Part shown: one piece after another, positions 1 to 36,932 of the stretch
Numbering within the stretch: the stretch's first letter is position 1
Layout: each line of letters begins with the position of its first letter
Origin: a virus
DNA: 36,932 nt
IMG/VR virus record: IMGVR_UViG_3300027898_000022
Coordinates: 1-36,932 of that record
Strand: one strand, 5' to 3'
Program-made: the position numbers and the translations under genes
The notes under the pieces: generated by a model
What the model saw: the letters and a program-made list of their open reading frames with translations, nothing else
Told to the model about the DNA's origin: nothing
Database searches by the model: none

Positions 1-242
1 GTGTCAAATATCCCGACACTCTCTCACGTATCTATCAGCCACCTATCAAACGCGCCCCTCTTTCTGGAGGGCAGGGCAGGGGGAGGGGTAAAAAAAGGGA
101 AAGGTTTATGCGTAAATTAATCACCCTAATGTCCGAGTAAAATTTTAGAAAAATTCATACAAGCCATTCTAAAGCCCGTAGAGACGTACCATTTCCTCAG
201 AGCTACCCTAGTAGCCTACACCCTTGAGATTCTTCTGTAGCA

Positions 243-523
243 TACCTTAAAAGGTCTTGACAATATATAGGGCTCCCTACCGGTCGCCCCTGCGGTGCGT
301 GAGTCGCCCCTCTCAGGTCTGAGCCTGGCGCGTATACCTTACTGGTGTTAATATACGAATGACAAGGTTTAGAATCTCTCTATATAAACTTTTTTTATAC
401 CCATGTACGATTTTACTTGACAACCTTAGAAATATATGGTATAATATATATATAAGGTATTAATTATTCCTTTCTTGTTTGTTCATTTGTTGAAATAGGT
501 ACTAACGTACCTTACATACCTTA
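243..523. repeat. cluster of TACCTTA/TAAGGTA heptamers around the late promoter
   Basis: TACCTTA occurs at 243-249, 335-341, 508-514 and 517-523, and its complement TAAGGTA at 453-459 just after the -10 box. The copy at 243 is part of ACCTT-AA-AAGGT. One more copy lies at 33060-33066, just downstream of the leftward promoter. About one copy per 8 kb (both strands) would be expected by chance. They could be operator sites for a phage regulator or simply AT-rich leader sequence; no binding protein is identifiable here. Confidence 0.35.
417..445 (+). promoter_or_regulatory. consensus sigma70-type promoter of the late operon
   Basis: The -35 box TTGACA (417-422) and -10 box TATAAT (440-445) are both perfect and are separated by exactly 17 bases. 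The 18-mer TACGATTTTACTTGACAA (406-423), which contains the -35 box, recurs exactly at the leftward promoter near 33074-33113. Downstream of the -10, ATATATATAAGGTA is also shared between the two. Transcription should start near 452 and read into the virion genes from 607. Recognition by host RNA polymerase is inferred from the match to consensus. Confidence 0.9.
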
Positions 524-606
524 TCTCATTGTTAGTATCGCTACTACCGTAGCTCATATAAACCTTACGTAAGAACTTATCTATTATCTACATAGAGGAA
601 ATTAAT

Positions 607-747
607 ATGAAAATGTCTAAAGCAAAATATGAAAATTCAGCTCTTGACAAAAAGATGGATAAGCAAGGTATGAAAATACTTGCTTCATCTATGAAGGCCC
701 CTAAGACTGTTAAACCTAAAGCAGGGAAATCTAAGAAGGGTTATTAA
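607..747 (+). CDS. small lysine-rich hypothetical protein (46 aa)
   Basis: This is the first gene of the late operon. A good Shine-Dalgarno (AGAGGAAATTAAT before ATG) precedes it, and its TAA overlaps the next ATG by one base (TAATG), which suggests translational coupling. The 46-residue product is highly basic, with many lysines and a KxxKAGKSKKGY tail. It has no membrane segment or cysteine pair. No family is recognised. Its place just ahead of the terminase genes suggests a packaging or DNA-associated accessory, but that is inference from position only. Confidence 0.7.
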   Translation: MKMSKAKYENSALDKKMDKQGMKILASSMKAPKTVKPKAGKSKKGY

Positions 748-929
748 TGTCATCCAAACTACGTCCGTCTATTCAACCTGCTAAACCCCAAGACCCAAAC
801 ATCTTTCCAACATTTGCTATGACTACTCGTCATACTCCTTTGTCACCACAAATGCCATCGCAGAAGACGGCTATGGTTTATAACCCCAAGACGTCTACAC
901 AGAAAACGAAACAAACTACCCAATGGTAA
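747..929 (+). CDS. small proline/threonine-rich hypothetical protein (60 aa)
   Basis: The start codon overlaps the stop of the preceding gene (TAATG), with AAGGG as a nearby ribosome site. The stop region overlaps the terminase small subunit start by seven bases. The protein is rich in Pro, Thr, Gln and Lys, has no predicted transmembrane segment, and is probably disordered. No family is recognised. The tight coupling on both sides supports it as a real gene of the packaging module. Confidence 0.65.
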   Translation: MSSKLRPSIQPAKPQDPNIFPTFAMTTRHTPLSPQMPSQKTAMVYNPKTSTQKTKQTTQW

Positions 930-1483
930 AGATTACAGAACTTCCTCTTGGGACTAATCTATACGAACAAGTCCAAAAAAAGAAACGTCAAACCGCTTCT
1001 AAGAAGACTGTCTCACTTGTAGAAGACGGAGATGTCCAAGGGGCCATTAATAGTCTCACCCATAAACAAAAAGCCTTTGTAGAAGAGTTTGTCAAAGATT
1101 TGAACGCTTCTGCTGCTGTCCTACGGGCAGGCTATGCGACTAAATACCCAAACCGTATTGGTACCCAACTTCTTGAAAATCCGGGTATCAGGTTAGCCAT
1201 TGACGCCCTTCGTAATGAAGCTAATTCCAAACCGGGTACCATCACCAGAGATACCGTTCTTAAACAAATCGTCAAGACAATGAAAGATGCAGAATCCGAC
1301 GGACAACACAACACCGTCCTTCGTGCTGCTGAACTCCTTGCTCGTCATCTCGGTATGTTTATCGAACGTCAAGAAATTTCTGGTCCTGATGGTGAAGCCA
1401 TCCGATATGAAAAGGTACAAGAGGATGCAGCAGATTTCAGAAGCGCAATTGCTCGCCTCGCTTCCCGAAGCGGAACGGAGTAA
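923..1483 (+). CDS. terminase small subunit (TerS)
   Basis: The product binds phage DNA and delivers it to the large terminase at the start of packaging. Residues about 45-85 carry the pattern of the Terminase_2 small-subunit family: LTHKQKAFVEEF, then NASAAVLRAGY, which is a helix-turn-helix-like DNA-binding segment. A helical middle and C-terminal part follow and probably form the oligomerisation region. At 186 aa the length is normal for the family. The gene overlaps the large subunit gene immediately downstream, the classical TerS-TerL order. The ATG overlaps the end of the 60-aa gene. Confidence 0.88.
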   Translation: MVKITELPLGTNLYEQVQKKKRQTASKKTVSLVEDGDVQGAINSLTHKQKAFVEEFVKDLNASAAVLRAGYATKYPNRIGTQLLENPGIRLAIDALRNEANSKPGTITRDTVLKQIVKTMKDAESDGQHNTVLRAAELLARHLGMFIERQEISGPDGEAIRYEKVQEDAADFRSAIARLASRSGTE

Positions 1484-2849
1484 GTTCCTAGAGCAATACA
1501 CACCTGATCAAATAGCCATGATGAGATGGAACTGGCCTTTCTGGGCCCGACCGGATCAGCTCCCTCCTCCCGGCGAGGACTGGAATACATGGTTGATTCT
1601 TGCAGGTCGTGGATGGGGTAAGACACGAACCGGAGCTGAGACTATTCGCTCTTGGGTTTGTGGGACTACTCCTTTGTCAAAGGGCCGGTACGGTCGTATC
1701 GCCCTCGTAGCTGAAACTACTGCCGATGCTCGGAACGTCATGGTGGATGGTGAGTCTGGCTTAATGAATATCTTCCCTAAAGATTTTAAGCCGACTTACC
1801 AGCCATCTCTTCGTATGTTGACTTGGCCTAATGGGGCTATCGCTACTACGTATAACGCTACAGAGCCAGACCAGCTTCGTGGTCCTCAGCATGATGCTGC
1901 ATGGTGCGATGAGTTGGCTAAGTGGAAGTACATGCAAGAAACATGGGACCAGCTACAATTTGGTCTTCGGTTGGGTACTAATCCTCGTCAAATCATCACG
2001 ACGACACCACAGCCTAAACCTCTCATCAAAGCATTACTTACACAGAAAGGCGTCGTAGTTACTCGTGGACGCACATTCGACAACAAAGATAACCTCGCCG
2101 CGCCATTCCTTTCCAAGATTACTGAGCGGTTCGGCGGGACACGATTGGGACGGCAAGAGCTGGATGGGGAAATCCTCAACGACATCCCCGGCGCCCTCTG
2201 GACTCGAAGCTCAATCGACAATAACAGAATACATGACGATGATCTTGATTTAGAACGGATCATTGTAGCGGTCGATCCTGCAACATCAAACCAAGAAGGT
2301 AGTGATGAAACAGGCATAATCGTTGTTGGTATGGCCCGTGATAAAGACGGATATGCTCATGGCTACGTCCTTGAAGATGCTAGCCTTAAGGGTAGTCCTG
2401 AAGAATGGGCTCGTCGCGCCACACAGATGTATCGGAAGTACTCTGCAGATCGTATCGTAGCAGAAAAGAACCAAGGTGGTGATATGGTTGAGTCAGTCCT
2501 TCGTGCTGTCGATCGGTCACTCCCAATCAAGCTTGTCCATGCTAGCCGTGGTAAAATAATCCGGGCTGAGCCAGTCTCAGCATTATACGAACAAAACCGG
2601 ATTCACCATGTCGGTACGTTCGACGAGCTTGAAGATCAAATGTGTACGTTCAGTATCGACAACTTTCGTACTAATGGTATGGGGAGCCCCGACCGTGTTG
2701 ACGCTCTTGTCTGGGGTTTTACTGAACTCTTCGAGAAGATTGTCGGACGGCGCAAGTCCAGTCAAGGTACTCCCGGTTATAAAGAAACTCAAGATTACGA
2801 TCCTGTAGATTACTCTACGGCAACACACACCTCATGGATGGCAGGATAG
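1425..2849 (+). CDS. terminase large subunit (TerL): packaging ATPase and nuclease
   Basis: This is the DNA-packaging motor. From the chosen start (474 aa) the Walker A motif GRGWGKT is at residues 61-67, the Walker B with catalytic Glu (WCDEL) is near 160-164, and an RNase H-like nuclease Asp lies in VAVDPATS (D284). A conserved Asp in RVDALVWG near the C-terminus fits the same nuclease fold. The frame is open from 1287, but the upstream part overlaps TerS deeply and looks non-family-like. ATG 1425 follows AAAGG at good spacing; ATG 1407 is the alternative. The gene overlaps the TerS end by 59 bases. It closes with TAG, followed by a hairpin-type gap before the portal gene. Confidence 0.93.
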   Translation: MQQISEAQLLASLPEAERSKFLEQYTPDQIAMMRWNWPFWARPDQLPPPGEDWNTWLILAGRGWGKTRTGAETIRSWVCGTTPLSKGRYGRIALVAETTADARNVMVDGESGLMNIFPKDFKPTYQPSLRMLTWPNGAIATTYNATEPDQLRGPQHDAAWCDELAKWKYMQETWDQLQFGLRLGTNPRQIITTTPQPKPLIKALLTQKGVVVTRGRTFDNKDNLAAPFLSKITERFGGTRLGRQELDGEILNDIPGALWTRSSIDNNRIHDDDLDLERIIVAVDPATSNQEGSDETGIIVVGMARDKDGYAHGYVLEDASLKGSPEEWARRATQMYRKYSADRIVAEKNQGGDMVESVLRAVDRSLPIKLVHASRGKIIRAEPVSALYEQNRIHHVGTFDELEDQMCTFSIDNFRTNGMGSPDRVDALVWGFTELFEKIVGRRKSSQGTPGYKETQDYDPVDYSTATHTSWMAG

Positions 2850-2883
2850 CTGCTTCGCATCATTACGTAATTAGGATTACTAA
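2847..2883 (+). promoter_or_regulatory. intergenic hairpin/SD cassette between terL and portal
   Basis: Directly after the TAG stop come an imperfect small hairpin (GCTGC-TTC-GCATC) and then GTAAT-TAGG-ATTAC, whose loop and 3' arm contain the AGGA Shine-Dalgarno, followed by CTAA and the portal ATG. It is a diverged member of the family found at 11834, 13988 and 14912. Unlike those, it has no open micro-ORF. Confidence 0.55.
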
Positions 2884-5181
2884 ATGAAAACTACCGAAGG
2901 AACAACAAACAAGAAGGCTAAGCCTACTCCTAAAACAGAAGGTACTATCTTGGATGTTCTTCCTATTGAAGGTAAGACCAAGGCAGACTACATTCCTGAA
3001 GGGTTTGAAAGCCAAGAAGAATTTCTCGAAGACATGCGTGAACAATATCACGATGATCTAGAGTTCGACCGGATTAACCGAAACGAGTGCCTCGATGACA
3101 AACGATTTGCCGCCGGAGAGCAATGGGACCCAGTCGTCCTCCAACAGCGCGTCGGTTTACCTTGCCTTGTTATTAACAACATTCCTCAGTTTACTGCACA
3201 GCTTGTCGGTGACTGGCGAGACTCGAGAAAAGCCATTAAAGTCGTCCCGTCCGCCGACGAAGACGAAGATGTAGCCCAAGTCCGGGGTGATCTCATCCGG
3301 GCAATCGAACTTCAAAGCCGAGCAGATCGTGTCTATGATACAGCATTTGAAAGCCTTGTTCAATCAGGAGATGGCGATTTCCGCGTCTCAGTAGAGTATG
3401 CCCGTGATGATGTATTTGATCAAGACATTTTTATCCGTCCTATTGAAGACTGTCTGTCTGTTGTGTGGGACCGATTTTCGGTTGATCCTACTGGCCGGGA
3501 TGCTCGTCGTGTCTTCATTGATGACCGAATCCCTAAAGGAGAGTTTGAAAAGAAATGGCCGGGTATTGCCAATACCAGTCTAAGTGAAGATGATCTCATC
3601 TCACATACCAGCCTTGTTGGTTGGGTAGACGACAGCCATTATAAGGTTACAGAGTACTGGCGGTTGATTGAGCGTCAAGAACTCATCGCTCTTTTCAACA
3701 ACGGTAAAACCTTTATCATCAATAAAGATAATATTGATGACATCGTACAGAAGAATGGTCCTCCTACTAAGACAAGGATCACATGGAGCACTTATGCTCA
3801 GATGCACCTAACGACTGGCTTTGCTATTCTTTCTGGTCCATATGAATATAAGTTGACTCGTCTTCCTATCATTCGTATGAGTGGTCGGGTCATCAATATT
3901 GGGGGTCGTCGTGTCCGTCACGGCATCGTCCGGTTTATGAAAGACCCTGCACGTCTCAAGAACTTCTGGCGTAGTGTCGCTGCTGAGCAGCTTGGGTATG
4001 CACCTAAGGCACAGTGGATTGCACCTGAGTCAGCCGTTGAAGGACGTGAAGACCAGTTCCGTAAAGCTCACCTTACCCGTGATCCGCTTCTCGTCTACAA
4101 CGATGGTGCAGAGACTCCACCTGTTCGTCTTGAACCTCCGACGATCCAACAGGCTTTACTTAATGAAGCCAACGTAAACGCTCAGGACATGAAAGATGTC
4201 TCGGGTATTCACGATGCAAGTCTGGGTATTCGTAGTAACGAAACGTCGGGTCGAGCCATTATGGCGCGTCAACGTGAAGGCGACATCTCAGCTCTGACTT
4301 ACTACGACAACGGCAATGCCAGCGTCCTAGAAGCAGGTGATGTCATTAATCAGTTGATCCCTCAAATCTATGATGGTACTCGTGTCATCCGTACAATCGG
4401 TGAAGATGAGACTCTTCGGTTCCAACGGATCAATGATCCTATGGACCCTAACAGCGTTGATCTTTCAGTCGGTCGTTATGACGTAGCGCTTACTACAGGA
4501 ACGAGCTATAGTACTCGTCGAGTCGAAGCTGCTCAAGCTATGATGGATGCTATCCAAGTATGGCCTCAGCTTATGACGGTAGCGGGTGACCTTGTTGCTA
4601 AGGCACAGGATTGGCCCGGTGCTGATAAACTTGCAGAACGTCTCCAGAAGACTATTCCACCTCAGTTCCTTGAACCGGATAATGGTGGATTGGCTCCTCA
4701 GGTTACAGCGGAGATGCAACAGCATCTTCAGCAAATCCAGATGCAGATGCAACAGATTCAGCAAGAAAACCAAGCCCTCAAGGCTGATCGAACCATTGCT
4801 TTCCAAAAGCTTCAGATTGATCAGTATAACGCTGAGACTCAACGTATCAAGGCTCTCTCTGACAACGAAGTCGATAACAACAAGCTAGAACTGGATGCGA
4901 TTGGTAAAATCCTCGCAAGTTCAACCAAGCTTGATGAACACGATATTCAACGTGTCGAAGGGAATCGTTCACACCTTCTTGCAGCTCATGCTGCACAAAC
5001 AGCTCTAGCGCAAGGTGCGGGTCGTGCCACAGTAGCAGGTAAAGATGCCGCTGCTTCTGCACCTCCTGCCTTGCCTAAACCAGTTCCATTGAACCAAACG
5101 GCTCAAGGACTTCCGGCCTCTCTGTCTCCAAGCGGTGGTGGACAAGAGACTAATCCGCAACCAACTACCGCAAACGGTTAA
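2884..5181 (+). CDS. portal protein, P22-like
   Basis: The product forms the dodecameric ring at one capsid vertex through which DNA enters and leaves. The 765-residue length and the N-terminal pattern (FDRINRNECLDDKRFAAGEQWDP at about 60-82, then VVLQQRVGLPCLVINNIPQF) are typical of the P22 gp1 portal family. The segment HDASLGIRSNETSGRAI near residue 445 is also conserved in that family. Residues about 620-690 form a glutamine-rich coiled coil, followed by an Ala/Pro-rich tail that may be the barrel/tail region. It sits between terL and the scaffold gene, as in P22-like virion modules. ATG is preceded by AGGATTACTAA. Confidence 0.92.
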   Translation: MKTTEGTTNKKAKPTPKTEGTILDVLPIEGKTKADYIPEGFESQEEFLEDMREQYHDDLEFDRINRNECLDDKRFAAGEQWDPVVLQQRVGLPCLVINNIPQFTAQLVGDWRDSRKAIKVVPSADEDEDVAQVRGDLIRAIELQSRADRVYDTAFESLVQSGDGDFRVSVEYARDDVFDQDIFIRPIEDCLSVVWDRFSVDPTGRDARRVFIDDRIPKGEFEKKWPGIANTSLSEDDLISHTSLVGWVDDSHYKVTEYWRLIERQELIALFNNGKTFIINKDNIDDIVQKNGPPTKTRITWSTYAQMHLTTGFAILSGPYEYKLTRLPIIRMSGRVINIGGRRVRHGIVRFMKDPARLKNFWRSVAAEQLGYAPKAQWIAPESAVEGREDQFRKAHLTRDPLLVYNDGAETPPVRLEPPTIQQALLNEANVNAQDMKDVSGIHDASLGIRSNETSGRAIMARQREGDISALTYYDNGNASVLEAGDVINQLIPQIYDGTRVIRTIGEDETLRFQRINDPMDPNSVDLSVGRYDVALTTGTSYSTRRVEAAQAMMDAIQVWPQLMTVAGDLVAKAQDWPGADKLAERLQKTIPPQFLEPDNGGLAPQVTAEMQQHLQQIQMQMQQIQQENQALKADRTIAFQKLQIDQYNAETQRIKALSDNEVDNNKLELDAIGKILASSTKLDEHDIQRVEGNRSHLLAAHAAQTALAQGAGRATVAGKDAAASAPPALPKPVPLNQTAQGLPASLSPSGGGQETNPQPTTANG

Positions 5182-5199
5182 AGGACCGAAACCTTATAT

Positions 5200-6174
5200 A
5201 TGAGTATTGAAACTCCAACAGAAGTCGAGGTTGATCTTGACGCATTCGCCGATGAACTTTTCACAGGCAAAGCTCCAGAACCTAAAACCGAAACAGAAGT
5301 TGCTCCGTCTACCCCTGACGTTACAGAGGAAAAAGAACCAGAAGAAGATGATCTTGAAGAGGCTGATCTGGAGGAAGAAGGAGAGGAAGAGGCTGAAGCT
5401 GAGCCAGACCCCGAACCTAAACCTGTAAAGAAAACCGCTAAAGACCGGATTCGTGAACTCAACGCAAAACTTCGTGAAACGGAGCGACGGCTCGCTGAAA
5501 AAGAAGCTGCGCAAGTTCCAAAGCAAGAACCCAAACCTGAGCCTACACCTGTTGTAGTCCCTGATGTACCTGCTGGTCCACAACCAGACGAACTCAATGC
5601 TGACGGTACGGAGAAGTACCCGTTAGGCGTATTCGATCCTAGTTATATTAGTGATCTTACCCGCCATACTCTTATTGTAGAACGACAACAACTCCTAGCT
5701 CGTGAAGCCCGTGAGGCTGAGCAGAACAAAGTCGTAGCTGCACGTCAACAATTGCAGTCTGAATGGAACCAAAAGTTAGACCCCGCACGGGAGCGTTACC
5801 CCGATTTCCAAGAAAAATCTGAGACTCTAATCAATAGTTTTTCTGGACTTGACCCTAACTATGGCGAGTACCTCTCGACAACACTCATGAGTATGGATTA
5901 TGGTACGGATGTCTTGTACTACCTGAGCAATAATCCTGATGAAGCTAAACGAATCATTAATCTTGGTGCAAGGAAGGCTACACTAGCCCTAGGACGTATC
6001 GAGAATAAGTTCGTTGAAGAAGCAGCAGAAAAGGCTCGGGCTCGACCTCGTGTCAGTAAAGCTCCTGAACCACCTAAAGTAATTAATAAAGGTGCCACGG
6101 CTACGCTTCCTGATGATGAGGATGACCTTGACATCTTTGCCGCTAAGTTGTTTGACACGCGAGCAAGGAGATAA
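5200..6174 (+). CDS. scaffolding protein
   Basis: The 324-residue product probably guides procapsid assembly and then leaves. The N-terminal third is extremely acidic and proline-rich (repeated EPEEDD, EEEGEEEAEAEPDPEPKP), followed by a charged coiled-coil stretch (RELNAKLRETERRLAEKEAA, about 85-105), a central helical domain and a short basic C-terminus ending TRARR. That composition and the place between portal and coat genes are typical of phage scaffolds. Sequence similarity to a specific scaffold family is not evident by eye, so the call rests on composition and position. Confidence 0.82.
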   Translation: MSIETPTEVEVDLDAFADELFTGKAPEPKTETEVAPSTPDVTEEKEPEEDDLEEADLEEEGEEEAEAEPDPEPKPVKKTAKDRIRELNAKLRETERRLAEKEAAQVPKQEPKPEPTPVVVPDVPAGPQPDELNADGTEKYPLGVFDPSYISDLTRHTLIVERQQLLAREAREAEQNKVVAARQQLQSEWNQKLDPARERYPDFQEKSETLINSFSGLDPNYGEYLSTTLMSMDYGTDVLYYLSNNPDEAKRIINLGARKATLALGRIENKFVEEAAEKARARPRVSKAPEPPKVINKGATATLPDDEDDLDIFAAKLFDTRARR

Positions 6175-6196
6175 CTCACATATATAGGAATATAGA

Positions 6197-7525
6197 ATGG
6201 CTGTTGCTGCTGTAACGGTTGATCAAGCAAAACTCGTCCTTAATTCGTTTGCCGCGATCTTCCAAAATAACCTCGTCTCGAAGGACCTCGTGACGTGGCG
6301 TAAATTTGACTCTGAAATGAACGACCGAAATGGCTTGACTGTTGTCGAGCAGGTTGGTCCTCGCTATGTCGTGACCCAAACGACCTCTGGTGTTAATGAC
6401 CTCACCGCTGGTGTGCAGGATTCGATCTTCGGTTCGGAACAATACAAACTAAATACTGTCTTCGGTGCCAGCATGGGTTGGGGCGACTTCGTCAAAATCC
6501 GTGACTTGGGTGAAGCCCGTGAGTCGATGGCCCTCAAGAACGCTGCGATGCAGCTTTGCGAGAAGATCGATGCGTACATTCTGGGTTTTGTGGCTCAGGC
6601 TGCAAATAACTGGGTTGGTACTCCGGGTAACAGTGTCTCGACCTTTAACGATGTCGCTTCGGCGTATACTCGTCTGAAGGAAGAGGGTGCTGATGACGCA
6701 GACATCCGTGCCGTCCTGACTTACGGTGACAAGCAATCACTCGGTAACGCTATCCTGACCTCGACAGGTAACGCTGCTTTGGCTGATATGGGCGTCGGTG
6801 TTTATCGGAATGGTTGGGAAGGTAGCGTCGCGGGTATCCCGACGTTGTTTACTCAACAGCTTCCAACGATTACCGCAGGTACTCGCACGAATGGTACGCT
6901 CAACGGTGCTGCTCAGAATACCGACTACGCTCTCGTAGCTATCTCGGGTGCTCCGGGCCAGTATCTCACCCAGACGATTAGTGTCACGGGCCTTGGTGCT
7001 GGTGGTACTGTTGAAGACGGCGCTGTGTTTAACCTTGCCGGTGTCAATGCGTATGATAACCGACTCCAAGCTTCGTTGGGTCGTTCACAGGACTTCCGAG
7101 TCGTGGGTTCGTACACCGCAGATGGTTCGGGTAACGTCGCTGCACTTCGTATCTTCCCTGCAATTATCGTACCCGGTACGGTTCAGCCCGGTGAAGATAC
7201 TGGTTCGACGAATGCGAATACCGCACACGCTACGGTTACTGCGATCCCTGCTGCTAACGCTGCATTGACGTGGAAAACCGCTGCTAACTCGACGATTAAA
7301 CCACGTGTTATCGCGAACAAGTCTTCGGTGGTTATCGCATGTGCTGACCTCATCACGCCCGCTACCGGTATTGGTTCGCGCAAGTCGCTGACCAAACTTC
7401 CGCTTAGCGTTCGTATGTGGCAGGACTCGGTGTTCGCTACTGGTGATCACCGTATTCGGTTTGACGTCGCACTTACTGCTAACGTGGTGGATCGTCGTCG
7501 GATGGTTCGTCTTAACGGCGCATAA
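6197..7525 (+). CDS. major capsid protein, P22 coat (gp5)-like
   Basis: The 442-residue product is near the P22 coat length of about 430. The N-terminal half has the coat-family pattern: LNSFAAIFQNNLVSKDLVTW, then KFDSEMNDRNGLTV, and FGASMGWGDFVKIRDLGEA. A central valine/glycine/alanine-rich section may be an inserted beta domain of the kind found in P22-type coats. The HK97 fold is known for this family and is assumed here. It follows the scaffold gene and is directly followed by a terminator-like hairpin. Codon use is more GC-rich and regular than its neighbours, fitting very high expression. Confidence 0.92.
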   Translation: MAVAAVTVDQAKLVLNSFAAIFQNNLVSKDLVTWRKFDSEMNDRNGLTVVEQVGPRYVVTQTTSGVNDLTAGVQDSIFGSEQYKLNTVFGASMGWGDFVKIRDLGEARESMALKNAAMQLCEKIDAYILGFVAQAANNWVGTPGNSVSTFNDVASAYTRLKEEGADDADIRAVLTYGDKQSLGNAILTSTGNAALADMGVGVYRNGWEGSVAGIPTLFTQQLPTITAGTRTNGTLNGAAQNTDYALVAISGAPGQYLTQTISVTGLGAGGTVEDGAVFNLAGVNAYDNRLQASLGRSQDFRVVGSYTADGSGNVAALRIFPAIIVPGTVQPGEDTGSTNANTAHATVTAIPAANAALTWKTAANSTIKPRVIANKSSVVIACADLITPATGIGSRKSLTKLPLSVRMWQDSVFATGDHRIRFDVALTANVVDRRRMVRLNGA

Positions 7526-7530
7526 TATAT

Positions 7531-7569
7531 GTCAGGGGCCTCTGCTTAGCACGCCCCTGATTTCTTTTT
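7531..7569 (+). terminator. rho-independent terminator after the coat gene
   Basis: TCAGGGGC (532-539 of this kilobase) pairs perfectly with GCCCCTGA (553-560) across a 13-nt loop and is followed by TTTCTTTTT. It lies six bases after the coat stop. Since the genes downstream have no visible promoter, it probably works as a partial terminator that raises coat mRNA relative to tail mRNA; this effect is inferred. Confidence 0.8.
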
Positions 7570-7570
7570 A

Positions 7571-7600
7571 GTAATCGATGCTTTGCATCTAAGGAATGAC
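7571..7600 (+). promoter_or_regulatory. hairpin/SD cassette before the 90-aa decoration-like gene
   Basis: GATGC-TTT-GCATC at 7577-7589 is a 13-nt hairpin with 5-bp stem and triloop, the loop complement of GATGC-AAA-GCATC used further downstream. It is followed by TAAGGA (Shine-Dalgarno) and the ATG at 7601. It carries only a 4-codon ORF (MLCI). Confidence 0.55.
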
Positions 7601-7873
7601 ATGGCTGATCTAGTAATTAAAGAACGGTATTCTCCTGTTGTAATGGGGGCTAATTCAACCGCATCAGTAAACGGTGTTCAGCTAGGCGGCTTTGTAGCTT
7701 TGACCAGCGGAACTATTACAGTTACTCGTAATAATGATGACGGTACGACTACGGTTATTATCAATGCTGTACCAGTAACCGCAGGTGTTTACCTCCCTCT
7801 TCCTTTTTTCCTAGGAAGTCATGGTGGAACGGTAACCCTAGCAGGTGGTGCATCAGGGACATTAGCTGTCTAA
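7601..7873 (+). CDS. small structural protein, possible head decoration (90 aa)
   Basis: ATG 7601 has a good AAGGA site; the frame is open six codons further upstream. The sequence is rich in Val, Thr and Gly with alternating beta-strand pattern and ends GGTVTLAGGASGTLAV, a beta-sandwich-like profile common in capsid decoration proteins. It follows the coat gene, which fits. No specific family is recognised. Its stop overlaps the next ATG (TAATG). Confidence 0.7.
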   Translation: MADLVIKERYSPVVMGANSTASVNGVQLGGFVALTSGTITVTRNNDDGTTTVIINAVPVTAGVYLPLPFFLGSHGGTVTLAGGASGTLAV

Positions 7874-7998
7874 TGATTTCAGAATGGTCCCAGTCGGAGC
7901 AAGGAAGCGCTCCAGTCGTAGTAGGTAATCCTAGCCTTGCGTTTAATCAAACACGCAATAGTATGTACATCATATTCTTTCCGTTATGGAGTAACTAA
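7873..7998 (+). CDS. hypothetical protein (41 aa), coupled between two structural genes
   Basis: This short frame exactly fills the gap between two genes, sharing one base with each (TAATG at both ends), an arrangement that supports translation. The product starts MISEWSQSEQGSAPVVVG and ends with a hydrophobic patch (MYIIFFPLWSN). It has no recognisable family. It may be a small virion or linker protein; the hydrophobic end is too short and polar-flanked to call a membrane anchor with confidence. Confidence 0.55.
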   Translation: MISEWSQSEQGSAPVVVGNPSLAFNQTRNSMYIIFFPLWSN

Positions 7999-9551
7999 TG
8001 TCTCAAACTTATACAATCCTTGATGGAACTGGAGCCTCGCAGACTGTTACTGTACCGACTCTAGGACAACAAGTCTCTGCTAGCTCAACTCCTGTTGTAA
8101 TCGCGAGTGATCAGACAGCAGTACCTGTTTCTGCTTCGGCTTCGTCTCCTATCTATATTGCAGATGCGTACCTTGCAGCTCAGAATGCTACTTGGACTTC
8201 TGCTACCGCAGCTAATACTGCTGTTAGCACGACTTGTCTTGGCTATGATGGTGTCATGGTCAGCCTTAAAGGCTCTGGCACAATCACGGGTGGACACGTC
8301 ACATTTGAAGTCTACGATGGCGCTGCATGGCTGCCTATCAAAGGGTTTGCTCTTGAATCCTATAATGGTTATTCGGGTTACCCTCTTTCTGGTAGCCTCA
8401 ATAATGGTCTTCAATTTGATTTTGCAGGATGTACTCAATTCCGTGTCCGTCTAGATACACAGATTACGGGCTCAGGCTCGATGGGTATTAGCCTTAACGT
8501 AACTTCGGCACCTATGGTACCAGGTATGAGCGTCGGCCTTGACCCTGCTTCGAGCCTCCCTACTGGTACGAATGTTATTGGTCAGGTAACAGCAAATGCT
8601 GGTACTAACCTTAATACTTCAAGCCTCGCACTTGAGACTGGTGGTAACCTAGCTGGTATTAATACTAAGATTACTACGACTGCAAATGGTATTAAAGTAG
8701 ATGGTTCAGCAGTTACACAGCCTATTTCAGGTACGGTAACGGCTAACGCAGGTACAGGTACGTTTGCTATCTCGGCAGCTAGCCTTCCTGCTCTGTCGGG
8801 TACTACTGCTGTTAGCCTTGCTTCAGTACCTCTTCCGACTGGTGCTTCTACGTCTGCTAACCAGCCTACTAACGCTGCAGCAGCTAGTACTACATCAGGT
8901 CAGACTGGTACTCTTCATCTAGGCGCGGTTACAACGTCAGCACCAGCATATACAACTGCAACGTCTAACTATCTTAGCTTGACGACTCTTGGTGGTCTCC
9001 GTCACGATATTTCATCGTACAACGGTACTGCATTGACTGGTACGGTTACCGCATATGGTACTGCCCCTACCGGTAACGTTTTTGGTGTAAACGCCTATAT
9101 CACGAATACTCCAGCAGTTACGATTACATCTGGTACTGTCACCACGGTATCGACTGTCACTGCAGTAACGAATATTACTAACGGTACGCCTATTTCTCCT
9201 TCGGCTACTATCGGTGGGTTTACAACGTATAGCACGTTGATTGCTGCAGCTACGACTAACGCTACACTTGTCAAGGCTAGTTCTGGTAACATTGGTGTAA
9301 TTAACGTATTTAACGCTGCTGCGTCTGTACGTTATCTCAAACTGTTTAACAAAGCTACTGCACCTGTTCCGGGTACTGATACCCCAATCTTGAATATCCC
9401 TATCGGTGCTGGTCAGTCTGTTACTATCAGTAACCCTGCAGGTATTAAGTTTGCAACCGGTATTGGTTTTGCTCTTACCGGTGGATCGGCTTTGCTTGAT
9501 GCGACTGCATGTACCGCCGGTGACGTAATCCTCAACATTGCTTACATCTAA
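7998..9551 (+). CDS. low-complexity beta-rich structural protein (517 aa)
   Basis: The protein is dominated by Thr, Ser, Ala, Gly and Val and shows repeated segments such as SASSTPVVIASDQTAVPVS near the N-terminus and recurring GTVTANAGTG-like units near residues 190-260. This pattern is typical of phage fibre or head-fibre shafts. Residues about 60-170 look like a globular beta domain (FEVYDGAAWLPIKGF, FRVRLDTQITGSG). It lies between the coat and tail accessory genes, so a capsid-surface or tail-attached fibre is possible. No enzymatic motif is seen, and the exact role is unknown. Confidence 0.8.
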   Translation: MSQTYTILDGTGASQTVTVPTLGQQVSASSTPVVIASDQTAVPVSASASSPIYIADAYLAAQNATWTSATAANTAVSTTCLGYDGVMVSLKGSGTITGGHVTFEVYDGAAWLPIKGFALESYNGYSGYPLSGSLNNGLQFDFAGCTQFRVRLDTQITGSGSMGISLNVTSAPMVPGMSVGLDPASSLPTGTNVIGQVTANAGTNLNTSSLALETGGNLAGINTKITTTANGIKVDGSAVTQPISGTVTANAGTGTFAISAASLPALSGTTAVSLASVPLPTGASTSANQPTNAAAASTTSGQTGTLHLGAVTTSAPAYTTATSNYLSLTTLGGLRHDISSYNGTALTGTVTAYGTAPTGNVFGVNAYITNTPAVTITSGTVTTVSTVTAVTNITNGTPISPSATIGGFTTYSTLIAAATTNATLVKASSGNIGVINVFNAAASVRYLKLFNKATAPVPGTDTPILNIPIGAGQSVTISNPAGIKFATGIGFALTGGSALLDATACTAGDVILNIAYI

Positions 9552-9560
9552 GGATAAGGT

Positions 9561-10337
9561 ATGACTTTAGTCTCTCAAATTATTACTGATGCTTATCGTG
9601 AAACTAACGTCATACCTGTGTCTCAGCTTCCTAGTACAGATCAGTATTCAGAAGCTTTGATCCGTCTCGAAACACTCGTACTTAGCGTCATAGGCAACGA
9701 AGCAGGAGAACAGCTTCAGCCTATGGCGTTAGGGCAGCTTGATATTAATGCTCCGTCAGGTTATCCTTGGTACGCTAATAGCCTCCCTGCAGATCAGTTC
9801 ATTCCTGAGAATACTCGGTTGATGTGCAATCTCACAGGGTTTGGTAACGTCAATCTCCACCCTCGTCCTAATGATGGGGCTAGGTTTGGTGTCGTAGACG
9901 TAGCCCAAAACTTTAGTACTCACAACCTTCAGGTTAACGGTAATGGCCGTAACATTAATGGATTGGCTGATATTGTTCTTCAGACGTCTGCATTTGACGG
10001 CGAGTGGATGTATCGAGGTGATCTAGGTAACTGGGTTACTCTTAACAATTTGACACTTACTGGGACATTCCCATTCCCGCCTGAGTTCGATGACATGTTT
10101 GTCATCATGTTAGCTGCACGGTTAAATCCTCGGTACGGACAAACACTCGACCCTGCTTCATTAGAGCAGCTTAAACGTACTAGGAACCAGTTCCGGGCAC
10201 GATATAAACAAGTCATCCCAGTTGCTAGTGAAGATGGTCTTCTCTACATGAGCGGTGATCTTCGTTATGGTGGACGGTTCCGTAACCGGTTGTATGGCAG
10301 CTCGCCTCAATTCTTCAATACAGGATACCCATTCTAA
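9561..10337 (+). CDS. tail accessory factor, P22 gp4-like (head completion)
   Basis: The N-terminus (MTLVSQIITDAYRETNVIP, then EALIRLETLVLSVIGNEAGEQL) matches the helical adaptor pattern of P22 gp4-type packaged-DNA stabilisation proteins, which bind the portal after filling. The C-terminal half has the conserved FPPEFDDMFVIMLAARLNPRYG segment of the family. At 258 aa it is longer than P22 gp4 (166 aa) but normal for related phages. ATG follows AAGGATAAGGT, and its stop overlaps the next gene start (TAATG). Confidence 0.82.
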   Translation: MTLVSQIITDAYRETNVIPVSQLPSTDQYSEALIRLETLVLSVIGNEAGEQLQPMALGQLDINAPSGYPWYANSLPADQFIPENTRLMCNLTGFGNVNLHPRPNDGARFGVVDVAQNFSTHNLQVNGNGRNINGLADIVLQTSAFDGEWMYRGDLGNWVTLNNLTLTGTFPFPPEFDDMFVIMLAARLNPRYGQTLDPASLEQLKRTRNQFRARYKQVIPVASEDGLLYMSGDLRYGGRFRNRLYGSSPQFFNTGYPF

Positions 10338-10597
10338 TGCGTATGACCCGCCCGACTAAAGTACTGGCTCAATGGCCCGCATACTATTATAGTCTTGACG
10401 GGGAAGCACGTATCTTTAATAAAGCTGAAGACGTTCCTTTGAATTGGTTTAGGACTCCTCCTGAGACTCATAAAGAAGGTGAGCCCCGGGAGGGTGTTCT
10501 CTTAGACCGTGAATATTACGTCAAAGCCTTAGAAGACAAAGGTATCGAGATTGATCCTCGATGGCCAATCGTTCATATGAAACATCTCGTAGGATAA
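10337..10597 (+). CDS. small hypothetical tail-module protein (86 aa)
   Basis: The gene overlaps the previous stop by one base and ends four bases before the plug gene. The product has the pattern W..YYYSLDGEARIFNKAEDVPLNW, an aromatic-rich short motif seen in several phage proteins of unknown role near head-tail genes. There are no cysteines and no membrane segment. The context, between gp4-like and gp10-like genes, suggests a minor connector component; function unknown. Confidence 0.72.
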   Translation: MRMTRPTKVLAQWPAYYYSLDGEARIFNKAEDVPLNWFRTPPETHKEGEPREGVLLDREYYVKALEDKGIEIDPRWPIVHMKHLVG

Positions 10598-10600
10598 AAG

Positions 10601-11833
10601 ATGCCTCAAATCCCATTAGGAAGACAAGCATATCAAAGAGACTTTGCTAATGAGATTGAAATTCAATGTCTAAATCGTTTCTTTGAAACTAACCCCACAA
10701 ACCCTGAAGACCAAGTCTCACTCTTGGCTCGACCCGGTAGTACTCCTTTGGTGACTACAAGTGATGTCGGCCTAGTCCGTGGCTTCTATAGCCATCCGGG
10801 TTTCTTTAATGGTGATCTATTTTTTGTTACTGGTACGAGTATGTATCGGTATACTACGACAGGTACGTTGATACCTATTTCGAGTTATATCGAAAACCAA
10901 GGACAGGTCTCAATGACCTTCATGATTGGTGCAGGGTATGAGTATCTCTTTATCACTGACGGGACACTCCTACAGTACTATAAAGGTGGTGTCAAAGGTA
11001 CTAGCGTTCTAACCGTTACAGGAAGTATCACCAACCAAGTCATACAGATTGGGGCGAACTATTACACATGGGGAACATCCCCTCACGGTGTCGCTGCCGG
11101 TACTGCTGCCAGCCCTTGGGTCGCAACGCTTGGCGGTACTACGGCGCAAAGCCTTCAAAACATGGTAAATCTGTTATCATTTACAGGTGCTCTGGGGACT
11201 GATTTTTCGAGTAATCTCGGTGGTCAAAATCCTGATGTTACTGCTGTGGTCTCAGGTAATACGATTGTATTGACGAGTAAGTCAGACTTATCTTCGGCTA
11301 ACTCAATTGCTACTACGGTGTACTCTGGTACAGGTATGGCATTTGGTACGACTACGATTACTGGTGCTGGTGTACATGTCCTGTATGGTATCGAGATGCC
11401 TAACGGACTTCCAGTCAAGAGTTGTGCCAGTCTTGCTAGCCATGTCCTTCTGAGTATCACGGGAAGTAATCAATTTTACTTTCTACGTCCCGGAAGCCTT
11501 GTAGTAGACCCGCTGGACTTCGCAACTGCGGAGAGTCAGCCTGACGTACTTCAAGACCTTGTAACCGTAGGTGATACTGTCTGGATGATTGGTGAAGGAC
11601 ACACAGAGGCTTGGTACGCTACTGGAGATAGTCTATCGCCTTTTCAACCTACACAAGGACGTGTCTATGATCGTGGTGCCGTTCCTGGTACTGCAGTCAA
11701 AGTAAAAGACGAAGTCATCATTGTAGGGTTTGACGGTATCGTATATAGTATCGGACGTGGAGTCCAACGTATTTCACATCACGGTATTGAAGAGCGTATC
11801 AGAACACAACTCAAAAGAGAGTCAGGAACTTAG
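10601..11833 (+). CDS. tail plug protein, P22 gp10-like, N-terminal part (split gene)
   Basis: The first residues (LGRQAYQRDFANEIEIQCLNRFFETNP, then SLLARPGSTPL) and the later segment LVTVGDTVWMIGEGHTEAWYATGD with GVQRISHHGIEERIR are conserved in P22 gp10-type packaged-DNA stabilisation (plug) proteins. In the family, as I know it, the chain continues after the HGIEERIR segment into a second beta-rich half with GHxFYV and TWVYD motifs. Here the frame stops at residue 410 and that second half appears 2.2 kb downstream, in the gene at 14024. Residues about 140-245 look like an inserted beta domain. AAAAG precedes the ATG. Confidence 0.8.
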   Translation: MPQIPLGRQAYQRDFANEIEIQCLNRFFETNPTNPEDQVSLLARPGSTPLVTTSDVGLVRGFYSHPGFFNGDLFFVTGTSMYRYTTTGTLIPISSYIENQGQVSMTFMIGAGYEYLFITDGTLLQYYKGGVKGTSVLTVTGSITNQVIQIGANYYTWGTSPHGVAAGTAASPWVATLGGTTAQSLQNMVNLLSFTGALGTDFSSNLGGQNPDVTAVVSGNTIVLTSKSDLSSANSIATTVYSGTGMAFGTTTITGAGVHVLYGIEMPNGLPVKSCASLASHVLLSITGSNQFYFLRPGSLVVDPLDFATAESQPDVLQDLVTVGDTVWMIGEGHTEAWYATGDSLSPFQPTQGRVYDRGAVPGTAVKVKDEVIIVGFDGIVYSIGRGVQRISHHGIEERIRTQLKRESGT

Positions 11834-11869
11834 ATGCAAAGCATCGTAATCGTAATCAAGGATTACTAA
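11834..11869 (+). promoter_or_regulatory. hairpin/SD cassette with 11-codon micro-ORF (copy 1)
   Basis: It starts directly after the TAG stop of the plug N-part gene. GATGC-AAA-GCATC (5-bp stem, triloop) is followed by GTAATC-AAG-GATTAC (6-bp stem, triloop), which contains the AAGGA Shine-Dalgarno, and the next gene's ATG is at 11870. Bases 11834-11869 are also an open frame (MQSIVIVIKDY, stop TAA) sitting exactly between the flanking stop and start. It may be a translation-coupling or regulatory RNA element. Confidence 0.6.
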
Positions 11870-13987
11870 ATGGCAACACTTTTCATGGATAATGGAGAAA
11901 TTTACGGTGTCTCCGCTGCTGCCTTGAATGGTATGTATGCTCAAGTTTCTTCTGATATTACTACAGGTATCGTTGCTAATAAAATATGCTTTACCTTAAA
12001 TGGTGGGGATATTCTCCGTAAAGTCCTCCCTGCTACTTATACTAACCTGTTTACAGGGTTTCGTTGGTACGTAACCAGCCTTCCTAGTACGACAGGTCAG
12101 GGTCCTTTTGTTGATATTCGTGATACGAATAATAATACTCTAGGGCGTATCTACATTGATACGACTGGCCGTTTAAACGTTACTAATAGTGCTGGTGCTA
12201 TTGTTGCTACGAGTACATCTCCTGTTATTACAGCGAGTACGTGGCATTACATCGAGATGAACTGGCAGTTATCTAGTACATCTGGGTATCTTGAAGTTCG
12301 CATTGATGACTCGTCTACGCCATGTCTTGTCTATTCAGGTGCGTTTGATAGTACGACTCCTATTGCTCAGGTAGCATATGGTAGTAATACTACGACTTCA
12401 TCTTTGACAGATATGCACGTCTGGGATACAACTGGGACGCGGAATACCACATTTATTGGTGACTTTCAGGTGGCTGTTCTTTGGCCTGTCACAGACGTAC
12501 AAACAGGATGGACGCCTAATTATCGTAAGAAGATTGGCAACGGTATTGGTTCTTTCACCAACGGTGTCCTCGCTTTTGCTGATAACCCACGGCTTAATCC
12601 CGGTAGCGGTGATTATACTATCGAGAGCTTTTTCAGATTTACGTCATTACCTACGAGTAATAACCGTGTACCTTTGATTGCTAAATGGTGTGAAGTCAAC
12701 GCCAACCAACGTAGCTTTGAGTTGAGCCTATGTGGTCCGGGCCTGAATGGTGGCAATATCGAGTTCCGTATTAGTACTGATGGTACTGCTAATACGACTC
12801 AAACACTCTTTAGCCAACCCTATACATTTAATCCGGGGCAATGGTATCACATCGCAGTCTCCAGAGCATCTGGTCAGACTATGTTGTTTATCAATGGTGT
12901 TCTCCAGAACGTACCCGTGACAGACGTGAATACGTATTACGCATGCACGTGGCCTATTGTCATTGGCGGTGGTACTGTCAGTTTTACTGGTAGTGCAGAA
13001 TATGCTGGTCTAAACAGCCAGTTCATCGGCTACATGGACGAGACACGTTATACTACAGCGGCTAGGTATACGACTAATTTCACACCTACTACGGTACCGT
13101 TTGGTCGTAATCTCGCTAACGACTCTCTCTGGAACAACGTCGTACTTCTTCTCGGGTACGAGTCTGCTCCTCAAGATGAGAGTCAGTATAATGAGACTCC
13201 GTATGCTCCGTACAATAATACGGTGATGCCTACGTCTTATCTTCCAGATGATGGTATAGGACAGTGGAGTGCCATAGGTGCTGAGGATACAGAAGCGTTT
13301 CTGGCTCCTCGTGATGATACATATATTTCGGCTACATTGTCTCGTGCTACTAATATTCTGACGTTGGGTGGTAACCCTACGGATGGTCAGACAGTAACGA
13401 TTGGTAGCCAAGTCTACACGTTTAAGACTGCATTGACTACAGGGTATCAAGTCCTGATTGGTGCGAGTATATCTGCAAGCCTCCATAATCTTGCTCAGGC
13501 AATCAATGGCGGTACAGGTGCAGGGACGTTATACAGTTCCGATATTGCTGCTAATCCTAATGTACAGAGTCAAGAACTCCCGTCTCCTCAGATGGAAATC
13601 TTGGCTAACACAGCGGGTAGTGCAGGTAATAGTATCGGTCCATGTAGCACGAATATCCCGAGTTCGGTATGGGCTACTACCAATCTTTCAGGTGGTGCTG
13701 ACATCCCCGGACCAAGTAGCTTCAAGCTTTCTCGGTTGCCTATTGGTATTACGATTGTTCGTAGTGTCATGGCAGTAACCCGAGCATTCAAGACTGAGGC
13801 TGGTCCTGCTAAAATGAAGACTAACTTCGTAGGTGCAGGTGGTACGATTACTCAAGGACCTGAGATTGCACTCGCAGTCAATCCGACTTATAACACAGCC
13901 GTCTTCGAGCTTGACCCCGATACGGGAACTGCTATTACTCCAGCAACTCTAACATCGGGGCAGATTCAATTCAATAGGACTGTCTAG
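11870..13987 (+). CDS. LamG/concanavalin-like tail protein, candidate receptor binder (705 aa)
   Basis: Residues about 15-215 and 235-410 look like two LamG/concanavalin-type beta-sandwich domains; the second has the typical GQWYHIAVSRASGQTMLFINGVLQ followed by GYMDETRYTTAARYTTNFTPT. Residues about 490-610 carry a third domain of a kind seen in phage tail proteins (DGQTVTIGSQVYTFK ... SAGNSIGP ... TTNLSGGAD). LamG domains bind glycans or proteins, so attachment to the host surface is likely but inferred. The gene lies between the two parts of the plug gene and is flanked on both sides by near-identical hairpin cassettes, suggesting later insertion. Confidence 0.82.
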   Translation: MATLFMDNGEIYGVSAAALNGMYAQVSSDITTGIVANKICFTLNGGDILRKVLPATYTNLFTGFRWYVTSLPSTTGQGPFVDIRDTNNNTLGRIYIDTTGRLNVTNSAGAIVATSTSPVITASTWHYIEMNWQLSSTSGYLEVRIDDSSTPCLVYSGAFDSTTPIAQVAYGSNTTTSSLTDMHVWDTTGTRNTTFIGDFQVAVLWPVTDVQTGWTPNYRKKIGNGIGSFTNGVLAFADNPRLNPGSGDYTIESFFRFTSLPTSNNRVPLIAKWCEVNANQRSFELSLCGPGLNGGNIEFRISTDGTANTTQTLFSQPYTFNPGQWYHIAVSRASGQTMLFINGVLQNVPVTDVNTYYACTWPIVIGGGTVSFTGSAEYAGLNSQFIGYMDETRYTTAARYTTNFTPTTVPFGRNLANDSLWNNVVLLLGYESAPQDESQYNETPYAPYNNTVMPTSYLPDDGIGQWSAIGAEDTEAFLAPRDDTYISATLSRATNILTLGGNPTDGQTVTIGSQVYTFKTALTTGYQVLIGASISASLHNLAQAINGGTGAGTLYSSDIAANPNVQSQELPSPQMEILANTAGSAGNSIGPCSTNIPSSVWATTNLSGGADIPGPSSFKLSRLPIGITIVRSVMAVTRAFKTEAGPAKMKTNFVGAGGTITQGPEIALAVNPTYNTAVFELDPDTGTAITPATLTSGQIQFNRTV

Positions 13988-14023
13988 ATGCAAAGCATCG
14001 TTGACGTAATCAAGGATTACTAA
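13988..14023 (+). promoter_or_regulatory. hairpin/SD cassette with 11-codon micro-ORF (copy 2)
   Basis: It has the same layout as the copy at 11834: directly after TAG, GATGC-AAA-GCATC, then GTAATC-AAG-GATTAC with the AAGGA site, then the ATG at 14024. The embedded frame reads MQSIVDVIKDY and stops at TAA immediately before that ATG. The two copies differ only at 4-5 bases in the middle and keep the frame. Confidence 0.6.
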
Positions 14024-14911
14024 ATGAGTGGAGTATCTGATCTAACACACGGTACTCCGGTTACACAAGGGGGGATGTATTATCTTGGACAAGGTGGTAC
14101 ATCTCCTAGTGTAGCACAAGCACCGTTACTGGCAGCAGTACGAACTACACCAGTACATGAAATTCGTGTATCACAAACACCAATCATGGCTGCTTATATA
14201 CCTCGTGTTGCTAAGACAGTAAAACTAAATCAGACAGCCTTACTAGGCTTGGTATCAGGAGCAAATGACTTGTCAGTCGATGTAACACAAGGAGCCCTGC
14301 TGATTGGTTTCAAATCAGGTATCCCTACTCAGACACGAAATCGTTCATGGACTTTTGACTTTGACGGACATACATTCTATGTTCTTGATCTTGGTCCAGA
14401 AGGTACTTGGGTTTATGATCAAGTAACCCAACAGTGGTGTAAATTTGAAACACCCGGCTTTGGCCAATGGAATATGATTAACGGATTTGACTGGGAGTCA
14501 GGCCGTAAGATCATTGGTGGTGATGCGATCTATAGTAAGATTTATTATATGGACCCAACGAGCCATCTTGATGATGGATTTCGTAGCGTCATCTACACGG
14601 TTACAGGTGGTTTACCATCTCGGAGTAGGACAGGAAAAAGCGTAGACTCAGTACGTCTTGCTGCTAGTGTTGGTAATCTCACTGATCCGACACAACCTAT
14701 GCCTACTATTAGTCTTCGCTTTAGTGATAACTATGGAGGAACGTGGAGCCAAGAATACCCATTCGCCTTACAGGCAGGAAATTACGATCAAAGAGTTGAA
14801 TGGAATAGTCTCGGTCAAATGAAGATACCCGGACGAGTCTTTGAATTTACTACAACCGGTGGTCTGGTTCACATTGATGGAGCAGATGCACAAATAGACG
14901 GGCAGGAATAG
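14024..14911 (+). CDS. tail plug protein, P22 gp10-like C-terminal part with VTQ-repeat N-terminus
   Basis: Residues about 95-290 resemble the second half of gp10-type plug proteins: SWTFDFDGHTFYVLDL, EGTWVYDQVTQQWCKF, then SLRFSDNYGGTWSQE and RVFEFTTTGGLVHIDG at the end. The first 95 residues differ: they hold repeated units of the type SVAQAPLLAAVR, VSQTPIMAAYIP, LNQTALLGLVSG and VTQGALLIGF, a short repeat found in phage tail proteins. The protein may work together with the 410-aa product as a two-piece plug, or be a separate tail protein with a shared domain. ATG follows AAGGATTACTAA in a hairpin cassette. Confidence 0.75.
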   Translation: MSGVSDLTHGTPVTQGGMYYLGQGGTSPSVAQAPLLAAVRTTPVHEIRVSQTPIMAAYIPRVAKTVKLNQTALLGLVSGANDLSVDVTQGALLIGFKSGIPTQTRNRSWTFDFDGHTFYVLDLGPEGTWVYDQVTQQWCKFETPGFGQWNMINGFDWESGRKIIGGDAIYSKIYYMDPTSHLDDGFRSVIYTVTGGLPSRSRTGKSVDSVRLAASVGNLTDPTQPMPTISLRFSDNYGGTWSQEYPFALQAGNYDQRVEWNSLGQMKIPGRVFEFTTTGGLVHIDGADAQIDGQE

Positions 14912-14981
14912 ATGCAAAGCATCGTCACCGTAGATACTTTGTATCATAACGACGCTACGCGTCTAATCAAGGATTACTAAT
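14912..14981 (+). promoter_or_regulatory. four-hairpin cassette with in-frame 22-codon micro-ORF (copy 3)
   Basis: After the TAG stop come three 13-nt hairpins with 5-bp stem and triloop, GATGC-AAA-GCATC, GATAC-TTT-GTATC and GACGC-TAC-GCGTC, then TAATC-AAG-GATTA with the AAGGA site and the ATG at 14982. The stems differ in sequence but keep pairing. Compared with copies 1 and 2 there are 33 extra bases, and the micro-ORF (starts MQSIV, ends IKDY) stays open across all of them. Confidence 0.6.
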
Positions 14982-15506
14982 ATGTCAAATCCTAACCCTT
15001 GGCCTTGGAACTCTCCAATGAGTACGCCAGAAGGGTTGGCTACACCAGAATTTCTTAGATGGCTGAGTATTCAGCTAACATATAATACTCTTCTAAATAC
15101 TGCGACTCCAGAGTCCCGTAAGATCATTGCGGGTACAGGATTAACGGGAGGAGGTGATCTAAGTTCTGATCGGACAATCGCACTGGCTGCTACGTTAGGG
15201 CAACTCTCCGATGTAGATGAAACGACGACCCCGCCGAGTAATGGACAAGTTCTCGGTTTTAATGGTACTAAGTGGATACCGGTGACAGTAGCAAATCCGT
15301 TGTCTGTGTACCAAGCAGGTACGTCGGTTGTAGGAAGTGTCGTAAAATTAAACTTCACAGGCTCAGGAGTAACTGTTACTACCTCAGCCGCAGGTGAAGC
15401 CGATATTGCAATCACGGGTGGTTCTAGTCTCTCATTTATGTTTACAGGAGACATACCAGTCAACATTATGTGCTTACCCGATGGTACACCAATTTACGTA
15501 GGATAA
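14982..15506 (+). CDS. short tail fibre-like protein (174 aa)
   Basis: Residues about 48-70 carry IAGTGLTGGGDLSSDRTIAL, a motif common in phage tail fibre and adhesin segments, followed by GQLSDVDETTTPPSNGQVLGFNGTKWIPV, another fibre-associated repeat type. The N-terminal 35 residues (PWPWNSPMSTPEGLATPEFLRWLSIQL) may attach it to the tail. A C-terminal beta segment ends GTPIYVG. It is short for a fibre and may form a shaft or adaptor with the 259-aa protein encoded immediately downstream. Specific receptor unknown. Confidence 0.75.
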   Translation: MSNPNPWPWNSPMSTPEGLATPEFLRWLSIQLTYNTLLNTATPESRKIIAGTGLTGGGDLSSDRTIALAATLGQLSDVDETTTPPSNGQVLGFNGTKWIPVTVANPLSVYQAGTSVVGSVVKLNFTGSGVTVTTSAAGEADIAITGGSSLSFMFTGDIPVNIMCLPDGTPIYVG

Positions 15507-15509
15507 TAT

Positions 15510-16289
15510 ATGTCAGCCTCTCCTTTGATTACTACCTATCTAGGTTCGGGTCTTCTTGCAAGTCGTCCCGCTACTCCTAGTATACCTACAAATGGTTTGG
15601 CTGTTTGGAGAAGTACTGATACTGGAACTACAAGCGTATATGATACGGCTTGGCATGACCTAGGAACTGGAGGGGGAGGAGGTAGTACCAATCCCACAGT
15701 CCGTGCTGCAGGAAGTTATCTTTCATCTAGCCTCAGCTCGTATAACATGCCTCTTCCTACAGGAAGCCTATCAGGAGATACGATTTTTATCTTCGCAGCA
15801 GGAAGCTATAACTGGTCAACCCCGACTGGGTTTACAATCCTTGACTCTGCTAGCGGTGGTAGCTGGAATGGTATTACATGTTGGAAAGTATTGACTTCGG
15901 GAGATATTAGTACCGGTTATATCACAGTTGCCCAGTCTTCGAGTGGACGAGGAGCAATCCATGCAATTGTCTTTAAGAGTGGTTGTACAGTCCGTACTCA
16001 TATTATGACGCATGGTAATACTAGCGACAACTACGGTATTACTTTGACATCAGATAGTACACCAACAACTGCAGATACCGCAATTATGTTTGCTTCTGCT
16101 AACCTTAAAAGTCCGGGTTTCATTACGCTTGGTACTCCTATCTTGGCTCTACAAACTACAGACTATCATGTTACTCAGACTAACGAAATTACACCACTAA
16201 ACAACGATGTCATTCAAGCTACGGCTTGGTGGCCCAACAATGCAAGTAGTGGTTATTATGTCAGTATGGTAGTAGTCAAACAACCGTAA
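15510..16289 (+). CDS. fibre-tip or tail-associated protein (259 aa)
   Basis: The N-terminal segment RPATPSIPTNGLAVWRSTDTGTTSVYDTAWHDL is a fibre-type linker, followed by a glycine run (GGGGG) and a globular Ser/Thr-rich beta domain from about residue 65 to the end (SYNWSTPTGFTILDSASGGSW, RGAIHAIVFKSGC, YYVSMVVVKQP). This resembles distal domains of phage fibres, so host-surface contact is a reasonable inference. The gene begins three bases after the previous stop and is followed by the holin candidate. Confidence 0.72.
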   Translation: MSASPLITTYLGSGLLASRPATPSIPTNGLAVWRSTDTGTTSVYDTAWHDLGTGGGGGSTNPTVRAAGSYLSSSLSSYNMPLPTGSLSGDTIFIFAAGSYNWSTPTGFTILDSASGGSWNGITCWKVLTSGDISTGYITVAQSSSGRGAIHAIVFKSGCTVRTHIMTHGNTSDNYGITLTSDSTPTTADTAIMFASANLKSPGFITLGTPILALQTTDYHVTQTNEITPLNNDVIQATAWWPNNASSGYYVSMVVVKQP

Positions 16290-16297
16290 GGATCGAT

Positions 16298-16471
16298 ATG
16301 CACATTATTCAATATCTTAAAAATCGTATTACTGAACGTAGTACGTGGTTGCTATTCGGAGCCGCAATTTCCTCGGCCTCTGCTTTACCAACCCCTTGGA
16401 GTTACATCTTCTGTGTAACCTCTATGTTAGGAGCACTTGTCCCAGATGGTAAAATTACTGACGTGGCTTAA
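16298..16471 (+). CDS. holin candidate (57 aa membrane protein)
   Basis: GTAAGGATCGAT precedes the ATG. The product has a short cytoplasmic-like basic start (MHIIQYLKNRITERS), then two hydrophobic segments (TWLLFGAAISSASALP and YIFCVTSMLGALVP) and a short polar end. Small two-segment proteins of this pattern next to spanin genes are commonly holins, which make the inner-membrane hole that triggers lysis. The role is inferred from size, topology and direct overlap with the Rz gene. No holin family is assigned. Confidence 0.7.
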   Translation: MHIIQYLKNRITERSTWLLFGAAISSASALPTPWSYIFCVTSMLGALVPDGKITDVA

Positions 16472-17033
16472 GCCGTTTATTCCTTCATGGATGGCTCTTC
16501 TTCCTTATGTGCTAGGAGGCGTAGGACTCGTGAGTCTTTATTTCTACGGTGAACACGTAGGGTATAATAAAGCAAAGAATAAATATACTCAAGAAATAGC
16601 ACAGATACACGAACAAGATGATCGAGTCACAGCGTTGGCTTGGAAAGCGAAATCAGATGCCGAAAGAGTTTATAAACAAAAAGCCGATGAAGCTGATCAG
16701 TCTTATAGTGATCTTGCTAGTAAGTACAATCTTAACCTCTTGCGCTTCAAACAATTACAAGGGATCACAAGAACAAGTAATCCCTCCTCCGTCAATAACA
16801 ATCCCACGAGCAGCAACGGACCCAGTACAGACCCCGTCGTTTCTTCTGGACCAACCGACCAAATCCTAATACCTTACTCGGATGCTGAGATATGTCTGAC
16901 GAATACAGCCCGGCTGAAGACTGTGAGGCTCTGGGCATTGAGTTTACAAGAAACGCCGAAGCCCTTGCCGAAGCCACAAAAGAGTACAGATACGAACTCA
17001 TCGGCTTCGAGCCCAGAGAATGGATCACAATAA
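16446..17033 (+). CDS. Rz: Rz-like i-spanin
   Basis: The product has one N-terminal membrane segment (LLPYVLGGVGLVSLYFYG, about residues 17-34) and then a long charged helical region (about 40-105), the layout of inner-membrane spanins that link to Rz1 and fuse inner and outer membranes at lysis. The Rz1-type lipoprotein is encoded inside it in the +1 frame, which strongly supports the call. The C-terminal 80 residues are Ser/Pro/Asn-rich with two cysteines absent from usual positions. The last 142 bases overlap the next gene in the third frame. ATG 16446 is chosen inside the holin gene; TTG 16437 is possible. Confidence 0.82.
   Translation: MVKLLTWLKPFIPSWMALLPYVLGGVGLVSLYFYGEHVGYNKAKNKYTQEIAQIHEQDDRVTALAWKAKSDAERVYKQKADEADQSYSDLASKYNLNLLRFKQLQGITRTSNPSSVNNNPTSSNGPSTDPVVSSGPTDQILIPYSDAEICLTNTARLKTVRLWALSLQETPKPLPKPQKSTDTNSSASSPENGSQ
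16687..16869 (+). CDS. Rz1: Rz1-like o-spanin lipoprotein, embedded in Rz
   Basis: This 60-aa frame lies wholly inside Rz in the +1 frame. It starts MKLISLIVILLVSTILTSC, a clear lipoprotein signal with lipobox LTSC and Cys19, and continues with a proline-rich mature part (IPPPSITIPRAATDPVQTP), as in Rz1 proteins. The mature protein should sit in the outer membrane and bind Rz across the periplasm. The ribosome site is weak (AAAAAG before ATG), as is usual for embedded Rz1. A longer form from 16618 is unlikely because it would bury the signal peptide. Confidence 0.85.
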   Translation: MKLISLIVILLVSTILTSCASNNYKGSQEQVIPPPSITIPRAATDPVQTPSFLLDQPTKS

Positions 17034-17332
17034 AAGATAACATAGCCCTTATTGATGCTGAGAACAATTACGCCATGTTTGAAAAAGGAGATGACGGTTA
17101 TTATACTGGTCACTACTTCTTCAATGCTAGAGGACGTAAAGCACTTCGCATTGCTAAGGCTATGTTATATTTCTTATTCTCACATACTGATATTAAAGTA
17201 GTACGAGGGTTGACCCCGTTACAAAAACTAGGAGCAAGATGGATGAGTAGACAACTAGGATTCAAATCTTATGGTGTCGTACATACGCAATCTGGCCCTT
17301 GTGAACTCTTCATCTTAGTCAAGGAACAATAA
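16892..17332 (+). CDS. GNAT-like late protein (146 aa), possible internal virion protein
   Basis: The sequence pattern (EWITIKDNIALIDAENNYAMFE, a middle helix RKALRIAKAMLYFLFSH, then VVRGLTPLQKLGARWMSRQLGFKSYG) resembles acetyltransferase-fold proteins encoded beside podovirus ejection genes, such as the gp13-type proteins of T7-like phages. The arginine-rich GARWMSRQLGF near the end is typical of the C-terminal GNAT half. An active enzyme cannot be shown. The start lies within the Rz gene; its stop overlaps the next start (TAATG). Confidence 0.7.
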   Translation: MSDEYSPAEDCEALGIEFTRNAEALAEATKEYRYELIGFEPREWITIKDNIALIDAENNYAMFEKGDDGYYTGHYFFNARGRKALRIAKAMLYFLFSHTDIKVVRGLTPLQKLGARWMSRQLGFKSYGVVHTQSGPCELFILVKEQ

Positions 17333-18120
17333 TGGGATCGATCTTCGGAGGCTCACATAATAGTAGCGCAAGCCAAAGCCAGAGTCAACAGCAATCACAG
17401 AACTCTAGCCAGTCAGGTAACCTTGCTTATCCGGGCCTGAGCACAGCGTTAAACCCTCAGGTCAATACTGGTGTCCAAGCTAATACAGGCTTGGGGAGTC
17501 TTCTTGGTGTCGGCGGTGATCCTGCTGCACAGCAAGCCGCGTTTAACAACTACAAGAATAGCACAGGGTATCAGTTCCAACTCGATCAAGGTAACCAAGC
17601 TGTTACAGACTCGGCTGCTAGTAAGGGTCTACTCGACAGTGGCGCTACTGGTAAGTCTCTTGAAGCATACGGCCAGAACCTCGGGAACACTACGTTTAAC
17701 AACTATCTCGATCAGCTTCGTGGGCTGTCTAACTCGGGCACGACTGCAGCGGGTGTCATCGGAAGTACTGGCCAACAGTCTTCAAGCCAAGGCACAAGCA
17801 GCGGTTCCAGCACCAGCGTTGGTACCGGTAATGGAAGCAGCAAGCCCGGTATTGGTGGTCTTATTGGTGGTGGTCTCAGCGCTATCGGTGCTAGCGATAT
17901 ACGAGTAAAACGTGACATCAAGAAGGTCGGAGAGTACAAGGGACTGAACGTTTATACGTTTAAGTATAAAGAAGGATTTGGTCCTAACCTTAACAAGGAA
18001 TACATTCCTAACGATAATGAATATATTGGTGTCATGGCTAATGAGGTTAGGGACTTGTATCCTGAAGCTCTTGGCCCCGAGATTAATGGATACATGACCG
18101 TCAACTATGGAGCACTGTAA
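17332..18120 (+). CDS. DNA ejection/pilot-type protein with short S74-like C-terminal domain
   Basis: Residues 1-40 are Ser/Gln-rich and disordered. Residues about 65-135 contain YQFQLDQGNQAVTDSAASKGLLDSG and TGKSLEAYGQNLGNTTFNNYL, a motif common in phage DNA-transfer and pilot proteins. After a glycine/serine linker, residues about 187-262 read SDIRVKRDIKKVG, YTFKYK, YIGVMANEVRDLYPEAL and VNYGAL, the pattern of the S74 intramolecular chaperone domain. Family knowledge says S74 helps trimers fold and may cleave itself off; whether this short form cleaves is unknown. It overlaps the neighbours on both sides by one base. Confidence 0.78.
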   Translation: MGSIFGGSHNSSASQSQSQQQSQNSSQSGNLAYPGLSTALNPQVNTGVQANTGLGSLLGVGGDPAAQQAAFNNYKNSTGYQFQLDQGNQAVTDSAASKGLLDSGATGKSLEAYGQNLGNTTFNNYLDQLRGLSNSGTTAAGVIGSTGQQSSSQGTSSGSSTSVGTGNGSSKPGIGGLIGGGLSAIGASDIRVKRDIKKVGEYKGLNVYTFKYKEGFGPNLNKEYIPNDNEYIGVMANEVRDLYPEALGPEINGYMTVNYGAL

Positions 18121-19418
18121 TGGCAGGATTCGATCCTAACGACCCTGACGATCACGCATATATGGCTCAGTACTTAGCCCAGATTGCTCCAAATAGTCTC
18201 TCTGCTCCTACCGGTGGTAGTGATAATATGGACTATGCTAAGAACACTGGGGGTAATAATTGGTCAGACGCAGTAAATGCTGCACCAGCGAACGTACCCT
18301 CAGGTAGTCCTCTTGATCCTAATCTAGGAAGTCCTCAGGGTATTCCTATGGCCACGGCGATGTCTCAACCTGTAGTCTCACAAGATGCTGACCAAACAGT
18401 AATGGCTGATCCTAATGCAGGACAAGGACCGTCACCACAGTCTAATCCAGATGTAGTCGTGAAGGCTACTAATCCTATTACCCCCGGAGAAGACTCTTCT
18501 GCTCCTCCTCCACGATTGAGTAATCAAAATACTCTTGGGGCGGCACAAGATGCTAATGCAGCGGCGCCTCCTCATCATGGTTTGTTCCATGTCTCTGGGA
18601 CGCTACGTGATGTCCTAGGTACCTTGGGTGATGCTTTCTTGACACAGGCTGGACATAATAGTGTCTATGCTCCGAGACGTCAAGAAGAAAAACTCAGCGA
18701 TGCGTTGACTGGGTTCAATCAGCCTAAGACTTATAATCCTGATGGGACTGTTAAGACTGATCCATTTGCAGCAGCGATTACTCGTGTCTCGGCATTGCCG
18801 GGTGGGGCCGAAATAGCGAGTAAACTCTACGAACAAAATCAGGCTAATCAATTTCGTGCTGCGAATATCAGCAGTCAAATTGATGCTCGGACTAATCGTA
18901 ATCAACAGCAACATGAAGTCACGCTTAATAATGGTCGTAAGCAAATTGGTGGTATCATGGCAGCAGCTACGGCTAACCCAAAGCTCGCTCCTCTTGCTAT
19001 CCAACAGGCTTATGCGTACGCCAAAGCTAATGGTCTAGACCCTGAAAACGAACTAGGTCTCAAGCCTGATATGACCCGTGAAGAAATGGCTCTATATGGT
19101 CAAGGCACCATGAATGCTAACCAGCAAGCAATGGTTCCTATCAAGCAACAGAATGCTGATGCGGCTACTCAGAATGCTCAAGCTCGAACTATTACTGCTA
19201 ATAAGTATCAACCTAGTTCTGCTCGTCCTGCACCTGCTGCTACACAAAGTAATGTTGTGGCTAAGGTGTTGAATAAAGCTACATCTCAAGGTGTTGATAA
19301 ACTTAATCCTGCTGAAAAAGATATTTACAATAGGTATGGAGCCCCGCCTGTAAAGAAGATTAGAAACTTCACAGGTACCGTACCACCTCTTCGTCCGGGA
19401 TTTAACGTAACCAAATAA
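18120..19418 (+). CDS. internal virion/ejection protein candidate (432 aa)
   Basis: The protein is rich in Ala, Asn, Gln and Pro, with a long disordered N-terminal part (residues 1-145). A more ordered block follows (HGLFHVSGTLRDVLGTLGDAFLTQAGH, then YAPRRQEEKLSDALTGF), then a helical Gln/Asn/Ala-rich region (about 235-380). Such proteins next to the large ejection protein in P22- and T7-like phages are packaged in the capsid and injected with DNA; this is inferred from position and composition. No enzymatic motif is visible. Confidence 0.72.
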   Translation: MAGFDPNDPDDHAYMAQYLAQIAPNSLSAPTGGSDNMDYAKNTGGNNWSDAVNAAPANVPSGSPLDPNLGSPQGIPMATAMSQPVVSQDADQTVMADPNAGQGPSPQSNPDVVVKATNPITPGEDSSAPPPRLSNQNTLGAAQDANAAAPPHHGLFHVSGTLRDVLGTLGDAFLTQAGHNSVYAPRRQEEKLSDALTGFNQPKTYNPDGTVKTDPFAAAITRVSALPGGAEIASKLYEQNQANQFRAANISSQIDARTNRNQQQHEVTLNNGRKQIGGIMAAATANPKLAPLAIQQAYAYAKANGLDPENELGLKPDMTREEMALYGQGTMNANQQAMVPIKQQNADAATQNAQARTITANKYQPSSARPAPAATQSNVVAKVLNKATSQGVDKLNPAEKDIYNRYGAPPVKKIRNFTGTVPPLRPGFNVTK

Positions 19419-19427
19419 GGATAAAGT

Positions 19428-22400
19428 ATGGCCGATACTGATTGGGTTCAAGACCCTACCAACCCAAATCGTATGACCTTTACTGGAGATGACGGTGTAG
19501 TCCACGAAGCTATCCGTCAAACTCCGGCTCCTCAAACGGCCCCTACTCCTCCTACTTCTGCAGATAATCCGATTGACTCAGCTAAAGACAGTTATATGTC
19601 TGCAGCTATGGGTGGTCTACCCGGTACAATTGCTTCAGCTTATGAGAAGTATGTCCCGTTCAGTACCGCTCATACATTAATCAACCAGCGTTTTCCCGGT
19701 TTGTCTTATGGACAAGTCACGGATATGGCTGGTCAGCTTACAAACCAAGCTCGGTCAGAATCTCAACAAGAACTAGATGCTAAGGCTAGCGCTAACCAAG
19801 TATGGCAACCCGGAGATAGTACTCTTTACGGGGCAGCTCGGGTTGACCGTTGGTTGCCTAAGCTTCTTGGTAATGTCGCGTCAAATGCACAATACATGCT
19901 CGGAGCTGGCAGTGGTGGGGCAGTAACCAATATCGCTGGTACTGCTGTAGGTGCTGGTAGTGTCGATGCTATTGACCAAGCGAGTAAAGTCGGTCTTGGT
20001 CAACAAGATCATATCGATACTAACGAACTAGCACAGAACACAGCAATGGGGGGTTTGTTTGGTGCTGGTAGTGAAGCTCTTGGTTTTGTCGGACTTAAGG
20101 TATTAAAGTATCTCAAAGATGAGTATACTAAAGCTACCATACCTGAGGCACCGGCGGCTCATCCAGAAGGATGGGGACAGTACTCTGCAGACGATGAAGC
20201 AAAGGCAAGCCAACTTTTTAAGACTGGTACAGCAGACGACATTCGGTCATACTCTGATTATCTTTTTCAGAAGTATGGTCGAGGTTTAGACACATCAGGT
20301 ACCGATGCTTATGTCGCGGCTCGTGATAAAGGTGTCCCTGTTGATACAACACTGAAGTACCCTGAGGGTAAGTCAATGGAGACACAGAGTAATCGTGTCG
20401 ATCCAGTTGCTACCAAAGCTGCGGCTCAGGAACTCCTGACCAAACACCCTGTTGATACTGATCTTGGTGCTGTCAACCATGCTGTTGATCATCCTGATGA
20501 AGTAGAACAAGAAGTCGAGAGACAAGCGGCTCAGACTGTTCAACAAGCTGTCTCATCTAATCTAAATCCTACTGATGCAGAACGAACCGCTCAAGCCCAA
20601 GCTCAGGCGGTACTAGATAGGGGCGCCCGTCGTGATGCTGCTATTGAACATATCAATAAAGTCACCGCACCTTGGCAAGACGCACCTGAGTTTATTGTTC
20701 ATAGTGACTTCCGTGATATGGGTGCAGGGACCGATGTTCCTCATGACGCTTATGGGTATTATGACCCAGAGACACAGCAAGTCCACGTCAACGTCGCCCG
20801 TCTCGGCCATGATGTAGATGCTGATGGTATGCAAATTCCGGGGAGTATCAATAAAGATAACCTCTCGGCTTTGATCTATCATGAAGGTCTGGGTCACTAC
20901 GGTCTAGATAAAACCTTTGGTGATGGATTAACTGATCTGGTGACTAAGCTTGATCAGACAAACCCTAAGTTCAGCAAAGCTATTGATGATTGGCAGAGTC
21001 GTAATCCTGATGTATATGCTGATCGTGAAAACGCTCGTGCTCTTGCAGCAGAGGAAGTCTTCGCTCGCCAGTCAGAACTGGGTATTCGTAATCCTAGCAC
21101 CTTTAGTATTGCCAAGGCTTATGTCAAGAACATGGGTCGTAGACTCGGTCTTGATCTGAAGTATTCGGATGGTGAGATTAATACGATCCTTGGGATTGCA
21201 CATCAAGGTGTAGTCGCGGGGAGGACTCCTCGTCTCAACTTCTATCGGTCAAGCCTTGTACCTCGTTCAGGCACGGGTGATACCGGTTACCGGACAAGTA
21301 ATGATAACGAAGAGAATCATTGGGGTAATCCTAACGATCCTGTCACACCTAATCCTTCTGGTATGAAACCATTTGATCAGATGAACAGTCGTGATCTCCG
21401 TGCTCTCGCTAGTAAAGGTCATCCAACTGAAGACCTACCTGACTGGGGTAATGAAGAGATTAAACCCGGAAGTGATCTCAAACCATTCGACGAATTAAAT
21501 GGTAAAGAGCTTCGTGCTTTGAAAGATCAAGGCCCTAGGTTTAGTCTTAAAGACAAAGGAATTGCTGCATCTAGGGATGAAGCCGCAAGTAAATTGACTG
21601 ATGTACATATGGGTCAGACAGGCATCGTGGAACGTCCTGAATGGTCATACCCTGATAGTATTGCTTATCAGTTCAAACACATTACCACAGACGGTAAAAC
21701 TATCTCAGGTAGCTATCGTGTAAATGGTGATGGTCAAGTCCATAGTATGGATATTGGTCGAAGTTACGCTGATGGTGTATTGTCACGTTCTAACAGTGTA
21801 GGCCTACCAGCGATACGTCAAATAGGTCGTGACATTTTAGCGAAGCATCCTGATAGCCAAGGCATCTCAGGGTATAGGCTTTCGGGCGCCCGTCCTGAAC
21901 CTGTCTTTGCGAATAGTGGTAAACGGTTCAGTACTATTAATCCTGATAAGATTAAGACTGAAGACGATATTGATAACCTTCTCAAGGCTAACTCAACACC
22001 CGCATCTGATCGTGCTAAGACATGGGAAGATACAGAGAGCGAGGCTCTGGCTCGTGGTATCAATCCGTCTGCATACCTTAAAGGTAAGAGCTTAACCGAG
22101 AGTGCTGCTATTCTTGAACAAGGAAAACAAGTCCTTACTCAAGGGTATGAGAACCTCTCGAAGCTTTGGAATGACTACGAAAAGAATGGGTTTAGTGCTG
22201 ATCTTTATGATCGTGCTATGAAACAAGCCTTTGTTATGCGGGCTGTCCATTCTAAACTTGAAGGTGATATTAGCGGGACTGCACGTGCTCTAAACATCCT
22301 TAAAAAGGAAACGATGAGCCGTGAGTTTGCTAAGGGTTTGTCTAAACAATTAAACGATACGGGTATTCCAGCGTTTGATGATCCAGAAGCATTCTACAAA

Positions 22401-24233
22401 TTCATGCAGAATCTTGGTGATCATGTCCGTAATGGTGACCCTGATGCTGGAAGTAACTTCATCTCAAAGAGTACAAACGCGAAGTTTAATAACATTGCCC
22501 AGAGAGTCTGGTTCAATGGCATGCTCTCGGGGCTGAGTACTCACGTCAAAATCCCATTAAGCAGTACACTTCACATGCTGGTCGATACGACTGCACGTCT
22601 GGGAGCGGTTCCTGAGGGGGCACTACGTAGTGCTATCTCTGGTGACAATGCTATTGATAAGACGACATTGTCAGAAGTAGGTTATCGTATTCGTGGTCTC
22701 GTCGAAGGATTACGTAATATGGATAACTGGAGCGCTGCTCGTCAAGCCTTGAATACAGGACAGACGGGTGACCGTGTCTTCGGTAATACCGCAGCGGGAG
22801 CTTATACGGGAAGTAATCCTATCAAAGGATTTGTTTCTGGGTTCCTTGAAAGCGGGACACGTTTATCAGCGGGTGAAGAAGAACTCATCCGTAATGTCTT
22901 CCGTAATTCGAGTCTTTATGGTGAGGCTGCACGTCAGGCCACCAAAGAAGGTTTCTCAGGCAAGAGCCTTGAGATTCGTATGCAACAGATTATGAATGAT
23001 CCTAGCCCTGCTATCTTGAATACGATTACTAACGATACTAAAGTCCTTCAGTTTCATGATGCTTCAGGTCCAATGGGTAGTACTATTAAGTACGCTATTC
23101 AACGAGTACCCGTCCTAAAGGTTCTTGCACCTATGGTCAGTATCTCTGATCGGGTTATGAGCAGCATGGTACGATACGGACCAGCTCCTATCTCAGCTTT
23201 GGATCGGTATAATCGTCCGGGGTTAAATCCGTTCAACGCATCACAAGAAGCTCAGGTTGCTCGTTCTCGTATGGTACTTGGTAGTGCCATGTTCGGGTTT
23301 GCTTTAATGGCTGCAGCTAATGGTGAGATTACTGGCGAAGGTCCGGGCGATCCACAACGTCGTGCCGACTGGCTGGTTAATCATCAACCTAATAGTATTC
23401 GTATTGGTAACCAATGGCATAGCTATGCTGGACTTGGAGAACCTCTCGCTGGTCCATTAAGCATGGCTGCAAGTACGTATGAACGTGCCAGAGTCGGTGA
23501 GATTGATTATACTAAAGACCTCAGGACTGCTACTGAACATCTCTTGACAGGATGGGGAAGTAGTATCCTTGGTTCTGGTCCATTACATAACTTTAGTCAA
23601 ATCGTAGAAGCACAGACACCTGATGAGACTCGAAGCGATCATATAATTAATAGTCTTACTGCTGGTGTAGTCAGCTCTTTTGTACCTGCAGTAGCTCGTA
23701 GATATGCTCAAAGTTCTGATCCTCGGATCACAGATACTCGGGGTAATGGATTTGACGAAACAGTCGGTAATAGACTTAAGTCTGAAATTCCGGGGAAGAC
23801 TCAAGACCTTCCACAGCGTAATGACGTAATTGGGAATCCTGAATACAGGGAACCTAGTATCTTATCTACACTCACCGGAAGTAATACCAAGACTATAACT
23901 GACGATCCAGTAGCCAAAGAGATTGACAGACTCGATGGTATGACATCTAAACCCATAATCGGTACTGCCAAGAAAGGTCAAGTCATCGATCCAGTCACAG
24001 GAGTTAAACGTCCTATGACTCAATGGGAATATCAAGCCTACCAAGGTTTGTCTGGTCAGTACATACACAACTATATATCAGGATTGATGCACAGTGGTGA
24101 ATGGCAAAAAATGTCTGATGAAGACAAGGTTTACGATCTTCATGGTGGTAAGCCGGGCGAGTCAGATAAAGGAGCCATTGCTGAAGCAAGACAAGCTGCT
24201 CACGAAAAACTCTTCAATCAACAAGACCAGTAA
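19428..24233 (+). CDS. giant ejection protein with zincin-like HExxxH motif (1601 aa)
   Basis: This is the largest gene of the window. Residues about 150-230 are glycine/alanine-rich and amphipathic, as in injected membrane-channel proteins. HEGLGHYGL at 485-490 followed about 60 residues later by LAAEEVFARQSEL has the HExxGH...EE pattern of zincin-like domains in large polyvalent phage proteins, suggesting a metallopeptidase. Residues about 645-700 hold a tandem repeat (KPFDQMNSRDLRALASKG and KPFDELNGKELRALKDQG). The long C-terminal half is helical and resembles internal core proteins. It is probably packaged in the head and injected. AAGGATAAAGT precedes the ATG. Confidence 0.82.
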   Translation: MADTDWVQDPTNPNRMTFTGDDGVVHEAIRQTPAPQTAPTPPTSADNPIDSAKDSYMSAAMGGLPGTIASAYEKYVPFSTAHTLINQRFPGLSYGQVTDMAGQLTNQARSESQQELDAKASANQVWQPGDSTLYGAARVDRWLPKLLGNVASNAQYMLGAGSGGAVTNIAGTAVGAGSVDAIDQASKVGLGQQDHIDTNELAQNTAMGGLFGAGSEALGFVGLKVLKYLKDEYTKATIPEAPAAHPEGWGQYSADDEAKASQLFKTGTADDIRSYSDYLFQKYGRGLDTSGTDAYVAARDKGVPVDTTLKYPEGKSMETQSNRVDPVATKAAAQELLTKHPVDTDLGAVNHAVDHPDEVEQEVERQAAQTVQQAVSSNLNPTDAERTAQAQAQAVLDRGARRDAAIEHINKVTAPWQDAPEFIVHSDFRDMGAGTDVPHDAYGYYDPETQQVHVNVARLGHDVDADGMQIPGSINKDNLSALIYHEGLGHYGLDKTFGDGLTDLVTKLDQTNPKFSKAIDDWQSRNPDVYADRENARALAAEEVFARQSELGIRNPSTFSIAKAYVKNMGRRLGLDLKYSDGEINTILGIAHQGVVAGRTPRLNFYRSSLVPRSGTGDTGYRTSNDNEENHWGNPNDPVTPNPSGMKPFDQMNSRDLRALASKGHPTEDLPDWGNEEIKPGSDLKPFDELNGKELRALKDQGPRFSLKDKGIAASRDEAASKLTDVHMGQTGIVERPEWSYPDSIAYQFKHITTDGKTISGSYRVNGDGQVHSMDIGRSYADGVLSRSNSVGLPAIRQIGRDILAKHPDSQGISGYRLSGARPEPVFANSGKRFSTINPDKIKTEDDIDNLLKANSTPASDRAKTWEDTESEALARGINPSAYLKGKSLTESAAILEQGKQVLTQGYENLSKLWNDYEKNGFSADLYDRAMKQAFVMRAVHSKLEGDISGTARALNILKKETMSREFAKGLSKQLNDTGIPAFDDPEAFYKFMQNLGDHVRNGDPDAGSNFISKSTNAKFNNIAQRVWFNGMLSGLSTHVKIPLSSTLHMLVDTTARLGAVPEGALRSAISGDNAIDKTTLSEVGYRIRGLVEGLRNMDNWSAARQALNTGQTGDRVFGNTAAGAYTGSNPIKGFVSGFLESGTRLSAGEEELIRNVFRNSSLYGEAARQATKEGFSGKSLEIRMQQIMNDPSPAILNTITNDTKVLQFHDASGPMGSTIKYAIQRVPVLKVLAPMVSISDRVMSSMVRYGPAPISALDRYNRPGLNPFNASQEAQVARSRMVLGSAMFGFALMAAANGEITGEGPGDPQRRADWLVNHQPNSIRIGNQWHSYAGLGEPLAGPLSMAASTYERARVGEIDYTKDLRTATEHLLTGWGSSILGSGPLHNFSQIVEAQTPDETRSDHIINSLTAGVVSSFVPAVARRYAQSSDPRITDTRGNGFDETVGNRLKSEIPGKTQDLPQRNDVIGNPEYREPSILSTLTGSNTKTITDDPVAKEIDRLDGMTSKPIIGTAKKGQVIDPVTGVKRPMTQWEYQAYQGLSGQYIHNYISGLMHSGEWQKMSDEDKVYDLHGGKPGESDKGAIAEARQAAHEKLFNQQDQ

Positions 24234-24241
24234 AGGATATT

Positions 24242-24463
24242 ATGGATCAGCGGCATTTAACAGACGGTGAACGAATCGCTCTTCTAGAATATAAACACGA
24301 TATGAGGGTTGAAGAACTAATAGAGATTAATAAGAAACTCGATGAACTCCTAGCACTGAGACATAAAGGTATCGGAGCTTTCTGGCTTGCGAGCAGTCTC
24401 TTTGGTACGAGTATTATTGGTTTGGTTACTCTATTGTGGGGTTACTTTCATGGGCATGGATAA
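24242..24463 (+). CDS. coiled-coil plus C-terminal membrane-segment protein (73 aa), possible lysis factor
   Basis: Residues 10-45 form a charged helix (ALLEYKHDMRVEELIEINKKLDELLALR) and residues about 48-69 one membrane segment (FWLASSLFGTSIIGLVTLLWGYF). This layout resembles XhlA-type holin-associated proteins, though sequence similarity is not shown. It could serve as a second holin-like or anti-holin factor at the end of the late operon, or a membrane anchor for the ejection machinery. AAAGGATATT precedes the ATG, and its stop overlaps the next gene. Confidence 0.65.
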   Translation: MDQRHLTDGERIALLEYKHDMRVEELIEINKKLDELLALRHKGIGAFWLASSLFGTSIIGLVTLLWGYFHGHG

Positions 24464-24785
24464 TAGGACATGGGGAGAATATATTGCCGATAAGGTCACA
24501 GATACTATTGGTAGCTGGAGATTCATTATATGGCAAAGTACTATCCTCTCAGCATGGTTGATATATAACACAGCCTTCCGTGCCTTTGATCCTTATCCTT
24601 ATATTCTACTCAACCTTGTCTTATCATTCCAAGCAGCTTATGCTGCTCCGTTTATCATGATGAGTCAAAACAGAAAAGACCAAGTAGATAGAAATATTAT
24701 CAATACTGATCTAGACATCGATGAAGATACTAATAAAGAACTTCACGAGATACATCATCAACTTGATTTGTTTCTGCACAAATAA
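24456..24785 (+). CDS. DUF1003-like membrane protein (109 aa)
   Basis: The segment ADKVTDTIGSWRFIIWQST, two membrane spans, and the signature FDPYPYILLNLVLSFQAAYAAPFIMMSQNR match the DUF1003 family of bacterial inner-membrane proteins, whose function is not established. The product is shorter than usual bacterial members and consists of just the conserved core plus an acidic helical tail (about 75-109). It is the last gene of the late operon and its stop lies in the bidirectional terminator. ATG 24456 overlaps the upstream stop; ATG 24450 is an alternative. Confidence 0.8.
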   Translation: MDNRTWGEYIADKVTDTIGSWRFIIWQSTILSAWLIYNTAFRAFDPYPYILLNLVLSFQAAYAAPFIMMSQNRKDQVDRNIINTDLDIDEDTNKELHEIHHQLDLFLHK

Positions 24786-24837
24786 AAATACCCCGCTAGA
24801 GGAACTCACACGAGAACTTCTAGCGGGGTATTTTTTT
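24784..24837. terminator. bidirectional terminator between the convergent operons
   Basis: Bases 24784-24800 pair perfectly with 24819-24835 (17 bp) around an 18-nt loop. The stem begins AAAAATACCCCGC and ends GGGGTATTTTTTT, so both strands give a GC-rich hairpin followed by a T tract. It sits exactly between the rightward late operon and the leftward replication operon and overlaps the stop of the DUF1003 gene by two bases. Confidence 0.93.
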
Positions 24838-25011
24838 AAGCCCTCGACCGGATACTCCAGTCCTTATCTTACTTATCTGCTCCCGCACGGGTAGGAGACT
24901 TATGAAGGGTTGACTCGTCCTTCACCACACCAATGGTTAAGGTTGACGCTAACAGGAGTAGGGTATCTGAAACACAATCCACCGTAGAAGAAACAATCCC
25001 TACAGTAAACC
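24838..25011. other. 3' trailer of the leftward operon, no gene seen
   Basis: These 174 bases between the terminator and the RNR stop have no frame with support in either direction. A frame at 24900-25148 (-) is mostly a shadow of RNR codons. They probably form the 3' untranslated end of the leftward transcript. Confidence 0.5.
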
Positions 25012-25896
25012 CTAACCAATACTATTGATGTCACAGGTTCCGCCAGTACAGGCGAGTTCTTGGCTACCTGTGGTTGTGTCTTCGGTTTCGTACTCACTGA
25101 GGTGGCTCCACTCGATGGTGGGGTTTCCGTGGGCTTGGGTGAACGCATCGTATTCTTTCTTTGTCAGTTCTTGATACGGGGCTTGCTTGTAGTTACCTTC
25201 ATCCGTAGGGAAGAAGGCTACACCTGAAAGGATGTCAAAGTTTCGATACACCCAAGAAGCCACATCAAGTACATTGTCATCAGTAAAATAGATACTAGCA
25301 CTAGGCTTGTGTTCACACCAATGATCTTGTAGAGTCTTCCAAAGTTCAAGACTTTGGACCCCGTCAAGGTCGTGACGAGTAACTGCTTTTTCTGGGGCTT
25401 CCATAGGAAAATAGAAAATGGTTGTCGTGCTTTCTTTTCCAAGTGCCGGTTCATAATATACCCCCGAATCTTTCAAGAATTGAGTCAGAGGGTCTTTGTT
25501 ATCAGCACGGATAGTACGAAGGTAATACCGACTGTAACGAGGGTGTAGACCCGATGCTGAGTCAACCAATTGAGATACGGTACCACTTGGTTTGACACAA
25601 GTGATAGCAGTTGATTGGTTAATCCCGAGACGTACTGCCCAAACTTTGTTAACTTCAATAGCATGATTACGTAATCCTTCTAAGTTTTCTGGTGTTAATA
25701 CAGAGAGGTTATCACAGATACCTGTGAGACTTACGCCTAACAACCGCTCTTCTTCACAGTTCTTCTGCCAAATCTTCCTTAGGTATCGGAAGTCGGTAAA
25801 GGTAGATTGTATTGTTCCGAGGATTGTTGCCAATCCAACCTTTTTCTTAAGAGACTCAAAAGTGTCTCCGTCTCGGACAACAACCTCAGTAAGATT
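25012..25896 (-). CDS. nrdJ: class II ribonucleotide reductase, exon 2
   Basis: Codes for residues 346-639, beginning NLTEVVVRDGD, which continues QFC of exon 1 as QFC-NLTEVV in the intact family sequence. The barrel segments GVSLTGICDNL and VKPSGTVSQLVDSASGLHPRYSRYYLRTIRAD are conserved in class II reductases. The C-terminal pair C628-x4-C633 (LACTGGTCDI) matches the Cys731/Cys736 redox pair that reloads the active site. A TTG at 25899 could start translation of the exon alone, but that would give a non-functional fragment; splicing is the better reading. Total length is about 100 aa below the Lactobacillus enzyme. Confidence 0.93.
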   Translation of the reverse strand, partial: NLTEVVVRDGDTFESLKKKVGLATILGTIQSTFTDFRYLRKIWQKNCEEERLLGVSLTGICDNLSVLTPENLEGLRNHAIEVNKVWAVRLGINQSTAITCVKPSGTVSQLVDSASGLHPRYSRYYLRTIRADNKDPLTQFLKDSGVYYEPALGKESTTTIFYFPMEAPEKAVTRHDLDGVQSLELWKTLQDHWCEHKPSASIYFTDDNVLDVASWVYRNFDILSGVAFFPTDEGNYKQAPYQELTKKEYDAFTQAHGNPTIEWSHLSEYETEDTTTGSQELACTGGTCDINSIG

Positions 25897-25918
25897 CAAT
25901 TATGTTAAACGAAGTTCG

Positions 25919-26368
25919 TTAATCTTCGCCAAAGAGTTCTAATATTCGTGATGCAAACAAAAGAAGTTGTTCTTTAGAAGCACTTGCTTTCATTTGATTA
26001 GCCAAATGACTTATGACTTGAATATTAGAGACGATGTAGCCTTTATTATTATCAACTCTGTCTAACGCAGGTGAATTAGGCTTACCTCCCGGGGAACCTG
26101 TATGGACCGTAAGAGGTATATCAAGATAAGGACATTTTTCTGGTATCATAATATTTTCTGGTCTAATAGCAAATTCAAGACCAGATTTTTTACAACGATT
26201 TCTAGCTCTATCCCAAAGTTTATACTCTGGCGTATTCCAAGCTTTTACTCGTTCAGAATTACATTTATTACACAGTGTAACTGTTTTAGAAGTTTTAGGA
26301 TAAACGACACCGCAATTAGTGCATTCTCTTTCAGATTCAGTTACATAATATCCTTGTCTATTTAACAT
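25919..26368 (-). CDS. intron-encoded HNH homing endonuclease (149 aa)
   Basis: The product has two N-terminal Cys pairs (C16-C19, C33-C36), a zinc ribbon likely to bind DNA, and the HNH-type core with CPYLDIPL, then NSPALDRVDNNKGYIVSNIQVIS and ANQMK. It should cut intron-less RNR alleles and spread the intron. AAGGAAAGAAG precedes the ATG, but part of the AAGG lies in the 3' arm of the P9 hairpin, so its translation may be limited on the unspliced transcript. The gene stops 22 bases before the 3' splice site. A related endonuclease lies at 35503. Confidence 0.9.
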   Translation of the reverse strand: MLNRQGYYVTESERECTNCGVVYPKTSKTVTLCNKCNSERVKAWNTPEYKLWDRARNRCKKSGLEFAIRPENIMIPEKCPYLDIPLTVHTGSPGGKPNSPALDRVDNNKGYIVSNIQVISHLANQMKASASKEQLLLFASRILELFGED

Positions 26369-26490
26369 CTTCTTTCCTTATGTTTCCATAAGGTTCGGAC
26401 TATATCATCATCTTTCAATTAAGAAAGAGTCGGGCGCTTCCACTCACTTGAGTGTACTCCTTGCGGATAGTCTCTGAACCTTCTATACAT

Positions 26491-26519
26491 ATTATACCAT
26501 GTTTTGCAACATTTGTCAA
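26491..26519 (-). promoter_or_regulatory. consensus sigma70-type promoter inside the group I intron
   Basis: On the minus strand TTGACA (26514-26519), a 17-base spacer and TATAAT (26491-26496) form a perfect consensus, with TACTTGACAA and TATAATATGTATAGAAGG close to the two operon promoters. It lies in the core of the intron, upstream of P7, and would yield a transcript for the HNH gene and RNR exon 2 without exon 1. Intron-internal promoters for homing enzymes are known from T4; its use here is inferred. Confidence 0.82.
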
Positions 26520-26613
26520 GTACAAAATTGTATAGCTTGGCTGCTGATTACCATAGCTTTCACCTTAGGCTTCCCAGCAATTCACCCGATTTTACTTCTG
26601 CTATCTTTAGTTA

Positions 26614-27648
26614 ACAGAATTGATAGGGACGGAGGATAATTTCGCTACACGGGTTTGTACCGAAGTCAGGAGTCGGATCACGTCGTCCATTCCTTGCAGC
26701 AATTCGCTGAGCCGCATACCGTGAAAAAATTCCGGGCTCTCCTGACTTGCTGTCATACAACTCCTTCCACTTTTTCATAAAAAAACCTACGTCTGGTTTA
26801 CGACGATTATACACGGCTGAGTTGTTAGCCAAGGCACGATATCCATGACGTTTAGTCTCAACATCGTCCCACCAGACACCAGTCTTACATGTGCTCATAC
26901 GATCATCGGTGACATCGAAGAGGCTAATCAAGGCGCTGCGGCGTACACCCCCTACCACAACGACGTCACCGATCTTGCACATCAAATCATGACATTCTAG
27001 CGAAGAGAGTCTACGGCCTGACGCAACCTTAAACGTGTTAACACAGAATCGAAACAAGTCGTCCAAAGGCTCGGGTCCAGAAGCTCGGCCTCCAAACGTC
27101 TTAAGTCGAGCCCCTGCAGGTCGAAGTCGAGAAAGGTCCCATCGGGGAGTCTGACCAATAGACAGTAGGCTGATAAGTTCCCTAAACCCTCGGGCCCATC
27201 CTTCTTTGCTATCTGCCACACTAATGGTTGTGTCTGTTTCTGTAAACTCTTCGGCAATGACGGGGAGTTGTTTAACATATTGTTCCTCTACTGAAAATCC
27301 GATACCTGTACCACACATGAGAATATACATTGTCTCATCGAAGCTACGTAAGTTATCGATAGGAAGGTATGCACAGTTATACGCGGGGACATGACAACGA
27401 TCCAATGCTGGACCAGCCGTCATCAATGCCCTCATGGATGGCATGACTTCTAGGTTATAAATCGCATTATAAATATCATGACGAATATGACTATCATGAT
27501 CCGAAAAAGCTGTAGCTGTATCATAATATTCTACAAGACGTTCTACAGTTTCATCCCAATCTTCACGGCGATTTTCTTTATCCAACCATCGAGCATACCT
27601 CGATTTATAAATGATCTCTTGGTAGGGTGTTTTAAGCGGATGGTTCAT
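26614..27648 (-). CDS. nrdJ: class II (B12-dependent, monomeric) ribonucleotide reductase, exon 1
   Basis: Codes for residues 1-345 of a 639-aa enzyme that reduces ribonucleoside triphosphates to deoxy forms using adenosylcobalamin. The start (YQEIIYKSRYARWLD) and FNSVEEQYVKQLP-like region resemble the monomeric RTPR type known from Lactobacillus leichmannii. Active-site parts seen: YNCAY (C92, equivalent of Cys119), and NPCSE with N332, C334 and E336 (equivalents of Asn406, Cys408 and Glu410). C345 is 11 residues after C334, matching Cys419. The exon ends on this TGT codon; the frame hits TAA at once in the intron. The start overlaps the muramidase gene by 17 bases. Confidence 0.93.
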
Positions 27649-28117
27649 CTAGGCTCCATGATAGGGCGAGATTTGTAATCTTTTTTTCTCGGTTCATCCA
27701 ACCACGACCATACTCAGCATAACCTTTCAACCCACGATAGAACCGTGTCTGAATGTCAGAAAAGTTGATGATCTGCTGATGGACAGGTGTAGTATGTACC
27801 ATAGCTGCTGACAAAAAGGTATGGGCATTACCCGGACCATTATTAACAGCGGCATTGAAATACATCAAGTCCAAACCGGCAGGAAGGTTATCACAAATAC
27901 TACCCCAATAATTTTTACGATAGATAGCAGAGACTTCATTGGGGGTAATAGCTTTGAGGTCGTTAATGGTTTGATTAGAACCATAGACTTCCCGTAGAGT
28001 CTTCAGAGTGATACCATGATTGGTTGGACCTCCTGGATCAGAAGCTCGATTGACGTAACCGCCTTCGTCTTTAAGAATCTCTGAAAGACATCGAGCAAAG
28101 CGTTGGTCAGGCGTCAT
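27632..28117 (-). CDS. endolysin, GH108-type muramidase (161 aa)
   Basis: The N-terminal KDEGGYVNRASDPGGPTNHGIT (E18 as likely catalytic Glu) is the signature of glycoside hydrolase family 108, which cuts the peptidoglycan sugar chain. YFNAAVNNGPGNA and the C-terminal GYAEYGRGWMNR are the conserved middle and end of the domain. The length of 161 aa is normal. There is no signal peptide, so it needs a holin. The ATG shares a base with the previous stop (TAATG), and the end overlaps RNR exon 1. It sits in the replication operon, not next to the holin and spanin genes. Confidence 0.92.
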   Translation of the reverse strand: MTPDQRFARCLSEILKDEGGYVNRASDPGGPTNHGITLKTLREVYGSNQTINDLKAITPNEVSAIYRKNYWGSICDNLPAGLDLMYFNAAVNNGPGNAHTFLSAAMVHTTPVHQQIINFSDIQTRFYRGLKGYAEYGRGWMNREKKITNLALSWSLDEPSA

Positions 28118-28401
28118 TAATTAATCTCTTTCGGATTAGAAGGAGGGATAAAATCAATCGGAATAAACGGTACTGCCAAAGGAGAAGGCTCAGACATTAC
28201 CTCGACATCACCCGCTGTCATTGTGATAAACGAATGTGTAAGAAGAGTCTTCTCTTCATTGGTAAGATAACCTACTCCAATAGTGACCCGACTACCTGTA
28301 AGGTATGCAATAAGATTAATAGCCTCTTCGTCTGACAATTCATTCAGCTTAGTCGTTACTGCTCCTTCGACGTCTTTATTCAAGACCGGTGTATCCATCA
28401 T
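28117..28401 (-). CDS. hypothetical protein (94 aa) between HD and muramidase genes
   Basis: The start MMDTPVLNKDVEGAV lies inside the end of the HD gene, with AAGGAACTACTTA as ribosome site; the frame is open up to 28590, but that part is a shadow of the HD gene. The protein has an acidic helical first half (TTKLNELSDEEAINLIAYL), a possible beta segment (VTIGVGYLT), and a proline-rich end (PFIPIDFIPPSNPKE). No family is recognised. It is coupled to the muramidase start by TAATG. Confidence 0.65.
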   Translation of the reverse strand: MMDTPVLNKDVEGAVTTKLNELSDEEAINLIAYLTGSRVTIGVGYLTNEEKTLLTHSFITMTAGDVEVMSEPSPLAVPFIPIDFIPPSNPKEIN

Positions 28402-28948
28402 TAAGTAGTTCCTTTTCTTGTAAAATTTCATGGTAACGATGGACGTATTCTTTATGAGCACGTTCAGGCGACCATCCTTGAGGCTCACATTTACGTGAAG
28501 CCCTGAATTGTTTATTCCATAGCGCATCAATTGCAGGTGCAATCTTCTTACGTTCCGACCAATACAACTGCTTATCAGCCTTGTGTACATCGTCAGGGAA
28601 CGGATACGTAAGATTGAACTGAACTGAAATAGCTTTCTGGATACCTTCCTCGATAGGTGTGTACAACTCTGTAATCAGTTTCTTAAGAGGAGATGAGACA
28701 TCACCTACGAAAGCTTCACTCGCATCGTGGAGAAGACCTTCCATGGCATACTTAGGTTTAATGATACGGCTTACATGGACGCAGTGTTCAGCGACACTGT
28801 AGAACCGTGTGACATGACCGGTATACCTGCACAGATTAGCCAAGGCATAACCGATCATGTCAATATCATAGACGAACTCTTCTGGTTTAAGAAGATCAAA
28901 GAACTCGCCACCAATTACACTGATACAAGATTTAGTCTGTACTACCAT
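28376..28948 (-). CDS. HD-domain nucleotide phosphohydrolase (190 aa, YfbR/DatZ-like)
   Basis: The chain has the HD metal-site pattern of 5'-nucleotidase-type phosphohydrolases: LCRYTGHVTRFYSVAEHCVHVS (H45, H55), GLLHDASEAFVGDVSSPLK (H74-D75) and a downstream KADKQ (D125). Such enzymes remove phosphates from deoxynucleotides. The family includes the general YfbR type and the dATP triphosphohydrolase DatZ of 2-aminoadenine phages; these cannot be told apart by eye. It lies beside a dATP/dGTP diphosphohydrolase-like gene and shares the operon with RNR. The start overlaps the upstream stop by 17 bases. Confidence 0.88.
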   Translation of the reverse strand: MVVQTKSCISVIGGEFFDLLKPEEFVYDIDMIGYALANLCRYTGHVTRFYSVAEHCVHVSRIIKPKYAMEGLLHDASEAFVGDVSSPLKKLITELYTPIEEGIQKAISVQFNLTYPFPDDVHKADKQLYWSERKKIAPAIDALWNKQFRASRKCEPQGWSPERAHKEYVHRYHEILQEKELLNDGYTGLE

Positions 28949-29300
28949 TCTTTTTCTCCAAGTCTCGGAGCATCAACTCAAGACGAGCCATTGCGCCCCA
29001 TGCTTCGTGAGCAGCATGAAGGAGTTGACTATCTTGAGCCTTATCCTCACCCTTGGCTTCGTCAATCATATGACGACACTTAGCATCCATGTACCGATTA
29101 AACCCATCATCGACACTAAGCCAACCACCCCATGATCCGTACTTCTGATAACCGAACCGACTAACATTAGCTACGCTTTCAATGGCACGAGGAAAGTACT
29201 TGATAAAGCCTTGATAGACAGGAGCCTTTCCTGCATCAAGTTTAATAGCCCCTGCTACAATCTTTTCTGCAGAGTCATTAGTTGTCTCAGTTTTTGCCAA
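28932..29300 (-). CDS. dATP/dGTP diphosphohydrolase-like protein (122 aa, DUF5664 type)
   Basis: Residues about 17-110 read IKLDAGKAPVY, AIESVANVSRFGYQKYG, GGW, RYMDAKCRHMIDEAKGE and LLHAAHEAWGAMARLEL. That is the pattern of the phage family named for dATP/dGTP diphosphohydrolase, an all-alpha MazG-like fold with acidic metal ligands. It probably hydrolyses deoxynucleoside triphosphates to monophosphates; the exact substrate is not shown. The start is TTG at 29300 with AAGGA eight bases upstream. It overlaps the HD gene, so both are probably made together. Confidence 0.83.
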   Translation of the reverse strand: MAKTETTNDSAEKIVAGAIKLDAGKAPVYQGFIKYFPRAIESVANVSRFGYQKYGSWGGWLSVDDGFNRYMDAKCRHMIDEAKGEDKAQDSQLLHAAHEAWGAMARLELMLRDLEKKNGSTD

Positions 29301-29382
29301 AATACTGTTCCTTAAGATATAGTATTACAGGTACCATCATAATAAAAAAGATAGTCCATTCAATAATCTCAAGACCCTTCAT
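29287..29382 (-). CDS. micro-protein with one membrane segment (31 aa)
   Basis: A GGAGAATTACC site precedes the ATG. The frame reads MKGLEIIEWTIFFIMMVPVIL, then YLKEQYFGKN, one hydrophobic span with a basic end. It overlaps both the upstream micro-ORF and the TTG start of the next gene. Size and coupling fit a small phage membrane peptide, but coding is not proven. Confidence 0.5.
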   Translation of the reverse strand: MKGLEIIEWTIFFIMMVPVILYLKEQYFGKN

Positions 29383-29425
29383 GGTAATTCTCCGCTTCGG
29401 CTCCTAGCCAAAAATAATATGTCAT
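29369..29425 (-). CDS. possible 18-aa peptide ORF
   Basis: An unusually good ribosome site (CTAGGAGTAAAACA before ATG) opens an 18-codon frame (MTYYFWLGAEAENYHEGS) whose end overlaps the 31-aa frame. It follows a short hairpin. It may be a leader or coupling peptide; no family can be assigned. Confidence 0.35.
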   Translation of the reverse strand: MTYYFWLGAEAENYHEGS

Positions 29426-29438
29426 TGTTTTACTCCTA

Positions 29439-29451
29439 GGCACGTTGTGCC
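29439..29451 (-). promoter_or_regulatory. triloop hairpin after a stop codon in the leftward operon
   Basis: GGCAC-AAC-GTGCC begins one base after the TAA of the 55-aa gene and is followed at once by TAGGAG, the ribosome site of the next micro-ORF. Its geometry (5-bp stem, 3-nt loop, between stop and Shine-Dalgarno) equals that of the cassettes in the late operon, though the sequence differs. Confidence 0.45.
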
Positions 29452-29452
29452 G

Positions 29453-29620
29453 TTACGATGTTACATCTACAAATTCGAGTACGTCTTCAATATTGTCATC
29501 ATTAATATATTCTTCGTCGAGTAGCCAGTCTAACACATCTGCAATATCGATCTGAAGAAACTCAATCAATTCCCAACCTTCAAGACGATCTTTTATTGCC
29601 GCCTTTTGAAACTCGTTCAT
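29453..29620 (-). CDS. small acidic hypothetical protein (55 aa)
   Basis: ATG 29620 shares a base with the stop of the exonuclease gene (TAATG); the open frame further upstream is a shadow. The product is strongly acidic and helical (KDRLEGWELIEFLQIDIADVLDWLLDEEYI, then DDNIEDVLEFVDV). No family is recognised. Acidic small phage proteins sometimes mimic DNA or inhibit host enzymes, but nothing here shows that. Confidence 0.65.
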   Translation of the reverse strand: MNEFQKAAIKDRLEGWELIEFLQIDIADVLDWLLDEEYINDDNIEDVLEFVDVTS

Positions 29621-30330
29621 TACGCTTTTTCTTTCGCTCCATCTGACCATGAACCGCAGTCTTGACATTGAATACGTTGAATTTTAAATGCCTTTGTACG
29701 ACGATAACCACGATGCTGGATTTTAGTACTATTACAAGCACCACATTTATCAGCACCTTCACCTAAAGTAGGATGGTTTGTAATATAAGGAAGGATCGTC
29801 AAGTACAATTCTTCAAGAAGGATGACATCTTGAATATTATAATCCATCATACGTTGTCGTGCGTCAGGATCATTCTGCATAACCTTAACCCACAACGAAA
29901 AGCCTTCGTGCTTTACTTTATCACCAACTCGTAACAGACGTCCAATAAAAGCCAAACGATTGATAAGAAAACCAAACTTACGAATACTTTTAATGACATC
30001 AATACTCGTAACGGGCGGGGGAGGGGCCAAGCCGTCAAGGAGAAATTCACCACGTAGTTTAGGCAGATCGAACTTATCACCGTTATAAGTAACCACAGCG
30101 TCGGCGGTACTGAGTAGCCCATGAATACCTCTCAACATTTCTGAGTGACTATGTGTCCAATCACTCCAAAAGAATACTTCATCTTCGCCTACAAACTTAG
30201 CAGCAACACAGATGATACCACCCGGATCGAGAACTTGTTCATAGCCTACATTTTCTTTAAACGTCCGCCATATATAAGCGGTAGCTGGCTTGGTTTCAAT
30301 ATCCAAAATTAAGATTTTTGATTTAGTCAA
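29620..30330 (-). CDS. DnaQ/RNase H-like exonuclease with C-terminal zinc ribbon (236 aa)
   Basis: Three exonuclease motifs can be read: ILDIETKP (D10, E12), VTYNGDKFDLPKL (about 80-92) and YNIQDVILLEELY (about 164-176), typical of the YprB-type ribonuclease H-like 3'-5' exonucleases. Residues about 193-230 hold two Cys pairs (KCGACN and QCQDCG) with basic residues between them, a transposase-type zinc ribbon likely to bind nucleic acid. It may degrade host or phage DNA or RNA. The DNA polymerase has its own exonuclease domain, so proofreading is not its obvious role. It overlaps the upstream LAGLIDADG-like gene by eight bases. Confidence 0.83.
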   Translation of the reverse strand: MTKSKILILDIETKPATAYIWRTFKENVGYEQVLDPGGIICVAAKFVGEDEVFFWSDWTHSHSEMLRGIHGLLSTADAVVTYNGDKFDLPKLRGEFLLDGLAPPPPVTSIDVIKSIRKFGFLINRLAFIGRLLRVGDKVKHEGFSLWVKVMQNDPDARQRMMDYNIQDVILLEELYLTILPYITNHPTLGEGADKCGACNSTKIQHRGYRRTKAFKIQRIQCQDCGSWSDGAKEKA

Positions 30331-30676
30331 TTTGATATTCCTTATAAAGCTCCATCGCTTTTCTAGCTTGGTCGCCTTTAGCCAAAAGATAGGGAAGCAT
30401 TAATTCTATAGCCAAAACAGCTTTATCTCCACTGGTCTGATATTGATAATAAGCTTGTCGTGTAGTAGAATATGGACCATAAGGACCTCTTACAGACCCT
30501 ACAATTAAGACTTCTTTGAGTTTATCTAAAGGCTCTCTATATACTTGAGACACACTTAAAACTAATCTTGGATAAGTTCTATTATATATCTTATTCAAAC
30601 TATAATTAAAACCAATATATCCTTCACCTTCAAAGAAACCTGCTGCCCATCCTACATCGTGGATTTTATTTGCCAT
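30323..30676 (-). CDS. LAGLIDADG-like homing endonuclease, free-standing (117 aa)
   Basis: One LAGLIDADG-type motif is seen near the N-terminus (GWAAGFFEGEGYIGF, residues 9-23), followed by alternating beta and helical segments (LVLSVSQVYREPLDKLKEVL, LPYLLAKGDQARKAMELYKEY), as in single-motif members that act as dimers. It is not inside a visible intron. It is wedged between the cell wall hydrolase and the exonuclease gene with an 11-base and an eight-base overlap. It could spread by cutting phages that lack it. Activity is not proven, since the motif is a variant. Confidence 0.78.
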   Translation of the reverse strand: MANKIHDVGWAAGFFEGEGYIGFNYSLNKIYNRTYPRLVLSVSQVYREPLDKLKEVLIVGSVRGPYGPYSTTRQAYYQYQTSGDKAVLAIELMLPYLLAKGDQARKAMELYKEYQID

Positions 30677-30977
30677 AAAAGGTATGATTTCCTATTGTTA
30701 TATATTTCTTGAGGTGTTTGAACGGAGGGGAATCTTTTCGCTCAAAACTTGTCGCTCCATGAGTAGGATCGTAATCTTTTGGAGTAAAACTAAAACCTTT
30801 ACTAGGCTTCTTTGTGATATATTGATGCCGCAATTGGCTGATATTACACAAGCTTTGATGGTTCCGTTTAGCTCGGTTAACGATTGTAGCAGCGACTCCG
30901 TACTGTCCTTGTAAAGGCTCTCCTCTTGCTTCTGCATAGACAACTCTTCGGACACACTCAATCTCCTGTGGACTCAT
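30666..30977 (-). CDS. SleB-like cell wall hydrolase (103 aa)
   Basis: VVYAEARGEPLQGQYGVAATIVNRA (E16 as likely catalytic Glu) and the C-terminal HGATSF, PPF, and IGNHTFYGK match the SleB/Hydrolase_2 family, which cuts peptidoglycan glycan strands. There is no signal peptide. ATG 30977 is the likeliest start, as the family begins at about this point, though its ribosome site is weak; the open frame reaches 31034. The gene overlaps endonuclease VII by 20 bases and the LAGLIDADG-like gene by 11. With the GH108 muramidase this phage has two wall hydrolases in one operon. Confidence 0.83.
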   Translation of the reverse strand: MSPQEIECVRRVVYAEARGEPLQGQYGVAATIVNRAKRNHQSLCNISQLRHQYITKKPSKGFSFTPKDYDPTHGATSFERKDSPPFKHLKKYITIGNHTFYGK

Positions 30978-31314
30978 TAACGCTAGTAATAGACTTAGTA
31001 TTTTTCTTCTTCCTGCGGGCTCTCCGTTTGACATCAGGAACTTTCCAACCAGTATGCTGGTCGATATAATCTGCGATACGTCTTAGTATCCTACTATCCC
31101 TGTGTCTTCCGACGAGACGTCGGTTGCAATACGTACAAAGAAGACCTCTAATCAATCCTGAAAGGTGATCGTGGTCTACACAAAGGTTAGTCTTGAACTC
31201 GTCTTTGTGTCTATCACATATAGCACACCGCTGATTTTGTTTCTCTAGTAATTCGTTGTACTGATCTAACGTAATACCATACAACCTCTTGAGATGACGT
31301 TCACGTGAAGTCAT
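30958..31314 (-). CDS. recombination endonuclease VII-like Holliday junction resolvase (118 aa)
   Basis: YGITLDQYNELLEKQNQRCAIC, then NLCVDHDHLSGLIRGLLCTYCNRRLVG is the signature of the endonuclease VII family (T4 gp49 type). Zinc ligands are C30, C33, C60 and C63; the catalytic His/Asp cluster is DHDH at 47-50. It would resolve branched DNA before packaging, the job of gp3 in T7. The C-terminal 25 residues are very basic (KRRARRKKK). The start overlaps the exonuclease end by 14 bases, and its end overlaps the wall hydrolase. Confidence 0.92.
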   Translation of the reverse strand: MTSRERHLKRLYGITLDQYNELLEKQNQRCAICDRHKDEFKTNLCVDHDHLSGLIRGLLCTYCNRRLVGRHRDSRILRRIADYIDQHTGWKVPDVKRRARRKKKNTKSITSVNESTGD

Positions 31315-32164
31315 TATATTCTTCGTTACTCACTTTTGGTTCTCGTACTACCTTGGTTAAAAACCTTGGACCAGTACTATAATAATATGTCTTAAGACCA
31401 TTCCAACATTTTTCTTTGTGGTTACAATATGAACATAAAACATCGAGCTTCATATTACCTGACTTACCGTCAGGTATATCTTCGGCACAACGCTCAGGAG
31501 GTAATGACTGTTTCACCATCTCTTTAGCATATGAGATACGCTCAGGTATGTTCTGAGCCTCAATGAGACTTACCGGTACTTCGAGAAGACAAAGCTTACC
31601 CAACGTCTTATCAATAGCTAGAAAGTATGCTGGTTTGCCCGGAGTCAGAGCGTGTGCATAGCCCGAGATTTGTTTGACGTATCCGAATGGATCAGCTTTC
31701 GGGCCGCCTTCGAGTAGTGAACCCGTGGCGAACTTCTGGAAAGAGAAGCTGCTGGCTGACTTGACATCAACGACGCAGCCATCAATGAGCGCATCAATGT
31801 GCCCCTCGATGCCGTCAACAACAATCGTTTCTTGTTCATGTGTTACCTCATGTCCTGCGAGCTTAGCAAACATCAAGACTAATTGCTCAAGCATATCCCC
31901 GTATGAGAACTTGATAAGGACTTCTGGTCGAAGTGGTATAATCTCTTCTGCGGAAGAATTAAAGTCGTACCAGAGTTGTCGATCAGGCTTACCAATGTTA
32001 CTCATACGAAGGCTAGGTTTGAAAGATCGAGCAGAACTAAACCGAGTCTTCATAATGTCTTCAAGATTAGTACCAAAGTCTTGAAAGATTTTATGCTCGA
32101 AGTCTGGTTGTCCTCCTTCAAACAAACCATATATATCGTCGATTAGTGTATTAATACTTTTCAT
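31301..32164 (-). CDS. PD-(D/E)XK exonuclease, RecB/Cas4-like (287 aa)
   Basis: Nuclease residues can be read in order: E93 (GDMLEQL), D124 (GHIDALID), D133 and K135 (VVDVKSAS) and Q165 (YVKQISGYA), the motifs of RecB-type exonucleases. Four cysteines near the end (C226, C244, C247 and C253) have the CxxC-x5-C layout that holds an iron-sulfur cluster in Cas4- and AddB-like nucleases; here a cluster is possible but unproven. It likely degrades DNA ends for recombination or host DNA recycling, the role of gp6 in T7. It overlaps the neighbours at both ends. Confidence 0.88.
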   Translation of the reverse strand: MKSINTLIDDIYGLFEGGQPDFEHKIFQDFGTNLEDIMKTRFSSARSFKPSLRMSNIGKPDRQLWYDFNSSAEEIIPLRPEVLIKFSYGDMLEQLVLMFAKLAGHEVTHEQETIVVDGIEGHIDALIDGCVVDVKSASSFSFQKFATGSLLEGGPKADPFGYVKQISGYAHALTPGKPAYFLAIDKTLGKLCLLEVPVSLIEAQNIPERISYAKEMVKQSLPPERCAEDIPDGKSGNMKLDVLCSYCNHKEKCWNGLKTYYYSTGPRFLTKVVREPKVSNEEYNDFT

Positions 32165-32384
32165 TCTTAACCCTAATCTTCGCTATGTTAATTCTCGGAG
32201 GAGATGCTCCCTCTGCTTTAATAGTTTGTATTCGTACAACATCAGTACCCGGAACAGGTTTAGGATAATGGTACAATGCTTCGAGGCTCTTCTCTTCTGC
32301 ATCAGCAGGTGACTCCGCTTCAATCTCAAGATGAATTGTCTTCTCGATGATTTGACTTGTCTCTGCTATGATTTTATATTTCAT
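32151..32384 (-). CDS. small hypothetical protein (77 aa)
   Basis: ATG 32384 is chosen because TAGGAGTACCT precedes it; the frame is open to 32432. The product alternates beta and helical parts (YKIIAETSQIIEKTIHLEIEA, then SPADAEEKSLEALYHY) and ends basic (KIRVKNEKY). No family is recognised. It lies between SSB and the exonuclease and overlaps the latter by 14 bases, suggesting co-translation and perhaps an accessory role in DNA processing. Confidence 0.7.
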   Translation of the reverse strand: MKYKIIAETSQIIEKTIHLEIEAESPADAEEKSLEALYHYPKPVPGTDVVRIQTIKAEGASPPRINIAKIRVKNEKY

Positions 32385-32508
32385 AGGTACTCCTAAATAT
32401 GAGGGCCTTCCACCCTCTGGGGACTTGCGCATGTCCTCTGCGTTCTACTAGAAGAGTCTACCCTCTCTATCCCCTTAACGCTAGGGACTACTCCGTAGAG
32501 TAGTACTT
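32385..32508 (-). promoter_or_regulatory. structured intergenic RNA after ssb
   Basis: Five bases after the SSB stop lies a perfect 7-bp hairpin ACTACTC-TACG-GAGTAGT (32487-32504), then GGAC...GTCC and GAGGG...CCCTC inverted repeats before the AGGAG of the next gene. No T tract follows, so it is not a typical terminator. It could be an mRNA processing or stability element. Confidence 0.45.
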
Positions 32509-33021
32509 TTACATCGGAATATCGTCGTCAAGCTCTTCCATGAAGGTCTTTCCCGGAACCTTAGGCTTCGGAGCTGGCTTACCAGCATCCATACCTGCAA
32601 AGTCCGATGTTTTATAAGGTACATGTTCCGTAACCCGAATGGCAATCGGATAGATACCCTTAATCTTACCTACACCATAATCGACAATATCAATCTTGAC
32701 ATCTGCGACTGACTTGTTACCAATCAATTCCTCAGGGTTCCAAGGTTGGTTCTCACCATCATAGATACGGATAGGGTCATTTACTTTACCGGCCTTATTA
32801 AGCTCGGCTTTACGGAGTGTAATATAAGGAAGGCGGTTGTCTCCCTTATCTTTGATACGATCTAGGAGCTTATGCTCCTTCAAGAGTGCACGACTCTCTT
32901 CATCCAGTTCAAGATCAAACGACCATTCCTTGGTACCTTTGTATGTATTAAATACAGGCTCACCCAGAATCTTGGCCCAGTAAATCTTGCCGGTTAGATA
33001 GACAGTACTTTTCGTAGACAT
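32509..33021 (-). CDS. single-stranded DNA-binding protein, gp2.5-like (170 aa)
   Basis: The chain has an OB-fold-like beta profile (STVYLTGKIYWAKIL, WSFDLELDEES, LPYITLRKAEL, DVKIDIVDYG, YPIAIRVTEHVPY) and a Pro/Lys linker ending in an acidic tail (FMEELDDDIPM). An acidic end with a hydrophobic last residue is how phage SSBs contact polymerase and helicase. It would cover ssDNA at the fork. ATG 33021 is chosen; TTG 33042 is an alternative. It is the first gene after the leftward promoter, which fits a highly expressed protein. Confidence 0.83.
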   Translation of the reverse strand: MSTKSTVYLTGKIYWAKILGEPVFNTYKGTKEWSFDLELDEESRALLKEHKLLDRIKDKGDNRLPYITLRKAELNKAGKVNDPIRIYDGENQPWNPEELIGNKSVADVKIDIVDYGVGKIKGIYPIAIRVTEHVPYKTSDFAGMDAGKPAPKPKVPGKTFMEELDDDIPM

Positions 33022-33073
33022 ATTTTTAATCAACTTTCTCAAACATAAGATAGAACGTCTACCTTATATATAT

Positions 33074-33102
33074 AGTATAACACGTCTTTTTTGATTTGTC
33101 AA
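33074..33102 (-). promoter_or_regulatory. sigma70-type promoter for ssb and downstream replication genes
   Basis: On the minus strand TTGACA (33097-33102), a 17-base spacer and TATACT (33074-33079) form a strong promoter. The 18-mer TACGATTTTACTTGACAA (33096-33113) is identical to that of the late promoter at 406-423, and ATATATATAAGGTA follows the -10 in both. Transcription would start near 33066 and enter the SSB gene. Confidence 0.88.
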
Positions 33103-33122
33103 GTAAAATCGTATTAATAATC

Positions 33123-33383
33123 TTAAAAACTTGAACCACCATCATACGATGATGATGAGTAATCGTAACTACTTCCGCCGCCGCCAAACGAACCGCCACC
33201 AGCATCAATTGTATTATTATCTGGTATGTAATCCGAATACGTATCTACATACGTTGTAGGATAAGGATCAATATAGGTTGGGTTATCATCCAGAACGATA
33301 GGGTTATATCCTGATGCCTGAATAGGCTGAGATACTGGATGAGTCATATTTGGTTTGTTAATTTTCTTTTTAATTCCGAACAT
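33123..33383 (-). CDS. small Pro/Gly/Ser-rich hypothetical protein (86 aa)
   Basis: ACAGGAGAATAAT precedes the ATG. The first ten residues are basic (MFGIKKKINK), the middle is Pro/Tyr/Asp-rich (DDNPTYIDPYPTTYVDTYSDY), and the end is a Gly/Ser/Tyr-rich low-complexity tail (GGGSFGGGGSSYDYSSSSYDGG). Such tails are found in disordered or condensing proteins. No family is recognised and no membrane span is present. It ends just upstream of the leftward promoter. Confidence 0.7.
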   Translation of the reverse strand: MFGIKKKINKPNMTHPVSQPIQASGYNPIVLDDNPTYIDPYPTTYVDTYSDYIPDNNTIDAGGGSFGGGGSSYDYSSSSYDGGSSF

Positions 33384-33384
33384 A

Positions 33385-33543
33385 TTATTCTCCTGTATTA
33401 TTACTGCTTACGCCTGAGTCTTCATACTCATTCTCTTCCCACCACTTAGCGCATATTGTACATTCTCCTCCTGAGTGTTCATACTCATCCTCATCCATAG
33501 GTGTACCACACGTATTACACCACGGTTGCTGAAGAATAATCAA
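33385..33543 (-). CDS. small zinc-ribbon protein (52 aa)
   Basis: The start is TTG, overlapping the TGA of the upstream gene (TTGA), with GAGAGGAATTACAA as ribosome site. Two Cys pairs, C9-x2-C12 (WCNTCG) and C28-x2-C31 (ECTICA), make a likely zinc ribbon; the rest is very acidic (DEDEYEHSGG, WWEENEYED). It may bind nucleic acid or a host protein. Its stop is one base from the next ATG. Confidence 0.62.
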   Translation of the reverse strand: MIILQQPWCNTCGTPMDEDEYEHSGGECTICAKWWEENEYEDSGVSSNNTGE

Positions 33544-33710
33544 TTGTAATTCCTCTCTTTGGTTATAAATCGGTCAAACAAAGGAAGCCCAAACTCTACA
33601 AAGCTATCATAACTTTCGTCTTGATAATCTTTACCCCAAAAAAGAAAAGGATTATCTTTAACATAATTATGAAGAGCGTGTAGAATATCAGTTACATGAT
33701 CCTCGTCCAT
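33540..33710 (-). CDS. small hypothetical protein after DNA polymerase (56 aa)
   Basis: CTAAAGGAGACTAATA before the ATG is one of the best ribosome sites of the operon. The product is acidic and aromatic-rich (MDEDHVTDILHALHNYV, then NPFLFWGKDY and FVEFGLPLFDRF). No family is recognised. It starts 12 bases after the polymerase stop, and its stop overlaps the zinc-ribbon start, so it is translated as part of a chain. Confidence 0.65.
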   Translation of the reverse strand: MDEDHVTDILHALHNYVKDNPFLFWGKDYQDESYDSFVEFGLPLFDRFITKERNYN

Positions 33711-33722
33711 TATTAGTCTCCT

Positions 33723-35522
33723 TTAGTGAGTCTCCGCCCATGTCAATCCGATCTTTGCTTTTCCAGTAAGACTGATGTTGAGATTAAGCTCTTCACCAGC
33801 GTCTTGAATTGCTTGTACGCTAAGTTTTCGGTGCTCTTCTGCATCCTTAGAATCAACGTCATATTCCCATTCATCGTGGATGTCTCCAACTTTGAGGCTG
33901 TCAAGTCCATGACGCCGTATATACTCCTCCAGAAAGATTGCTCCTTGAGCCATGACTCGGGCCCCACCACCTTGAAGCTTGTAGTTAAGGGCCGAATGTG
34001 GAGACGGACAGACCACTCGGGCCCCGTCAATGAGCGATACTCTGCCGTTTTTTTGCTCCGAGATTGCATCATTCATTACTCCTGTAAGTCCTAGACGATC
34101 AAGAAAACGCTGACGAAGTTCAGCACCTTCTTCTACCGTACCTTTGATAATACTAGCAACCTTCTTAGCCTGTGCTCCATACTGGATAGCATACAACAAC
34201 GTCTTGGCTGTGGGTCGATCTACTCCTGCGAGGTCTGCATTGTATTGGTGAGGGTCCCCGTCGAGGACAATTCGGGTGAATGCTTCGCGATTGATATAGT
34301 GGGCGAGCATCCGCAACTCAAGGCCGCTAGCATCAGTTCCCACGAGACATCTTCCAGGTCTTGCAGTCCATAGATCACGACTCTCATACGTATAGAACCC
34401 TTCATCTCCAAGAAGTAATCGACCTTGCTTGTTTTGCCGTACACCCGGAATATTTGCTGTATTAGGGGACTGATGCCGCAGCCGGAGTGTGTCTGCGAGA
34501 AAAAGTTTACCGTGTATGGCGTGTGTTTCATTATTGTAACTCTCCATCCAAGTATTAATCATATTCGCCCTACCATTATATGATAGGTATTTAGTTATCA
34601 GCGCGACCTCTGGAATACCTGTTGCGTCGGCGAAGGCAATGAGCCCTTCTTCGGTTGGTTTGGGGTGACCTTTGGGGGTGAAGGTATCTGGTTGCCATCC
34701 AAGGCCAAGAAGTTTTTCAACTCGTTGCTTAGGCGATCCAATGTTGAAAGGTACAGCTTCATATGCAGAATACCATTCGAGCGAGTCATCATACTCGATC
34801 TCATATTTTGAGAAATCGCGCTCATACTGAGCAGAACAGTTTCCATTTTTAAGATGGACTCGTCCAGTCCTGACAAGATTTCTGACTGGGGGGAAGACAT
34901 GATCTATACTCTCCTGTATTTCTGCTTGTTTCTCTTGAAGGAGATTGTAGAGACTCCTCGCACCATCAATATTAAAATAGAACCCGTTCCTAGTTTGTCG
35001 ATCCAGTAGTGACATAAAGTGATGCTGGATGTGACAAGTCTTCTCAGAGAAGCCAAGCTTGTTTAACACCTTAGTAATCTTACGAAAAAGCTCTGCTGTG
35101 ATATTAACGTCCTGATCACAGTACTTTATCATCTCATCAGATAAATGAGTAAAGTCATTATGATCACCCTTCTTCATACCTATGCGTTCAGCCCATGCTG
35201 CTAGACTATGTCCACCATCAAGATTAGGACTGTACAGCATTGATAAAATTAAGGTATCAGCGAGTCTGCGTGTTGGTATGCGGAGGCCCAAGAGTTGGTT
35301 GACAATACGAATATCAAACCTAAGAGCATTGTGACCCACAAATATAGCAGTGGGTGCTTCCAAAAACCAGCGAGTAATTTCTTCATGACCTATACACCTT
35401 CCTTTTTCTCGTGTCTTAATATTCTCCCAAGACATCATCCAGATTACTTTAGCATCTAGACTATCCGTCTCAATATCAATACAATAATAATCCTCTGGTC
35501 GATTAAGATAATCCAAATACAT
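33723..35522 (-). CDS. family A DNA polymerase with 3'-5' exonuclease, T7 gp5-like (599 aa)
   Basis: This is the replicative polymerase. Exonuclease motifs: CIDIETDS (D16, E18), FVGHNALRFDIRI (about 61-73) and MIKYCDQDVNITAELF (about 130-145). Polymerase motifs: A, LVGTDASGLELRMLAHYIN; B, RPTAKTLLYAIQYGAQ; C, VGDIHDEWEYDV. Motif B has Tyr at the position of E. coli Phe762, as in T7 (Tyr526). At 599 aa it is shorter than T7 gp5 (704 aa) and may lack the thioredoxin-binding insertion. The start overlaps the HNH gene end by 20 bases, so it depends on coupling; the ribosome site is weak. Confidence 0.95.
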   Translation of the reverse strand: MYLDYLNRPEDYYCIDIETDSLDAKVIWMMSWENIKTREKGRCIGHEEITRWFLEAPTAIFVGHNALRFDIRIVNQLLGLRIPTRRLADTLILSMLYSPNLDGGHSLAAWAERIGMKKGDHNDFTHLSDEMIKYCDQDVNITAELFRKITKVLNKLGFSEKTCHIQHHFMSLLDRQTRNGFYFNIDGARSLYNLLQEKQAEIQESIDHVFPPVRNLVRTGRVHLKNGNCSAQYERDFSKYEIEYDDSLEWYSAYEAVPFNIGSPKQRVEKLLGLGWQPDTFTPKGHPKPTEEGLIAFADATGIPEVALITKYLSYNGRANMINTWMESYNNETHAIHGKLFLADTLRLRHQSPNTANIPGVRQNKQGRLLLGDEGFYTYESRDLWTARPGRCLVGTDASGLELRMLAHYINREAFTRIVLDGDPHQYNADLAGVDRPTAKTLLYAIQYGAQAKKVASIIKGTVEEGAELRQRFLDRLGLTGVMNDAISEQKNGRVSLIDGARVVCPSPHSALNYKLQGGGARVMAQGAIFLEEYIRRHGLDSLKVGDIHDEWEYDVDSKDAEEHRKLSVQAIQDAGEELNLNISLTGKAKIGLTWAETH

Positions 35523-35877
35523 AGTTGTATAATGCCTCTATCTGAAAAAGAGTCATATTATTTTTTAAGGAATTTGCTTTAAGTGAAATGACTCTGACAT
35601 TACCTTTTATGTAACCTTTTGTGTTATCAATTCTATCTAAAGAAGGGCTATTACTTTTTTGTTTTTCTTTAGATTTAATTAAAGGAACATCCAAAATAGG
35701 ACACCTATTTGGTATGATAATATCTTCTTCTGTTAAGTTAAATTCTAACTTGTTTTTCTTTGCTCGTCTCTTTGCTGCATATAACATAAGTCTCTGATGA
35801 GGTAATTGTTTCCACCAGTCTTTATTATATTGTTTTTTGCGTTCCCAGCCTTCAGAGGTTCTTTTTTCGAGGTACAT
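35503..35877 (-). CDS. free-standing HNH endonuclease next to DNA polymerase (124 aa)
   Basis: NRCPILDVPL, then NSPSLDRIDNTKGYIKGNVRVISLKANSLK matches the core of the intron endonuclease at 25919 (CPYLDIPL ... SPALDRVDNNKGYIVSNIQVIS). The N-terminus is highly basic (KRRAKKNK) and lacks the zinc pairs of the intron enzyme. Homing endonucleases beside a polymerase gene are common in phages and usually target that gene in competitors. AAAGGAATAAT precedes the ATG. The gene is more AT-rich than its neighbours, suggesting recent arrival. Confidence 0.88.
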   Translation of the reverse strand: MYLEKRTSEGWERKKQYNKDWWKQLPHQRLMLYAAKRRAKKNKLEFNLTEEDIIIPNRCPILDVPLIKSKEKQKSNSPSLDRIDNTKGYIKGNVRVISLKANSLKNNMTLFQIEALYNYVFGLS

Positions 35878-35878
35878 A

Positions 35879-36073
35879 TTATTCCTTTAATGAACCAAAA
35901 CGAGCCATAAATTCCTGAGAAGTATAACTCGGGTTGTCTGACGGCGTAATTCTAATGTCAGAATTAAGCTCGCAGCGATTACTATGAAGGAATTTAATAA
36001 CCTCTTCAACGGTCAGGTCAAATATAGTATCAGACCCTTCCCAAGGTATAAAATATGTCACATCATACGTCAT
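35879..36073 (-). CDS. small hypothetical protein (64 aa) between helicase and HNH genes
   Basis: ATG 36073 shares one base with the helicase stop (TGATG), with AAGGAGG six bases upstream. The product reads MTYDVTYFIPWEGSDTIFDL, then EEVIKFLHSNRCELNSDIRI, with alternating beta and helix; no family is recognised. It is probably co-translated with the helicase; function unknown. Confidence 0.7.
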   Translation of the reverse strand: MTYDVTYFIPWEGSDTIFDLTVEEVIKFLHSNRCELNSDIRITPSDNPSYTSQEFMARFGSLKE

Positions 36074-36932
36074 CACGCTCCTCCTTGATAGATTGCAAAC
36101 TCATTACCTGTGATACTCATACCAGACTCAAAGATGTCGATAGCGTCCTTCTCAAGCTCGATGAGACGTCCTGTATCACCATCGTAATAAACATATGCGG
36201 CAGGACCTGTTCGACCGCTGAGACGGCATTTCTCGACCACCATACGGGTGACATTCCTCCGCCACTCATCCGCATCTTTCTTGTCTCTCTCAAGACGTAC
36301 CGTATTGTTACTAACCTGTTCGGGACCTGCTGAACCACGGACGCTTCCTTGTCTGTTAATATGGATGACACAAATAAGACAGATATTAAGGTTCATCGTT
36401 AACGTCTTAAGCTTAGTACTAATTTCATCTAGTTGTTTGCGTTCATCACCAGATTGGTCAGAAACAATAATACTAAGGTGATCAAGGACAATGTATTTAC
36501 AGCCCATCGCGGCCATGTGTCGAATTTTGGATAACACAACATCAATATCATTGCTCCCAAAGTGGTCATATATAACAAGACGATTTGTATTGACGACTTC
36601 ATCGTATGCCTTATTCAGTTCTTGAATTGTTCGCTCTGTATCAGGAAGATGATAGGGTTTGTTATGATGGATACCCATCAAACCAATAGCAATATCACGC
36701 TTAGGTTCTTCAAGATGAAGAATACCTACACCGTATCCACGTTCGATCAACTCAGGATCGGTGAGGAGTTTATACTCGATCTCCTTCATGAAGGTCGTCT
36801 TACCGATACCTGTATCAGCAAGAAAGAGCGTCATCTCTGCCAGACGCATACCATACAGAGCCTTGTTCAGTCCTTTCCAAGGATACGGAATACTGTGAGG
36901 TTCTTTGTAGTTTATGACATCTTCATAGAGGC
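36073..36932 (-). CDS. replicative helicase, T7 gp4-like (partial, 5' end outside window)
   Basis: The frame is open to the right edge, so the 5' end (and any primase domain) is missing. Seen in order: YPWKGLNKALYGMRLAE, Walker A ADTGIGKTTF, LHLEEPKR (catalytic Glu), Walker B YIVLDHLSIIVSD followed by SGDERKQLDEISTKLK, and VIHINR. An arginine-containing VRGSAGPEQVSNNTVRLERDKKD completes the set. These match the RecA-type helicase core of T7 gp4 more than DnaB. It unwinds DNA ahead of the polymerase. Other frame starts inside the ORF (36849) are internal methionines. Confidence 0.92.
   Translation of the reverse strand, partial: LYEDVINYKEPHSIPYPWKGLNKALYGMRLAEMTLFLADTGIGKTTFMKEIEYKLLTDPELIERGYGVGILHLEEPKRDIAIGLMGIHHNKPYHLPDTERTIQELNKAYDEVVNTNRLVIYDHFGSNDIDVVLSKIRHMAAMGCKYIVLDHLSIIVSDQSGDERKQLDEISTKLKTLTMNLNICLICVIHINRQGSVRGSAGPEQVSNNTVRLERDKKDADEWRRNVTRMVVEKCRLSGRTGPAAYVYYDGDTGRLIELEKDAIDIFESGMSITGNEFAIYQGGA

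Follow-up and report, generated by a model that had tools for sequence, protein, structure and literature searches.

Structural genes and a split head-closure protein

The window analysed here, a stretch of 36,932 nucleotides corresponding to positions 1 to 36,932 of the IMG/VR virus record IMGVR_UViG_3300027898_000022, carries several structural genes on its plus strand. The terminase large subunit (1287-2849; phrog_979, E 1.5e-34) is followed by the portal protein (2884-5181; phrog_156, E 1.2e-123). Further downstream, also on the plus strand, lie two genes that correspond to the two parts of a head-closure (Hc3, needle-head) protein. HcN (10601-11833, 410 aa), the N-terminal part, matches positions 4-280 of the 486 positions of phrog_578 and residues 141-257 of PDB 7eeq, whereas HcC (14024-14911, 295 aa), the C-terminal part, matches phrog_578 positions 289-471 and 7eeq residues 267-422. 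Together they cover these two regions of the 442-residue P22 gp10/Pam1-type needle-head protein but, unlike that protein, the gene is usually found in this clade as two parts with another virion gene in between. Here, the middle gene (11870-13987, plus strand, 705 aa) contains a Laminin_G_3 (LamG/concanavalin-type) domain at residues 235-393 (Pfam PF13385, E 5.1e-13). The gene after HcC (14982-15506, plus strand, 174 aa) shows weak similarity to tail/baseplate-connector families (phrog_677, E 1.5e-5; best match an unknown-function family, E 4.8e-7). A 1601-aa protein of the window, which Pfam did not match, resembles an internal virion protein. The preliminary description had spoken of tail genes; more precisely, the linked cistrons are the head-closure halves with the LamG-domain gene between them.

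Among 44 relative loci with both head-closure parts, the gene was split in 34, fused in eight, and in two the middle gene was fused to HcC. Two of the repeated linkers described below (c1 and c2) sit at the seams of the split gene. However, split relatives lack these linkers, and we rejected them as the cause of the split, which is older than they are and occurs without them. We likewise rejected stop-codon readthrough into a polyprotein, for which the common frame of HcN, the middle gene and HcC might have spoken: in two relatives (L009 and L036) HcN and the middle gene overlap by 1 nt, so that the common frame in the window results from the length of the inserts.

Five copies of a junction cassette and empty sites in relatives

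The preliminary description had recognised three linkers, starting at 11834, 13988 and 14912, in which a stop codon, hairpins, AAGGA and the next ATG follow each other. They are real: the upstream genes end in TAG at 11833, 13987 and 14911, the order is the same in all three, and they are copies of one unit with the plan TAG, GATGC-NNN-GCATC hairpin, spacer, TAATC-AAG-GATTA hairpin with a Shine-Dalgarno (SD) sequence, TAA and next ATG. The first copy, c1 (11834-11869, plus strand, 36 nt), lies between HcN and the LamG-type gene, whose ATG is at 11870. Its hairpin 1 (GATGC-AAA-GCATC, 11833-11845) has the G of TAG as part of the stem, and its hairpin 2 (GTAATC-AAG-GATTAC, 11852-11866) includes the SD AAGGA. 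Copy c2 (13988-14023, plus strand, 36 nt), with hairpins at 13987-13999 and 14006-14020, lies between the LamG-type gene and HcC (ATG at 14024). Copy c3 (14912-14981, plus strand, 70 nt), located 3' of HcC and before the ATG at 14982, is 33 nt longer. Between its outer hairpins (GATGC-AAA-GCATC, 14911-14923; TAATC-AAG-GATTA with the SD, 14964-14976) it has two more (GATAC-TTT-GTATC, 14933-14945; GACGC-TAC-GCGTC, 14951-14963), each agreeing with GATGC/GCATC in four of its five stem pairs and showing a paired change in the remaining one, a pattern that growth of the unit by hairpin copying would produce.

Two further copies had been missed. Copy c4 (2850-2883, plus strand), between the terminase and portal genes, is diverged and 34 nt long, and its GTAAT-TAGG-ATTAC hairpin carries the SD in the loop; in the near-identical contig L091 it measures 37 nt owing to one additional CTG. 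Copy c5 (7568-7591) is a reversed, internally deleted version of 24 nt, located between the terminator of the capsid gene, a strong hairpin, and the following gene. Read on the minus strand, it consists of TAGATGCAAAGCATCG fused directly to ATTACTAA; it contains a 16-nt exact block of the cassette and is identical in two other contigs (L007 and L031). The family is thus directly seen in two orientations, its units measuring ~35-70 nt apart from the truncated copy.

The exact blocks of 17 and 22 nt common to c1-c3 are the only exact direct repeats of at least 17 nt in the window. A looser search for 12-mers with up to two mismatches found six against 3.0 expected, a number reached by 10 of 100 shuffles and not significant; the evidence for a repeat is therefore the long exact one. 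Aligned to c2, c5 scored 33 and c4 34. The common unit is short, and in c4 clear identity is confined to the 27-29 nt at its 3' end, a part whose sequence is constrained by the SD and start context. The best score elsewhere in the window was 23, and the best in 60 Markov-1 sequences generated from the window dinucleotides was 30.

The nearest relatives outside the species, L009 and L036 (98/98 in the HcC tree), have all four plus strand sites empty. The HcN/middle and HcC/next-gene junctions read TAATG in both; the middle/HcC junction reads TAATG in L009 and TAACTGCGTG in L036, and the terminase/portal junction TAATG in L009 and TAAATATG in L036, these two L036 junctions being short and non-overlapping. 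The c5 block is also absent from both genomes. We surveyed 162 junction segments from relatives beyond the species without finding a cassette, the best score (22) being at background level; gene starts and lengths in this survey followed a simple rule, with a few long values (117, 77) probably due to wrong starts, and the cassette scores do not depend on them. Searches of IMG/VR with cassette-specific patterns retrieved real copies only in contigs whose identity to the window is 98.5% or more (L006/L007, L091). Other matches were judged to be due to chance: three (L087-L089) had the motif inside apparent coding sequence unrelated to the cassette, eight IMG/VR contigs (L101-L108) matched without cassette context, and four matches in 84,980 bacterial and archaeal genomes had no upstream GATGC hairpin, three of them preceding ORFs of 6-13 codons and one (L100) a 262-aa ORF. 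A megablast of positions 7500-24500 against 50,697 phage records gave no match, and the capsid protein retrieved only six records, all below 30% identity; consequently, no cultured close relative could be used for comparison. Neither such a cassette nor this split gene was described in the literature searched, which lay mostly outside subscription journals.

Leader frames, hairpins and rival explanations

The linkers c1-c3 also contain, as originally proposed, uninterrupted micro-ORFs, MQSIVIVIKDY in c1, MQSIVDVIKDY in c2 and MQSIVTVDTLYHNDATRLIKDY in c3, each closed by a stop codon. In spite of its 33 extra nucleotides, c3 stays in frame for 22 codons (69 nt), with its TAA at 14978-14980 followed by one T and the ATG. 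In these three copies, the upstream TAG directly abuts the micro-ORF ATG, which is preceded at 4-8 nt by AGGA, still within the upstream gene's final codons. The leader itself contains a second SD (AAGGA) at a distance of 7-8 nt from the following ATG, and its TAA lies 0-1 nt before that same ATG. The frame is hence open from a stop-adjacent start to a start-adjacent stop in three of the four plus strand copies. Copy c4 visibly lacks it: it has no ATG and its first frame is stopped after six codons. This anatomy recalls the bicistronic design leaders, engineered short leader frames with their own SD and with, at their 3' end, an inner SD2 and a stop overlapping the second start, as described in PMC5995908. 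The likeness extends to the leader frame, the inner SD and the stop at the next start of c1-c3, but these three copies are natural ones placed behind a full gene, and c4 has no frame.

The preliminary description suggested that a terminating ribosome could restart on the micro-ORF and be carried to the next gene. If such a relay were under selection, the ribosome would restart at the abutting ATG, helped by the AGGA inherited from the upstream gene, translate the 11 or 22 codons of the leader cistron, open hairpin 2, stop 0-1 nt short of the next ATG and start anew there, much as in the engineered design. The codon and SD spacings of c1-c3 and the frame kept in c3 are what this reading would expect. 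A translated bridge would also make sense because termination-reinitiation is almost lost across non-coding gaps of about this length: in three pairs of E. coli genes, a plain +38 nt gap eliminated reinitiation or lowered it by 80-90% (PMC10666635). However, the anatomy fits in three of the five copies, and a linker length not divisible by three, which the preliminary description had named for related phages as a refutation, occurs within the same genome in c4 (34 nt; 37 in L091). Since this copy also lacks the ATG and is stopped, the open frame is not needed in general, and relatives manage without any leader. Nor is an open frame improbable by chance: given a length multiple of three, 46% of shuffled 36-nt interiors and 29% of 69-nt interiors were open. 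The codon evidence consists of one synonymous change, in c3, the sole linker substitution among close relatives, which are too similar for a test of codon constraint; as it also falls in a hairpin loop, it does not separate the micro-ORF reading from one in which only the RNA shape matters. Selection for a relay appears to us rather unlikely; the micro-ORF resembles a bicistronic leader and may pass ribosomes on, but seems dispensable. Slightly less probable still is a leader cistron that is itself mobile: a unit of 33-70 nt would insert into stop-start overlaps, complete the stop, use the inherited SD to start a leader of 11-22 codons and hand the ribosome onward, thereby spreading through a tightly coupled operon without breaking coupling, with c4 and c5 as decayed or misoriented copies.

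Other explanations give the hairpins the main role. Linker RNAs folded only moderately better than shuffled sequences (z -2.17, -1.73 and -1.89), and hairpin 1 is the most stable element common to c1-c3 (-3.6 kcal/mol). The cassette hairpins are nevertheless predicted to be weak as RNA: hairpin 2 reaches -2.5 kcal/mol in c1 and c2, 0 in c3 and -0.1 in c4, so that SD masking may matter little, and in our model a ribosome at the upstream stop left SD accessibility unchanged in c1-c4. This weakness speaks against a translational operator, in which an RNA-binding repressor of phage or host (CsrA-type or a phage protein) would recognise the repeated hairpins through a GGA at or within the loop that covers the SD, and jointly set the amounts of a few virion proteins. 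The SD does lie in a hairpin loop at the LamG-type, HcC, 14982 and portal genes, and the unrelated capsid start has TATAT-AGGA-ATATA as well, but the stem test was only nominally significant per site (p 0.014-0.07), the four cassette sites being copies and not independent. Moreover, no regulator was found among the 26 window proteins scanned; we regard an operator as improbable. Somewhat more doubtful is that the hairpins serve RNA processing or mRNA stability, dividing the late transcript into segments. Hairpin 1 is well placed for this, directly behind the stop codon, but the 5-6 bp stems are short for RNA-processing enzymes of the usual kind, and c5 is reversed just behind a strong terminator hairpin. 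We rejected phage promoters, T7-type or N4-type hairpin, as very improbable: short near-identical intergenic repeats with 5-bp stems and 3-nt loops recall both kinds, but no phage RNA polymerase was found among the 26 proteins scanned, transcription from c5 would run back into the capsid gene, and no copies occur near early genes. Integron attC sites were dropped, as they do not seem to fit in size and core. As a separate observation, the non-coding DNA of the clade had 58 triloop stems of at least 6 bp against 20.2 expected; we left this excess out as evidence because its 80 sources include near copies and terminators.

Probable insertion at tight stop-start junctions

We consider it reasonably probable that a small DNA unit has recently dispersed within one uncultured podovirus species and that the linkers are its copies. 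The empty sites of the nearest relatives and the absence of the unit from the 162 outside-species segments suggest that the unit spread recently and was not lost from every relative, although an ancestral cassette that vanished from all other lineages is formally still conceivable. Such a dispersed unit would land beside TA where stop and start codons of late-operon genes meet tightly, changing TA^ATG into TA-[G...TAA]-ATG, and in one case (c5) would have entered an intergenic region the other way round. In plus orientation, the unit suits translation: its first G completes the upstream stop codon (TAG), its 3' end supplies an SD (AAGGA or AGGA) at 7-8 nt from the following ATG, and its spacer separates cistrons that overlap or nearly touch in relatives. 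Each plus strand copy has a stop, a spacer of 34-70 nt and a private SD in place of the tight junction. The likely effect would be to give a formerly coupled junction an initiation site of its own, whose SD lies in a weak hairpin's loop; the leader frame of c1-c3 may well be translated by terminating ribosomes as a by-product or bonus. TA flanks all five units, and both TAs are also parts of stop codons; they could represent a target duplication or merely the TA of both stops, and the L009 empty sites would leave an extra A. We identified no mobilising enzyme or mechanism for the unit, and its ends (GATGC versus GATTAC, reverse complement GTAATC) are not clear inverted repeats.

Several known elements resemble this unit. 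The PeSL cassettes of T4-type phages, said to have been described by Arbiol in 2010 and Comeau in 2014, are reportedly promoter-terminator stem-loop motifs between genes, scattered by recombination. Like them, the units are short repeated stem-loop cassettes between phage genes, carry expression signals, occupy several sites per genome and have empty sites in relatives, as mobile cassettes do. Unlike them, they carry a stop completion, a spacer and an SD, they sit at tight late structural-gene junctions, and no gene swapping through them was seen; inspection of the sequences revealed neither a T run behind the hairpins nor a sigma70-like pair that would make them promoter plus terminator. REP/BIME, MITEs and Rickettsia palindromic elements are also small hairpin units dispersed in both orientations, a likeness shared by the phage units, which are however much shorter than the bacterial palindromic repeats, reside in a phage and amount to only five copies; they also differ from MITEs in having no transposase link and no terminal inverted repeats.

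This locus provides a case, with empty sites in relatives, of tightly spaced phage genes that would have been pried apart by a repeated cassette with its own stop completion and SD. Two questions thereby become accessible to direct tests: by what route regulatory spacers spread through the coupled operons of phages, and whether coupling can be preserved by a tiny leader frame across a spacer expected to abolish it. The two-gene head-closure protein with a lectin-like virion gene in between is, in turn, a lead on how short-tailed phages may gain virion parts.

Anatomy of the repeated unit

The three linkers lie on the plus strand at 11834-11869 (c1), 13988-14023 (c2) and 14912-14981 (c3), exactly where the preliminary description had placed them; in each, the upstream gene ends in TAG and the reported micro-ORF frame is open. 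They start with ATGCAAAGCATCGT and end with AAGGATTACTAA, the next ATG following directly in c1 and c2 and after a single T in c3. The copies share exact blocks of 17 and 22 nt, the sole exact direct repeats of at least 17 nt in the window. Aligning the linkers locally to the entire window revealed two additional units: c4 (2850-2883, plus strand; score 34 against c2), located between the terminase and portal genes, reads TAG-CTGCTTCGCATCATTACGTAATTAGGATTACTAA-ATG, and c5 (7568-7591, minus strand; score 33) consists of TAGATGCAAAGCATCG joined directly to ATTACTAA. Scores did not exceed 23 in the rest of the window and 30 in 60 Markov-1 sequences.

The predicted fold of the first cassette hairpin has −3.6 kcal/mol, and that of the second, which holds the Shine-Dalgarno (SD) sequence, −2.5 kcal/mol in c1 and c2, 0 in c3 and −0.1 in c4. 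Modelled SD accessibility in c1-c4 was 0.22–0.65, and placing a ribosome on the stop codon of the upstream gene left it unchanged. The two extra hairpins of c3 have four of the five stem pairs of hairpin 1 plus a paired change; these paired changes keep the stems and may result from copying of repeats rather than from selection on the RNA. The window contains 70 perfect triloop hairpins with 5-bp stems. In eight of them an arm agrees with GATGC at four or more of its five positions, and six of the eight are the cassette hairpins.

Hairpins of other kinds were also observed. TATAT-AGGA-ATATA (6181-6194; shuffle p 0.02), a hairpin unrelated to the cassette, holds the capsid gene SD in its loop. 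Short hairpins of the TTGGYAAG-N-CTTRCCAA type or a similar one are repeated or shared in relatives, where they lie outside or between genes: L075 (four copies: 630, 1848, 2182, 2642), L050 (4639), L052 (4639), L054 (6977), L076 (1256), L067 (1387, 3325) and L021 (2004, 3441); four contigs that are nearly identical share one hairpin after the capsid gene. L021 also has two copies, at the gene starts 928 and 1841, of a block of 18 nt that reads AAGGGGAATGAAAATGAC on the opposite strand and comprises the SD and start region.

A split head-closure gene

The genes of the window, a virus record of 36,932 bases, are ordered as in P22-like phages with short tails (terminase, portal, scaffold, capsid, head closure, ejection proteins). 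HcN, the gene that precedes c1, aligns with positions 4-280 of the head-closure Hc3 family phrog_578 (486 positions), and HcC, the gene that follows c2, with positions 289-471. In phage Pam1 the same protein is the needle-head protein of PDB 7eeq, to which HcN corresponds over 141-257 and HcC over 267-422. A head-closure gene is therefore split here, and c1 and c2 occupy its two seams. The middle gene, between c1 and c2, contains a LamG domain. As at 10601-14911 of the window, a virion gene separates the two parts in L005, L009, L036 and others. In L025 (from ~18246) and L037 (12696-15047), the middle gene and the C-terminal part form an in-frame fusion.

We examined the best 80 of 145 relatives from a capsid search of IMG/VR, plus L005 (81 loci). 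Both head-closure parts were seen in 44: 34 split, eight as one gene and two in which the C-terminal part is joined to the middle gene. In the tree built from the C-terminal part (45 rows), a single branch (support 99/97) sets the one-gene form apart, implying one change, whereas the capsid tree (44 rows) requires 10 changes for the same labels. A single gain (or a single loss) of the split is thus most likely, and capsid lineages have exchanged the tail module. The split gene is an older feature, independent of the cassette.

Within 25015-27648, a group I intron (RF00028, 100.3 bits; 26376-26623, minus strand) separates two ribonucleotide reductase parts (phrog_367 positions 30-399 and 400-698), with an HNH/endonuclease VII-like ORF next after it (segments 25015-25899, 25922-26368 and 26614-27648).

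Empty sites and probable recent spread

In L009 and L036, the closest relatives from outside the species and sisters of the window on the HcC tree, the junctions are short. Both have TAATG at the HcN/middle and HcC/next-gene junctions; L009 has TAATG and L036 TAACTGCGTG at middle/HcC, and TAATG and TAAATATG, respectively, at terminase/portal. The c5 block behind the capsid terminator is absent from both. When c1 and c2 were scored against 165 junction segments of relatives, the three from L007 reached 78, 78 and 34, and the other 162 at best 22, equal to background. Where they align well, L007, L031 and L091 have an identity to the window of 98.5% or more (local minima near 94% and 97%), and they have every copy that their sequence covers; their sole linker differences are an A to G change in c3 of L007 and an extra CTG in c4 of L091, which is 37 nt long. 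The cassette is a real junction unit that appears to have spread recently in one phage species. Separately, the product of ORF 7998-9551 has a length of 517 aa in the window, against 461 aa in L007 (L004 numbering), with a divergent stretch at 8583-8826 between flanks 99% identical.

Proposed action on translation

In plus orientation, insertion of the unit would convert TA^ATG to TA-[G...TAA]-ATG; the cassette completes the stop of the upstream gene, and its 34-70 nt separate genes whose counterparts in relatives overlap or almost abut. The preliminary description had suggested that terminating ribosomes restart on the micro-ORF and are carried to the next gene. In c1-c3 the upstream gene ends with an AGGA just 5′ of the micro-ORF ATG, and SD-like sequence occupies the equivalent place in some relatives (e.g., ACAAGGACGGCGTAATG in L009, GAAGGAAGCGAGTAATG in L036), so that ribosomes may well start on the leader frame and plausibly be handed on by it, much as in the engineered bicistronic leaders of PMC5995908. 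The anatomy of c1-c3 agrees with such a relay, but it cannot be general because c4 (34 nt, without ATG) lacks a leader frame, all three frames being stopped or running out of frame. The leader frame is an interesting candidate element that not every copy needs.

The cassette SD itself lies 7-8 nt 5′ of the next ATG. Termination-reinitiation weakens with distance, and in the E. coli experiments of PMC10666635 a 38-nt gap lowered it by 80–90% or abolished it. We therefore infer that the main effect of the cassette would be to provide each downstream gene with its own initiation site.

Follow-up and report, generated by a model that had tools for sequence, protein, structure and literature searches.

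The class II ribonucleotide reductase (RNR) gene nrdJ of the viral genome studied here (IMG/VR record IMGVR_UViG_3300027898_000022; the whole analysed stretch of 36,932 nt is called the window) very probably carries a mobile group I intron of subgroup IA, which would encode an HNH-type homing endonuclease and splice at the codon equivalent to Cys419 of the reductase. The fold of this intron, its splice sites, the reading frames, relatives at the same position and an incongruence among the trees are all visible in the sequences. A preliminary description of the window had correctly recognized the intron and its splice sites, but was incomplete as it contained neither the 149-aa endonuclease ORF within the intron nor the putative promoter of this ORF. 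The intron-encoded endonuclease, omitted there, is the best explanation for the intron residing at precisely this codon.

The Interrupted nrdJ Gene and its Intron

On the minus strand, nrdJ is split into two pieces (27648-25012; Table 1). The record also includes genes for terminase, portal, capsid, DNA ejection, endolysin and DNA polymerase. If unspliced, exon 1 reads ...IILRPYQFC and is followed immediately by a stop codon. Joining the exons at 26614|25896 yields an open frame with a coding sequence of 1035 + 885 = 1920 nt for 639 aa, in which QFC-NLTEVV is restored across the junction. The joined product matches TIGR02505 (adenosylcobalamin-dependent ribonucleoside-triphosphate reductase) with an E-value of 3e-85 and a score of 286.8, which is below the curated cut-off of 340.05. 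As intact phage NrdJ relatives also score below this cut-off, the product is referred to as RTPR-like phage NrdJ. The preliminary description had equated C334 and C345 with Cys408 and Cys419 and had proposed aligning the joined protein with monomeric class II reductases. The reductase of L. leichmannii (RTPR, 1l1l) aligns with C92, C334 and C345 on its Cys119, Cys408 and Cys419, and the redox/thiyl cysteines 119/408/419 as well as the C-terminal cysteine pair of monomeric class II RNR (CxxxxC tail) are all present. As C345 falls on Cys419, the splice junction lies exactly 3′ of the Cys419-equivalent codon. The phage form shares its family with the L. leichmannii enzyme, but is shorter in addition to its score under the cut-off. 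The interrupted gene encodes a B12-type, class II ribonucleotide reductase of the monomeric form.

The identity of the interrupting sequence as a group I intron within nrdJ is confirmed at the sequence level. A covariance-model search, another check proposed earlier, accepted the fold: Rfam RF00028 matches 26623-26376 (minus strand) over all 253 model positions with 100.3 bits (E = 4.9e-25; cut-off 50). The minimum-energy fold yields P1, P3-P6, P8 and P9, and addition of P7 completes the core, which beats 200 of 200 shuffled sequences (z = -4.05). Among 26 same-position introns the structure holds in 94.3% of the pair cells and 37 pairs are changed on both sides, whereas sliding the partners as a control leaves a pairing of only 33-44%. 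P1 with its U.G pair, P7, P9 with a GNRA loop and the terminal G, all noticed earlier from the letters alone, are borne out by the Rfam match, the covariation and the relatives at the same position. The usual criterion for subgroup IA is the presence of P7.1 and P7.2 between P7 and P3′. Both hairpins can be recognized in the sequence, which places the intron in this subgroup.

Exon 1 ends with ...CAATTCTGT, the intron starts with TAACTAAAGATAGCAGAA and ends with ...CATAATTG, its last base being G, and exon 2 starts with AATCTTACTGAG. Once transcribed, the ribozyme would fold and a bound guanosine would attack after the Cys419-equivalent codon, at the U.G pair of P1. Exon 1 would then be ligated to the AAU of exon 2, aided by P10 and the terminal G, and the active-site sequence would be restored. 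The first intron codon is an in-frame UAA, which is expected to halt ribosomes at the splice site. It had also been argued that loss of the intron by imprecise deletion would be lethal. Such reasoning is customary where an active site is interrupted; the phage does not necessarily depend on this RNR.

Table 1. Features of the interrupted nrdJ gene and its intron (window coordinates).
Feature	Coordinates	Strand	Basis or remark
nrdJ exon 1	26614..27648	-	345 codons, ATG start; TIGR02505 RTPR match over joined protein
Last exon-1 codon TGT, Cys419 equivalent	26616-26614	-	Alignment to 1l1l
nrdJ exon 2	25012..25896	-	294 codons + stop; C-terminal redox pair CTGGTC
Group I intron, 717 nt, subgroup IA architecture	25897..26613	-	RF00028, covariation, same boundaries in 33 other loci
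Internal guide GCAGAA	26596..26601	-	Pairs with exon TTCTGT (26619-26614); U.G at 5′ splice site
P10 5′ strand, intron AAGAT	26603..26607	-	Pairs with exon-2 ATCTT (25895-25891)
P3 5′ strand	26583..26589	-	Pairs with 26436-26430; Rfam match, fold, covariation
P7 5′ strand GACTA, G-binding helix	26468..26472	-	Pairs with TAGTC 26402-26398; invariant in 26 sequences
P7.1 and P7.2 hairpins between P7 and P3′	26441..26467	-	All 8 pairs changed on both sides
P9 hairpin CCUUAUG-GAAA-CAUAAGG, GAAA (GNRA) loop	26376..26393	-	Rfam match, covariation
Intron ORF, 149 aa, probable homing endonuclease	25919..26368	-	PHROG 3322, AlphaFold, PacI match
Perfect sigma-70-type consensus TTGACA-N17-TATAAT	26491..26519	-	Within P6 insertion, upstream of endonuclease ORF

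The Probable Intron-Encoded Endonuclease and its Putative Promoter

Sequence and predicted structure indicate that the intron ORF probably encodes an HNH-type homing endonuclease. Its product comprises an N-terminal CxxC/CxxC zinc finger, followed by a putative C-terminal HNH (beta-beta-alpha-Me-like) nuclease domain. The best match among the PHROGs is the endonuclease family 3322 (E = 1.3e-32), and HNH families were matched as well. The structure closest to the AlphaFold model (pLDDT 91) is the HNH restriction endonuclease PacI (3ldy; Foldseek E = 5.5e-3, probability 1.00), aligned over 82 residues at 2.5 Å with a middling Z of 7.4 and an identity of 17%, a likeness of predicted fold. A canonical HNH histidine is not obvious in the ORF family, which instead shows an invariant LDR...N...AN.MK, and sequence searches against Pfam, NCBIfam and the PDB yielded no nuclease family. 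Relatives of the ORF are under purifying selection (dN/dS about 0.05-0.14 where dS is not saturated).

Rhizobium phage RHph_N3_13 has a homologue with an Srd-like annotation, and weak matches to Srd PHROGs exist also for the window's ORF, which could therefore be a host-takeover protein (an Srd-like sigma decoy) residing in the intron by chance. This appears very unlikely, as the endonuclease PHROGs match far better (1.3e-32 versus 1.2e-4), the predicted model has a PacI-like fold and the close relatives are associated with RNR genes and with one insertion spot. Some Srd or host sigma decoy annotations that are homologous to the HNH family (PHROG 1400 and 4592; locus L001, 2752-3198) may themselves denote endonucleases.

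As a homing endonuclease, the protein would cut intron-less nrdJ alleles near the highly conserved sequence of the Cys419 codon, and repair of the cut gene would copy the intron in. Judged from the consensus match, a promoter of its own within the P6 extension is likely to provide additional expression of the endonuclease. The window contains two perfect TTGACA-N17-TATAAT sites, while 0.11 would be expected. A match of at least 10/12 occurs in 17 of 54 intron cores, where 2.9 would be expected; most of these matches lie in P6 or 3′ of P9, and they are not independent because the sequences are related. Self-splicing, cleavage, homing and use of this promoter are what we infer from these sequences. 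The only other perfect site of the window (417-445, plus strand) shares ATGGTATAAT with the intron promoter, and this consensus is perhaps the phage's own strong promoter type.

Same-Position Relatives and Insertion Registers

The spliced RNR and the intron ORF served as queries to collect relatives, and two cultured phages, Rhizobium phage RHph_N3_13 and Roseobacter phage CRP-7, were added. Including the window, 54 distinct nrdJ loci contain a related ORF in an intron with placeable ends; L172 and L181 were excluded because their intron boundaries could not be placed. Relative to the Cys419 codon, the introns lie at +0 (34 loci), +6 (9) or +7 (11), with L178 and L180 being ambiguous between the latter two registers. 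The endonuclease-led search favours endonuclease-bearing loci, and no frequency of occupied sites was derived.

Another 33 distinct viral loci contain an intron at the identical position and with the boundaries seen in the window, which argues against chance boundaries. All 34 of these +0 loci exhibit TTCTGT before the cut, the guide sequence known from the window, G as last intron base and a restored CNL motif, so that the splice sites can, as had been claimed, be placed to the base. At the same hexamer, intron-free relatives contain TTCTGT (50), TTCTGC (24) or other sequences (6). The AAGAU/AUCUU pairing proposed earlier as P10 also finds support: across the 34 loci, intron bases preceding the guide change together with the initial codons of exon 2 (121 of 136 pairs versus 111.5 when shuffled, with none of 5000 shuffles being as high), as P10 requires. 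The remaining 20 loci have their related ORFs in introns that are inserted 6 or 7 nt further downstream. The guides of these introns differ (mostly GAGGTT; GGAGATT) and are adapted to the codons found there, AACCTT and AATCTCT. Stop codons at the junction (34/34 at +0, 11/11 at +7 and 7/9 at +6) would keep ribosomes out of the ribozyme. In L094, nrdJ is broken again near RNR residue 115, with a second RF00028 match at 1822-2067, and in L096 it is further broken near residues 91-105 and 453.

It is highly improbable, and somewhat more so than a sigma decoy, that the intron is degenerate and non-splicing and nrdJ a pseudogene in this phage. No computed result favours this idea; both exons are open with all catalytic residues kept, the core, P1, P7, P9 and P10 are intact, and so is the endonuclease ORF, whose relatives exhibit the low dN/dS mentioned above where dS could be estimated. 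Least probable of all is a gene in pieces, whose two halves would be made as separate proteins and come together with no splicing, like nrdA of phage Aeh1: the exon-1 ORF does stop right after the Cys codon and a TTG (ATG in many relatives) immediately precedes exon 2 in frame, but the nrdJ halves are separated by a complete ribozyme core, supported by covariation and with P1/P10 matching the exons, no ribosome-binding site was seen before the TTG, and the ATG that ends the intron in the +7 relatives is not in the reading frame of exon 2.

Probable Horizontal Spread and Exchange of Partners

For the presumably mobile, splicing intron, a horizontal history is suggested by the trees. In the RNR tree, the window and L083 lie apart from each other inside a clade of 24 otherwise intron-free genes, which were picked as the nearest relatives of the window. 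In the ribozyme tree, the core of the window pairs with that of L104, whose nrdJ falls outside this intron-free clade, as would be expected of horizontal arrival. Within the limits that short alignments and long branches set to such comparisons, constraining the endonucleases to one clade per register was rejected for +0 (p = 0.0013) and for +6 (p = 3e-43), while the same constraint on the +0 ribozymes was not rejected (p = 0.32); neither the +6 nor the +7 ribozymes form a single clade. These results indicate that the endonuclease changes its partner. The simplest reading of the sequences is that the intron spread horizontally by homing and that endonucleases switch both their ribozyme partner and their state, intron-borne or free.

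Co-conversion of the flanks was also considered. Only over codons 341-345 does the window share more synonymous codons with other +0 hosts (0.70) than with its own intron-free clade (0.45), a stretch too short for co-conversion to be separated from constraint by the guide sequence.

Free-Standing Relatives of the Endonuclease

Close relatives of the endonuclease were also found outside introns, directly 3′ of intact RNR genes. Seven of them follow a monomeric nrdJ (L112, L115, L124, L145, L149, L163 and L179), the two genes possibly overlapping by about 40 nt at one extreme and lying 97 nt apart at the other. Others are located 3′ of class I RNR (L118, typed as TIGR02510, L131 and L134) or of a second class II RNR type (L170). 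No group I intron was found at these free-standing endonuclease sites. In Streptomyces phages NootNoot (a Samistivirus) and Jay2Jay, a more distant relative lies 45 nt after an intron-free nrdJ. A scan of 84,980 bacterial genomes with the endonuclease profile yielded just two weak partial relatives, and thus no chromosomal source.

The intron-borne endonuclease of L156 and the free-standing one of L163 form a close pair. In the junction region, L163 reads CNLCDVV, versus CNLTEVV in L156, and the altered target of L163 may protect the carrier from its own enzyme. In L145 (1426-1485) and L149 (1017-1080), a DUF2815 RNA motif (RF03084) is located 0.6-1 kb upstream of nrdJ.

We lean slightly towards the idea that one RNR-dedicated endonuclease lineage is a lasting mobile unit, which repeatedly enters and leaves ribozymes and free-standing sites that share a target region. 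Such a shared region would account for one lineage occurring at three registers within 7 nt as well as downstream of RNR genes of both class I and class II. If true, the nrdJ loci would capture the formation of mobile introns by collaborative homing in its initial as well as its final state.

Relation to Known Phage Introns

Introns in phage RNR genes include those of Twort nrdE, T4 nrdB/nrdD and SPbeta nrdE/nrdF. Twort nrdE contains two introns near conserved residues, one of them with an HNH endonuclease. The ribozyme type, an endonuclease ORF and insertion at conserved RNR codons are common to these introns and the nrdJ intron, whose core shows distant DNA similarity to a Twort nrdE intron (78% over ~105 nt). 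The known examples, however, lie in class I or III RNR genes, and the present one in class II nrdJ.

Group I introns near active-site codons of phage RNR genes are well known (PMC3653736, PMC3984707). The searched text of one of these, a survey of 128 genomes, includes two split nrdJ genes, with that of phiYS40 consisting of two ORFs 12 nt apart, and mentions no group I intron in nrdJ (PMC3653736). Likewise, no description of such an intron was found in the open literature searched. As RNR introns and free-standing endonucleases serving neighbouring introns are already known, the single locus fits an established pattern and is of a known kind; the surrounding family is the interesting part.

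How endonuclease genes and introns first joined is an old question, for which collaborative homing is the leading idea. In the literature covered, this idea rests on two phage systems, the psbA intron of cyanophage S-PM2 with free-standing F-CphI (PMC3984707, PMC6083498) and a case of Bonocora and Shub (2009), as summarized in the same reviews. As in the nrdJ family, F-CphI is a free-standing endonuclease beside a gene with an intron at a conserved site. Unlike F-CphI, which belongs to the DHHRN family, the nrdJ endonucleases are of a different family and occur in both states and with three abutting intron registers; the nrdJ case is known from gene positions and homology. The nrdJ loci offer many natural replicates, as one endonuclease family is present in introns of all three registers and, next to the same gene, also in the free-standing state. 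Cultured members are RHph_N3_13, CRP-7, NootNoot and Jay2Jay, and dozens of other phages contain the same endonuclease family at the Cys419 spot or beside RNR genes. Annotators should be aware that an nrdJ gene that looks split in a phage record is in some cases a whole gene containing an intron.

Other Features of the Window

A second gene of the window is possibly split. The ORFs at 10601-11833 and 14024-14911 (plus strand) match the first and the second half of PHROG 578 (head closure Hc3), and a 705-aa ORF of unknown families lies between them (11870-13987, plus strand). Between converging gene blocks, a long inverted repeat (CCCCGCTAGA...TCTAGCGGGG; 24785-24838), with a run of T after it, resembles a terminator that the two blocks share; its loop is longer than the scan accepts.
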